A program made the translations under genes and the position numbers. DNA of 64,000 nt from Cornus controversa (lineage: Eukaryota; Streptophyta; Magnoliopsida; Cornales; Cornaceae). The notes under the pieces are model-generated. The model ran no database searches. It worked only from the letters and a program-made list of their open reading frames with translations, and had not been told where the DNA came from. Within the stretch, counting starts at the first letter, position 1. Every line of letters starts with the position of its first letter. Shown here one piece after another: positions 1 to 64,000 of the stretch. Location of the stretch: positions 38,017,501 through 38,081,500 of the forward strand of contig CM048846.1 of NCBI GenBank assembly GCA_026545225.1, read 5' to 3'.

Positions 1-642
1 TAATTCTCATTAATTTTAAGATGGTTTCACTCTCAGTACATCTCTATAAATACATGAGAACACAATCAATTCGAATAGAACCCAAAGAAATTAAAATAAA
101 TTTGATGAAATGGAATACTTGCAAATTTTCTAAAAATACTTTTTTTTTGGTAAGTGGATGCTTGGAAATACTTGATATAATAAAATAATATTGGAATAGA
201 ACGAAATAAAAACAAATTCTGGTTATAAGTTTTTAATGATAGTAGAAACCTTCAGTTAGCTGGGGTCTTCACTGTTCCAACTCTGATTTTGAAATTACAT
301 GTTTTTGAATGCTATTTTTAACTAAAACGAGAAACTATATCATTGATCACAATTTCAAGAATTTGAGAGATGCGAAAGTGATTAAACAGTGCTATTTAGT
401 GATTTTTCATACACCTAGAAGAAGGTGAATATGTCGTTTTGCTTGAAGACCTTAGACATTACCATTATGGAGAATGTTGCTAAATAGGTCTTCTTACTTA
501 ATATTAGTAATTCTATTTGGCTGGGCCTCCATCTGCGAGATACTGATCGTTTATTTGTAATATTATTAATTTGGCTCCCACTGTTTAGATTACTTGTAAA
601 CTCAAAAATATCACTCAATCAATCAATCTCTCTCTTTTTATA

Positions 643-668
643 TATACACACACACACACACGCACACA
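643..668. repeat. CA dinucleotide microsatellite
   Basis: A run of about twelve CA units, interrupted by one CG, lies inside repeat R. In the right copy of R this site is only a short TA run, so it differs between the copies. Confidence 0.8.
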
Positions 669-937
669 CTTGTGTATTGCTTGTGACTATAGCACTATAA
701 AAAAAATTATTGGACTAAATTATTTTAGAGATGTGAGAGTAAGTGAATGTGTATGTGAATTTAGGTTTAGCTGTAATGGGTCAATTGTGACCGTTAGATC
801 AACGATAGAGATAATTATGTTAGACAGTAAATATGTATAAATATTTTGAACCGTAAAATTGGTTTTTTTACGTATTTTTGACTGTTATATTGTGATTTTT
901 TTTTGGAGAGAAATTCAAACACAATGCTTAAATGTAA

Positions 938-2200
938 GGACAAAATACACTCACACTCACTGAGGTTTGCTCTAACTACACATATTTATAATTTGGCAAA
1001 ACCTACACTCACACCCCTTGAGGTTTAATGCATGATTATACTCAACTTCAACACTATATGTATTATTTGCTTTACTCCTCCATTAACTGAAAAAACATTC
1101 TTTACCTTATTTTCCTCTTTTAATTAGACAAAATTATCCTTACTTCCATTTAACCATAAGTCACACACACATATATTGTTGCCGCACTAAAAATATATTA
1201 CAAATTTTATTAAATATATTTTTAATATATGTTATATTATGTATTTTACTAAAATAAATAAATTTAAATAAATAAATAAATTTACTAAAATTATGTATAT
1301 TAAAAATTGGAAAGGAAAATTTTCAATTTAATATATGTTATATTACATATATTACAAATTTTACTAAAATAAATAAAATTTTAATATATTGTAATACTTA
1401 TTTTTTTAGTAAAATATGTAATATAACATATATTAAAAATATATTTAATAAAATTTGTAATATATTTTTAAATCACCAAGATTGTTATGATGTTCTGATT
1501 GATAAATACTGGCTGAATCTTTGTAACTTCAACATCTATAAGTCACTTGACACCAATTTTTGTATTATCAGAAGCTTTTAATTCGCTATTAGAGTCATAA
1601 CCGGTTTAACTATATTTGATTGTGATTTATATACCGAAATGACACTATTTCGATGTACAATCAGCATACGAGAAAATAGAGAATTTTGGTTCCTTTTACT
1701 CACAATGATGGTGTGTGATGTAAAATTAAAATAGTTTAATTTAAAGGAAAAGAGATTAAACAATCAAAGGTAACTTTAAAAATATATTACAAATTTTATT
1801 AAATATATTTTTAATATATATTACGTATTTTACTTAAAAAATAAGAATTACAATATATTAAAATTTTATTTATTTTAGTAAAAATTGTGATATACATAAC
1901 ATAAATATATTAAATTTTATTTAAATTTAAATTTATTTTTTTAGTAAGATACGTAATATAACATATATTAAAATATATTTAATAAATTTTGCAATATATT
2001 TTTAGTGATGCAACAATATATATATATATGTGTGTGTGTGTGTATGTTTGTGTGTGAGTTATGGTTAAAAGGGAAGTAAGGGTAACTTTGTCTAATTGAA
2101 AAAAAATGAGATTAATAATACATTTTCAGTCAATGGAGGGTAAAACAGACAATACATATGGTGTTGGGATTAAGTGGGAGGGTATGAGTGTATTTTGGCC
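938..2200. mobile_element. Mutator-like foldback element, long TIRs
   Basis: The ends are GGACAAAATACACTCA at the left and its inverted near-copy GGCCAAAATACACTCA at the right. The element is flanked by a 9-bp duplication, TAAATGTAA (929-937 and 2201-2209). The uninterrupted site is present in R-right near 20256, which proves the insertion. The terminal inverted repeats extend inward for hundreds of bases: the stretch with TTAATTAGACAAAATTA near 1120 pairs with 2040-2110, and the AT-rich blocks 1180-1470 and 1775-2010 pair with each other. The left terminal motif is present twice, at 938 and about 995. No transposase is seen; the central 300 bases are of unknown origin. The 9-bp target duplication and GG ends fit the Mutator superfamily. 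Confidence 0.85.
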
Positions 2201-3708
2201 TAAATGTAATATAGATATATTGTGTTGTGTGAGAACTGAGAAGCGTTTGCATGTTAACTCTTTTAATTTGTATATGTACTAACGTATTGTCTGTGCCTAC
2301 GGCACTATAAAAAAAATAATAATGATTTGTAGAGTGAAAAATTATTACTGAATGAGTAGTGAACATGTCCATCCATTGGATTGTGTAAAAGTGTGAGCTC
2401 CACTTGCACTATCTAAGAATGAGAGTGATTCACTTTCCAATTTAGTGATAACATTAACTATCCCTATCATTACTCTAAAAAGAAATTGTTGGATTGAATC
2501 ATTTTAGAGGTGTGAGGGTAGGTGGATGTGTATGTGAATTTTGGTGTGAATGTAGTGGGTAAATCGTAACCGTTTAATTTTAGATAAATAGAGTTAATTT
2601 AGACCGTAGATAAATATAGATATTTTGAACCGTAAGATTGATTTTTTTTAAAAATTTGATCATTATATCGTGATTTTCTTTTTGAGGAAGATTCAAACAC
2701 AATGCTTAGATGTAATATAGTATATATACCCATAAATAGTGATTTAAATACATACGCATTATTTCTTTAAATATAATTTATACCTTTCTTGTATCTCATA
2801 TACGGCTTTGTAATGTTTTCTTTTCTTTTGTTGATGTGATTCTCTATTTTTGTACTTTTTTATATTATTGTTTTATCTTTGGAGGGTAATACTAACATGT
2901 TGTATTTGTTTGTTATTAAATGTAAAACTCTTAGAATGAAATGTTGAGTATTATGTGTTTTATTGAATATATGCATTTTGGTATGTTCTTCATTACCAAT
3001 TGAGTACTTAATACTTTAATAAATTGGTTTGTTTTGTTTAAATTAAAATTTGCCTATCTTCAATTCAAATACGATTTTAAATTCATTTAATTTGTTGATA
3101 TTTACTAGATTATATGTCATTATGACACTTGAATTTGTTATATATAAATATATATATTTAATTATTTTGTTTTGTGGGCGAGACAACTTTAACTATTGAC
3201 AAAATCTTCTTATTTTTAGGGATCAAATTAGTACTTATGAGGGACAGTTATTACAAGATGCAAAAAATACATTTGATTGTCACAATTGTGGCCTAAAGAG
3301 TATGATATTGTTCTATTCATTTGGCTCCGTCCCTGCCAAGATTTCTTTATGTTACCCAATTGCCGTACATAAGCAACCACTGCACAATCTGTTATCACTC
3401 ATTTCAATTTGACTACTTCAATAATGGCCCATTACTTTCAGATAACAGCCCACCACACTCCTCCTCCTTTAAATTCTAAAACACTACCCTCCTAAATCTT
3501 CACCCTTTTTTATTTTCACCAATTTCCATTTGCTATGAAATTAAATAATATGGCCATCAAAGCGTTGAAATTTTAAGTTTTTTTTTTTTTGGAAATTAAC
3601 TCCCACAATGTACTTGAGAAGACTCGAATATTCTATCTTTCACTTTTAAATGAGACAAAATACTACTAGACAGAAGGCTTGGGTGGTGATGAAAATTTAA
3701 GTTTGATT

Positions 3709-5019
3709 TGTTTATACCCAAATTGCCACTTCAACCTTCCACCTTCCAGTGGAAGACGGTTGCTACCAATTTACAGTAAAAATTTGGCAGGTGGCTGGTT
3801 ATGACTTTCCAATGGAAGTTGTTATCTTCTAGAAATTTTAGTATGAGGAGGCTAATGGGAGAGCGACATGTGGCAATTTGACTGATTTCGAATGTTGCCC
3901 AACTCTTCCAAAAAAATAAGGGGTTCATGGTGGGAAATGTGGACAACAACATGAGTAAATTTGAGTTACAAGTTGAGCACAAAATCTGGAACATGGGATA
4001 TGTGGCGGTATTCTATTGGAAGGATGTGGAAGGCTGGCACTTGTAGATAGTTCTTCTAGAATATCATGCAGAAAAATACCAAGGAGTGTAAGACGTGAGT
4101 ACAAACATGGCTAAGACATGAAGAACAAGCTAAAAATAACAAAGAAATGTGAGACACGTGACAGTATTCCATTGGAAGGACGTGGGGAGGTTCTAGCGGA
4201 TGTTACACCCGTAACTACTGATTTAAAGCTCCAAAAACGAGTAAACGTGGTCCCAAACATGCAAGCACTATGAGAAAAGTATGGAGAACATGTGATAGGT
4301 GGCAAAGTCTTGTCATTGCCATATGGAAAGTCACACCTTCCATTGGAACCTTGAGCCATAACTGCTTTATAATATAGGAGAACATGTCTTCAAACATAAG
4401 CACCACAGTGAGAAAATCAAGGAGAAAATGAGGCATGTGGCAAAGTCTAATTAGACCACTTCGAAAGACTGGAAACTGTCACTAGTAACTGCTATGAGAA
4501 AAAGTCTAAAAATAGGACACTTGGTTCTCACTTGCAAACTCTACTCAATGCAGACAACAATAGCACTTCAATCCAATTCAAAGTGCTACACTTTTTTTTT
4601 AAAATCTTTTTACATTCTAGTAATGTATTTCAAGACATTTTAATCCAAGGTCATACACTTTCAATTAGATGTAATGTTTTGTTGAAACTCCTTCCCAAAT
4701 CCAGCACTTTTATACTTCAGTTCCAACAACTGTTCTTCAATTATTTCATTTTCATGTTATGCCATTTTAATTCGTTTAATTTTATTGTCTTGTACTTTAA
4801 TTCCTTTTAACTTTTCAGTTATAGAAAAACCTTAAAAGCCCTTTGTTCTCAAAGGCAAAAAGAACTTTTGGAAGGTTATCATTCCAGACTTTCCTAACAA
4901 TCGCTTGATCTTCACATTCCAACTGGAATCTAGTTTGGATCTTCAATTAGAACTGAACAAGTTTCTGGCACACTCGCGCTTCCACTAGAAGAATTTTACA
5001 GGTCAAATATCTTGACACA
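3709..5019 (+). mobile_element. LTR-like repeat family D, left copy
   Basis: This 1.3-kb sequence begins TGTTTATACCCAAATT and ends around a CA at 5018-5019. It is homologous, in inverted orientation, to 45069-46769. Imperfect palindromes of the type CTTCCANTGGAAG recur along it, for example near 3745, 3810, 4015, 4165 and 4335. It is followed by gag-like sequence, so I read it as the 5' LTR of a decayed retrotransposon. No convincing primer-binding site follows it. Confidence 0.6.
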
Positions 5020-5039
5020 CTCAGTTGGACCTCTGATAA

Positions 5040-5690
5040 AGGAGTGTCCAAATGGTTGGAAGATCTTATTTAGACAATTATGACAATTTCTTCCAAATGA
5101 TAGAGGAAAAAAGTGAGTCATCTTTCTGAAAATTCAAGGAATCCATGGAAAAATTTGAGTCATCTTTCAGAGAACTCAAGGAATTGATCCAAGTTTTTCC
5201 TAAAAGATTGACGGTCGATCTTATAAACAAACTAACATGAAGGAGATGGTCCCAAGAGCAAAAGCAAACCCTTCCACAAGCTCAGCCACAACCGCCACCA
5301 CTAGTACCAGTTCTATTTCCAATAGAATCGATTCCAATTTCACTGGTATAGATTCCACTTCCATTGGAGCCGATTCCAAAATAAGTCCAAGAGCAGGTGC
5401 AAAACCCACTTCCAGTGGTATCTCCACCTCAGGTTTGGCATAACAACCCTCTAACTAATGTTATGCCACCTAACACTCTTCCAAACATAACTTCGGTTAA
5501 TCAACTGATAGTCCAACCACACTTTTCACTAGTACCCTAGATTCAGCCGCACTTTCCACCTGTACCTCAAGTTCAATAGAACATTTCAAATATTCCACCT
5601 GGTACCCAACTACAAAGGTCGCCTATGGATTTTCATTTAGCATTTGTTAGGAAACTCTAGCTAAGAGAACCTCCTTCAAAGATGTCACAC
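5040..5690 (+). pseudogene. Decayed gag-like remnant behind repeat D
   Basis: Read with several stops, one frame gives a Gln- and Pro-rich stretch. It continues into a segment reading PMDFHLAFVRKL and REPPSKM at 5620-5690, which resembles the start of a retrotransposon gag core. It is cut off at 5693 by repeat E. Low-complexity composition makes the assignment tentative; position behind an LTR-like repeat is the main support. Confidence 0.4.
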
Positions 5691-5692
5691 CC

Positions 5693-6978
5693 CAAAATTT
5701 GGACTGCCAGGACTCCTTCGGTTCGAACCTAAATCCCGGGTAGTGAGGTGTCATGATAATCCGATCTCACTCCACGACCCGGACAACTAAGGCAAGTACT
5801 ACCAATATCATCCTTGGTTCCTACCTCGACCACCGAGATCATTACATATAACGAAAGTCTTATCATATACATCAACATAACAATCCCTTACCGAATATGT
5901 CATGATGATCAACAATCTAAGTTATGTTCTCAAAGTCTAACGGAAGCATTGTTTATACCATTAATATAATGTGTATGCATTCGTAAGCAATTTTAGTCCA
6001 TTACGCGTGTCCTTTATTGAAAACAAGCATATATGAGCCCCTTTAAAACACACAGTGAATACCCATTTTGCATGATCGAAATGCACTTTTCGATTGTACG
6101 AAGTACATTTCGATCAATCGAAATAATGGTTTCGCATGATTAAAATTTATGCATGATCAAACTTGTATCAAAGTACTTGTGAAACCCTACTGGAATTTAA
6201 CTCATCTTCCATCAAAATTCTCGCAACATGGTTCGCACAATCGAGGTATTTCGATTGATCGAAATCTCTCGACTGCTGGTACTATGATCCCTCTTCTTAT
6301 AAGTTTATACATGTAGAAATAAGCATAAATGAAGGATCATCATTTAAATCATCTTAGATTCCATCATGCTCAATACCATGCTTATAATATATGAAGTCAT
6401 AAGACATAAACAATTACATGTTCTCGAGACATAAATGATCTTTATATGTTCATCACATGCATATAGTTCCCAATCCGGACATGCATTCAAATAAAGTAAT
6501 AATAAAGTCTTTAAATGAAATTAATTCCGCTCTATGCCAACTTTACCATTGGGGAGATTTCATCACCACATTTTCATTTCCTGAAAGGAGTTAATATTAA
6601 TGGGATGAGCTACAACACACTTAGTAGGATTGTCAAAAACACAATTTCACAAGTTCCATGAATAATACATAACCATACATTTGCATTTAATCTTTTTAAG
6701 CAAATACCGCACATCACAACCATATCATAAGCAATATGCAATGAAACATGATATGTATAACTCCCTTATACTCTCCACACATCTTATTGGGTTCTGATTT
6801 TTTGGATCACCCAATCCCACCTATCTGAGGCTCTCATATCAGTCTACCTTATTGTAGGACTCTGTTTTAGGGAGTATCTTCTTCCATCTATTGGGGTTCT
6901 TATACTAATCCACCCCATGGGGGTTCCCTTTACTGAATGCCACTCGTCAAGAGGACTATACCATCGAATTGAGCTCAC
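5693..6978 (-). mobile_element. Repeat family E, left (inverted) copy
   Basis: The reverse complement of this block matches 48670-50010 along almost its whole length. The inner end (5693) carries a TGTCACACCCCAAAATTT motif, so on its own strand it ends in TGTGACA, as an LTR end would. It interrupts the D gag remnant at 5693 and is cut at 6978 by the start of plastid petA sequence. It contains dyad words such as ATTTCGATCAATCGAAAT near 6100 and 6250. Confidence 0.65.
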
Positions 6979-7614
6979 CTTCTGGATACTATATTTGAAG
7001 TAGTTGTTTGAATTCCTTATGATATGCAACTGAAACAAGTTCTTGGTAATGGTAAAAAGGGGGCTTTGAATGTGGGGGCTGTTCTAATTTTACCTGAGGG
7101 ATTTAAATTAGCTCCTCCCAATCATATTTCTCTTGAAATGAAAGAAAAGATAGGCAATCTATATTTTCAGAGCTATCACCCCAATAAAATAATATTCTTG
7201 TGATAGGCCCTATTCCTGGTCACAAATATAGTGAAATCACCTTCCCTATTCTTTCCCTAGACCCTGCTATGAAGAAAGATGCTCGTTTCTTAAAATATCC
7301 TGTATACGTAGGCGAAAATAGGGGAAGGGGTCAGATTTATCCTGACGGGAGCAAGAGTAACAATACAGTTTATAATGCCAACAACAGGTATAGTAAGCAA
7401 AATCATCCGAAAAGGAAAGGGGGGATATGAAATAACCATAGCGGATGCATCGGATGGACGTCAAGTAGTTGATATTATCCCTCCAGGACTAAAACTTCTT
7501 GTTTTAGAAGGCGAATCTATCAAATTTGATCAACCATTAATGAGTAATCCGAATGTGGGCAGATTTGGTCAGGGAGATGCAGCAATAGTACTTCAAGATC
7601 CATTACGTGTCTAA
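6979..7614 (+). pseudogene. petA (cytochrome f) 3' fragment, + strand
   Basis: Cytochrome f is the haem-binding subunit of the plastid cytochrome b6f complex. This fragment matches the protein from the [15 protein letters not shown] region through to DPLRV, about residues 75-285 of the precursor. The haem-binding N-terminus and the C-terminal membrane anchor are missing. Early codons show the decay: P to L, V to I, A to V and an Arg CGA to TGA stop near 7011. A frameshift lies near 7190 and another near 7380. It is a second, inverted copy relative to petA at 10498-11362. Confidence 0.93.
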
Positions 7615-8809
7615 CAGACCAATTGAAAGAAGAAATTCAATTCAAAACTTTTGATTCATCAATCATTATAGATGGAACTAACAAAGATAAAGTGGCAGAC
7701 ATATAAAAAGAAATTGATTCATCATCTGTGACATATATCCATCCCCCGATTCCAATCAACAGATCCGTTGAACAACTCTTGGGTAAACTATAAACTAATA
7801 AGAACAACTATTTCATGGAACTTTATTCAAAAATGAAACTCTTTTTGAATCACTATGGAAAAAAATTAGAAAATCATTTCTATTTTGATCATTTTTTTTT
7901 TCATTTTTGAATTCTATTGAATCTATTTTCTATTTTAGAATGAACCGCGTGACCGTATAAAACTTTTTCCTTGACTTTCATTTTAACTCATTAGATTCAG
8001 TAGTAGGTTCATTCACATAATATCTTCAATGAATGAGAGGAAAAAAATGATCACACGCTTACTCAAAAAAATCAAATCTTTATTTTGGTCCAACTAGATT
8101 CTAAGACTAGTAATTCCTATTATCTTTTCTTTTATAGGTTCGACATTCTATCTTTCCATATTATAAAGCCCTATCCTTGTAGTTAGATCAAGAATGAACC
8201 TTTGGATCTCGATCTAATACAACAATGCATGCATCACGAATACTAATTACAATTATTTTATTCTTTGTTCTCTTTCTTTCATCAAAACTATCTACTATTG
8301 TTACTTGTTATTCGACAACTAACCAATTCCTTAAATGAAAAAAAAAGATTCCAACAAAAAAAATCACTTCTACAACTACGAAAGGGGGATTTCTAGATCT
8401 CGCATATGCTTAAATTGTGGGAATATAATAATCTCCTTCATAAATTATTAGAAACCAACTTGTTAGAGTTGCATTTTACCCCTGATTTTTGGTTTCTAAC
8501 CCGAAGCTAATAATGAAGAGAAATATACTATTTTGAAAAATTTTCTATTGAATGGGGCATCATTCTCCATCGACAAGCAACAAGCAAAGGAAGAAATAAA
8601 TTATCTAACACTTCCTTTTGATACTGATTGGAATTGCATTGCTACGTCAGAAGAAGGATAGCTATACTGATTCAGTAGACTCTAAAGACACCCTTGGTAC
8701 AATATTGACGATCTCCCAAAGATTCAATTTCAGTGACTTTCCATTTACTTATCTTATCTTTTACGAAATCGATTCCCCCTTGACTGTACAAGAATATGTG
8801 GAGCTTAGC
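7615..8809. other. Plastid-like spacer between petA fragment and psbE
   Basis: No recognised gene. The last 250 bases before psbE look like the normal psbE upstream region. 7621-7791 on the + strand reads as about 55 codons with one internal stop, containing FDSSIIIDGTNKDKVAD and TYIHPPIPINRSVEQLLG; I do not recognise it. No petL reading frame was found, so the junction between the petA fragment and the psbE upstream region lies somewhere inside this stretch. Confidence 0.6.
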
Positions 8810-9062
8810 ATGTCTGAAAGTATAGGAGAACGTTCTTTTGCTGATATTATTACCAGTATTTGATACTGGGTCATTTATAGCATTACTATACCTTCCTTAT
8901 TCATTGCAGGGTTGGTTATTTGTCAGCACGGGTTTAGCTTCCGATGTGTTTGGAAGCCCTCGGTCAAACGAGTATTTCACAGAGAGCCGACAAGGAATTC
9001 CATTAATAACTGGTTGTTTTGATCCTTTAGAACAACTCGATGAATTTAGTAGATCCTTTTAG
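8810..9062 (+). pseudogene. psbE (cytochrome b559 alpha) pseudogene
   Basis: Homologous to the 83-residue alpha subunit of photosystem II cytochrome b559. It starts ATGTCTGAAAGTATAGG and ends with the conserved [10 protein letters not shown]. The reading frame is broken twice: the CGA Arg codon after ITSI is TGA (a CpG transition), and an extra T in the IAGW region gives a +1 frameshift (253 nt instead of 252). Further changes include GRFDP to GCFDP, again C to T at a CpG. Followed at 9 bp by psbF. Confidence 0.97.
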
Positions 9063-9071
9063 GATGCCCTA

Positions 9072-9330
<259 letters not shown>

Positions 9331-9461
9331 GAAAAGGAAAGAGAATAATAGAATTCTATGAATTCTCTTAGCCCATTCGAAAGGATCTCATCTCATAATT
9401 ATCCATGACTGTTTATGTCTCTAGCATGTTTGCTTGATGAAATGTGGAGGAGGTGGGGTAA

Positions 9462-9584
9462 ATGGCCGATACTACTAGAAGGATTCCTCTTTGGCTAATA
9501 GGTACTGTAACTGGTATTCTTGTGATCGGTTTAGTAGGTATTTTCTTTTATGGTTCATATTCCAGATTGGGTTCATCCCTATAA
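9462..9584 (+). pseudogene. psbJ relic, frame still open
   Basis: Complete 40-codon PsbJ (photosystem II), starting [12 protein letters not shown], with a membrane segment and ending SRLGSSL. Two Gly codons have become AGA (Arg) by G to A, including one inside the otherwise invariant SGLGSSL end, and the stop is TAA instead of the common TAG. It is the last gene of the psbEFLJ cluster here. Confidence 0.95.
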
Positions 9585-10497
9585 TAATTGGATGAATTGA
9601 GTTGTAGAGATGAAAGCATAGGAACTCAATGGGATTCCCTTCTTTGTTTGTCTGATTCGAGGGGGAAGGTCCCGTTGAGTTCTTACTAATCATAATATTT
9701 TTTTGGTAAATCTGACGAAATGGATTTTTTTTCCAATGTTCCAAAAGAATCCATTCCACTTTTTTTATGGTGATTTTTTGAAAAATGAACTTCATTGATT
9801 GATTCAGAATGCCGAGTCTTCTATAGTATCTATCGATAATTTAAAGTTAGAAGAAAGAAGGAATCCCTCGATTTCTTGAATGACATAATCGATATTTCTA
9901 TAAATTCATTATCATGCAAATCCTTTTGATACTAATAGAACTTTACCCTTACTCTATTTATTTTCTTTTACTATCTCATCAAAATTGAAATTTTTTTTTA
10001 TAAGTTCATTGAAGAAGTTTTATTTACTCAATAAATTTCCCTCTCATAAATCTAGAAAAAATTGAAACCAAGAATAGGAATCTTTGACGAACAGGATCAA
10101 GAATCATTATTATTTCGACACAAGAAAAGGGATTTTCCACATCCCTTTTCTTGTGTCGAAGACTAGTAAGACGAATAGCATTTTTTTCCCCAGCATTTAT
10201 CCGTTCTTATTCCCCGCTTACTTATGTCTAGTATCTAGTCGAATTTGATTCTTGTCGAATAAAAAACTATTGATGCATTTTATGACACTTAAATCTGGAA
10301 ATAGTAACATAGTCACACCACCCCAATTTGGATTAAAAAAACAAAGAAAGGGTAAAGTCAAATAGTCTTCTTTACAATCTACATACTATATGACTAGGAA
10401 CGTGGTACAAGTAATTCTCGACATCTAGTAGAAAAAGAATATAAACAACAAAGGTTTTTCTTTCATAATTGATTTTTTTGACCATACATAATTGCCA
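9585..10497. other. Plastid psbJ-petA spacer
   Basis: AT-rich spacer with no gene. Its location between psbJ and petA, which converge here as in the plastid, and its hairpin at 10116-10158 fit the ordinary psbJ-petA intergenic region. Open stretches here are chance frames. Confidence 0.8.
10116..10158. terminator. Perfect 18-bp stem hairpin, plastid 3'-end type
   Basis: CGACACAAGAAAAGGGAT (10116-10133) and its exact reverse complement (10141-10158) are separated by a 7-base loop. Inverted repeats of this kind mark mRNA 3' ends between convergent plastid genes. The two arms have not diverged. Confidence 0.75.
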
Positions 10498-11362
10498 ACA
10501 AAAGACCTTGGACACGTAATGGATGTTGAAGTACTATTTCTGCATCTCCCTGACCAAATCCACCCACATTCGGATTACTCGTTAATGGTTGATCAAATTT
10601 GATAGATTCGCCCTCTGAAACAAGAAGTTCTGGTCCTAGAGGGATAATATCAACTACTTGACGTCTATCCGATGCATCCGCTAAGGTTATTTCATATCCC
10701 GCTTTCCTTTTCGTATGATTTTGCTTACTATACCTGCTGCTGTAGCATTATAAATTATATTGTTACTCTTGCTCCCGTCGAGATAAATCTGACCCCTTCC
10801 CCTGTTTCCGCCTACGTATACAGGATATTTTAAGAAGCAAGCATCTTTCTTCATAGCGGGGTCTGGGGAAAGAATAGGAAAGGTGATTTCACTATATTTG
10901 TGACGAGGAACAGGGCCTATCACAAGAATATTTTTTTTATTGGGGTGATAGCTCTGAAAAGATAGATTGCCTATCTTTTCTTTCATCTCAAGAGAAATAC
11001 AATCGGGAGGAGCTAATTCAAATCCCTTAGGTAAAATTAGAATAACCCCCACATTCAAAGCCCCCTTTTTACCATTAGCAAGAAATTGTTTCAGTTGCAT
11101 ATCATAAGGAATTCGAACAACTGCTTCAAATACAGTATCCGGAAGTATAACTTGTGGAACTTCAATATCCATAGGCTTATTAGCTAAATGGCAATTGGCA
11201 CATACAATACGCCCAATCGCTTCTCATGGATTTTCATAACCCTGCTGCGCAAAAATATACACTTGAAATGGATGCCCGAGTTATGATATATATCATGAGT
11301 AATACGAAAATTGATCGAGTAATCTGGTCCCTTATCCAAGAAAAGGTATTTCTTGTTTGCAT
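10498..11362 (-). pseudogene. petA (cytochrome f) pseudogene, 3'-truncated
   Basis: Starts with the usual petA ATG (ATGCAAACAAGAAATACC on the minus strand). A short deletion in the signal-peptide region before FAQQG shifts the frame. From the conserved DIEVPQ onward the frame is open for about 160 codons. It breaks again near 10690, and homology ends at GLL (10498), so the C-terminal membrane anchor is gone. It is collinear with cemA upstream, as in plastids. Confidence 0.96.
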
Positions 11363-11590
11363 GGTCCAATCATTGATCGCAAAAATTTCTATAATAAATT
11401 GGGGTAGGTCCCTAGTATAGTTCCCTAGCCATGATTTTGCTATCTACTAGAATAATTTTACTGAAATATAAGATGAATTCCCGCAATGGGTAGAAATATA
11501 AAGAGTAAGTACGATTTTAAAATGCTTTACTTATGTAGAAATACAAAAGTAACAAACATTATAATTGGATTAATATCAGTGGATCAGTTT

Positions 11591-12283
11591 TCAGTCATTC
11601 ATTGAATGATAAATCACTACAAGTGATGAAGATACACGATTTAAATAACGAAAAATCTAATATTTAAAAATTGTATCTAGAATGACCGAAAACATAATAA
11701 CAAGACCCGATATAATTTGATCGTTTTGAACAAATCCAAAATCTTTCGAGATAGAGCCAATCATTAGTTCCCAACCATGGGCCGAATGGAATCCAATACA
11801 TAAATCAGTTAATAAAAGAATAGAAAAAGCTTTTATTGTGTCGCTTAAGTTATATAGGAATTCCTGAGTCCAAGAGTTAAGAATAACAAGTTTTTCATTA
11901 CCCAGAATAGAGTAACCACTTAGAATAATGAAACAGATTATATTTGTCGAGAAGTGAAAAATTGTACGGATACGATCCTCATTGTGTATCTTGATTAATT
12001 GGATCATTTCTTTGTGGATTCCTATATGAAGCTTTTGTAGATGTATCTCCAAGTATTCCTTTATCATTTCCTCCAAAAGGAGGAGGTCTTCTAATTCTAT
12101 GAATTTTTCTAAAATACTCTTTTCTTGAATATCATTCAAAAAAGTTTCAGATTGCCTAGTATTCCACCAATTCGTAACCCAAGATTCCAGACTTTTATTA
12201 AATGAGAGAGAAATCCACCAGGGCAAAAATACTATAGATACAAATAAGAGGAGTAAATGCTTTATTTTTTGCCCTTTTTTCAT
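11591..12283 (-). pseudogene. cemA (ycf10) envelope protein pseudogene
   Basis: Relic of the plastid inner-envelope membrane protein CemA. A long open stretch (11657-12283) covers residues from [12 protein letters not shown] to ILDTIFKY. There a TGG Trp codon has become TAG. The remaining C-terminus is still readable and ends at 11591. At the N-terminus the original ATG position reads AGG and a small deletion shifts the frame, but a new upstream ATG at 12283 restores an open frame, giving an artificial MKKGQKIKH start. Confidence 0.96.
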
Positions 12284-13183
12284 CTGTGAATTGTTAATGA
12301 ACCCATCTCATTCATCGACTCTATGCGATCTAATATTTCTATCAAGCATGAGTTCTATTACGAGGTATCGAACCTATGAATCTATTCACTATTTTTTATG
12401 TATTAATTTATGATTCGTGGTTAGTCCTTAAATCTAGAAAGAATACAGAAATAGAATAAGAATCCACTTCGAACTTAGAATGAAGAAATAATAAAAAATA
12501 TATATTGTTTCCATATATCTCACTTGGTCAAATTCGAAGCAAGTGTTTCCTTTCGATTAATGCCCGAAAGAACCACTTCAAGTAATGAATATTATTCATA
12601 TTTTGAGATGAAAGAATTCCTTTTCTATCATTCTACCAAAATATCAACTATTTCAAAAAAATTCACTGACTACCCTACCCATAGTCCAGGAATAGAATAA
12701 TTGAGATAAATTTCTGAAGAATATTGTGATGATAAAAAATGAGTAGCAAAAGAAGATAGAAATTGGATAGTTATCATTATAAGCAATTCAATTGTTTGGT
12801 TATTAAGGAGCGCAAAAGAAGAAACGTCGATTGACAAAAAAGAAATAATTTACAAGTTATGATCTATCTGGATCTAAAGTATCAATTCCAAAAAAACAAA
12901 TATTGGACTTAAAATAAAAAGAGAAAATTTTTTGATTTTGAAATATTTTTATATATGAGATGAATCTAGTATTTCAATTTGTTACTGAATTGAGTTGAGT
13001 GAATTTCCATACATATAAAAGACCATTTTGGGGACAAAAAGAGTTGTTTTATGATTGTTCCGTATACGTTTGCTTTGGCTCGAATGAGCGTTCTGAAGAA
13101 ACTTCAGTTAAGTTATGTTATAGAAAGGAGTCTTGAGTTTTTCCCTCCTGCTGAGAAAGCATTCATTCTTTCGTTTTCATTTC
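12284..13183. other. Plastid cemA-ycf4 spacer
   Basis: AT-rich intergenic plastid DNA with no recognisable gene. Confidence 0.75.
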
Positions 13184-13728
13184 TCAAAATACTTCAATTG
13201 GTACACACAAGAAATAGGCCAATTCAAGAGCTTTTTGTTCGTGGAGTCAAATTCTTACCGATACGAGTCAAGGGAATAGTCCCCTGACCTCTGATTTCCA
13301 TATAAAGGATACGACGAGCATAAATACCCTCTTTCACTTCTATTCTGACGGACTGAATATCTTTTATAAGGAATCGGAGGAAGATGCAACCATTTTTTCT
13401 AGGAAATCCCCAACAAAAATACATATTATTCCTTCTTTTCTATCGAATCAATCATAACCACTACCTACATTCCACGAATTGTGGACCACAAATAGGAGCT
13501 AATAAAGAGACCCTCAATCCCATAGAAAGACATCATGATCCCTTGTGGAAAAAAAATTATTTGCCGAGACAGAAATAAAAATATCAAATTTCTACCAAGA
13601 TAACTGGAAATTCCAACCAATAAGAATCCTAATAAACCTGAAAAAAGGATAAAGGCCCAACAGAAATTACTTGTTTTTCGAGACCCCGTTATAAGTTCTA
13701 TCCATATACGTTCTGATCGCCAACTCAT
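13184..13728 (-). pseudogene. ycf4 (photosystem I assembly) pseudogene
   Basis: Relic of the 184-residue thylakoid protein Ycf4. It starts [18 protein letters not shown] at 13728. The first 80 codons are readable. A frameshift and small deletion follow near 13440. The middle ([12 protein letters not shown] to [12 protein letters not shown]) is open in another frame, and a 7-nt deletion after LTPR shifts the frame before the terminal AYFLCVPIEVF. Length is 545 nt against about 555 for an intact gene. Confidence 0.96.
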
Positions 13729-14159
13729 ACTTAATCCGGTTGCATTTTATTGGAATTAAGAGAATAACCCAAATGAATTTGACTTTACTCTTTTTGTTTC
13801 CGAAATAACTCTCATCAACTAGCACTATTTTTCCATGAACCTTTAGGAGTAATTCATCAAATTGGTTAAATCTAAAATAATAACATCCCCTTCATATGAT
13901 TTTACTCTAGATATTAACATACATATAGAGACATTGACTTTCCATTTCAGACATCCGCCCACCACCGATCCTGGTCTATTTGTAAATAGCTAGAATTCAT
14001 TTACCCATATATCGTGTTTCTGCATACATAAGAGTTCTTTCATTTATGTTCGGCGGAAGCCACATGCTATACCACCATATTCCACTCAATAAATATCTAT
14101 GTTATGATACAAGTCTATGTTTTGAAAAAAAAAATGGATGCTATTTAGTCCGATCAGAT
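13729..14159. other. Plastid ycf4-psaI spacer
   Basis: AT-rich spacer; no gene seen. Confidence 0.75.
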
Positions 14160-14270
14160 CTAAACAATCTTGCTGTTTTGAACATGAAGAGATAAAGAAG
14201 CCATTGCAATTGCTGGAAATACTATGCCTACTAAAGGCACCAAAACAGAGGGAAAGTCGAAAGTTTCCAT
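14160..14270 (-). pseudogene. psaI relic, frame still open
   Basis: Complete 36-codon photosystem I subunit VIII, reading [15 protein letters not shown] at the start and HVQNSKIV at the end, followed by TAG. One hydrophobic segment ([15 protein letters not shown]) is intact. As with psbL and psbJ, the open frame reflects short length; neighbours ycf4 and accD are broken. Confidence 0.95.
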
Positions 14271-14925
14271 AGAATGGGTACCTCGAGTTACTATTAATTT
14301 GTACCTCTTATTGTTATATTCTTATAAAGATATCTTATAATAATTATAATTCTAATTAGTATAGATCTAAGTATATATCTAAGTGAGTATATATAATAAG
14401 CGCAGGGAATGTAGAACTAAATAAATGGACTTATTCATCTTTCTACATGAAATATATGTATGATAATCGATTTTATTCTTCTTCTTCTTTTCTTCTTCTT
14501 CTTTTATTCTTGTCTTTGCATTTAATCAAGAAAGAGTTTCTTACAAATTACCGAAAGATTCGTTAGAATCCAACCGGCCTAACAGGGATTCTTAGTAAAA
14601 TGGGATTCTCTGGAGATATAGAAAGATACAAAATTCTATATTTTCTATAGTTAAATTATATACATACATAAGAAGGGAAAATGAAATTCATTTTATTTGC
14701 CTAATTTCATGAAAGGAAGAATTAATTCTTTTATCTTGTTGCTAGAGGCTTCCTGATTACTAATCAGTAATATAGGTAAAAAAAAAAAGAATTATCCACA
14801 CCTTTTGATTCTTTCTACAATTAGATCTTATGTCACCAAAGAAAACTCTATTCTTCTGGTTTTTACTTTGATTTCGATAAACTAACTACTTGTTTGCTAC
14901 AAATCAAATAATTGAACTTAATGCT
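14271..14925. other. Plastid psaI-accD spacer
   Basis: AT-rich spacer with a (TTC)n-rich pyrimidine run at 14476-14512. No gene seen. Confidence 0.75.
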
Positions 14926-16453
14926 CTACTTAATTGAATTTTGATTCAAAAGAAAGAAAACGTGGAGTTGAAATAATTCACTCAGAACGCCTTTTAAAGG
15001 ATTACATGGTACGATTAAATAGAATAAGCCTTTCTGAATAAATATTCAGCCGCTTGTGAACCTTCGGGTACTATTTTTTGTAATGGTTGTTCAATTACTC
15101 TTTTACCCGCAAATGCAATGTAGGCATCGAGTTCGGAAATAATGATATCCCCCAACATACCAAAACTAGCTGTCGCCCCACCAGTAGTAGGAGATGTAAG
15201 GATTGATACATAGAATAACTTTTTATTTGAATGATAATCATATAAAGTAGAAGAAATTTTAGCCATTTGCATCAAGCTCAAACTTCCTTCTTGCATGCGT
15301 GCCCCTCCCTAAGCACATACTATAATAAGAGGTAGAAATTGATTGGTAGCATACTCGATCAAACGGGTAGTTTTCTCCCCGACTACGGATCCCATACTAC
15401 CCCCATAAACTGAAAATCCATAACCCCAATTGTTATAGGAATACCGTTTAGTTGGCCTATGCCTGTTGAACGGCCTCAGTTAAGCCTATTTTTTTTTATA
15501 AGAATTGATATTATCTTTATAAGGCTCCTCATCCGAATGAAATTCAATGGGATCCAAAGAGACCATGTCTTCATCTAGAGGATCCCAAGTGCCTGGATCA
15601 ATCGAAAGTTCGATTCTATCTGAACTACTCATTTTCAAATGATATTCACATTGTTCACAAATATTCATTTTTGACTTCAAAATTTTCTTATAATTTAATC
15701 CATAACAATTTTCACATTGAACCCACAAATGCTTGTATTTTTGAGTTACATCGAGATCATTAGAACTTTCTCTTATAGTTAAATCACTACCATTTGTACT
15801 GGTTTTTATACTGGAACTATCGCCTTTACTACTATTTCTACTTTCAACACAAATGGAACTATAAATGTAATTGTCACTGTAATTGTCACTATCACTTAAA
15901 ATGTAAGTATCAATACAGATTTGAGAATGAAGATAACTGTCAATGCAACTATTAATGTGATTATTCCAACTATATTGAGTATCATATATGTAACGATCAT
16001 AGTAGGGTTCGTTACTCTTAGATCCCTTATTCAGATAACTAGAATTCTGATAACTGTAAAAGAACTTTCTAGTTCACTCAAAAAAGAATGATCATTGTCA
16101 ATCTCAAAAATCTAATTTTCAATATCAAAATATATGGAATAACTGTCCCCATTATTATCCCTAACTAAAAAAGTGTCATCAGAAATGAAATTCCGAATGC
16201 CCTTGACACCGAATAAATGATCAACATTATTGTAACTAGAACTATCACTATCAATCCAACTATGAATGTTTTTATTTCTATTTGGATCTTCACTATCGCT
16301 GCTATTTTCAATAGGACCAAGACTGCCCATTGATTTACTCAACCCACACCTGTGTTCTAACTCTTTCTTAAACAACATCGAATTGAACCACCATTTTTTC
16401 ATAGAGTTTTCTTGCCCCCTATTTGCATGAAAATACAATAGATGAATAGTCAT
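14926..16453 (-). pseudogene. accD (acetyl-CoA carboxylase beta) pseudogene
   Basis: Relic of the plastid-encoded carboxyltransferase beta subunit of acetyl-CoA carboxylase. The start is [16 protein letters not shown] at 16453. A CAG to TAG stop follows SIYFDIEN at 16112. Frameshifts break the acidic middle part. The zinc-finger region (CENCYGLNY ... CEQCEYHL) is open at 15486-15728 and ends in stops in the KTGLTEA region. The catalytic part ([15 protein letters not shown] to AAEYLF) is open at 15015-15296, then a 1-nt deletion shifts the last 40 codons. The terminal stop is at 14926. Confidence 0.97.
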
Positions 16454-17107
16454 TCAATGAAAAATAATTTATTTGAATATTTTATTTCCTATCAGAATAA
16501 ACATATAGATCCAATCATTAGGATTATTAACGAATAAGAAGTGTGAGTATTGAAATAACCTATTCTTTTTTATGGCAATCCGGGGTAGCACTCCACTATA
16601 TATGAATATGATGGAACCCCCTTCTCCAATTATAAATATTTTGAATTCTAAATAGTAAGGGGTGCTTTCTCCTATGTTATGTCAAATTCGCATCGAAAAA
16701 AAGAAAAAGAAATATTTGTTCTCTCCTATGAAATTTTTTTTTGTTTGTAAAATCTCGATAATAACTAATAATAAGTAATAAGTTTAGTTTCTATTCCAAC
16801 ACGGAACAATAAGGACAATATACAGGATATGTAGAAAGAGTTGTGATACTTGGCTCGATCTGTGAAAACTACAGGATGGAAAAGAATACACCAATCCTAA
16901 GGATCCATAGGATTAATTGTGGATCCAATACAATAATAGAATTGTTTAGTCTCAGATTTTTTGTTTCAAATCTTGTATATTTAGATAAGTATGTATCTAT
17001 CCAAAATATATGCAATAGGGTATTTGTATTTAGCTTAATCCTTTTAGTAAAAGATTGGGTCGAGTTTAATTACAATTCAATTAAGAGAACAAACGGTAAT
17101 TAATGGA
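16454..17107. other. Plastid accD-rbcL spacer
   Basis: AT-rich intergenic DNA, no gene. An open stretch at 16843-17103 on the + strand has no recognisable similarity and is treated as chance. Confidence 0.7.
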
Positions 17108-18406
<1,299 letters not shown>

Positions 18407-18568
18407 TTAAGAATTCTCATATCAACAAGATCTACTCGACATGAATTAGGCGTTAATGAAACTTTTCATAGGAATTTTTCACAAAATTATCAACAAATAC
18501 TAATCTTATCAACTAATTAGAATGCTTCATTATTAGACCATGGTATTTGATTCATCAAATACATAATT

Positions 18569-18598
18569 ATTGTATTTTCTTTCGTATATATGGCGCAA
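18569..18598 (-). promoter_or_regulatory. Fossil rbcL promoter (bacterial type)
   Basis: On the minus strand, -35 TTGCGC (18593-18598) and -10 TACAAT (18569-18574) are separated by 18 bp, matching the well-known rbcL promoter layout. Both boxes have escaped the decay seen in the gene. Confidence 0.85.
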
Positions 18599-18661
18599 CC
18601 AAATTCTTATTTTTTACCTTTTTCTTTTAATCGAAATACCTAAATAATAAGAAATTAACTC

Positions 18662-18690
18662 TTGACAGTGATGTATGTTGTATATGTAAA
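18662..18690 (+). promoter_or_regulatory. Fossil atpB promoter
   Basis: TTGACA at 18662-18667 followed by GTATATGTAAAT-like sequence (-10 region about 18683-18690) resembles the sigma70-type atpB promoter. It points toward the truncated atpB at 19134. Confidence 0.65.
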
Positions 18691-19133
18691 TCCTCAATGT
18701 GAAAATATGCGGAATTCATATATGAAAAGGTATAAAAAAATAAAAAATAAATAAAAGAATAGGCTCGGCGTAAATTGATATGCTGAAATAAGAAAGAAGA
18801 AGGGCTGATGAGATAGCAATAATGAATTGTAAATAGAGTTTAGGTTCGAATTCCATATATAATCTGAATGGGATTGTCTATAATCATAGACAAATGAAAG
18901 ACTTTCTCAAGATTCTTATTCAGCCACTTGATATTTTGAAAATGGGTTGATTGAACTTGAAAATTAATTCATTGAATAAGTAAACAATTGAATTGGATTC
19001 GGTTGGATGGTACCAACGAAATCGAGTGCTAACTCCCATTTCTTATTGAATTAACCGATCAACTCGCTATCGGATATTGATTTTGAATTTGATAATTTTC
19101 AAAATAAATTTCGACATATTTTTATTTATTATT

Positions 19134-19435
19134 ATGAGAATCAATCCTACTACTTCTGGTCCTCGGATTTCCACGCTTGAAAAAACAAACTTTGGGGTGT
19201 ATCGCTCAAATCATTGGTCCTGTACTAGATGTAGCTTTTCCTCCAGGTAAGATGCCTAATATTTATAATGCGCTGGTAGTTAAAGGTCGAGATACTGCTG
19301 GTCAACCAATTAATGTGACTTGTGAGGTACAACAATTATTAGGAAACAATCGAGTTAGAGTTATAGCTATGAGTGCTACAGATGGTCTAACGAGAGGAAT
19401 GGAGGTGGTTGACACGGGAGTGCCTCTAAGTGTTC
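19134..19435 (+). pseudogene. atpB 5' fragment
   Basis: The ATP synthase CF1 beta subunit begins [10 protein letters not shown] at 19134. One extra nucleotide in the A-run near 19180 shifts the frame, after which [19 protein letters not shown] to VDTGVPLSV is readable. The gene stops after about 100 codons at 19435, where repeat R begins. The nucleotide-binding P-loop and everything downstream are absent. Confidence 0.96.
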
Positions 19436-21695
19436 GAATAGAACCCAAAGAAATTAAAATAAATTTGATGAAAATACTTTTTTGTTTTCGGTAAGTGGAA
19501 TGCTTGGAAATACTTGATATATATAATAAAATAATATTGGAATACAACAAAATAAAAACAAATTTTGGTTTTAGCTTTTTAATGATAGTGGAAACCTTCA
19601 GTTAGCTGGGGTCTTCACTGTTCCAACTCTGATTTTGAATTACATGCCTTTGAATGCTATTTTTAACTAAAACGAGAAACTATATCATTGATCACAATGT
19701 CAAGAATTTGTGAGATGCGAAAGTGATTAAACAGTGTTATTTAGTGATTTTTCAGACCTAGAAGATGGTGAATATGTAGTTTTGCTGGAAGACGTTAGAC
19801 TTTACCATTCTGGAGAATGTTGCTAAATAGGTCTTCTTACTTGATATTAGTAATTCTATTTGGTTGGGCCTCCATCTGCAAGATACTGATCGTTTATTTG
19901 TAATATTATTAATTTGGCTCCCACTTTTTAGATTACTTCTAAACTCAAAAATATCACTCAATCAATCAATCTTTCTCTCTTTATATATATATATTCACTA
20001 ACGTATTGCTTGTGCTTACAGCACTATAAAAAAAATTGTTGAACTAAATCATTTTAGGAGTGTGAGATTTGGTAAATGTATATGTAAATTTAAGTGTAAA
20101 TGTAATGAGTCAATTATGACCGTTAGATCGACGATAGAGATAATTATGTTAGACCATAAATAAACATAGATATTTTGAATCGTAACATTAGTTTTTTAAG
20201 TATTTTTGACTGTTAGATTATGATTTCTTTTTAGAAAGATTCAAACACAATGCTTAAATGTAATATAGATATATTGTGTTGTGTGAGAACTGAGAAGCGT
20301 TTGCATGTTAACTCTTTTAATTTGTATATGTACTAGTGTATTGTCTGTGCCTACGGCACTATAAAAAAAAAATGATTTGTAGAGTGAAAAGTTATCACCA
20401 AATGAGTAGTGAACAAGGTGTCCATCCATTGGATTGTGTAGAAGCGTGGGTACCACTTACACTATCTAAGAATGATAGTGATTCACTTTCCAAATTAGTG
20501 ATAACTTTAACTATCCATATCATTACTCTAAAAATAAATTGTTGGATTGAATCATTTTAGGGGTGTGAGGGTAGGTGAATGTGTATGTGAATTTTGGTGT
20601 TAATGTAGTGGGTAATTCGTAACCGTTTAATTGTAGATAAGGACAGTTAATTTAGACCGTTTAATTTTGAATCGTAAGATTGATTTTTTAAAAAAATTTG
20701 ATCATTAGATCGTGATTTTTTTTTTTTTGAGGAAGATTCAAACACAGTGCTTAGATGTAATATAGTATATATACCCATAAATAATGATTTAAATACATAC
20801 GCATTATTTCTTTAAATATAATCTATACCTTTCTTGGATCTCATATACGGCTTTGTAATGTTTTCTTTTCTTTTGTTGATGTGATTCTCTATTTTTGTAC
20901 TTTTTATATTATTGTTTTATCTTTGTAGGGTAATGCTAACATGTTGTATTTGTTTGTTATTAAATGTAAAACTCTTAGGAATGAAATGTTGAGTATTATG
21001 TGTTTTATTGAATATATGCATTTTGGTATGTTATTCATTACCAATTGAGTACTTAATACTTTAATAAATTGGTTTGTTTTGTTTAAATTAAAATTTGCCT
21101 ATCTTCAATTCAAATACGATTTTAAATTCATTTAATTTGTTGATATTTACTAGATTATATGTCATTATGACACTTGAATTTGTTATATATAAATATATAT
21201 ATATTTAATTATTTTGTTTTGTGCGCGAGACAACTTTAACTATTGACAAAATCTTCTTATTTTTAGGGATCAAATTAGTACTTATGAGGGACAGTTATTA
21301 CAAGATGCTAAAAATACATTTGATTGTCACAGTTGTGGCCTAAAGAGTATGATATTGTTCTATACATGTGGCTCCGCCCCTGCCAAGATCTCTTTATGTT
21401 ACCCAATTGCCGCTACTTTTTTTTTCAATCATGGGTGTCCGGGCCAGTTTACGCGCACCTCGACTAATTCCATGAGACTCTGAAGTTAACGACCAGGCAA
21501 GCCCTCCAGTGACCCTGAGGAGACTCGAACCGGTGACCATTAGAGAGCAAACCCAATGCCTGACCAGTTGAGCTACCCCGCAAGGTTAATTTAACTAGTT
21601 CAATAATCGCCCATTACTTTCAGATAACAGCCCACCACACTCGAGACCTCCTTCTTTAAATTCAAAAACACTACCCTCCTAAATCTCCTCTTTTT
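19433..21695 (+). repeat. Direct repeat R, right copy
   Basis: Second copy of R (see 70-3510), starting immediately at the truncated atpB with a shared TTC at the join. It preserves the empty target site of the Mutator-like element near 20256. It contains a SINE at 21416-21582 that replaces about 45 bases found in the left copy. Confidence 0.85.
21416..21582 (-). mobile_element. tRNA-derived SINE
   Basis: On the minus strand it begins with a tRNA-like head containing an A-box-like TAGCTCAACTGG and a B box GGTTCGAGTCTCC (21519-21531), the two internal RNA polymerase III promoter elements. A non-tRNA body with GAGGTGCGCGTAAACTGG follows, ending in a short A/T-rich tail (T run at 21417-21425 on the + strand). 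Length is about 167 bp. No clear target duplication was found. A tRNA gene is excluded because no cloverleaf 3' half or acceptor stem can be formed. Confidence 0.8.
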
Positions 21696-21817
21696 TTTTT
21701 TCTTTTTTTTTTGAGAAATGCTAAATTTCACAATTTTATTTCACGAATTTTAACTCGAATTACGTGATTAGGTGTCAACCTATGTGACAGATGTGATAGC
21801 CCATATGTTTTCTCTTA

Positions 21818-22253
21818 GGCTATGTTTGGTAAAATGGAAAAGAAAAGAAAGGATAACATTACTAATGAGAGAAAAGAAAAGAAAGAAAAGGAGAAGATAG
21901 TGTTAAACTTTTATCGTGTTTGGTTGATTAGTAAAGGAAAATAAAGGAAAAGATAGTTAACATGTTTGGGGAAAGAAAGGAGAGGAAACAATTTAAAATT
22001 TTTACCATTATACCCTTTTATATTTAAAAGAACAAATTTTAGCTTTTATCAAAATAAGGGCAAAATTGGTATTAACAAAGTTTCATTAAAAAATATAGCA
22101 TTTCCTTCCCTTTCTTCCCATTTTTGAAAGGATAACAAAAATTACTATTCATCCTTAATTTATCCTTCCAAATCCTTCCATTTCCTTTTCTTTCCATCCT
22201 TAATTCACCCTTCTTTTCTTTTCCTTCTATTTCTTTCCTACCAAACTGTACCC
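21818..22253. mobile_element. Tourist-like MITE (PIF/Harbinger)
   Basis: Terminal inverted repeats GGCTATGTTTGGTA (left) and GGGTACAGTTTGGTA (right, reverse complement) are flanked on both sides by TTA, the PIF/Harbinger target duplication. It is 436 bp with a purine-rich left half and pyrimidine-rich right half, and has no coding capacity. Confidence 0.8.
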
Positions 22254-22391
22254 TTATTCTTTTATCCTAAATTCGGAAGCAGCCTCAGCAATTTGAAGAA
22301 TAGTTATTGAAACTACACAAAAAAAAAAAAAAAATAGAGATCAAAGGATGACGTTGAGATTATAAATTTTAGATGCATATCTCTCTCTTCG

Positions 22392-22825
22392 ATCAGAATC
22401 GATTTGGGGACTATAGATTCATGTGTGGGTGATTATAAAAATGGTCATGTTGAGATTATAGCGAATGACCAAGGAAACAGAATGACTACGTAATGGGTTG
22501 CATTCACAGACATAGAGTGCTTCATAGGAGAGGCTACGAAGAATCAAGCAACCCTTAACCTCGAACGCACAATTTCCAATGTCAAATGTCTTATTGGGAA
22601 AAAGTATAGGTTTGATGATCCAGAAGTTCAGACAGATATGAAATTCTTACCATATAAGAACAACTGTTAACAAAGATGGGAAGCCTTATATAGAAGTGAT
22701 GATCAAAGATGGTGAGGTTAAGTTGTTTAGCCCTGAGGAAATCAGTGCTATGGTATTGGTGAAGATGGAGACAGCAGAGCCATATTTAGGGAAGAGAATC
22801 AAAGATGTTGTCATCATTGTTCCAG
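22392..22825 (+). pseudogene. BiP-type HSP70 N-terminal pseudogene fragment
   Basis: BiP is the ER-lumenal HSP70 chaperone. This stretch matches the start of its ATPase domain: [61 protein letters not shown], then, after a frameshift near 22665, [18 protein letters not shown] and LGKRIKDVV. About 145 codons are contiguous without introns. A TAA stop lies near 22486 and the frame is broken again around PYK. The phosphate-binding loop reads LGTIDS instead of LGTTYS. It could be a retrocopy or a captured exon. Confidence 0.9.
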
Positions 22826-25119
22826 ATAGAATTTAATTTATTTTACATGTCTATATAAGCATACTTGATGTGTATAGAAATTTTGTCATGTTAATTTTAT
22901 TTTATTTTGAAAGTTCAAACAAACCCACACCCACCCACAATATTGCACCTAATAGGGCTCGGAGAGATCATACCTGAGCTAATGCCCAATGATCATGTTA
23001 ATTATTCTATGTTGATAATGTCATATATATAAAACTTGATAAGCAAGTGGGTGATCAATGTTTTGTAACTACAGGTTTTCTAAGAATTAGTCTATAAACT
23101 CAATCTAATGGATATATGGATTATAGAATTATTAGAAGTATAAATAATTAAATAGTACAATTTGGTGACAACAATTTGAAGAATAGTTATTGAAACTACA
23201 AAGAAAAATAGAGATCAAAGGGCTTTTTCTGCAAGTCTGTTGCGCTTCTTACATGTTTCTAGAGAAATATTTTACGTGGGAGAAAGGGGAGGAGCCATAC
23301 AAATCTCAGCGATGCCGATCTACGAATTGGTGAGGAGATCAAATATATAGTAAGATGTATGTAGGGTTTTTTTTTTTATTTTTTCTGTGAAGGGATTGGG
23401 AAAAAGTTTAATCGTATTGATTTTTGTGGTAAGGGTTTTACACCTAAGAATAACTGATTTGATCAATACCATTTCTATGTACTATGATATTATAATTAGA
23501 AAAAACATTTGCTATCAAACTATTGATTACACTGACAAATTGATGCGGAGGTTGATTGTCAACATATGTTTTTTGACTGTAAGTTTTGATTTTTTAAATA
23601 AAATCAGTAAATCGTATTAATAAGTCTGATGATTAGATGGTTCACTTGTCAAAGTCTGATATATATGTCGAAATTGGAACGTCAATTACAATAGTTAGGA
23701 ACCCAGCAATAAAGTTGATTTCATATCACTGCCAATCCTCTGGATTTTACCGCTCTAAATATTTACACAATATGCATGAAAGGAAGGCTTTTTTGAGTTC
23801 AATTGCATATCTATATAGTTTATATGCTTCATATGAATACCAGTATCATGCATTTCTTCTTCAAAAGGATCTTACTTATTATGTACATGTATCTGTATCC
23901 TAACTAATAGTTTGATAGTGAATCACACCCTTTTGCAGAATTTGTTTTGGCTCAACTTTTAGAAATTTTTTCTTGGCATTCTGGAGTGAATTTTGTTTCA
24001 ACAAACTTGCAACCAAAAATTGAAATTTGAAGGCATCAAAATATAAAATTTGAAGTTGAATCTCAATTACTTTGCAAGTTTTCCAGGCATATCAATTTCT
24101 TTTAATCTCTTTTGAGATACCTCTAATTTTGTATAGGTAATATGAATATCTTTATCTAGATTGATTGTCTTTGACAGATGAAGCGCAAGAGTTTTCTCAA
24201 AATCTTTGGACCGAAGAAGAAGAGATTACAGTGACCAAAGAAATGAAACCTGTTCCAACTGGACAACAATGATCAAAATAAATCTGTTCATACGTGATGG
24301 AAAGAGGCACAACGTAATAGCAGAAGTTGTAGTGGTGGTGATGAAGATCTAGTTATGCATTGTTGTAGGTAAGTGCGTAAATATTGATAATTGTCATATG
24401 TTTATCTTCAAAGTTCTGTAAAAAGTTGGTGTACATCTTGAAGTTCGTAAATTTAGTATTTGTGTATTGTTGTTCACTTTTAGTTTAATTCAAATTTCTT
24501 TCAAGATATTTGCACTGAGTCCTTTATAATCACAGAATATGCTATTTGGTGAGCTTAACCCCCTTTTTTAGTCATCATTTTCTATCTAATAACTTTTAAT
24601 TTTGACAACGGACATATTGTTAACATCCAGCATTGATTGCTCCTGGTGGAAGACCCAGGATCAATCTTCTCATTATCAAACACACCAGGGATTGAAAAGT
24701 GACATATTGCCCCATTCTGCTTCCATACGATCCAAAATTTAGTTTATGAAGTGAATTTAGTTACAGGCTAAAAAGAAGTGATTTTAGTTACAACATTGCA
24801 GTGGTGAGAGCCAAATTTAGTTTATGAAGTGAATTGATTTTAGTTAGAACTTTGCAGTGCATGAGAACCAAAATTAAGTGGTAGTTCAGAGGGGGCCAAA
24901 ATGTACAATGACACCTTGGAAAGGGAAGGATCCCAGCCTAGCACAGCACAAAGAAAAATTCTCCCACCATTATAATGTGATCAAAGGACTTCACAAACCA
25001 ATTATCAGAATGATCCAATAGGTCACTTTCTAGTGCTTGATGTGTTTGATAATGGGAAGATTGATCCTTCCTATAATTGTTCACAATTTGCTATGGACTT
25101 CTACTTTTTTTTTTTTTTG
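22826..25119. other. Non-coding AT-rich stretch
   Basis: No gene recognised. Open stretches near 23390 and 23640 are short, AT-driven and without similarity I know. Between 24180 and 24700 there are moderately GC-richer patches that could be old gene debris but are not identifiable. Confidence 0.5.
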
Positions 25120-25643
25120 AAAAATGAACCATACAACAACTATTCTGCCAGTAGTGCAACTCAAGTATTCTTTTGGCAGGATGACTTAGTTCCTTGTTAC
25201 ATCTCAAAAATCGTGATTTTGTTGGGCTTAGTCCATGATTATGGTCAATCTTAACATAGCCCCCCAGTGTATTGACCATCATCATCAACTGTCATATTGA
25301 TTTTGGCCTTACAATTAGTTTTTGTGGATGGCTTTGGTTTGATAGAATTACTTGCTATGTCTTTTACCCTTCTAGATTTACGACATGAAAATATTACATA
25401 CTTCAACTTTTTATTTGCATCAAACTTTCTACTTTTCCTTGTCACACCAAAGCCTTCATGCTTACCATAGTTCTTGTAATAATCAAAAGTTTCATTATCT
25501 GAGTTAAAAACCATACCGGTTTTAGGTGCTTGAACTTCTCCGTACCCATTTGATGTTCCTTCAAGACCTTGTTCATTCATATTCTTACAACTAGCATTTT
25601 GTATATCTGATCCCATATTTATCTCCATAAAATCTTCTACTTC
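25120..25643 (-). pseudogene. FAR1-related DNA-binding domain, broken exon
   Basis: FAR1/FHY3-type factors are domesticated Mutator-like transposases with an N-terminal zinc-binding DNA-binding domain. The frame from 25628 reads MEINMGSDIQNASC, then the domain core FDYYKNYGKHEGFGVTRKS and VIFSCRKSRRVKD. After GGLC a 1-nt shift in a run of six Gs moves the frame. The domain then continues as VKIDHNHGLSPTKSRF and ends near LELHYWQ. A likely splice acceptor (TTTTTTTTGTAG) precedes GAAGTAGAAGATTTT at 25643. The transposase-like and SWIM parts are missing. Confidence 0.85.
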
Positions 25644-26040
25644 CTACAAAAAAAAGCAAAATTATTATCAATATAAAAAGAACACTTTCAGTCAAAAATT
25701 GATTGAAAAAAAATTACTATGTGTTGTGTTGAAGTATTTGATTTCTAGTAAACTGAATTACAAATACGTTTCAATAAAATTTAAAGCTAGATACATGCAA
25801 TGCATGAAGTAAAACTGAGTGATCAACAATTTAGGCCAAAATTCAGCTCTAGATAAAAGGAGATACAGACAACCAAAATAAACAGAGAAAAACAAAGGAA
25901 AGGCCCAGCCAAAAGCACAACCAAAAAAGGCATAACAGACTCGAGAATATGAAGGCAATAAAAAAATTGGACTCCGGGCAAATAACTTGAAAGATATTTG
26001 GATTAAACTAAAAGTAAGAGAATTACTTTCTTATAATGTT

Positions 26041-26138
26041 CGGTTGCATGAAATTGGTGTCTTAAAATTAAAATTGGAGAAAATTTATTTTAAATTTGAA
26101 ACAAAATTATGTTTCAAAACACCAATTCTATGCAACCG
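26041..26138. mobile_element. 98-bp foldback MITE
   Basis: Inverted ends CGGTTGCATGAAATTGGTGT (26041-26060) and its near-perfect complement at 26119-26138 enclose an AT-rich centre. Short further pairing (GTTC / GAAC) extends outside. No target duplication was convincingly identified. Confidence 0.65.
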
Positions 26139-26709
26139 TGAACCATTTTGTCAACCATCGTTGCTCTAATTGCAGAAAGGACACCAAGTGCCTGGAAACT
26201 AAAACTTGATATTGAGTTGCTTGCCATTTGCTTGGCGGCAAGTATATGGTAGTTGTAGGATCAAATACATGGACTCTTGTATTTTTCTTTACTTACAGAT
26301 ATGACATAGACAAGACATTGATAACATGTACGAATTAGGTGTGTTGCATTAATTCATGTCAACAATCAATCCATTGCATGTGATGAATGACGATGGAGAA
26401 GAAAAAAAAATCAAATTTCATACTCTAAAATAGATGAAACCCTCTTTTTAACCAAATCTCATTTAATTTAAATTCTAATTGCGTTCATCCTTAAAGAAAA
26501 TTTAAAAAATCATATGTTAGACTATTATATAGCAATAAATTTAAATATAAATTAAGAGGTGCCTACCAATTCATTCTCATCTTTTATATTGGAGGTTGTC
26601 TCACACTTTTGACACATATCCACATCAAATATAGATATAAATTCTTATAAAGATATGTAGTTTCCTTTTTTGTATGTAATAATAAATTGATTTGCTTCTT
26701 AATGTGTAG

Positions 26710-26857
26710 GCTGGTGTGATTGCTTTTAGGAATGTTACTCAAACATGGGCTTTGCGCAAGAAGAGTCCTATCTTTGTTACAATGTTTAAGCCTCTTCGAA
26801 TGGTCATTGCAGTTGTCATGGGGTTTCTTTTCTAGGCGATACTCTCTATATTGGGAG
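26710..26857 (+). pseudogene. WAT1/MtN21-type EamA transporter, single exon
   Basis: WAT1-related proteins are ten-helix EamA-type membrane transporters. The exon is bounded by a plausible acceptor (AATGTGTAG, 26701-26709) and donor (GTAAG after 26857). It reads NVTQTWALRKKSPIFVTMF, KPLRMVIAVVMGFLF and, after a 1-nt deletion, LGDTLYIG, which matches the second EamA repeat. Flanking exons were not found within several kilobases, so this is a stray, frame-broken exon. Confidence 0.82.
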
Positions 26858-27763
26858 GTAAGAGCCTCTATGATTTTGAATCTTACAAATATGGTTATTA
26901 TATACTACCAAATATATATATATTGTATGTAAACATACTTGATTATTTTATTTCTCTTGTGTGAAAGAAGAATGATTGTCCTGAGCCATCTCTGATTGTG
27001 GAGAACACTGTGATCGTGGGAGCATGTAGTAGGAGTGAAGAAGGAATCGAATCTAGCCGTGAAGACAGATAGGAGCGAAGAAGGAATCCGTTCTAATTGT
27101 GAAGACGGGTAGGAGCAAAGAAAGAATCCAAACCAGTTGTGAAGGCGAAGGGTTCTCAAATGTAAAATGTCAATTAGGATTTTAAGATTTTAAATGTTGA
27201 CGTGTATTAAGTGTCATGTCAGATGTCACGTATATTCGAGACTTGAAATTCATTCGAGATATGTAGCAGTACTCTTAAATTAATAGGGGTATAATAAGAA
27301 AATAAAATATAAAAGAACAACTTTTACGAGAAATTGAAATTTTTCTGTGTTTTGTATGGAAAATGTTTTGAGGAAAAATAGACGGTTACGAGAATTCTAA
27401 TTTCCTAAACATATTTTACTTCACGCTATCTAAACTTTTAAAAAAATTAAAAAAATTTCGTGTTCTTTCCTCTCCTGCTAGTTCCTGCTAATGAAACTCA
27501 CCCTGAGAGAGAGTGAGAAACATTAGATTTAACACAGCTGCTTCAAGTAGAAACAGCATCTAATTGATACAGATAGTAGTATTAATTACAGTGATCTCTT
27601 TCAAAAACAGTTGCCTTACCGTTTTCTTGCATTATTCTTTCTTACCTCCAAGAATATTAGGCAGTTAATTATTACGAATAGGCTCTAGTCCTTCTCCCGG
27701 GGTGAGGTTGAGTGATGAGGTCGGTGGGAGCAAAATATAGTGAATGTTTGTTTGTTTACCATT

Positions 27764-27801
<38 letters not shown>

Positions 27802-28819
27802 GATATATATGAGAGATAGTTATTATGGTTCCATAAATCCCCAAATTAAAAATAAATAAAAGTTAACTTCCAACCAAGGCTGAAGGGACAACTCCATAAT
27901 AAATAATAAAAAAATTATAATAATAACAGAGGAGCGCTACACTTCTCAAATATCTATTTTGAATTTGTATCTCGAATATGACTTGACAATATAAAAATGA
28001 CAAAAATTCCTCTATTTTGATATATATTACACTTTTCATAATTTTTAATATTTTATCAAACTAAATAAATCTCATTAAAGAAAGAAGTAAAAAACGTAAT
28101 CAAATTGGATTTCTCTCTCTAATTTTTTTCTTTATTTTTATATATTTTATTATATATACATATATTCTTTTTTGCACTATCTCCACTTTTCTCTCTCTTT
28201 ACTAGGTCTTTCCTTATAATTCAATTGTGATCGAAAATACCAAATTAAAATAAAATTATAAGATACTTTAAGTTAAAATAAATTATTCACCCATGTAGAT
28301 AATGGAAAAAATTAGAGTTTTTATTCAAGATAAATAGTTCCAAACTTATGTTAAAGAAATTATGAAAAAAAAATTTATGGTTTCTTGTCTCAATTATTTG
28401 AATATTTAATGAAAAGAATCTTTCAAAGGAAGATATGAATATAAAATTTAATTTAAATTCTACGTTATTGAGTTACGTTAACATTTGAATTTTTTTCTCT
28501 TTTCTCTTCTTGCATTTTCTTAAAATAAAAATTTTTAAAATAAAAAAAGTTGTCAAATAATCAACCACCTAATTTAAATACTAATTCATGTTCCGTTTTG
28601 GTGCAAATAATGCTTAAAAAAAGCAATCACAAGCCAACCTACTTAGTTGCGTGCATTCTTAATCAAACGATATACTAAAATCTCACAATCAGAGCACACT
28701 CGAGGTATGAGATAGAATTCAACAAAAACAAAACCATAATAAAAAATACTCCGTAAAAAAATAAAATAAAAGATAAAAATAAGTTAGTAAAGTTGGAGAA
28801 AGAGGAAATTGAGGATTAC
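26858..28819. other. Non-coding AT-rich stretch
   Basis: No gene seen. It contains an (AC)n(AT)n microsatellite at about 27765-27800 and a stretch with reiterated GGAGCRAAGAAGGAATC units at 27033-27140. Confidence 0.5.
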
Positions 28820-28890
28820 CTTTTGAAAGGTCTGTAAATAGAAGTGAGCTTATGAGCAACATCAATCACCACATCCTCTACCATCTCCAT
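28820..28890 (-). CDS. Orphan first exon, unknown protein
   Basis: On the minus strand a CT/GA-rich leader is followed by ATG at 28890 and an open exon MEMVEDVVIDVAHKLTSIYR ending in PFK, with a consensus donor (AG|GTAATCC) at 28820. A TATA-like ATATATATTTTAAG lies about 35-50 bases upstream of the ATG (28926-28940). I do not recognise the protein and no following exon could be assigned. It may be the 5' end of a real gene, a gene fragment, or chance. Confidence 0.4.
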
Positions 28891-29308
28891 CTCTCTCTCT
28901 CTGATTGCTTTCCACTTATAAGATATCTTAAAATATATATAGCACACAGAGAGAGATCACACTTGCATTGGGAGCCATAATTGACTCTTACGACAGCATT
29001 CAACTAAGAAGTATATGATGGTCGCCACAACTGACTCTTCCATATCCAGATAATTAAAAAAATTTGGACAAAACGGTGAGGAAAAGAAAGCAACACTACT
29101 TGCCCGCTAAAAAAGGAGAAAAAGTTAAATGTCCTAAGCGATGACATGGTGCGAGAGCATTCGAGTTTTTCTCACTAAGAAGATAGAGTATTAGAATGAA
29201 ACTCTTTCTTCAAATCAAACTAAAATTCCCTTCATGCAACTGCAGACGCCACACTGTTAGTGAGATGATCCTATAATAAAATATTATGGGTTAATTTAAT
29301 TTTTGACC

Positions 29309-30102
29309 ACTTATGTTTGGTTTGATTGAAGAGATGAAAAAATTGGATGAAAGGGAGAGGGGGAGGGATGAATAAGACATTATCTCTCTCACTTTTTGTT
29401 TGATTAAATGGAAGGGATAGTAGAAAGGATTAATGAAATGATCAACTATATTTCGTTGGAGGGATGAAAAAATGAATGAAAGAGAGTGGGGGAGGAATGG
29501 ATGGATGAGGGAAGGAAATGTGTCTCTCTCACTTTTTTGTTTGGTTGAATGGAAGGGAGAGTCGAAATGATGCATGGGATGAAATTTTTTTTTTGTTTGG
29601 TTGGAAAGCAGCCTATGAGAGTTTTTATATTTTGTTACCAATATACCATCATTATACATAATTAAAAAAATAAAAAAAAAATTAGAATTATATATTTGTA
29701 TTATATCCTTTACCTAATCTTGGAAAATTTATAATTTTTTTGAAAATGATAAATTTGGAATTATATATTTGTAGGTAATTATTCTATCTTTCCTTCCTCT
29801 CTTCCGCCCAATTTTGGGCAGATAAAAAAACCCAAAGGAAGGAAGGATGTTTCATCCCTCCTTGCTTAGTCCCTCTTTTCCCTTCCTTTTAACCAAACAC
29901 AAGAAGGTTCTTCTATACATCATCTCTTCCATCCTTCTTCAATCTTTCCTTCCAACCAAAGAGAGCAAAAAATAAAGAGGGATACATTATTTGTCCTTGC
30001 TTCCTCCATCTCTTCCCTTCCCTCCAACCAAACATGAGAAGCATCATCTATCCCCCCTCTCATCCATCCCTCCTCAATCCTTCCTCTAACCAAACATAGC
30101 AT
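29309..30102. mobile_element. Compound Tourist-like MITE cluster
   Basis: Purine-rich units starting TGTTTGGTT on the left and pyrimidine-rich units ending AACCAAACA on the right are repeated and nested. The outer pair is TGTTTGGTTTGATTG at 29313 and AACCAAACATAGCA ending at 30102, with TTA on both outer sides. At least three left-type and three right-type ends are visible, indicating MITE-in-MITE insertion. Confidence 0.6.
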
Positions 30103-30373
30103 TAGCAATGGTGCCACCACCCCCATAAGCACCACCACCACTGCTACGTGTATTCTGGCAATTGAACCACCACTACAATCGGTGGCGCCACAACTACCAC
30201 TCCCACCCCCACCCCCACAACCACTACTGCCACCCCTCGCAACTACCCGTAACCACTATGCATTCCAATGAAACAAAGACACCAAAGAACTAACATTTGG
30301 GGGCGATCAGATTTAGATAGCGGCTATGTGGTTCATGTTGGTAGTGAGGTTCAAACGGTGGAGTGACGAAGGA

Positions 30374-30525
30374 GTGCTCTCGACAATGAAATTGTGAGAG
30401 AGAACGTGAGAGATAGTGAGAGAGATAACATGGAGAGATGAAAGGGTGGTGCTCTCGACAATGGAATTGTGAGAGAGAACGTGAGAGATAGAGAGAGAGA
30501 GATAACATTGAGAGATGAAAGGGTG
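30374..30525. repeat. Tandem duplication, period 75
   Basis: Two copies (30374-30448 and 30449-30525) of a unit starting GTGCTCTCGACAATG and rich in GAGA, differing at a few positions. No coding frame is supported. Confidence 0.85.
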
Positions 30526-30647
30526 GGGAATTTAGCCAATCGTTTTAATGGGACTATTTTTATCCAATAAAAACTAGGGATAAGCTTATCCTCCCCATAA
30601 AAGAGGGAGAGACTAGCTTTTTCTATATATGTGTGTGTAATATATAT

Positions 30648-32052
30648 TGATGTGGCTAAACTTGAATTATATTGTAAGCTTATTTTTGCTCCTTTTATCA
30701 AAATATAATTTAACCACTCGCAAGAGCACGAATCTTTGTAGATACGGTTCTATATAGAGGGTATCGATCCCACGAGGACTAGTCGTAATTGTCTTAAAGA
30801 AAGATTAATTCCACTTTAATCCTAAAAACAAGGTTTTGATTTTTGTTTATAAAACTATTGCATGAATGTAAAAACAATAAATTTAAAGAGTTAAAAGTTG
30901 AGAGAGAGAATTAGGGGTGGTTTCCACCACTAGCCATTCACATGTCCATAAGTGTAGCAAGCTTGGGATTCATAAAGTCTAACAATGTCATTAGGCTTGT
31001 GACCTCAATGACATATCAAAAGATTAATGTGTGTGCAACCAATCATAATCCATCTTCAACAAGCATAGCTCTTCAACCTAACTACTTACCCTACTCTCTA
31101 AGTGAACCTAAATGCATCCAAACTACCTTATCTTGGCATGATTTATAGAAGTAAACATAACACATTCATTTAAACACCATTACTTAGCCATCATTTGCCC
31201 TTCTTGCGGAAGAAACAAATGTTGTGCATTCACAAGATAGATTCTACTCTAAGACAAGAATAAAACCAACAACAAATGAATATATATAAAAGATGTAAAA
31301 GTGTACATTGTCACTAGACTAAATAATTAACATTTACATATAAATCCCAAGATGCTACAAAAATAAACAAGTTTACATGGCTAGGGGTATCAACCACACC
31401 CTAGTAGAGAAGTTAGTTGGTTATGGCAGCCTTGCACTCTTCCATTGATGGAGAAAATGAAGCTTTAAGGTCTGGTTCAGCTCCTTCTTCTCCTCTCCCG
31501 AATCTCTCTTCTTTGTATGTCTGATGTGTGTATGAGATATATGAGAAAATGGCCTCTTTGTGTGCTTTATGGCCTCCTTTTCAACCTTGGGACCCACCAT
31601 ATATATATATATATCAACATATATACCAACTATATCAAGAAGGTCTCCAAATATCTTGTTCAAGTCAGACAATCCCTCTAAGTCATGCAGAAAGGGAGAT
31701 TTTGTTACAAGTGGGAAGAGCAGGTGAGCAAGTGGGCAAGTGGATCTACAGAATCTCGATCAATCAAAATGGGAATCTCGATTGATCAAGATTTTGATCA
31801 ATTAAAATCAAGTCTCGATCAATCGAGATCTCGATTGATCGAGATCAACATCTCGATTGATCGAGATGCCTTAGCTTTAATTCTGAACTTTGCTCTTCAG
31901 CTGCAGATGGCATCAAACCTTGCTCCTTTTACTACAAGACCTGCAATGCATCAAAAACACAAAAATACCGTAAACGTATCTCAGTAAACGTAAAAATGGG
32001 ACTAACATATGCAATAAAGAGGGTTCAAATACATAGTATTGAACACTTATCA
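30648..32052 (-). repeat. Element A 3' LTR
   Basis: Begins TGATGTGGCTAAACTTG on the + strand and ends GAACACTTATCA, so on its own strand it runs TGATAAGTG...CACATCA. It contains a dyad cluster at about 31752-31866 and a (TA)n tract at 31598-31625 that includes the likely TATA box. Preceded, on its own strand, by a polypurine tract. Confidence 0.95.
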
Positions 32053-32089
32053 CACCCCCAAACTTACACATTGCTAGTCCCTTAGCAAT
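32053..32089 (-). promoter_or_regulatory. Element A polypurine tract with hairpin
   Basis: On the minus strand a hairpin ATTGCTA-agggac-TAGCAAT (32070-32089) is followed by AAGTTTGGGGGTG directly against the 3' LTR. The purine tract primes plus-strand DNA synthesis in this class of elements. The same hairpin plus purine tract recurs in element B at 61200-61236. Confidence 0.85.
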
Positions 32090-33160
32090 GCAATATTACA
32101 AAAATGAATTTAACTATCTTAAACAAAAATTGAATCATGCTCAGTCATCAACTAGATAAAAGATGATTATCTGTTCATGTCACACATGGCAAATGCAATG
32201 AGTATTACAGAACTATGCGGTCATTAGCAAAAATGGACTTTCACAAACTACAAATAGATGACAATCCCCACATAATGGCCAGGCCGAATAAACATACCGA
32301 TTCCAACCCCAAAATCCTCTTTGAAAAGTGAACATGCATTCTAACGCGTGGCTTTGTCATATTTGGAGAAAAATAAGAACAAATCTGTTTTTAAAAGAAA
32401 AACTCATTGAAAAGCTTGACACTGTTGTTCATTACTGCAAAACATACATGAATGCTCATATGCGGATGACTGTGCAATGCTTAGCTCTTTTTACTTTCTT
32501 GTAAGCCCATGTAGCGACATTGGGCCAATGACTCCCAAACCAATTGGTTTTAGGGCATTGGGTGAAGAAATACCCCTCGGACTTAATAACCGAGCTTACA
32601 AGGCGATGAGCTTAAACAAGCCATCCGCTTATTATTGCTCAACCTTGCACACTTATACACGAATACTCCATGCTTTGAGGCATAGAGATCCGGTTTATTG
32701 AGTGAGAAGGCTTATTGCATATTTTTCTTCTTTTCTCTCCTTTTTTTTTTTTTTTTTTACAACAACCGGAAGAACTCGTTCTTTAAGCTGTTAAAAAAAA
32801 CAAAAATTTACAAAATTCTCCATCAGACTTATACCCCACAATTTAAAATGCATGTGTGCAAATTTGTGCGGGTAAGGACAAATTCTGGGCAAGAACCGTA
32901 CGTAATCATATTTGAACAAAAATGTGGACTGTTCTAACCTATTACATAGCTTGCAAAAGTGTGGGTATTTACAATGTTAAAGTTCTTAATTACCTGCTGC
33001 ATTTACCTCGGACATCTATTCGAATGATCTTCCTTTAAAAAGCAAGACATCATAGCAAGCATGCAAAAATTTCAAGAAAAAGAAAGAAAGAAAAACTGCT
33101 TTACAATGACAATCAATACAAAGACTAAACATTGCATGCATATGCAAGTGGTATAGCATA
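32090..33160 (-). other. Element A conserved non-coding tail
   Basis: No ORF of note. A core at about 32521-32720 is clearly similar to 60440-60650 in element B. It includes a 24-nt identity (32547-32570 with 60591-60614) and a shared GAGGGG...CACCCAATGCCC segment. A second similar block is near 32310-32345 / 60826-60860. Conservation between diverged elements suggests an RNA or DNA function. Confidence 0.7.
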
Positions 33161-33200
33161 CCGCACCCCCAAACTTAGACGCAACATTGTCTTCAATGTT
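33161..33200 (-). promoter_or_regulatory. Second hairpin plus polypurine-like tract
   Basis: On the minus strand AACATTG-aaga-CAATGTT (33183-33200) is followed by TCTAAGTTTGGGGGTG, nearly the same arrangement and purine sequence as at the 3' LTR, but located about 670 bases past the aORF. Element B has the counterpart at 59966-60000 (hairpin intact, purine tract partly decayed). Confidence 0.6.
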
Positions 33201-33871
33201 TGAACAAGAGGAACAAGGAAAGAAATTACCGGGACTGTAGAATGTGACAAAAATGGCATTCCAACACGAGCGGTCATCCTGCAAATGAGAAAAACTTGCA
33301 CGGAACACGAACTGGATACCACGAGCATTAAAAGGAACAAAAAGTATATATGAAAAGAACATAATAAAAGAATCATGTACAAGCGGACACTGCCAAGATC
33401 ATTACACATCCAAAGCTCTGAACTGGTGTTTTCCAATTCACTAAAAGGTCTATGCGATAAGATATTGAGTATCCAGGCACGCTAACGTATAGCATGCAAA
33501 GGGGCTGCCTTTCTTTATTAACGCCATACTACGTTGAAGCAATCTCAACAGTATTGGGAATTTAAACCAGGCGGTAATAAACGGAAATCATCAACTAAAT
33601 CGCATATAACAATTAGGCAAGTGGTACTACATACATAGTTAAAGCATAGAGAGCAGAGATATTGGCAGAAAGGAAAAATAAAGACAGTAATGAAAACACA
33701 TGCTATAAAAGAAAGGATAATTGTATTCCATATATATGAGATTGAGTTTCAGTACAAAGTGTACATGCAGCTGGAATACTTAAAAACGAACATGGCCAAC
33801 ATGGCCTATTGAAAAGCAAAGAAAGAAAAATAACAGAAACTGCAGGTCCTGCCGGAAGGCTCGGAACTCAT

Positions 33872-34984
33872 CTAAGATCGCCCTCTGACCCTGCGCCAGA
33901 GACGTAATGTCTGTCCTAATAGCTTCCAGCTGACTTGCGTCACCTGGACGTGCTCCTCAAAACCCTGCTGGAGCCGCTCAACGTCAGCTGCCAGGCAGGA
34001 GTAGCCAGTTGCCAGGATCTCATGTCGCTCTGCGGCGATATCCATATCATAATCCCCCAACTCCTCCTCAGATGCCTCACCCTCGGCAGGCACACCCTCA
34101 TCCATCTCCACTGGGGCATCCATCTCCACATCCTCTGGTGGATCGCCCTGGTGGTCCTGTCGCTCCAAGTGTTGCCTCACCCGCTCCCACTGAGTAGGCG
34201 TGTAGTGGGAGGGCAGTGCCAGCTGGATGTCAGTATCACTGACCGATATGTTGGCACGGCTGAGGAAGGCTTCGACCAAGAAAGGAAAGGGAAGCCGCCA
34301 ACTCGTTTCTCGCCTCATGCCCTTGTTGCCAAGGCCGTCCCAGATTTTGAACATCTGCCCCCAAATCAGTGACGGGACAGAAAACCAAGTGCCCGTGTGG
34401 AAAGCGTACAGGCAACATAGAAGGTCGCCCCTGCGCTCTGCCACATGCTGTAAAGGACACGCGTTCTTGATGAGAATAGTGTCCAGGAACCATAATACAC
34501 TCGGGCACATCGATTTGGACGTGCAATTGTGACTGGGAGTGGTAAACACCCCGCCACATATGTCTATCATGATGGAGTACAGCGTCGTGTCTGTTGGAAA
34601 CTCAGCCTTGTAGATTGGCCGTCCGTTATGGTCAACCATATCTGGAGACTGCTGGTGAGGAATGCTGAGCATCTATGCGATCCGGCTCGGCGTGATAGTA
34701 ATTGTCGTGCCGCCTACAACCGTCTCAAGTGTGTCCGGCTCGGTGCAAGAGTAGGTCTTATGCTCATAAAAGACCTGCACCAAGCGTTCGTGCACCACAT
34801 CGGAGGGTGGCACACATAATCGGTCGAGGCAACGCCGCCTGAGCTCTACTACAGCCTACAAGCTGTCGGGACGTATCTCGTACTCTCTCAGCTCAAAACG
34901 CTGCTCGGGGTGGAACTTCCGTGTCCAGAAGGCTCGCGCGGGCACATCTCTAGCAGCACCGGGAGCATTCTTCACACGCGCCAT
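33872..34984 (-). pseudogene. Element A accessory ORF (plant transposon protein type)
   Basis: A 371-codon frame starting MARVKNAPGAARDVPARAFW at 34984, with two in-frame TAG codons (34856-34858 and 34673-34675). The last 266 codons are open. The core SVLWFLDTILIKNACPL, AERRGDL and WFSVPSLIWGQM aligns with the element B aORF and resembles the 'putative plant transposon protein' domain found behind pol in Athila-like elements. A 45-residue acidic linker (DPPEDVEMDAPVEMDEG) and a likely coiled coil (AADVERLQQGFEEHVQ) follow. No signal peptide or membrane segment argues for an envelope protein. Function unknown. Confidence 0.8.
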
Positions 34985-34998
34985 CGACCCGGAATAGT

Positions 34999-35490
34999 CT
35001 GCACTTATTCCAAAAATTAAAGTAAATAAAAAGAAAATAAAATGAATACTAAACTAAGAATAAAAATTAAAAAGGAGGTTCTAGTCCATGGTGCCGACAC
35101 ATGCTTTCCAAGATACACTCGAATCGACTCGACTAGGTCTACTCGGAATTGAAAACATGCCAATCATGAAATTCACAGGAGGTTCAATGTAGATTCGAGA
35201 GCAAAAATAACCATATGAATATGTCGCTCATTTAGCTCTTAACGAAACAGCGTAAGCGGATGCAACCGAAACAATGGGCCGCGGTTGCAAACCGTATATC
35301 AAGCATTCGAAACAAAAATAATGCAACCTCTCACCCATACATGCATTCCTACCCCTGAAACCCGTAAGATCCCAATATGAACATGGCGAATGCAACCCAC
35401 TCCAACCCACTCATCTTTATATGCTCATTACGGTGAAAAACTAACAAGAATGGCGGCAAAGTAATCAAAATATAACCATGCATCACTTAC
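34999..35490 (-). other. Probable leader intron of element A aORF
   Basis: On the minus strand a strong donor CTTGAG|GTAAGT lies at 35490 and an acceptor AAGTGCAG|ACT at 34999, with a T-rich tract before it. The acceptor is only 14 bases upstream of the aORF ATG. Upstream of the donor is a pyrimidine-rich, GC-richer leader (about 35491-35720). I infer a separately transcribed, spliced aORF message; no transcript evidence is available. Confidence 0.55.
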
Positions 35491-35721
35491 CTCAAGATGA
35501 AGATGAGGATCGGTGCAAGAAGAGGAAGTCCCAACACGCAGCCACGAAGAGACGAACGTGTGCGTATACGCGGAGAGCACGGACTACGGTGAATGATGGT
35601 GGATAGCCCAGAATGATCGAACAAGGGTTAGACAGCGCTCAAGGAAGATTTGGATGTCTCGGAGAAGAGGAGGAAGTTGGATGGTCTTGGGAAAAATTAT
35701 AAAAATGAGAGGGAGCCCAGC

Positions 35722-36120
35722 GGTTCGAATAAATAAGTGGCTCACGTGCAGGCAACGGGTCGATCTCGATTGATCGATATGTACATCTCGATCAATCGAG
35801 ATTTCGATCAATCAAAATCCTAGCTTCGATCAATCAAAATCCTAGCTTCGATCAATCGAGATCAAATCTCGATCAATCGGAATCCTTGCTTCGATCAATC
35901 GAGATCAAATCTCGATTAATCAGAATCCTTGCTTCGATCAATCAAAATGTCGATTGATCGAGGACTTATCGAAGTGCTATCGAAGTGAACCATCTCTCGG
36001 GACTTTGATCTTTGCAACAGGGCTCCAATATCTCTGCATTATTTTGATCGATCAAGACCAAGATCTCGATCAATCAAAATCTCAATTGATCGAGATCCTT
36101 GCTTCGATCAATCGAAATGC
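35722..36120 (-). promoter_or_regulatory. Internal dyad cluster and promoter-like region (A)
   Basis: About ten matches or near-matches to the palindromic word TCGATCAATCGA (often with AGAT/ATCT arms) fill 35758-35970 and 36050-36120. On the minus strand they are followed by CACGTG (35743-35748) and a TATA-like block CACTTATTTATTCGAACC (35722-35739), then the pyrimidine-rich leader. Similar words form the cluster in this element's LTRs. Confidence 0.65.
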
Positions 36121-36288
36121 TCAAAAATAGTCAGCTTGAGTTATACTTCAAGGACTTGGACTTATGGGACTTAGATACAAGATTACTTAGATACAAAAGT
36201 TACTTTGGATTAGAGGGACATCATGGAAGCATGATAGCTACCATGGCCGCGCCACCTTACACGTCTATGGCATGACGTCAGAATCGGC

Positions 36289-37599
36289 TCATAAGTCAAC
36301 ATACATGGGATCCGTTAAAGTGACGACATCCACGTACTCCGTGTTAACTTGGTCATCCACACACAATTTCAAGCGCTGCCCGTTCACTTTAAACCATGAT
36401 CCATCTTTCACGTCCTTCAATTCCACCACTCCGTGGGGAGAAACAGAATTAACCAAAAATGGACCATCCCAACGGGAGCGAAGTTTCCGAGAAACAAATG
36501 GAGGCATGAGTTGTACAGCCATACTTTTTGGCCCAGAGAAAATGTTTTGACTCGAATATTGCGATCATGAAAGGCTTTTGACTTTTCCTTATAGATTTTA
36601 GCGTTCTCATACGCGTCATGTCGCAATTCTTCCAATTCATTTAATTGAAGCTTTCGATTAGATCTGACCATTTGCATGTCAAAATTGAAAGTCTTGGTGG
36701 CCCACATAGCCTTGTGCTCCAATTCAACCAGAAGATGGCACGCTTGGCCATAAACCAACCGGTAAGGTGACATTCCAATGAAAGTTTTATAAACAGTTCG
36801 GTAAGCCCATAATGCATCATTTAATCACAATGACCAATCTTTCCGGTCAGGCCGAACTGTTTTCTCAAGAATGTTCTTAATCTCCCTATTGGATACTTCC
36901 ACTTGGCCACTAGTTTACGGATGGTATGGGGTGGCTACTTTGTGTGTGACAGAGTATTTGGTAAGCAATGTTCGAAAGAACCAGTTATAGAAATGTTTAC
37001 CTCCGTCACTGATGAGGGCTCGAGGTGTACCAAAACGGCTAAAGATATTCGCTTGAATGAACTTAACCACGACTGCGTGGTCATTGGTTTTGGTAGCAAC
37101 GACCTCTATCCATTTAGAAACATAGTCCACCGCCACAAGTATGTATTCATGACCAGTAGAGGGTCGAAAAGGTCCCATGAAGTCAATGCCCCATACGTCA
37201 AATATCTCAACAATAAGAATAGGGTTGAGAGGCATCATGTCCTTCCGAGACATCGCGCCAAGGCGCTGACATCGCTCACACGAGCGGCAAAATGAGTATG
37301 CATCCCGATGAAGTGTTGGCCAGAAAAACCCGCATTGAAGAATTTTTGCTGCGGTTTTCGTAGCACTAAAGTGTCCCCCACAAGCAAGTGTATGACAGAA
37401 TTTAAGAATGCTTTGGAATTCACTGTTGGGTACACATTTTCGGATTATTTAATCAGAGCAATACTTGAATAATTGAGGCTCGTCCCAATAATATGATCGT
37501 GATTGGGAGAAAAATCGATCCTTCTCTTGCTTGGTCCAAGAAGATGGTATTTTACCGATTGCCAAGTAGTTGACAATGTCCGCATACCAAGAGATACTC
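36289..37599 (-). pseudogene. Element A integrase
   Basis: Contains the zinc-binding HHCC region ([13 protein letters not shown] and [11 protein letters not shown]), the catalytic core with [20 protein letters not shown] and [14 protein letters not shown], the SGQVEVSNREIK segment carrying the last acidic residue, and a GPF-type C-terminus ([16 protein letters not shown]) ending at 36289. Stops interrupt the frame near 36915 and 36830, and frameshifts occur near 36520 and 37250. No chromodomain follows, which fits non-chromoviral Ty3 elements such as Athila. Confidence 0.9.
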
Positions 37600-38935
37600 T
37601 CTTGAGAGATTACAAAGAGTTGTTCATCCGGAAAGGATTCACAAATTGGAATGGAGTCATGGAGGGATTCAACAAGAATTCTAGAGAGGTGGTCAGCACC
37701 ACATTTTTGGTCCCCTTTTTGTCTCTAATCTCAAAATTAAACTCTTGCAACAAGAGTATCCACCTGATCAATCTAGGCTTAGTGTCCTTTTTGGCCAAAA
37801 GATGCCGGAGGGCAGCATGGTCCGAATAGACAATGACCTTGGAACCTAGTAGATAAGCTCAAAATTTGTCCAATGCAAATACTACCGCAAGTAACTCCTT
37901 TTCCGTTGTGGTATAATTGATTTGAGCCTCGAAAAGGGTTTTACTTGCATAGTAGATAACATGTGGCAATTTGTCTACTCGTTGCCCTAAGATCGCACCC
38001 ATGACATAATCGGATGCATCACATATGATCTCAAATGGGAGAGCCCAATTTGGAGGGATGAGAATTAGAGCGGTTGTAAGTATGGTGTGGAGTTTTTCAA
38101 AAGCATTAAGGCACGCTTCATCAAACGTAAAACAAGACTCTTTTTCAAGAAGGTGACACAGAGGCCGAGAGATCTTGCTAAAGTCTTTGATAAAACGGCG
38201 GTAAAAGCTTGCATGCCCAAGGAAAGAACGAATCTCTCTCACCGTTGATGGTGGAGGAAGTTTGGAAATAAGTTCGACCTTGGCTTTGTCCACCTCAATT
38301 CCTCTCTTAGACATAATGTGCCCTAGGACAATACCCTCTTAAACCATAAAATGGCTCTTTTCCCAACTGAGGATTAGATTGGTCTCTTGACATCGTGTGA
38401 GAACATGGGATAGATTTTGGAGACATGATTCAAATGAAGGTCCAAACACGAAAAAATCATCCATGAACACTTCCAAGAAATTTTCCACCATATCCGAAAA
38501 GATAGACATCATACACCGTTGAAAAGTCGTCGGTGCATTGCACAACTCAAAGGGCATGCATCTATAAGCAAATGTGCCGAAAGGACATGTAAAGGTGGTT
38601 TTCTCTTGGTCCCTTGGGTCTATAACAACCTGATTATAACCGGAATATCCATCTAAGAAGCAATAAAAACTTTAACTGGCTAATCTTTCTAAGATTTGAT
38701 CGATGAATGGAAGAGGGAAGTGATCTTTCTGAGTTGCTGAATTTAGTTTCCGATAATCTATGCAAACTCTCCATCTCGTAATGGTCCATTGGGGAACTAA
38801 TTCACCCTTATCATTTGGTTGCACCGTAATACCGGACCGCTTAGGAACCACTTGAGTGGGACTAACCGACTTACTATCTGAGATGGGGTAAATGATTCTT
38901 GCATCTAGTAACTTTACCACCTCCTTCATTACAAC
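37600..38935 (-). pseudogene. Element A reverse transcriptase and RNase H
   Basis: Reads VVMKEVVKLLDARIIYPI, WRVCIDYRKLNSATQKDHFP, CMPFELCNAPTTFQRCM, the active-site box VFMDDFFVF (usual F/YxDD), then IRSFLGHASFYRRFIKDF and the RNase H part EIICDASDYVMGAILGQ and [20 protein letters not shown]. Stops occur near 38671, 38340 and 37858. The 5' end is separated from the protease ORF by a nested solo LTR. Confidence 0.92.
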
Positions 38936-38940
38936 GTCCT

Positions 38941-40445
38941 TGATCGGCATCGAATGTTGCACATTCTACCCTCTTAATTTATATATTTTATTCTCTTAGT
39001 GTAGATTATTTTGTGATTTTACTTTGTTTTAGTGTTTTCTGTATTTTCAGGGCCTTAATGATTATTTCAGTTAAAACCATGCTTTTGGGCTTTTAAAGAT
39101 TACATTCAAGAGGGTTAGATGAAGCCTACATCAAAGGGATCCATTCAAATCCATAATCTAACTCAAATCAGCCCAAGATAGAGGTCCAAGAGAATTACAG
39201 TTGCTTAAGAAGGTTTCGGGCCTGAAGCCCAAATCTGCGTTTAATATAGTCTTAATCCCGTTTTGGAAAACTGACCAGAAGTCTTATTTTTGAGCCTCAA
39301 ATCGACATAATTTTCACAATAGGTTGAATGAAATTTGATTCTGCACACTTTTGTATTTCACGAATATTCCGTAACTCGGACTTCTAGTGGGTCAAAAGTT
39401 GGGCCGAAGCAGCAGAAAAAACCCACCTGATTAGTGCTGCGGGAAACCCTAGTTTATTCCTAATTGGATTAGGACTTTGGTGTATTCTCTTGGGGAAGAA
39501 AGTGAAGAATAAGAGGCTGGAGTTGAGGGGAGAGAAGAGAGATTGGAGAGTCAGAGAGGGCTGAGAAGAGAACAGAAACATATTTGCAGAGCCATTGGAG
39601 AACGAAGTCATACGCATAATTCATGAAGATGATGCCTTCTTCCTCAACAGTTGAAGCTTTTTCTTCTACCATGAGCGGCTAGTTCATCCACTAGGGTTTT
39701 GATGTAGCCCTAACAAAGTATCAATGGTTTGATTGTTTTAATTATTGGGGACCTTTATATACATGCATAGATTGTGTAATTCAGAGGATTCTTATTATAG
39801 AATTGAGCAATAAAAGTCTTGTAAATTCAATCTCAATGATTTTTTATCTTGTCTTAGATGTTTAGTTATTATTATTGAACTCAATCTCTCTTATTTTTTG
39901 TGATTATGAGAGCGATTATTACACAATGGTAATCACTGAATATATTGTTAAGAGCTTTGATGGATTATGCCTAGAGAAGATGAACCATACTGCACCCTAG
40001 ATTAGAGTAGTTAGGCAGATGGCTCATGCCAATTGAAGATAGTCCATGGCTTAGCCTTAATCATATGTTATCTTCTTGATGGATGAAGGTGAGCTTGTAG
40101 CCACCGACACCACTTATGCATGATGTAATTCCCCTATAGTTGATTCAATTGACTATTGATTGTGGAGTTAGTGGTGAAGTCAAACACCCTAGATTTCTCT
40201 CATATTATCTTCAATATCTATTTTACTTTGATTTATTTTATTTTACTTTTTAATTAGTTTAAAAATCAGAATTATTTTCTTTATAAATTTAATTAGAATT
40301 AATTCCGTATTCCAACTCATCAGACCATAATCCCTGAGGTACGATACCCCTTTCGATAGCCCTATTCTGCAAGGAATTCGTTCTATTGCGAAGTGTGGAA
40401 ATTTTTAATTGATATACTTTTTGAGTCACACTCACACACGAATCA
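38941..40445 (+). mobile_element. Solo LTR, family C, copy 1
   Basis: A 1505-bp sequence starting TGATCGGCATCGAATG and ending CACACACGAATCA, flanked by the 5-bp duplication GTCCT (38936-38940 and 40446-40450). Removing it and one GTCCT rejoins the RT reading frame of element A. No internal retroelement sequence is present, so it arose by LTR-LTR recombination. A second copy lies at 55368-56790. Confidence 0.93.
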
Positions 40446-42074
40446 GTCCTTCATATTTGGATTTAATCGACGTTGTGCCTCTCTTGAGGTCTTTGCATCT
40501 TCTTCCAGGTGTATGCGGTGCATACAAATAGAAAGATCTATTCCCTTAAGATCTGCTACACTCCATCCTATTGCTTCCTTGTGCTCTTTTAGCACTTTTA
40601 GAAGTTCCATCTTTTGATCATTGGTGAGATTGGAAGCAATAATGACTGGAAGGGTCTCATTAGCGCCCAAGAAAACATACTTGAGTGGAGCCGGTAGAGG
40701 CTTGAGCTCAAGTTGTGGTGGGGAAATTAGAGAAGGAGTTTGGGAAGTATTGGACAAAGGAGGCAACGGTTCTCTCAGAACTCTCCACTTAGGTAAGTTC
40801 ATAACAGTCGTGACATCGAGCATTGAATTAACTTCACAAATGGATTGCTCAATGTCATAATCATCACAGTTGAACTGATTTAGGCATGCCTCTAGAGGAT
40901 CCTTAGAAAGAATGGAAGGAAGTGCTTCTTGAACAAGGTCTTCCACTACATCAACACAAAAGCACTCACTTTCATTGTCGGATATGTGGTGAGAAGCATT
41001 AAAGATGTTCAAACAGACTTTCATATTCCCGAAAGAGATGCCCATCACTCCGGTACGGCAATTAACGCAAGCGTTTGCCGTGGCCAAAAATGGACGACCT
41101 AGAATGATAGGAATATGTCTATTTGGATTTTGGACCGGTTCCGTATCAAGGACTATGAAGTCCACTGGAAAGTAAAATTTGTCCACTTGAATTATCACAT
41201 CCTCAATGATGCCACGTGGTTGCTTCACAGAGCGGTCGGCAAGTTGCAACACAACTGTGGTAGGCTTAAGTTCCCCCAAACCTAATTGTTGGTAAACTGA
41301 GAATGGAAGCAAATTGACACTAGCCCCTAAATCAAGAAGTGCCTTTTCAAAAGCTTGATTTTCGATGGTGCATGAAATGGTTGGAGCACCCGGATCTTTG
41401 AATTTAGGAGGGGCTTGGTGTTGAAAAATGGAGCTTACTTGCTCAGTTATGAGAACCTTCTTAGGAACATTATTCCTAGATTTGCGCTTTTGAGTGCACA
41501 AGTCCTTCAAGAATTTAGCATATGAGAGAATTTGCCGGATTACATCAAGGAGAGGGAGATTGATCTTTACTTGTTTGAAGATCTCCATCATGTCTTGAAT
41601 TTTCTCTCCTTGCTTCCCAAAATGAGAAAGTTCCTTCAATCTTTGAGGGAAGGGAACCGGAGGTTCAAAAGAAGTGTCAAGATTTGATATAGATGGTGAC
41701 ACAACTTCACTTGCCTTTCCTTTTGGATTTTGTGGGACTTTGTTCACATTTGGATTTGATTGGGATTCTTTTGGATTTTTGCATTGTTCTTTAAATTCCT
41801 TTTCTTTTTCTTCCCCAACCTTGGAATTTATGATTTTTTCACTCCTTAAGGTGGTGATTGATTGAACTTGCTCTGGAGGAGCATTATAAGATGAAGATGA
41901 TGGATCTTTAATCACATGAACACCCTTAGGATTTGCCACCGGTTGACTTGGCAACTTACCTTCCTCTCTTCTATTCAAGGCATTAGCTAGTTGCCCGATT
42001 TGAGCCTCTAACCTAGCCATGGATTGAGCATTAGCTTCAAGCTTAGAGATTGATTGAGAGTGGGTTTGCAACAA
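40443..42074 (-). CDS. Element A gag C-terminus, protease and RT start
   Basis: An open frame of 543 codons. The N-terminal third is hydrophilic gag (SISKLEANAQSMARLEAQIG, VQSITTLRSEKI). The aspartic protease follows, with DLGASVNLLPFSVYQQLG as the active-site loop (DLG instead of DSG/DTG) near 41310-41340 and IPIILGRPFLATANA as the second conserved block. It then enters the RT N-terminal region (KEHKEAIGWSVADLKGID) and stops after LNPNMKD. The stop codon is supplied by the last bases of the nested solo LTR, so the frame was longer before that insertion. Confidence 0.9.
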   Translation of the reverse strand: MLQTHSQSISKLEANAQSMARLEAQIGQLANALNRREEGKLPSQPVANPKGVHVIKDPSSSSYNAPPEQVQSITTLRSEKIINSKVGEEKEKEFKEQCKNPKESQSNPNVNKVPQNPKGKASEVVSPSISNLDTSFEPPVPFPQRLKELSHFGKQGEKIQDMMEIFKQVKINLPLLDVIRQILSYAKFLKDLCTQKRKSRNNVPKKVLITEQVSSIFQHQAPPKFKDPGAPTISCTIENQAFEKALLDLGASVNLLPFSVYQQLGLGELKPTTVVLQLADRSVKQPRGIIEDVIIQVDKFYFPVDFIVLDTEPVQNPNRHIPIILGRPFLATANACVNCRTGVMGISFGNMKVCLNIFNASHHISDNESECFCVDVVEDLVQEALPSILSKDPLEACLNQFNCDDYDIEQSICEVNSMLDVTTVMNLPKWRVLREPLPPLSNTSQTPSLISPPQLELKPLPAPLKYVFLGANETLPVIIASNLTNDQKMELLKVLKEHKEAIGWSVADLKGIDLSICMHRIHLEEDAKTSREAQRRLNPNMKD

Positions 42075-43129
42075 GCAAGTATTAGCCTCAAGATTGCTTA
42101 TGACTCTTTCTTCAAAGCCTTGGCTTCTCGGAGGAGGTGGTGGTTATTGGTAGTTGGATCTTGGATGGTAAGGTTGAGGATTTGGCCTATATTGAGGCTG
42201 TTAAGATTGAGAATTAAAGGAATTTTGCCTTTGAAAAGAGGGACTTGGTTCTTGGGATTTTCATGAAAATGCCGAATGATTCTTGTAACCAAGATTGTAG
42301 GTATTTAAATATGGATCATTGATTTGTTTAGAGTATAAGGCATTCGCTTGCTCTTGAGCATAATCGGGAGATTGACTGGCAATAGGGCAATCTCGCACAT
42401 AATGTTAAGTGCTATAGCAAAATGAACATCCTTCCTGATTTTGAACAGGTTGGCTTGGAATAGGTAGCCCATTTTTCATGATTTGGTCCATTTTCGGGTT
42501 AAGGCTTCTACTTGCATGGAAACTCATCTACCCTTGAAATCTCATGCACTCTTCTACAAGATTGGGTGGATTTCCTTTTTCTAGTGGAGGAGCGTTGAGC
42601 TGAATTATTGCTTAGGGTTTGAAAAAATTTCCATGCCTCATCCGGGCTTTTCAAAAGGTATCCACCTCCACAAGCGGAGTCTATCATTTGCCTATATTGC
42701 TCACTCACCCCATCATAAAAGCTTTGCACTAGTTGCCATTTTGGGACAGCATGGTGCGGACAAGATTTAAGAAGATCTTTTAATCTCTCCCAAGTCTCAT
42801 GAAATTGTTCTTGATCAATTTGGGTGAATTCGGTGATTGCTCGCCGAATATCACTTATCTTTCCCATCTGGGAATTGAATACACGAAGGTACTTCAAATG
42901 TAGTCGGAAGATAAAAGTCCATAAGCAATTCTCCTTGAGGAAGAGGAGGTGGAGGTTGTTGTTCATGATTAAAAGGAGGTAGTCCGGGAGGTTGTCTCTC
43001 ATTTGGTTCCATGTTTTCAGTCCTAGGCAATATAGGGTCCCTAGAGGTTCCTCTACGTTGTCTAAGTGTTCTCTCAAGTTCAATATTAAATGGAAGCAAA
43101 TGATGTGACAATGACCGTCTACCTAGCAT
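42075..43129 (-). pseudogene. Element A gag N-terminal region
   Basis: Starts MLGRRSLSHHLLPFNIELER at 43129, matching the gag start of the element at 62867. The frame goes off after CIQFPDGKDK. Homology resumes in another frame as DIRRAITEFTQIDQEQFHE to VSEQYRQMIDSACGGGY. Against the other gag, the central segment (TINLLTCFHG to WEFLKKFFP) is missing, an internal deletion of roughly 330 bp near 42865. A CCHC-type zinc knuckle (CSFCYST-stop-HYVRDC) is at about 42389-42440. Confidence 0.88.
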
Positions 43130-43396
43130 GCATTAATAATAGAACAACTCATCAATACGCAAAATAAACAACAATATATACAAAAAAAAAAAATTATTCA
43201 AATCACTAATTTTAGACTTTATACTCACAAAGGGTTCCAACTTTGATCCTTTAAGATACCCGCTATGTGGTATACCTAAAATCAAGCAATTTGAGAGATA
43301 AGAATAAGATATATACAAAAAAAAAAAGAATGAAATAATTTCTAGCCTAAGAATTAAACCAGATTTAATCTTTCAATGGAAACAATTTAACCGTAG

Positions 43397-43414
43397 TCCC
43401 CGGCAACGGCATCA
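43397..43414 (-). promoter_or_regulatory. Element A primer-binding site (tRNA-Asp type)
   Basis: On the minus strand TGATGCCGTTGCCGGGGA follows the 5' LTR. It equals the tRNA-Asp complement TGGCGCCGTTGCCGGGGA seen at 62607-62624 except for two changed bases in the GGCGCC part. Confidence 0.88.
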
Positions 43415-43420
43415 AAATTT

Positions 43421-44831
43421 TGATGTGGCTAAACTTGAATTATATTGTAAGCTTATTTTTGCCCCTTTTATCAAAATATAATTTAACCACTCGCAAGAGC
43501 ACGAATCTTTGTAGATACGGTTCTATATAGAGGGTATCGATCCCACGAGGACTAGTCGTAATTGTCTTAAAGAAAGATTAATTCCACTTTAATCCTAAAA
43601 ACAAGGTTTTGATTTTTGTTTATAAAACTATTGCATGAATGTAAAAATAATAAATTTAAAGAGTTAAAAGTTGGGAGAGAGAACTAGGGGTGGTTTCCTC
43701 CACTAGCCATTCACATGTCCATAAGTGTAGCAAGCTTGGGATTCATAAAGTCTAACAATGTCATTAGGCTTGTGACCTCAATGACATATCAAAAGATTAA
43801 TGTGTGTGCAACCAATCATAATCCATCTTCAACAAGCATAACTCTTCAACCTAACTACTTACCCTACTCTCTAAGTGAACCTAAATGCATCCAAACTACC
43901 TTATCTTGGCATGGTTTATAGAAGTAAACATAACACATTCATTTAAACACCGTTACTTAGCCATCATTTGCCCTTCTTGCAGAAGAAACAAATGTTGTGC
44001 ATTCACAAGATAGATTCTACTCTAAGACAAGAATAAAACCAACAACAAATGAATATATATAAGAGATGTAAAAGTGTACATTGTCACTAGACTAAATAAT
44101 CAACATTTACATATAAATCCCAAGATGCTACAAAAATAAACAAGTTTACATGGCTAAGGGTATCAACCACACCCTAGTAGAGAAGTTAGTTGGTTATGGC
44201 AGCCTTGCACTCCTCCATTGATGGAGAAAATGAAGCTTCAAGGTCTGGTTCAGCTCCTTCTTCTCCTCTCCCGAATCTCTCTTCTTTGTATGTCTGATGT
44301 GTGTATGAGATATATGAGAAAATGGCCTCTTTGTGTGCTTTATGGCCTCCTTTTCAACCTTGGGACCCACCATATATATATATATATATATATCAATATA
44401 TATACCAACTATATCAAGAAGGTCTCCAAATGTCTTGTTCAAGTCAGACAATCCCTCTAAGTCGTGCAAAAAGGGGGATTTTGTTGCAAGTGGGAATAGC
44501 AAGTGAGCAAGTGGGCAAGTGGGTCTGCAGAATCTCGATCAATCAAAATGGGAATCTCGATTGATCAAGATTTGGATCAATCAAAGTCAAGTCTCGATCA
44601 ATCGAGATCTCGATTGATCGAGATCAACATCTCGATTGATCGAGATGCCTTAGCTTTAATTCTGAACTTTGCTCTTCAGCTGCAGATGGCATCAAACCTT
44701 GCTCCTTTTACTACAAGACCTGTAATGCATCAAAAATACAAAAATACCGTAAACATATCTCGGTAAACGTAAAAACGGGACTAACATATGCAATAAAGAG
44801 GGTTCAAATACATAGTATTGAACACTTATCA
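43421..44831 (-). repeat. Element A 5' LTR
   Basis: Near-identical to 30648-32052. On its own strand, about 186 bases from the start, a dyad cluster (44531-44645) contains six copies or variants of TCTCGATCAATCGAGAT. A CTGCAG (44525-44530), CACTTG repeats (44508-44523) and a (TA)n tract with the likely TATA box near 44370-44405 follow. The same order, cluster then CTGCAG, CACTTG repeat and TATA, is found in the element B LTR. Confidence 0.95.
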
Positions 44832-45068
44832 TATATATACTAGTAAAATGCATGTGCAACGCATGTAATGAATAGTAATAACATTACATAACAATATTTT
44901 ATACAATTTGTGAATGAATCGCTAAATGACTAAAACTAATAGACACTCACTCAATATTTAAATAAGCTTAGAAACTAAATTATATATAATTTGGGGAAAA
45001 TCAAAATTCTTCTATTTTGAACTATTTTCCTATTTATTTTTCTTTATATACACAAAAAATGCAAAGTA

Positions 45069-46769
45069 TGTTTGATCATGTTTGGCCTATAAAAATCTTC
45101 TAGTGGAAGCGCGAGTGTGCTAGAAATTTATTCAGTTCAATGGAAGATCCAAACTAGATTCTAGTTGAAATGTGAAGATTAGGTGATTTTTAGGAAGGTT
45201 GGGAACGACCACTTTCCAAAAGTTATTTTTTGTCTTTGAGAACAAAGGACTTTTATGATTGGAAAGTTAAAAGGAATTAAAGTGCGGGACAAAGAAATTG
45301 AATGAATTAAAAAGACAACATGAAAAGGAAATAATTAAAGAACAGTTGCTGGAATTTAAGTATAGAAGTGCTGGATTTGGAAAAGAGTTTCAACAAAACA
45401 TAACATATAATCGAAAGTGCAGGGCCTTGGATTAAAATGTCCTGAAATAAATTACTAGAATGTAAAAAGATAACAAAGTGCAGGACTTTGAATTGGATTG
45501 AAGTGATGTTGTTGTGTGTGTTGAGCATCGTTTGCAAGTGAGAACTAATGCTCCGTTTGGTAGGAAGGAAGAAAATTGGATGGAAGGAAGAGAAAAAGAG
45601 ATGGATGAGACATCCCTAGGGAAGAAATTATGTTCTTCTATCTTTTTGTTTGGTTGGATGAAAGAGAGGAGAAAGAGATAATACCTTACTTTGTTTGTTA
45701 GGAAAGCAAGGAAGAGAAATAAGGAAAATTTTGTAATTTAAACATTTATAATAGAATTGCCTTTCATCCTTCCCATCTTTAGTCCAAATTTGGGGGGATA
45801 AAAATTTGTGAAAGAGGAAAGGTGGCTCATACATCCTCTTTTCTCTTCCCTCCTTGCATTCTCTCTACTAAGAGAAAGAAATTTGTTCCTTTCCTCCTAT
45901 CTTCCCTCCACCTCTGTTCCTTCCTTTCTACCAAACTAAGCATAAGTGTCTTATTTATAGAATTTTTTGATGGCAGTTATTTGTGATAGTTTCCAATAGC
46001 AGTTACTAGAGTTTCCAAGCAGTTTAACCTGACTTTGCCACATGCTCCATTTTCTCCTTGATCTTTTCATTGTGGTGTTTATATTTTAAGACATATTCTC
46101 TAATTTTATAGAGCAGTTAATGCTAACGGTTCCACTGGCGGGTGTGAATTTGCCACCTGCCTTATGTTCTCCTTACTCTTCTCATAGTGCTTGTATATTT
46201 GGGACCACATCTCCTTATTTGTAGATCTTTAAATCAGTAGTTACGGGTATAACTTTCGCATGAATCTCCCACACGTCCTTCCAATGAAATACTATCACGT
46301 ATCCCACATTTTCCTTGTTATGTTCAGTTTGTTCCTCACGTCTTAACCATGTTTGTACCCCACGTCTTGCACTCCTTACTACTTTTCTGCACGACCTTCC
46401 AATGTTATCTTCCAAAAGAACTACCTGCAATTGCCAACGTTGAATATTGCCACGTATCCTATGTTCCAGATTTTGTGCTCAACTTGTAACTCCTATGTAC
46501 TCACGTTCTGGTCCATATTTCCTACCATCAACCCCTTATATTTTGGAAGAGTTAGCCAACATTCAAAATTAGTCAACTTGATGTTGCTGTCTGACTGGCC
46601 CTTCTCATGTTAAAATTTTTAGAAGATAACAACTTCCACTAGAAAATCATAATCAGCCACCTGCTAGTATTCCACTGGAAATTGACAATGGCAATCTTCC
46701 ACTAGAAGGTTAAAGTGGTAGTCTTCCACTAGATGGTGGAAGGTTGAAGCAACAATTTGGGTATAAACA
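45069..46769 (-). mobile_element. LTR-like repeat family D, right (inverted) copy
   Basis: Inverted homologue of 3709-5019, interrupted by a MITE at 45549-45942. It begins, on its own strand, TGTTTATACCCAAATT at 46769. Palindromes of the CTTCCANTGGAAG type recur, though several are degenerate. No gag sequence adjoins its inner end, so it is a solo or truncated copy. Confidence 0.6.
45549..45942. mobile_element. Tourist-like MITE with empty-site proof
   Basis: Ends TGCTCCGTTTGGTAGG and TGCTTAGTTTGGTAG (reverse complement), flanked by TAA on both sides (45546-45548 and 45943-45945). The homologous position in the other D copy, near 4523, reads GAGAACCAAGTGTCC with no insert. It is 394 bp and non-coding. 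Confidence 0.85.
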
Positions 46770-48660
46770 TCTCCCCCTCCCGCCCCTCCAAATTTCATGT
46801 GCTTAATATTCTCTGACAAATAGTAAGGTATATGAAATTTTATATTGTAAATGAGAATTGGCATGTGTTATCCTCCTTGGCTTATGAATAGGACACTTGA
46901 AATTTTCAGTCTTTATATATTGTTTGGCCGAAAATTGTAATCGGCCTATTATCTAGGCCAAAAATTTTAATTGTTGTGATTTGAAGCTTTCCATTAAATT
47001 TTATTTCCCCCCAAAGTCTGAAAGTTTACTTGGAGATTGGACTTGTATGCCTTCTAGCCAAACATATTGTTGATTGGTCATGTTTTGTCCCCCAAAATTC
47101 AAAGAGTGCGAATTCAAGATGAAAAATATATTTAAATTTTCTTTCATATTGATTTTCTTCCAATAGAAGAATATACAATGAGTGAGAAAACTTTCTTATT
47201 TTTAGTAAAAAAATAAGACCGTGAAAGATTTCCTTTTAGTGGAAAAATTGATAACGGCTGAGGTTAAATATTACTTTATAGCCAGCCTTGGGGTTGGTTC
47301 ACCATTCCATGCCTCCCAAATGCCACTGGAAGTGGATTTGGGTTTGCTAAAGAATTGTTCCTTCATTTAATTTGGTTATCTCCTTGATTAAGAGATTTTT
47401 TTGGAGGTGATTGTCGTCCAAATTATAATGTTGGGGCCAGAGGTGGCCTTGGTTGTTGGTAGTTATTGTTTGGCTAACCATGAGATTGATCTATTGGAAG
47501 TATATTTGGGTCTATCAAAGGGTTGTTCTTTCATTAAACCCCCCCCCCCCCCCGAGTCTAGAGGTTTCCTTTGTAAGAATCGTGACCATTTTTTGCCGCT
47601 TTCTTTTTATTTTATTTAAATGCATATAAATGATTATAAATGTATTTTAAATGTAAAATATATGTTTGGAGACGTTTATATATGTTCGGGAAATTTTTGG
47701 GAGCGTTTGACAAAAGTTGACTTTTTTTGGCCAAATGGGCCCGGGGCGCGGGTCCTGTGAGCCTGAAAATTTTGAAAGTGTCAGAATGACACCAAATTTG
47801 AAGGATAGCTTAAATAAATATTTAACACTCTACGAAATTGAATTTAAGTCCATCGAAGTTACCAAAATTAAAAACAGAACCCGAGAAGATTTTTGTGAGA
47901 AACTAGTAAAATTTTTGTAAATATGACAACTAGGTCTATAAATAGCAAAGTAGAGAATTGCTAATTTCATTTCTCATTCTCATCAGCCGTATAGAGAGAG
48001 CAATATATATCTATATATGGAGATATCATCTTCTTCCCTTCTCTATTGATTTTGAGAGGCTTGGGCGAAATTTGGAAGTTGCCGAAGAAGAAGAAGTTGG
48101 TCTACGCATTGAGGGCTCGAGTTTGATCCGTCCAAAATTGAATTCGAATAAAGTTGATTTTTTTTCTCTGTAAAAAATTGAAGAAATCATTTGGAAGCTC
48201 TTCCAAATTGAGGCAAGGATGCCAATAAAATCTTGGGTTAATGTGAGTATATTGGTTATTAGGAGCAACCAATTGGTTATGTAATTAGATGTATTTCAAG
48301 GTTAAAACATCTTAGGTTATACTACTTAGTGATTTATCAATGTTTAATGATGTAATTACATGTTATAATTGCCTTAGATGATTATATAAGCATATTGAGG
48401 TTGAATTGTGAATAATTATGTGCATTCATGTATAATTATGAAGGTGATACTTATGTGTTTGATCAAATGTCTAGCAAGCATGTTTAAATGTGAAACATGT
48501 TTAAGTGAAATGAAATATGCAATATGTGAAATATGTTCAATGTGAAAGTACGTAACCTTTACTTAAAAATTGTGCAAGCATGGAAATCAAATGCTACACT
48601 AACTTGAATTGCATGTGCACGTTTAATATGAGCATCTTGAATCCATCTTCATTCATTGGG
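46770..48660. other. Non-coding; poly-C and a TATA-type promoter region
   Basis: No gene. A 15-base C run lies at 47539-47553. A TATA box (TCTATAAATAGC, 47935-47946) on the + strand is followed by a leader-like region and may be the promoter end of the repeat E LTR. Confidence 0.5.
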
Positions 48661-48669
48661 AATCACATG

Positions 48670-50010
48670 GTAAGGGTGGTGAGCTCAATTGGGCGGTATA
48701 GTCCTCTCAACGAGTGATGAGAAAATTTGGTAAAAGGAACCCTCATGGGGTGGACTGGTATAAGAGCCCCAGTAGATGAAAGAAGATACTCCCTAAAACG
48801 AAGTCCTATGATGAGGTGGACTGATATAAGAGCCTCGAATAGGTGGGATTGGGCAGTCTGAAAAATCAAAATCCAATAAACTGTGTGGAGAGTATGAGGG
48901 AGTTATACATATCATGTTGCATTGTTTATTGCTTAAGATATGGTTGTGATATACGGTATTTGCTTAAAATGATTAAATGCAAATGTATGTTTATGTAGTA
49001 TTCATGGAACTTGCAAAATTGTGTTTTAGACATTCCTACTTAGTGTGTTGTATCTTATCCCATTGGTATTAACTATTTTCAAGAAATGAAAACGAGGTGA
49101 TGAAGTCTCCTCAACGATAAATTTGGCGTGGAGCGGAGTTGATTTCATTTAAAGACTTTATTTTTGTTTTATTTGAATACATGTCTAGATTGTAGACTAC
49201 ATGCATGTGATGAACATGTAAAGACCATTTATGTCTCGAGAACATGTAATTATTTATGTCTTATGACTTCATATATTATAAGCATGGTATTAAGCATGAT
49301 GGAATCCTAGATGATTTAAATGATGATCTTTCATTTATGTTTATTTCTACATGTATAAACTTGTGAGAATGATTGTATTGATGTATTGGTAAAAATGAGG
49401 TGTATGCATGCTAAGAATGGGGACCATAGTGTATGAAAGAACACATAAAAAATTCTATATAGTATCAGCAGTCGAGGGATTTTGATCAATCGAAACCCAT
49501 ATTTCGATAAATCGGAATACCTCAATTGTGCGAATCATGTTGCGAGAATTTTGATGGAAGATAAGTAAAGTTCCAGTAAGGTTTCAAAAGTACTTCGATA
49601 CAAGTTCAATCATGCATAAATTTCGATCATGCAAAACCATCATTTCGATTAATTGAAATGCACTTTGCATAATCGAAAGGTGCATTTCGATCATGTGAAA
49701 TGGGTATTCACTGTGTGTTTTAAAGGGGCTCATATATGCTTGTTTACAATAAAAGACACACATAATAGACTAGAATTGCTTACGAATGTATACACATTAT
49801 ATTAATGGTATACAGAATGCTTCTAGTAGACTTTGAGAACACAACTTAGATTGTTGATCATCATGACATATCCGGTGAAGGATTGATGTGTTGATGTATA
49901 TGATAAGAATTTTGCTGTATATAATGATCTCGATAGTTCGGGTAGGATTCGAGGGTGATATTGATAGTACTTGTCATGGTTGTCCAGGTCTAGAATGGCA
50001 CGACGAACCG
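48670..50010 (+). mobile_element. Repeat family E, right copy
   Basis: Inverted homologue of 5693-6978, about 85 percent similar by eye. It contains dyads such as TTTTGATCAATCGAAA near 49480 and ATTTCGATTAATTGAAAT near 49645. Homology fades at about 50010 before reaching the TGTGACA end seen in the left copy. Probably part of an LTR of a separate Ty3 family; no coding region was found next to it. Confidence 0.6.
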
Positions 50011-50015
50011 GATCA

Positions 50016-50978
50016 TGGAAATTTTTGCATCATCAACCCTTATAAAACACAAAATGAAAAGATAAGAATGTTTAAATAAAATAAAAGAGTAATTAAAGAT
50101 TTATTTTGGGATATAAAATAACAAGTTTTGTGCACTTATTACTCATAGTTCAACGAGCCTTCCTCTTAATCCTCCATTCCACACTCAACCCATATTCTCA
50201 TATGGGATTATGACGGCATACGCTCCATTATGATACCATAATTGCCCAGGCCATATCACAATGCAATTCTATGCCAAAAATGGTCTCAGAACTATTGTGG
50301 TTATATAAGTTCCAACTCCTCAAGATTAGAAGTAATGTCGTGACTAGTTACTTTCTATCTTGAAGAGAAGAGTCAGTATTCCTCCATGTAGTCCCTGCAG
50401 TGAGAGTTATCACTCAGGGTCACGAGCTTTGAGCCATATGATCGCCCATTCATCAATGATCTCTCACAATCCTAGAGTATACAAAGGTAACAACTTCAGA
50501 GTGTTTTCCTAGATACACCCGCGAGAGAAGTATACAAAGAAAACATCTCCAATATACTTACTGAAACACACCTGTGAGAAGAGATTTCCCCCAATCTTTT
50601 TTTTAACCCTCGTGAGTTAAAGCTACTCACAACTATTTTCTTAGTGGCTAGGACCTTCAACAAGTATCCTATGAATTCATAGATACATTTTGTCCTTTGT
50701 GGGCCTAGTGTTCCCACAAAAGGTCCTCTCGTGGATAGGTTTTCCCCGCGTGGAACCCTTTCACAGGTGAGACATCCCCGTGTTGGGTCCTCATGCTGGT
50801 GAAACTCTTCTGCGATGGAATCCTTACGCGGGTAAATCATTCTCGTGGCCAGTCCTCTTGCGGCTAATGTAGTTCATTCAAGTAATTCTGTTTATGAGCC
50901 TTTTTTGTAAAACCCCTCTAATGTTCTGCGTAGGTATCTGGGTCACTTCTTTATAAACATAAACACAAATAGACACAA

Positions 50979-51010
<32 letters not shown>

Positions 51011-51090
51011 GATCATGTTTTAAGCTAACCACTTTTTATTTAAGGAATCTTCTCATACTTAATTTATCAAATGGTATGATCACAAATAGG
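50016..51090. other. Non-coding, retroelement-like
   Basis: No gene recognised. An (AC)n run lies at 50978-51001. The sequence at 50100-50900 looks like another decayed LTR, but I could not find its partner or its ends. Confidence 0.4.
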
Positions 51091-51532
51091 TGTTGAAGCT
51101 TCATCACCGACTCTCTCTCTCTAGAAAGCTCCACCAATTTTCTATCTCTAGAACCTTCTTGGTATTTTCTATATATATCTCTACACTACCTCTCTCTCAC
51201 TCTATCTATACATTTCCATCTACATATATATCTTTTTCTAGAAAGATCAAGAGAGACGTACCGACTTTACAAAGTTGGTGGATCAAGTCTATAAATATAG
51301 GCTGTGAGTTTCCTTTGGGCATGTAGAGAAACAACAAGTGAAGTGCTATATGTGAGCATAAGATATAAGACTTATGTGTAAGAGAGTGAGTCATATGTGT
51401 ATCCAATGTATAAATATTTGGTGTGAGTGAGTTGTAAAAGTGTCCAAACACTTTTGTACATCATTGTGTATCCAAGTTGTGTATTAATAAAAATATTGTT
51501 CTTTGTATTCAAGTCCACTATTTTTAAATTCA
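51091..51532 (+). repeat. Probable Ty1/copia 5' LTR
   Basis: Ends in TTAAATTCA at 51532, just before a copia-type primer site. It contains a TATA box (TCTATAAATATAGG) at about 51288-51301. The start at TGTTGAAGCTTCATC (51091) is a guess from the TG dinucleotide and normal LTR size; no 3' LTR is present to confirm it. Confidence 0.5.
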
Positions 51533-51538
51533 ATAATT

Positions 51539-51550
51539 TGGTATCAAAGC
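51539..51550 (+). promoter_or_regulatory. Ty1/copia primer-binding site (initiator tRNA-Met)
   Basis: TGGTATCAAAGC matches the usual TGGTATCAGAGC complement of initiator tRNA-Met with one change. It directly follows the probable LTR. Confidence 0.8.
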
Positions 51551-51659
51551 TAGAAGTGGTCAGGGACCACTTAAACGAGTTACTGCTAGTAGATCATACG
51601 TACACATAGTCTAGGAATGTGCGAAGTCGATTGGTCTAGGACCAAGCCCGATAAGGTAC

Positions 51660-52683
51660 ATGATCACTTTGGCAGATTTGAGTAATGTAATTGGTGGAAT
51701 TACAAAACTTAATCACACCAATTAAGAAATATGGAGCACTTGTATAATGTCCTATTTAATAGGACAAGATTTGTGGGAGATAGTTAGTGGTAGCGACACT
51801 ACACCACCTTCTAGTGAGAATGTTGAGCCACTACGAAAATGGAAATCAAATCGGGAAATGCAATGTATGCACTCAAGATATCAGTGGATCCTGAATTATT
51901 GGGATACATTAAGGATGCAAGGACACCAAAGGATGTGTGGGAACTCTCGCCTCACTCTTCTCAAAGACGAATGATGCTCACCTTCAAATGCTAGAGAATG
52001 AGTTAATGACTACCACATAACAAGGTATGCCAATTACTCAATATTTTAAGAAAATAAAAGATTTGTGCTGTGAAATATCGTTATTGGATCCTGAATCAAA
52101 AATTAGCGAGCAAAGGATGAGGAGGATAATTATTCGAGGCCTAAAGCCCGAATATAATGGATTTATTATAGCGATACGTGGGTGGCCAACTCAACCCACT
52201 CTTGTTGAATTAGAAAACTTGTTGGCAAACCAGGAGACCCTAAACAAATAGATAAGTGGGGTCTTGATAAAAGATGATGAGGAAGCACTCTTTAGCAATA
52301 ATACAAGAGGGAGAGCCAGAGGATAAAATGAAGCAAAAAACTCGAATAAAGAGAAGAGAAGCTTTTGCGCAGGGGGAGCTCAACCGAATAGACAACAACA
52401 TGGGCAACGTTATGAAGGTTCTAGATGGCATAACGTTGAGTGCTTCAACTGTGGCAAGAAGGGCCATTATGCTTGAGATTGCTTGCATAAGAAGAAATCA
52501 GTAGAAGGTAATCTGGCGACATCTAATAGCCAGGAAATGAACAGTGAAGAAGAATGGGACGCTGAAGCATCTTTCTCGGTGTTCGAACCTATTGAAAAAA
52601 ATTATTCAAAAGAGGAATGCTCTAGTGAGAGGAAGGAAGTTAAGGAATCAGATTTTGGATTCGCTTCAATATACAAACATTGA
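51660..52683 (+). pseudogene. Ty1/copia gag
   Basis: Starts about 51660 (LADLSNVIGGITKL, then CIMSYLIGQDLWEIV) and continues through ITQYFKKIKDLCCEISLL and RIIIRGLKPEYNGFI. The zinc knuckle CFNCGKKGHYA-stop-DC lies at about 52437-52481 and carries a TGA. Multiple frameshifts and stops break the gag frame. Confidence 0.88.
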
Positions 52684-53930
52684 GTAATCAACTACGATAG
52701 TGATTGGATCATAGACTCAAGATGCCCCATCACATGACCGGTGACAAAGAGAAGTTGTCTGGTATGGCAGACTACAATAGAAGCCAAGTAGTTGTAACTG
52801 CCAATAACTCAAGGCTACCAATCACCTATGTCGGTAAGACAGTGATTGCCCCTCGCTATAGACCTCATCAGGTTCAATTACAGGATGTCTACCATGTACC
52901 TAACATAAAGAAAAATTTGTTATCAGTATCACAACTGGCGGACTAAGGTAACTACATGGTGTTTGGTCTAAAAGATGTCAAGGTGTATCGAGATCTTAAA
53001 TTATCAAGGCCACCTGTCATGGAAGGAAAATGACTACAGTCTGTTTATGTAATGTCAGCTGAATCGACATACGTAGGTAGAACTTGAAGGAATGAAACTG
53101 CATATTTATGGCATGCACGCTTGGGGCATGTTAGCTACAACAAGTTGAAGGTCATGATGAGCAAAACAATGCTTAAGGGTCTTCCCCAATTAGAGATTCG
53201 TAAAAATATTATTTGTGTAGACTGCCAGTATGGTAAGGCTCACTAACTACCATATAAGGCATCAAAGTTTAGGGCCAAAGAACCCTTGGAGCTTGTTCAC
53301 TCAGACATATTCAGCCTGAAAAATCAAACATCAATTAGTGGGATGTGCTACATGATAACATTCATTGACGATTTCTCAAGATACACATGGGTACACCTGA
53401 AAGAGAAGGCTGAAACAATAACAAAATTTAAAATTTTTTGGGAAGAAGTAGAAAGTAAAGTCAAAAGGAAGATAGATGCTTGCGTACAGATAATGGGGGA
53501 GAATACACATGAAATGAGTTCTCTGACTATCTAAGAGAAAACAGGATACGTCAACAACTGACTTGTTCGAGCACCCCACAACAAAATGGAGTTGCTAAAA
53601 GGAAAACTGACATCTCGTAGAGACTTATAAAAGTATGTTGCATGCCAAGAATGTGTCTGGTCAATTTTGGGCTGAATGCATGAGGACAACAGCGCATGTA
53701 ATCAACAGGCTACCATAGGTAAGGTTAACATTAATCTCACCCTTTGAGAAACTATGGAACACCAAGTCCACAGTAAATCACTTTCGAGTCTTTAGATGTG
53801 TATGTTACGTATTTGTCCCAGATCACCAACAGAGCAAATTTGATAAAAAGGCAATACAATGCATCTTTGTAGGTTATGATAGTGAGAGAAAAGGGTGGAG
53901 ATGTTTGCACTAAAGCAGAATTAGACATGG
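52684..53930 (+). pseudogene. Ty1/copia protease and integrase
   Basis: The protease block reads WIIDSRCPHHMTG, where the active-site DSG has become DSR (G to A). The pre-integrase motif LWHARLGHVSYNKL is at about 53107. The integrase core includes [17 protein letters not shown] and [20 protein letters not shown]. The region after GYDSERKGWRC (about 53900) runs almost directly into RT, so the integrase C-terminus and linker are deleted. Confidence 0.88.
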
Positions 53931-54655
53931 GAGCTCATAACAAAACTGAAAGATGTCAAACCCTTATCTTATAAGTGGATTTACAAAGTAAAGACTCATC
54001 CAGATGGATCGATTGAGAGGTATAAAGCACGATTAATAGCTCAATGATTTTCTCAACAATACGGGCTGGACTATGATGAAACATTCAGTCCATTATCAAT
54101 GATAACAATTGTTCGAGTCTTGATAACACTTACAACAAGTAAGTCATAGAAGATGTGGCAAATGGACATGAAGAATGCCTTCCTACATGGGGAGCTAGAT
54201 AAAGAAATATACATGGATCAGCCAAAGGTATTTGAAAGAAAAACACAACCTAACTATGTCTGCAAATTGAGGAAAGCGTTATACGGATTGAAGAAAGCCC
54301 CTAGAGCCTGGTATGGTAAGATATCAAAGTTTCTAGTTCAAAATGGGTACTCTATTACTCCTACAGATTTAAGTCTATTCGTTAGGATACAAGGTGAGAA
54401 ACTAGCGATAGTGCTAGTATATGTGGATGATCTAATCATCACAAGAGACAATGTTGATGAGATTCAACGTACAAGAGCAATTATATCGGTACGCTTTCAG
54501 ATGAAAGAGCTTGGAGAATTGAAGCACTTTCTTGGTCTCGAGATCGAACGGAGTAATAAGGGAGTATTTCTATGCCAATAAAAATATGCAATAAATTTAC
54601 TCAAGAAATATGGGATGCTTAAGTGTAAGAAAATCTCAACACCAATGGAGCCCAA
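53931..54655 (+). pseudogene. Ty1/copia reverse transcriptase, truncated
   Basis: Reads DVKPLSYKWIYKVKTHPDGS, then MDMKNAFLHGELDKEIYM and the active-site box VLVYVDDLII, and continues to GLEIERSNKGVFLCQ, after which a TAA interrupts. Homology ends at about STPMEPNTK (54655), where a gypsy gag fragment on the other strand begins. RNase H and the 3' LTR are absent. Confidence 0.9.
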
Positions 54656-55080
54656 CACCAAGTACCTCCACATGATGCATCAACCATCTGTCTGTTGGTT
54701 TCTATCAGCCATTCATGAAAACTCTATACTAGTTGACACTTAGGAACCTGATGATGAGGACACTACCTAAGAAGGTCCTTGAATCTTTTCCATGTCTCAT
54801 AAAATTGTGCCCCCTCATATTGGGATAACCAGTGATCGCCCGTCTAAACTGATTGGTCTTCCCTATCGCAAAATACTTCTTAAAGAACTCATGTTGTATT
54901 TGAGTCCAAGTGTGATAGAACTTACCGGGAGAGAATTGAACCAATACTTTGCTTTGTCTTTCAAGGAGAATGGAAAAAGTCTCATCTTGAAAGCATCTTC
55001 AGAGAAGTTATGAATTTTGGTAGTTGAGCATACTTCTATGAACTTATCTAGATGCTTCTAATTAATGATGTTTCTCATTC
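54656..55080 (-). pseudogene. Ty3 gag fragment, minus strand
   Basis: On the minus strand it reads HLDKFIEVCST, KMRLFPFSLKDKAKYWFNSL, TQIQHEFFKKYFAIGKTN, FRRAITGYPNMRGH and VPKCQLV with QMVDASCGGTW, which is the gag core of Athila-like elements. It abuts the truncated copia RT at 54655 and faces a + strand gag fragment from 55085, head to head. Confidence 0.82.
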
Positions 55081-55084
55081 ATTT

Positions 55085-57508
55085 GAGTTTAACAAAGAAC
55101 AAGCTCAATCAATTACTACTCTAAGGAGTTGTAGAGTGCTAGAAAATTCGGTTGACAAAATGAGGGAGAAAGAATGTTAGCGTCCTATAAATCCAAACAT
55201 TCTCATTTTTAATCCAAATGATATTCCTCTAAATCCAAAAGAGTTCTCAAATAATTCAAAAGATAAAGGAAAGGAGAAGATCATTGAAGCTAAATTCTCA
55301 TCTATTCCAATTCAAGAGGCTTCATATGAACCTTATATTCCCTTTCCTCAAAGACTAAGGTAACCTTTGATAGGCATTGAATGTTACGAATTCTAGCCTC
55401 TTAAATTGTGTATTTTATTCTCTTAGTAAGAGATTATTTTGTTATTTTACTTTGTTTTAGTATTTTCTGTATTTTCAGGGCCTTAATGATTATTTTAGTT
55501 AAAACCATGATTTTGGACTTTTAAAGATGATATGCAAGAAGGTTAGATGAAGCCTACATCAAAGGGATCCATTGAACTCCATATTTTAACTCAAATCAGC
55601 CCAAGATAGAGGTCCAAGAGAATTACAGCTGCTTAAGAAGGTTTCGGGCCTGAAGCCCAAATCTGCGCATAATACAGTCTTAATCCCGTTTTGGAAAATG
55701 GACCAGAAGTCTTATTTTTGAGCCTCAAATCGACTTATGTTATGCGTAAGGTTGAATGAAATTCGATTCTGCACACTTTTGTATTTCACAGAAATTCTAT
55801 GAATCGGACTTCTAGTGGGTCAAAAGTGGGGTCGAACGTCAGCAGGAAAAACCCACCTGATTAGTGCTGCGGGAAAACCTAATTAATTCCTAATTGGATT
55901 AGGACTTTGATGTATTCTCTTGGCTATTTAAAGTGACAAATTGGGGCTGTATTGGGAGGCTTGGCAGTAGCTTTGAAGAGCTTTTGGAGTAGAGAATCAT
56001 TGGAGAATAAGGCGTATCATGAGCGGCTAGTTCAGCCAGCAGGGTTTTGATGTAGCCCTAACTAAACATCACTGGTTTGATTGTTCTAATTATTGGGAAT
56101 TTTTGTATTCATTTATAGATTGTGTAATTTAGAAGATTCTTATTATAGAATTGAGCAATAAAAGTCTTATAAACTCAGTTTCAATGATCTCTTATCTTGT
56201 CTTAGATACTTGATTGTTGTTATTGAACTCGTCCCTCTTATTTTCTGTGATCATGAGAGTGATTATTACACAATGGTTTTCACTGAATATATCATTAAAA
56301 GCTTTGATGGATTATGCCTAGAGAAGATGAACCATACTGCACCCTAGATTAGAGTAGTTAGGCAGATGGCCCATGCCAATCGAAGATAGTCCATGACTTA
56401 GCCTTAATCATATGTTATCTTCTTGACGGATGGAGGTGAGCTTGTAGCCACCGACACCACTTATGCATGATATGATGCCCCATAGTTAGTTCAATTGACC
56501 ATTGATTGTGAAGTTAGCGGTGAAATCAATTACCCTAGACTTATCTTATATTCTCTACACTCCTTAGTTTTTCTTGCTTTTGTTCAATTGCTTCATTAGA
56601 TACAAAAATCAGCAACTTATTTCTTTTAAATTTAATTAGAATTAGTCCTAACAATTCAACTCAATCAGACCACAGTCCCTGAGGTTCGACACCCCTTTCG
56701 ATAGCCCTATTCTACAAGGAATTCGTTCTATTGCGAAGTGTGGTAATTTTTAATTGATATACTTTTTGAGTCACACTCACACATGAATCAACCTTCTCAA
56801 TTTGGGAAACAATGTGAGAAATTGCAAGATATGAAAGAAATCTTCAAACAAGTGAAAATCAATCTTCCTCTCCTAGATGCTATAAAATAAATTCCCTCCT
56901 ATGCTAAATTTCTAAAGGATTTATGCACTCAAAAGCGTAAATCTAGGAATCAAGTGCTTAAGAAAGTCCAATTAACTGAGCAAGTGAGTTTAATTCTCCA
57001 AACCCCTCCAAAATTCAAGGATCTGGGTGCCCCAACAATCTCTTGTGTCATTGGTGACCATGAATTTGAGAGAGCCCTCCTTGATTTGGGAGCAAGTGTT
57101 AACTTACTTCCTTACTCGGTTTATAGAAAATTAGAGCTAGGAGAGCTTAAGCTGATCACAGTTGTGTTGTAACTAGCCGACCGTTCGGTGAGGCAACCAC
57201 GTGGAATAATTGAGGATGTTCTGATCAAATTGAACAAATTCTATTTTTTGGTGGCCTTTATAGTCCTTGACACCGAACCTATCCAAGATCCTACAGAGCA
57301 TATTGCGATCATCCTAGGTCATCTATTCTTGGTTACGGTTAATAGTTGCGTTAATTATCATACCGAGGTGATGAACATCTCCTTTGGGAATATAACTATG
57401 AGGTTGAATACTTTTGACGCACCTCACCGCACTTCCAATGATGAGAGTGAATGCTTTGGGGTAGCTAATGTGCATAAACTTGTGCCCACGTCTCGCCCTA
57501 GACGGTAA
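55085..57508 (+). pseudogene. Element B gag C-terminus and protease
   Basis: The + strand gag part (AQSITTLRSCRVLENSVDKM, YIPFPQRLR) is interrupted by a solo LTR at 55368-56790 and resumes as FGKQCEKLQDMKEIFKQVK and FLKDLCTQKRKSRN. The protease follows, with LLDLGASVNLLPYSVY near 57085 and HIAIILGHLFLVTVNS near 57300. Homology ends around ECFGVANVHKLV (57480). RT, RNase H and integrase are missing, a deletion that joins protease directly to the post-pol region. Confidence 0.87.
55368..56790 (+). mobile_element. Solo LTR, family C, copy 2
   Basis: Starts TGATAGGCATTGAATG and ends CACACATGAATCA, flanked by the 5-bp duplication ACCTT (55363-55367 and 56791-56795). It is similar to 38941-40445 over its whole length apart from indels around 55925. 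Removing it restores gag continuity (PQRLR to SQFGKQ). Confidence 0.93.
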
Positions 57509-57679
57509 ACTTGGCAAACATTTCGACGATCCTATCATGCTCCGTGTTATCCTTTGAATCCAAAAAGAATGTATCTAAATATTTTGAAGTTTCTGAGTGT
57601 GAGAGGTATTAATTGAGGGTGAAACTTATTTTTTTTTTCATACTTAGGGTAATTTTGCAAACTTCTAGTCAAAAGAAGC

Positions 57680-57916
57680 TTCGATGCATCGAAGTAGCCA
57701 TTTTGATGCATCGACATTAGCGTCGATGTATCGATCTTTAAAAAGTTCCATTTCTCTATCGATTCCAACAGCCTTCACACCTTGCGTTGATTTATGGTCG
57801 ATGCATCGAAACCTCTATTTCGATGCATTGACAGCGATGATGCATCGAAGTAGCCACTTTGATGCATCGCACTAAAGCACGTGACTGCACACACAATCAC
57901 TTAAATATTTGAATCC
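57680..57916 (+). promoter_or_regulatory. Internal dyad cluster and promoter-like region (B)
   Basis: Seven copies or variants of TCGATGCATCGA occur at 57680-57870. CACGTG (57878-57883), a TATA-like block CACTTAAATATTTGAATCC (57898-57916) and a pyrimidine-rich leader (57917-57990) follow. Order and TATA-like block match element A at 35722-36120; the palindrome differs at its centre. Confidence 0.62.
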
Positions 57917-58355
57917 CTCTTCTCTCCTTCTCATTTTTCCTTCTCTCTCGCGACTCCCTCTTCTCTCTTCGTTCGAATCCCCCAAGAACACCCCGCCTCC
58001 TCTATGGTCCAAAATCATCTGGTTAAATATAAATTTGGGCATCCTTAAAGGCAATTCTAAGCTTCACCAACCTTGTACGACATAGTTGGTATTCTGCTAG
58101 GTACAAGCTTTCTTTGGGATTTTTAGATTCTCATTTTTGATTTTGTGAAATTATCAGAGGTGTGGTTTGTCGATTTTGAGAATATTGGGTGAATTTTAGG
58201 GGAAGTGGTGACCCTTTGACTCTATTCGAGAGTGGGGGTACCTTGGAGTCAATTTTAGTTTAGAGTTATGGATTTCAGACCCAGCACTAGGGGCTGCCGA
58301 GCACTTTACTTACTCAATCTTTGAGGACGAGCTTGAAATCCATTTTTGTGTGGAG

Positions 58356-59486
58356 ATGGTTCGAAACAAGGCCCCTATGGGAGTTATTCGAGATGTCTCG
58401 AGTGGACAATAGAAGAATCGAGGATTTATACCCGAAAGTTTGATAGTGGCATCAGATTTTGGGGATGACTACTATGCTCGCTGGAGTCTCGATGTCTTAC
58501 GGGATCGTGGTCTCCTACCCTTGCTATCTCCTACAACTGATATAGTTTACCCAAGTCTTGTACAAGCCTTTTATATGAACCTCATATATGACTGTGCAGA
58601 GCCCGGCATTTTGAGGACTACTGTGGATGTCACGACTCTTGCCATTACAGCCACCATTATTACCGAGATCACCGAGCTGCCCCATGTGCAACCTGAGTTT
58701 GTTGAGTTGAGTGAGGACCATTTTGAATTCCCCGAGCTCCCACAGCATCTTACACATTCTCATATGGTGCGAGAACTATGTAGGGGTCATTTTCCCAATT
58801 ACAAGAATAACGCCATAAACAAGTATTTGATTCCTCGGCGTTGGTGGTTCTTGGATATCGTACTTTATAAGAATGCTCACCCTTTTGGACATTCTACTGA
58901 GCGTCGGGGTGAGTTCTTAGAGGCCCTCTACGCAATGGAAACTGGGTGTTGGTTTTCCATGCCCGCTATTATTTGGGGCCAGCTTCACAAGGCCTGGGAC
59001 CAACTGATTCAGAAGGAATAAGAAATCTCCGTCGATGAAGCTGTCATTCCCCTACCTCATTACCGCCTTTTTTACTAGGGTGACTATTGAGTTTGGGACT
59101 CTGAGATTACCATTGGACCGTCGTCGCATTTTGCTCTCCAGAGTTGGAGGAAGATGGTGGCCCATATGTCCACCTTGCCCCAAGTAGCCCCCGAGGTGGA
59201 GGTAGGTGATAGTGAGGAGGGTGAGGATACTTCAGAGGAGCCCGAGGTTGATGTGCTGGGCATAAGTACCAAGGACTATAAGTACCTCATTGGTGGTATA
59301 GCCTGTCTAACTGCCGATGTAGCGCGTCTTTTGACAAACTTTGATATGCAGTGTCAGGCTGCATTAGAGGAGCGCCGTGTGGCAACTGAGCACCGGAGAC
59401 AAACAGAGGAGCGCTTAGATACTCTTACTGTTAAAGTCCATGCCATTTTAGATGGGCAGGATTGCCTTATGCAACTATTCAGCTGA
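58356..59486 (+). pseudogene. Element B accessory ORF
   Basis: Starts MVRNKAPMGVIRDVSSGQ at 58356, with a TAG at 58410. It is then open from 58440 to 59021 (SLDVLRDRGLLPLLSPTTDI, RWWFLDIVLYKNAHPFG, ERRGEFLEALYAMETGCWF, AIIWGQLHKAWDQL). Three more in-frame stops lie between 59019 and 59100, then the C-terminal part (ACLTADVARLLTNFDMQCQA, ERRVATEHRRQTEERLD) is open to 59486 and looks like a coiled coil. It is the same family and layout as the element A aORF. Confidence 0.82.
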
Positions 59487-61236
59487 TCTCGTGTTAGGGA
59501 TCCTTCTGCCTCTACTTCTGCACCACCGCCGCCGCCTCAGCATTAGTTCTCATTATTTTTGTTCTTATTTTTGTTTCGTATTTTGTTTTATTTTTATTTC
59601 AGCTCCATTTTTATGTACATGCAGTCATTGAACTGTCTATTGCCTTGTTGGCTCTCACTTTTGTTGCTTTTTAAGCAATTCTTTTGTATTCCATAAATTC
59701 CCACATATGTACTTACACATGTTTGAATTAATGGAATATTATCAGCTTTTCATTATCTTTACTTTATTTTCATCTTTTCTGTTTATTTACTTTCTAGTGA
59801 ATGAATGTTTTGTTGGTATGTACTTATATTTGTGTAGTTTATGATGCCCCACTTGTCCGGCACGTACCTGCGTACTCGTGTACCCACTACCCTTACACGG
59901 TTGATGTTTTAACTTTTTGAGACCCATCAATCCACTGGTAACATTGTTCTAACTCTTCTTAGTTCAAACATTGAGGACAATGTTTAATTTAAGTTTAGGC
60001 TACGGTATACTTGTATACATTGGTTGCTTTTAAAATTTTTGTACATATTGTATTATTTTGAATTTTTATTTCATGTTTGCCATAATGTCCTTCTATTTGA
60101 AGATGTAATACCTATAACGTCATTGATAAATGCATCTTGTAATTAGGAACTTTGACATGACATCCGAAAATACTTGAACCTTTGAAAATTTGTGTTATGT
60201 TAGAGTGGTCTACATTCTTGTTTAGTCTTTGAATATTGTACAGTTATTTCCCTATATTTGTCCTAAATAGCACAAACACGCACGCATTCATTCAATTGTG
60301 GGGTATACATCGTTTGGAGAGTTTTGAAAACGTTTGTTTCTATTTGAATTTCTTGAAGAACGAATTGCTTTAGAAAAATCAAAAGCTAAAAAAAAGAGAA
60401 AAAGAAAACAAGAAAACAAACACATAAAACAAATTGGCAATAAGCCTTCTCACTCATTAAACTGGGCCTCTATGCCTTATAAAGAATGGAGTGTTCGCGT
60501 TTAATAGGTGTCCAAGGTTGGGCAATAAAGAAACAATTGGCTCGTTTAAGTTTGTATCCTAGTGAGCTCGGTTATTAAGTCTGAGGGGTGTTTCTTCACC
60601 CAATGCCCTAAAACTATCTGGTTTGGGAGTCATTGACCGAACACTATTACATTGTCTTACTAGAAAGCTTAAAGGACTTAGGCATTGCACAGCCAATTAC
60701 ACTTAATGTTTGTAAATATTTTTGTAACTAGTGTTTTGCTTTGGTAATTCGTTTCAGAAAGTTGTTTCTTCTAAGAATGAATGTTTTCCTTATTATCCAT
60801 TAACAACAATAAACCACGCATTTAAATGTATGTTCACTTTTCAAAGAGGATTTTAGGGTTTGCACTTGTATGTGTATCAGACTGACCATTATGTGGAGAC
60901 TGTCACATAATTCTGATTTTTGACGATTTTATCTATTGATGTCCATATAGCTCCATAATTCTTATTACATTTGTCATTTTGAACATAAATTGGGGTATCA
61001 CTCTTCTCTAGATAATGACTAAGCAAACCACCATTTTTGTATACTTTTGTAAGTTTAACGAGCATGTTAAATCTAATGAGACTTCACTCATCCACTAGAG
61101 GTGTCTAGGGATTTAAAAGGCTTGTTGCATTCGCTAAATGCAACCAGGTTTCCCACGAAAACAGAATTAGAATAGTTATTTTATTTTATTTCATTTTGTA
61201 TTGCTAAGGGACTAGCAATATCTAAGTTTGGGGGTA
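59487..61236 (+). other. Element B conserved tail and polypurine tract
   Basis: Non-coding. A hairpin AACATTG-agga-CAATGTT (59966-59985) with a decayed purine tract, the conserved core (60440-60650), the second conserved block (60826-60860), a hairpin ATTGCTA-agggac-TAGCAAT (61200-61219) and the polypurine tract AAGTTTGGGGGTA (61224-61236) match element A in order. Confidence 0.75.
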
Positions 61237-62601
61237 TGATAAACGTTGAATGTTATATATTTTTGCGCCTTTACTTTTGTATTTTGATCCCATAGCTGAA
61301 CATATTGTATAGTTTTTATGTGTTTTTATGTTTCTGATGATTTCAGGTTCAAAGTCAGAATTTGGCGTAATTCGACTACTTTATGGAAAGTCCACATTAA
61401 GGAATAGTGAATGGCGTGTCAAGACCGGAGTCGAAAAGTTAAAGAGTGAAGATCTGCAGAAAAAGGAAGATCGATGCATCGAAGTGCCTACTTCGATTCA
61501 TCGAAGTTCATACTTCGATGCATCACCCAAGCCTGCAGAAGATATTTCTCTGCAGATATTTTCTTCACTTGCCACTTGTCCAATTTTGCTTAGATAAAGT
61601 CTTGAACGGAATTTCTATGATATTTTCAGCCTCAAATCAGTTATATAGCTAGAAAATATGTAATATTGAAAAAAACATCACAATTCTTGTAATAGAGAGC
61701 ATATATAGAATTGTAGAGAGAGAAAATGAAGTTCTAAAGAGGGAAAGTTTCAAAGAGGGCTTTGTCAGGCCTTGAAGACCATTTTGAGCATGGGACCATC
61801 TCTGTCTATGGAGTGCTTCAAGCCCATCATGATTAACTAATCCTTCTCTAGGGTTTTGACAAACCCTAGTAATGTAAATATGTTTTAACTTCAATGAATT
61901 GGGGATTTTTATGTACTTTGTGTATATGTTTCTTGCCTTGAGCCTTGTATTAATATAAGTTTACAAATTCTTCAAGTTCATGTGTTGTAATTTATCTTCT
62001 TGTCTTAGAAGTGCTTAAATTCCTCACATACTCCTCAAACACTTGTAAGTTTCACAAGGACTACAAGTGATGGCTTGAGACTAATTTTTACTATAACATG
62101 CATAGCTAGATTTGCATAGTCCATGCTTAGAGATGGTTATTTCACTACACTTAGGTAATTAGATAATTAGGTAAGTAGGTAGGTAGAAAAATCACGCTTA
62201 TCGAAATTAGATTATAGTATATTAAGGTGTGTGTATTCTCTTGGGGACGTCATTATACGTAGGACTTGTCAACGCGTTATTTAGTACACATCTACATGAA
62301 TTCTCCCAATTTATTAGAAGTGTGATATACTACGAGGCTAGTGGTGAAGTCTAACCCTAGTCCTTTACCTTTCTCTCAAAACTTTGTATTTAAATTATAT
62401 TTTATGCTTTCAAATTAAAGTAAGAAAACAACCAACACTCGGTTGTGATTTAAACAAGAACCAACCCTCAACCTTTAGTGAGTTATACCTACGTAGTCTC
62501 TGTGGGATCCACACCCTCAACTTAGAGCCTTATCCTTCAATGATTCGTTCTATTGCGAGTGGTAAATTTATAAATTGCGAGTAGCGCAACCGCACACAAC
62601 A
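61237..62601 (+). repeat. Element B LTR, shared 3'/5' LTR
   Basis: Starts TGATAAACGTTGAATG after a polypurine tract and ends GCACACAACA before a primer-binding site. It therefore serves as the 3' LTR of the unit on its left and the 5' LTR of the unit on its right. A dyad cluster with GATCGATGCATCGAAG variants lies at 61470-61526, followed by CTGCAG (61533-61538), CACTTGCCACTTG (61566-61578) and a TATA box (ATATATAG, 61701-61708). The arrangement is as in the element A LTR. Confidence 0.82.
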
Positions 62602-62606
62602 ATTTT

Positions 62607-62624
62607 TGGCGCCGTTGCCGGGGA
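62607..62624 (+). promoter_or_regulatory. Primer-binding site, tRNA-Asp type
   Basis: TGGCGCCGTTGCCGGGGA, a perfect complement of the tRNA-Asp 3' end as used by Athila-like elements. It starts 5 bases after the LTR. Confidence 0.92.
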
Positions 62625-62866
62625 CTACGGTTAAATCGCTAAATTAGAGGATTGAGTCTAGTTTAAATTTTAACTTAACTTATTCTTTACATTCTTTATT
62701 TGTAAGTATCTTTATCTTTATTTCTAAAGTGTTTTATTGTAGGTACTTGTCTAATCAAGGCATCAAGACTTAAGCTTGTACCGTTATGAGTAGAGTACCC
62801 AACTTTCTTGCACTTAGGAGTTTAAAATTTTGTTTCTGTATATAATTTAAGTTTTTGTTAATTCAT

Positions 62867-64000
62867 ATGCAAGGTAGGAGATCATTTTCATTACCTTTGT
62901 TGCCGTGTGACCTTAAACTTAAACGAACTCTTAGACAACATAGTAGTGTTCCTAGGGACCCTATATTGTTTAGAGAACATAGAAGAGAAACCATGGCATA
63001 TAATGATAACCAAAATTCTCAACAAAATCCTGTTTACCACCCACACCGAGTGGTGAGATTCTTCGAGATTTTTATGTTGAGTGGTGAGATTCTTCGAGAT
63101 TTTTATGTTCCATCTATCTATGGATCTCCCTCTTGTATTCGTTTTTCGAATGCAGAGGAGGAATAATTTTGAAATCAAATCCCCAACAATTAATCTTCTT
63201 ACTTGTTTTCATGGGCTTCTAAACCAAGATCCTTATAAGCACATTGATGAATTTCTAGAATTGTGTTTGACTTACAGTTGAATGCACCAGCTAAGGACAA
63301 CTTAAGACTTCGTCTTTCTTCCTTCTCTATTAAGGATAAAGCTAAGCAATGGTTTAACTCCTTAAAGCCAAATTCCATATACTCTTGGAAAGAAATTGTA
63401 ATACCCCACTCCAACACATGGTATGATATTGTCCGCTTTGGGCCTGAGCCCGCACGGTTTTGCTCTTGAATTTTACCCCAAAAGGCCTCATACCATTTGA
63501 AGAAAACATACTACATATAAGCACATCCCCTTTTTCACACCCAGGCGATGTGGGATTGAGCACCCTGTACCCTGTCAGTGTGGTAGCTCAGCCCAGTGTC
63601 TATCTTTGCACCCGCCCACTCACACCCGTCCACAAGGGTTACTACAGAAATGTAATGGGAGTTTCTAAAGAAATTCTTTCCAATGGGAAAGACTAATGAT
63701 GTGTGTAGAGCCATTATTGGTTTCTCTCAAAGGGAGGGAGACTTTTTCATGAAACATGGAAAAGGATGAAGGATCTTTTGAAGTTTTGCCCACACCATGC
63801 TATATTCTGAAACGATAATTGGTGCAAGGATTTTATGATGGTATAGGAAAGCCCCCCACAAACAATGGTTGATGCTAGTTGTGGAGGTACATTCTTTCTG
63901 AAAAGTCTCGATGAGGCATGGATACTCTTTAAGAACTTGAGCGAGAATTCGTCTCATCGTTCTTCTAATGAAAGGAAGAATAAGGTAGTTGTTCCTTTTA
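62867..64000 (+). pseudogene. Third Athila-like gag, runs off window
   Basis: Starts MQGRRSFSLPLLPCDLKLKR. A 31-bp tandem duplication (63050-63080 and 63081-63111) shifts the frame, which resumes as TINLLTCFHGLLNQDPYKHI and RLRLSSFSIKDKAKQWFNSL. A 250-bp solo LTR (63397-63646) interrupts it. Removing that insert gives WEFLKKFFPMGKTNDV and then ETFHETWKRMKDLLKFCPHH, with stops. The element continues past the window edge. Confidence 0.88.
63397..63646 (+). mobile_element. TRIM-like solo LTR, 250 bp
   Basis: Starts TGTAATACCCCACTCC and ends GGGTTACTACA, flanked by the 5-bp duplication GAAAT (63392-63396 and 63647-63651). It contains the GCTTTGGGCCTGAGCCCGCA and CGATGTGGGATTGAGCACC words that recur in plant miniature LTR elements; I know the sequence type but cannot name the family with certainty. 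Confidence 0.85.

Follow-up and report, generated by a model that had tools for sequence, protein, structure and literature searches.

The window analysed here, a stretch of 64,000 nucleotides from the genome of Cornus controversa, carries on its minus strand an element, termed element A, that we classify as an Athila-type Ty3/gypsy retrotransposon. The following features were assigned to it.

43417..44831, minus strand: 5' LTR, U3 beginning at 44831; 97.2% identical to 30644-32052
43397..43414, minus strand: primer binding site (PBS), TGATGCCGTTGCCGGGGA, read from the sequence
42508..43122, minus strand: gag piece (PF03732)
40443..42143, minus strand: frame with protease (PF13650)
37859..38338, minus strand: RNase H piece (PF17919/PF17917)
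36915..37448, minus strand: integrase piece (PF00665 and PF17921)
33872..34984, minus strand: accessory ORF (aORF) region, first ATG at 34984, in frame with the open frame 33872-34672
30644..32052, minus strand: 3' LTR, pairing with 43417-44831

The pol domains scanned in element A follow the Ty3/gypsy order, protease-RNase H-integrase, and we take its PBS to be Athila-like. The LTR starts with TGATAA, and a GGGGG tract precedes this start in the 3' copy. The aORF lies in sense orientation downstream of the integrase and before the 3' LTR, and is disrupted by in-frame stops before 34672.

A second set of features, termed element B, is found on the plus strand. We regard it as the 3' part of an element related to A, not as a whole element.

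56795..57499, plus strand: protease piece, 69.6% to A by tblastn
58356..59486, plus strand: aORF region, 41% identical to the A aORF over the best tblastn stretch
61237..62604 (approximate ends), plus strand: LTR, followed by a PBS (~62607) and gag pieces

The B aORF is also disrupted by in-frame stops, located just before 58413, ending at 59021 and just before 59091. The PBS after the B LTR is an exact match to TGGCGCCGTTGCCGGGGA, presumably a hallmark of the Athila lineage. Within 61237-63978, the LTR ends the upstream element, yet PBS and gag pieces come next, so that this LTR is shared with another internal region; the arrangement resembles the outcome of unequal recombination. An earlier sequence-only reading of the window had named this set element B, a term that has to be qualified in this respect.

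Other parts of the window are of different origin. Plastid-derived DNA, apparently rearranged, occupies ~6979-18230 with petA pieces, cemA, the rbcL start and the psbJ region; an Rfam scan gave matches only to plastid psbJ entries. Ty1/copia-like integrase and reverse transcriptase pieces were recognised by eye in ORFs at 52021-54581, and a FAR1 DNA-binding domain was recognised in a minus-strand ORF at 25254-25643, which may be a relic of a MULE or of FAR1. The segments 70-3365 and 19433-21702 are duplicated, with 86-94% identity in the longer matches.

Both elements carry arrays of short palindromic words (dyads) at two matching places. In element A, dyads of the form TCGAT-YR-ATCGA are found in each LTR, within U3, and between integrase and aORF, where an array of 350 bp is built of tandem 43-bp units; in element B, dyads of the form TCGAT-GC-ATCGA are found in the LTR and upstream of the aORF.

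44535..44643, minus strand: U3 array of the A 5' LTR, 5 dyads (at most 1 mismatch), steps 22-37-16-22 in plus-strand coordinates
35766..36115, minus strand: A internal array, 12 dyads (at most 1 mismatch), steps mostly 22, 21 and 16
31756..31864, minus strand: U3 array of the A 3' LTR, 5 dyads, steps as in the 5' LTR
57681..57870, plus strand: B internal array, 5 sites (at most 1 mismatch) or 7 (at most 2), steps 22-20-75-22-17-22
61471..61526, plus strand: B U3 array, 3 sites spaced 22 bp apart, 2 of them with no more than 1 mismatch

The spans of the two B arrays count in sites with 2 mismatches. These positions bear out the clusters that the sequence-only reading had placed in both A LTRs and the integrase-aORF gap, and in the LTR and upstream of the aORF of B. 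Its coordinates for the internal A array were right, while the stretch that it had marked from 35722 also spans a wordless region with a G-box and an AT-rich box. Its statement that the words of A and B differ only at the dyad centre has to be abandoned: the centre is CA/TG in A and GC in B, and the flanks, compared by eye, differ as well, being often GATCTCGATYRATCGAGATC in A and ACTTCGATGCATCGAAGT in B. One of the two B LTR sites that pass at one mismatch has the centre TC.

With at most one mismatch, TCGATNNATCGA matches the window 36 times, and 29 of these matches fall inside five stretches totalling 5,688 bases (A 5' LTR 5, A internal 12, A 3' LTR 5, B internal 5, B LTR 2). None of 500 dinucleotide shuffles per stretch reached the observed count in any of the five, with shuffle means of 0.02-0.30; for the A internal array the mean was 0.30 and the maximum 3, as compared to 12 observed. 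The A word alone has 27 matches in the window against 0.27 expected, and the B word 7 against 0.03. We reject a chance origin of the arrays, as no shuffle reaches the observed counts.

A search of the window's own genome (771.7 Mb) gave 5,475 first-look candidates for the A aORF, 144 of them scored, and 5,604 for the B aORF, 150 of them scored; A and B belong to large families in this genome. Among 20 fetched A copies, 19 carry LTR arrays of at least three sites, positioned ~190 bp past the LTR start where that start was recognised, and 12 retain the complete six-site array with steps of 22, 16, 21-22, 16 and 21-22 bp. Internal arrays are present in 17 of the 20, all of which also carry an LTR array; the matched part of the aORF follows them at a distance of ~1.0-1.4 kb (~2 kb in L049), and L039 has only 2 sites. 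Extra six-site LTR-type arrays beside the normal ones in L033 and L041 probably represent nested or tandem LTRs. More distant relatives (18 fetched) have an internal array in 17 cases, an LTR array in 11 and both in 10. Seven show no LTR word, five of them without a recognisable LTR start in the fetched window; b46 had no LTR words over a further 521 bases, which may or may not belong to its LTR. Wherever both arrays are present, the word class is the same at the two places, with weak matches in b78 and c40.

Under a strict criterion, 25 copies of 40 rows carry both arrays, namely 17 A copies, 7 B-class copies and c40, with A and B of the window included. Left out of these counts were L031, where the array upstream seems to be that of an adjacent LTR, L034 and L050, which lack an internal array, c47a, whose internal window is occupied by another element, and b68, b46, c51, c47b, c45, c42 and c46, in which no LTR words were seen. 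The array of L049 lies beyond the strict window and was counted only in the tally of 17 among 20, and b70b, b61 and b53 have both arrays by a looser criterion only and stand outside the 25. By hand tally, the centre dinucleotide is YR in 230 of 234 sites of the 17 A copies and never GC, and GC in 51 of 59 sites of the 7 B-class copies and never YR. Across the 25 strict copies, none of 10,000 random pairings brings internal and LTR profiles as close together as they are within a single copy. This control supports the proposal of the sequence-only reading that the cis-element changes in step at two places. Among the eight non-A copies, own-pair similarity beats 9,860 of 10,000 random pairings and is reached in 140; the internal profiles of c40 (0.208) and b78 (0.167) are as close to the nearest LTR of another class (0.208 and 0.167) as to their own.

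Some diverged relatives carry a third word class, D, with ACGATGCATCGT, often with ATT/AAT flanks; a core, GATNNATC, is common to the A, B and D words. Internally, the D word occurs in b46, c51, c45, c46 and c40, where it is in part decayed or mixed; the LTRs of c47a and c40 also have it, in what we read as a CpG-decayed state. The LTR of a copy at C8:7697462 mixes D and B words, and an internal D pair was also found there; b40 mixes B and D words at both places. Genome-wide the D pair is present at 48 places and its reversed control at 0. Of these 48, five were assigned: one lies, by eye, just upstream of a B-aORF candidate (among the 150 scored of 5,604), and 4 fall within copies of another, non-coding repeat, E (L088-L090).

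An aORF tree of 24 pieces and 110 columns, with 4 of its 21 inner branches well supported, groups class A together (100/100) and leaves B and D clustered with 3 changes each. With classes assigned by us, including the mixed copies b40 as B and C8:7697462 as D, the three word classes need 4 changes on this tree against a minimum of 2 and an average of 11.5 for shuffled labels. The word thus follows descent, with perhaps more than one change of the flank base. Co-evolution of word and aORF fits the tree, short of proof.

The dyads are set at regular distances. The commonest steps are 22 (49 times), 16 (26) and 21 (18) in A internal arrays and 22 (33), 16 (28) and 21 (15) in A LTRs; the B and D internal arrays favour 22 (20), 17 (9) and 20 (8), and their LTRs 22 (11), 38 (3) and 28 (1). 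Steps of about 2 or 1.5 helical turns would suit the co-operative binding of a dimeric protein. When U3 was aligned for 20 LTRs, 18 from other copies and two from the window, conservation of the word columns was 0.970 as compared to 0.939 in other columns and 0.937 in the 29 columns of spacer between the words, and CpG decay has removed 23 of 217 in words (12 sites) against 31 of 116 elsewhere (6 sites), in a comparison of few sites and related copies with word columns picked by their likeness to the word. Taken together, the shared arrays, their spacing of 1.5 or 2 turns, their conservation and the lower CpG decay in U3 suggest sites for one dimeric factor, and it is plausible that this factor acts on both arrays.

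The internal array is followed by a block that resembles a promoter in both elements.

35728..35748, minus strand: A promoter-like block, G-box CACGTG (from 35748), AT-rich box TTATTTATT (from 35736), then a pyrimidine-rich stretch
35485..35493, minus strand: A splice-donor-like GAG/GTAAGT; an acceptor-like GCAG ends at ~34999
57878..57910, plus strand: B promoter-like block, G-box CACGTG, AT-rich box TTAAATATTT, then a pyrimidine-rich stretch

In element A the array, CACGTG, TTATTTATT, the pyrimidine-rich stretch, the donor-like site, the acceptor-like GCAG and the first aORF ATG succeed each other in this order, from which we infer a leader intron before the aORF. The order of array, G-box, AT-rich box and pyrimidine run is kept between families whose aORFs are ~41% identical. 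Among the 20 fetched A copies, 13 have the G-box at the matching place and 10 an unaltered AT box; the donor string recurs unchanged in 11 and the acceptor string of the window in 2. When 17 sequences were aligned, conservation of the G-box (0.980) exceeds the 95th percentile of 10-column windows (0.976) and that of the donor (0.961) the all-column mean of 0.908, while the AT-rich box (0.894) stays below this mean. Among 18 B/D-type sequences, 13 continue past the array with CACGTG or a variant one transition away, and most of these run on, by eye, into CACTTAATATT-like, CT-rich DNA; the AT-box pattern matches only 6. Since a G-box and a pyrimidine run often come after the internal array, the aORF is probably served by its own internal promoter.

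We consider it rather probable that two Pol II promoters of an Athila-type element share one set of sites and one factor, the identity of which we leave open. This model reads binding, dimerisation and promoter activity from features that were seen directly, i.e., the arrays, their matching words, spacing and position, and the promoter-like block. Briefly, the first promoter would be the LTR, with the array ~190-300 bp into U3 and upstream of a TATA-rich stretch, and the second would lie in the integrase-aORF gap, where the array ends just before the G-box, AT-rich box and pyrimidine run, and would probably drive the aORF. Near-palindromes at 22, 21 or 16 bp would be bound co-operatively by a dimeric protein, and a single sequence-specific factor on both promoters would coordinate the genomic RNA with the aORF RNA. 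One factor at both promoters would also oblige both arrays to keep one word while that word drifts between subfamilies.

The factor could be supplied by the host, a reading that we hold to be somewhat unlikely. The dyads would then be bound by a dimeric plant protein, or by several paralogues, and a single host programme would have captured both promoters. The core shared by the A, B and D words agrees with this reading, as does the G-box adjoining the internal array, a common host motif in plants. Related dyads moreover occur in a second repeat family of the same genome. This repeat, C, is represented in the window at 5683-6979 and 48678-49990, begins with TGTCACACCCC (~5683) and is probably a long LTR; its dyads, at 6110/6251 and 49482/49504/49645, are word-like dyads of the window outside A and B, and steps are mostly 20-22 bp. 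It is matched, at 5776-6979 and 48678-49990, by repeat E (L088-L090, L092 and L093), which has ACGATGCATCGT arrays. In the stretches read, C/E showed no convincing coding match to A or B, the aORF included. Similar words in another repeat favour a host factor or sequence copying; the C/E repeat may use the same factor as A and B, or may simply show a host factor reading such words. However, one host factor alone would not lead us to expect a word that varies between families of one genome and yet matches within an element; paralogous factors would be needed for this.

It is improbable, in our estimate, that no factor is shared at all and that the internal array was copied from U3 by template switching or gene conversion, with tandem expansion keeping the likeness, in which case the match of words would reflect history and not function. 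The tandem 43-bp structure of the A array would be in accordance with such an origin. In relatives of B even the spacers agree between the LTR and the internal array (AGT....ACT at both places), so sequence copying could explain the match of the words there. Yet the internal spacers of the window's element A are of a AAGCAAGGATT kind not seen in U3, the U3 words outlast the spacers between them, and the internal array stands just before a G-box in families with aORFs as diverged as those of A and B. Least likely is an element that works at the RNA level, with the palindromes forming transcript hairpins or hairpin sources of small RNAs, as is reportedly proposed for maize Sirevirus LTR palindromes: five of five tested stretches do fold better than all of 200 shuffles (z -3.1 to -8.3), but good folding is expected of any palindrome array, regular spacing is unnecessary for hairpins, and the U3 array, being placed before the TATA-rich stretch, would be transcribed only at the 3' end.

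If one factor acts on both promoters, we see the most likely candidate in the aORF's own product, which would serve as an autoregulatory activator or an anti-silencer; to this suggestion we give slightly less than even weight. The aORF product is the most economical candidate because its own promoter holds the second array and because a relative in sunflower combines a predicted nuclear localisation signal with similarity to Transposase_32. PF20167 (Transposase_32) was the sole recurrent family match of the aORF; it came up with the main piece of each window aORF and with all 7 relatives scanned, with E-values from 0.0094 to 1.6e-7 and always under the curated cut-off (45 bits). In the Athila lineage a sense aORF at this position would carry Transposase_32 / ATHILA ORF-1 similarity. 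No DNA-binding domain was recognised in the aORF by the family searches. DUF1985, which we take to be a domain of VANC, was absent at E-values up to 10 from 3 window pieces and 7 relatives, in searches where the HMMER filters drop most matches above ~0.1. A recognisable VANC homologue was rejected on this absence. An AlphaFold2 model of the A aORF piece from 3 rows was uninformative (mean pLDDT 42, pTM 0.23), and a PDB sequence search with one aORF relative gave a single match at E 0.94, which was disregarded. A protein database search found one relative of the A aORF (P0001) and, at E-values up to 0.001, none of the B aORF or of L010; viral contigs contained no exact A pair and no confirmed integrase relative. 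The PF20167 match and predicted nuclear localisation signal of the sunflower Athila sense aORF are described in PMC11728184. In its fullest form, which we put forward tentatively, the proposal is that the Athila sense aORF, for long referred to as env-like, encodes a nuclear, sequence-specific DNA-binding regulator of its own LTR and internal arrays that prevents silencing. Such a regulator would be VANC-like or Tat-like and independently evolved, with word and protein drifting together between subfamilies.

The nearest published precedent that we found is the repeated motif (RM) of Sireviruses and not VANDAL. As described by Bousios et al. (2010, PMC2829016), Sirevirus RM boxes are palindromic, with an element-specific word around a common core, and are repeated many times in the upper LTR half, before the TATA box. 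Nine of 13 elements have an extra cluster before the env-like ORF, with 77 of 79 linker copies upstream of it, while the linker of 4 elements lacking an env-like ORF has no RM boxes; an internal env promoter was proposed by these authors and not conclusively identified. The likeness to our elements covers palindromic repeats both in the LTR before TATA and before an env-like ORF or aORF. Sireviruses, however, are Ty1/copia elements, whereas those studied here are Ty3/gypsy by domain order, and their core is CGG-CCG instead of GATNNATC, with the Tnd-1 word ACAATCGATTGT coming nearest (PMC2829016). The spacing lattice and the copy-by-copy covariation found here were not met in the covered part of that account.

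The VANC anti-silencing proteins of VANDAL transposons, which the sequence-only reading had offered as an analogy, remain one at the level of function only. VANDALs are DNA transposons, and their Arabidopsis motifs, YAGTATTAY and AGTTGTMC, are non-palindromic, unlike the LTR retrotransposon dyads described here; binding of VANC21 was demonstrated by ChIP-seq and EMSA (PMC5735166 and PMC10398659). Grande and Retand have an extra ORF between pol and the 3' LTR, which is antisense and in Retand encodes a TRP28 domain, in contrast to the sense aORF with weak Transposase_32 similarity studied here, and the text covered of PMC7264820 and PMC11963269 mentions no LTR-matching palindromes. For the Grande aORF, the title of a paper in a reference list reports a promoter of its own. 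Our own searches of open-licence literature, at the level of titles and opening lines, found among the papers listed no report of Athila palindromes matching an aORF promoter. We also see a resemblance to En/Spm. In this DNA transposon the element-coded protein TnpA acts on clusters of a subterminal 12-bp motif by its own promoter.

The two-place palindrome architecture as such is already known from Sireviruses (PMC2829016). New, as far as our literature searches reached, are its presence in Athila, the covariation of the words and the spacing lattice. The role of env-like or accessory ORFs in plant retrotransposons is described as an open question (PMC7264820), and whether Tork and Athila encode such ORFs, and whether these modulate the epigenetic landscape, "remains to be investigated" (PMC12844716). 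The arrays offer a concrete, family-specific target of 12-20 bp at two promoter-like places of one element, by which control of both switches by the element's own extra protein becomes testable with one protein and three probes. One layout with different cores in the Ty1/copia Sireviruses and in Ty3/gypsy Athila would suggest that plant retrotransposons with an extra gene have arrived at this solution repeatedly.
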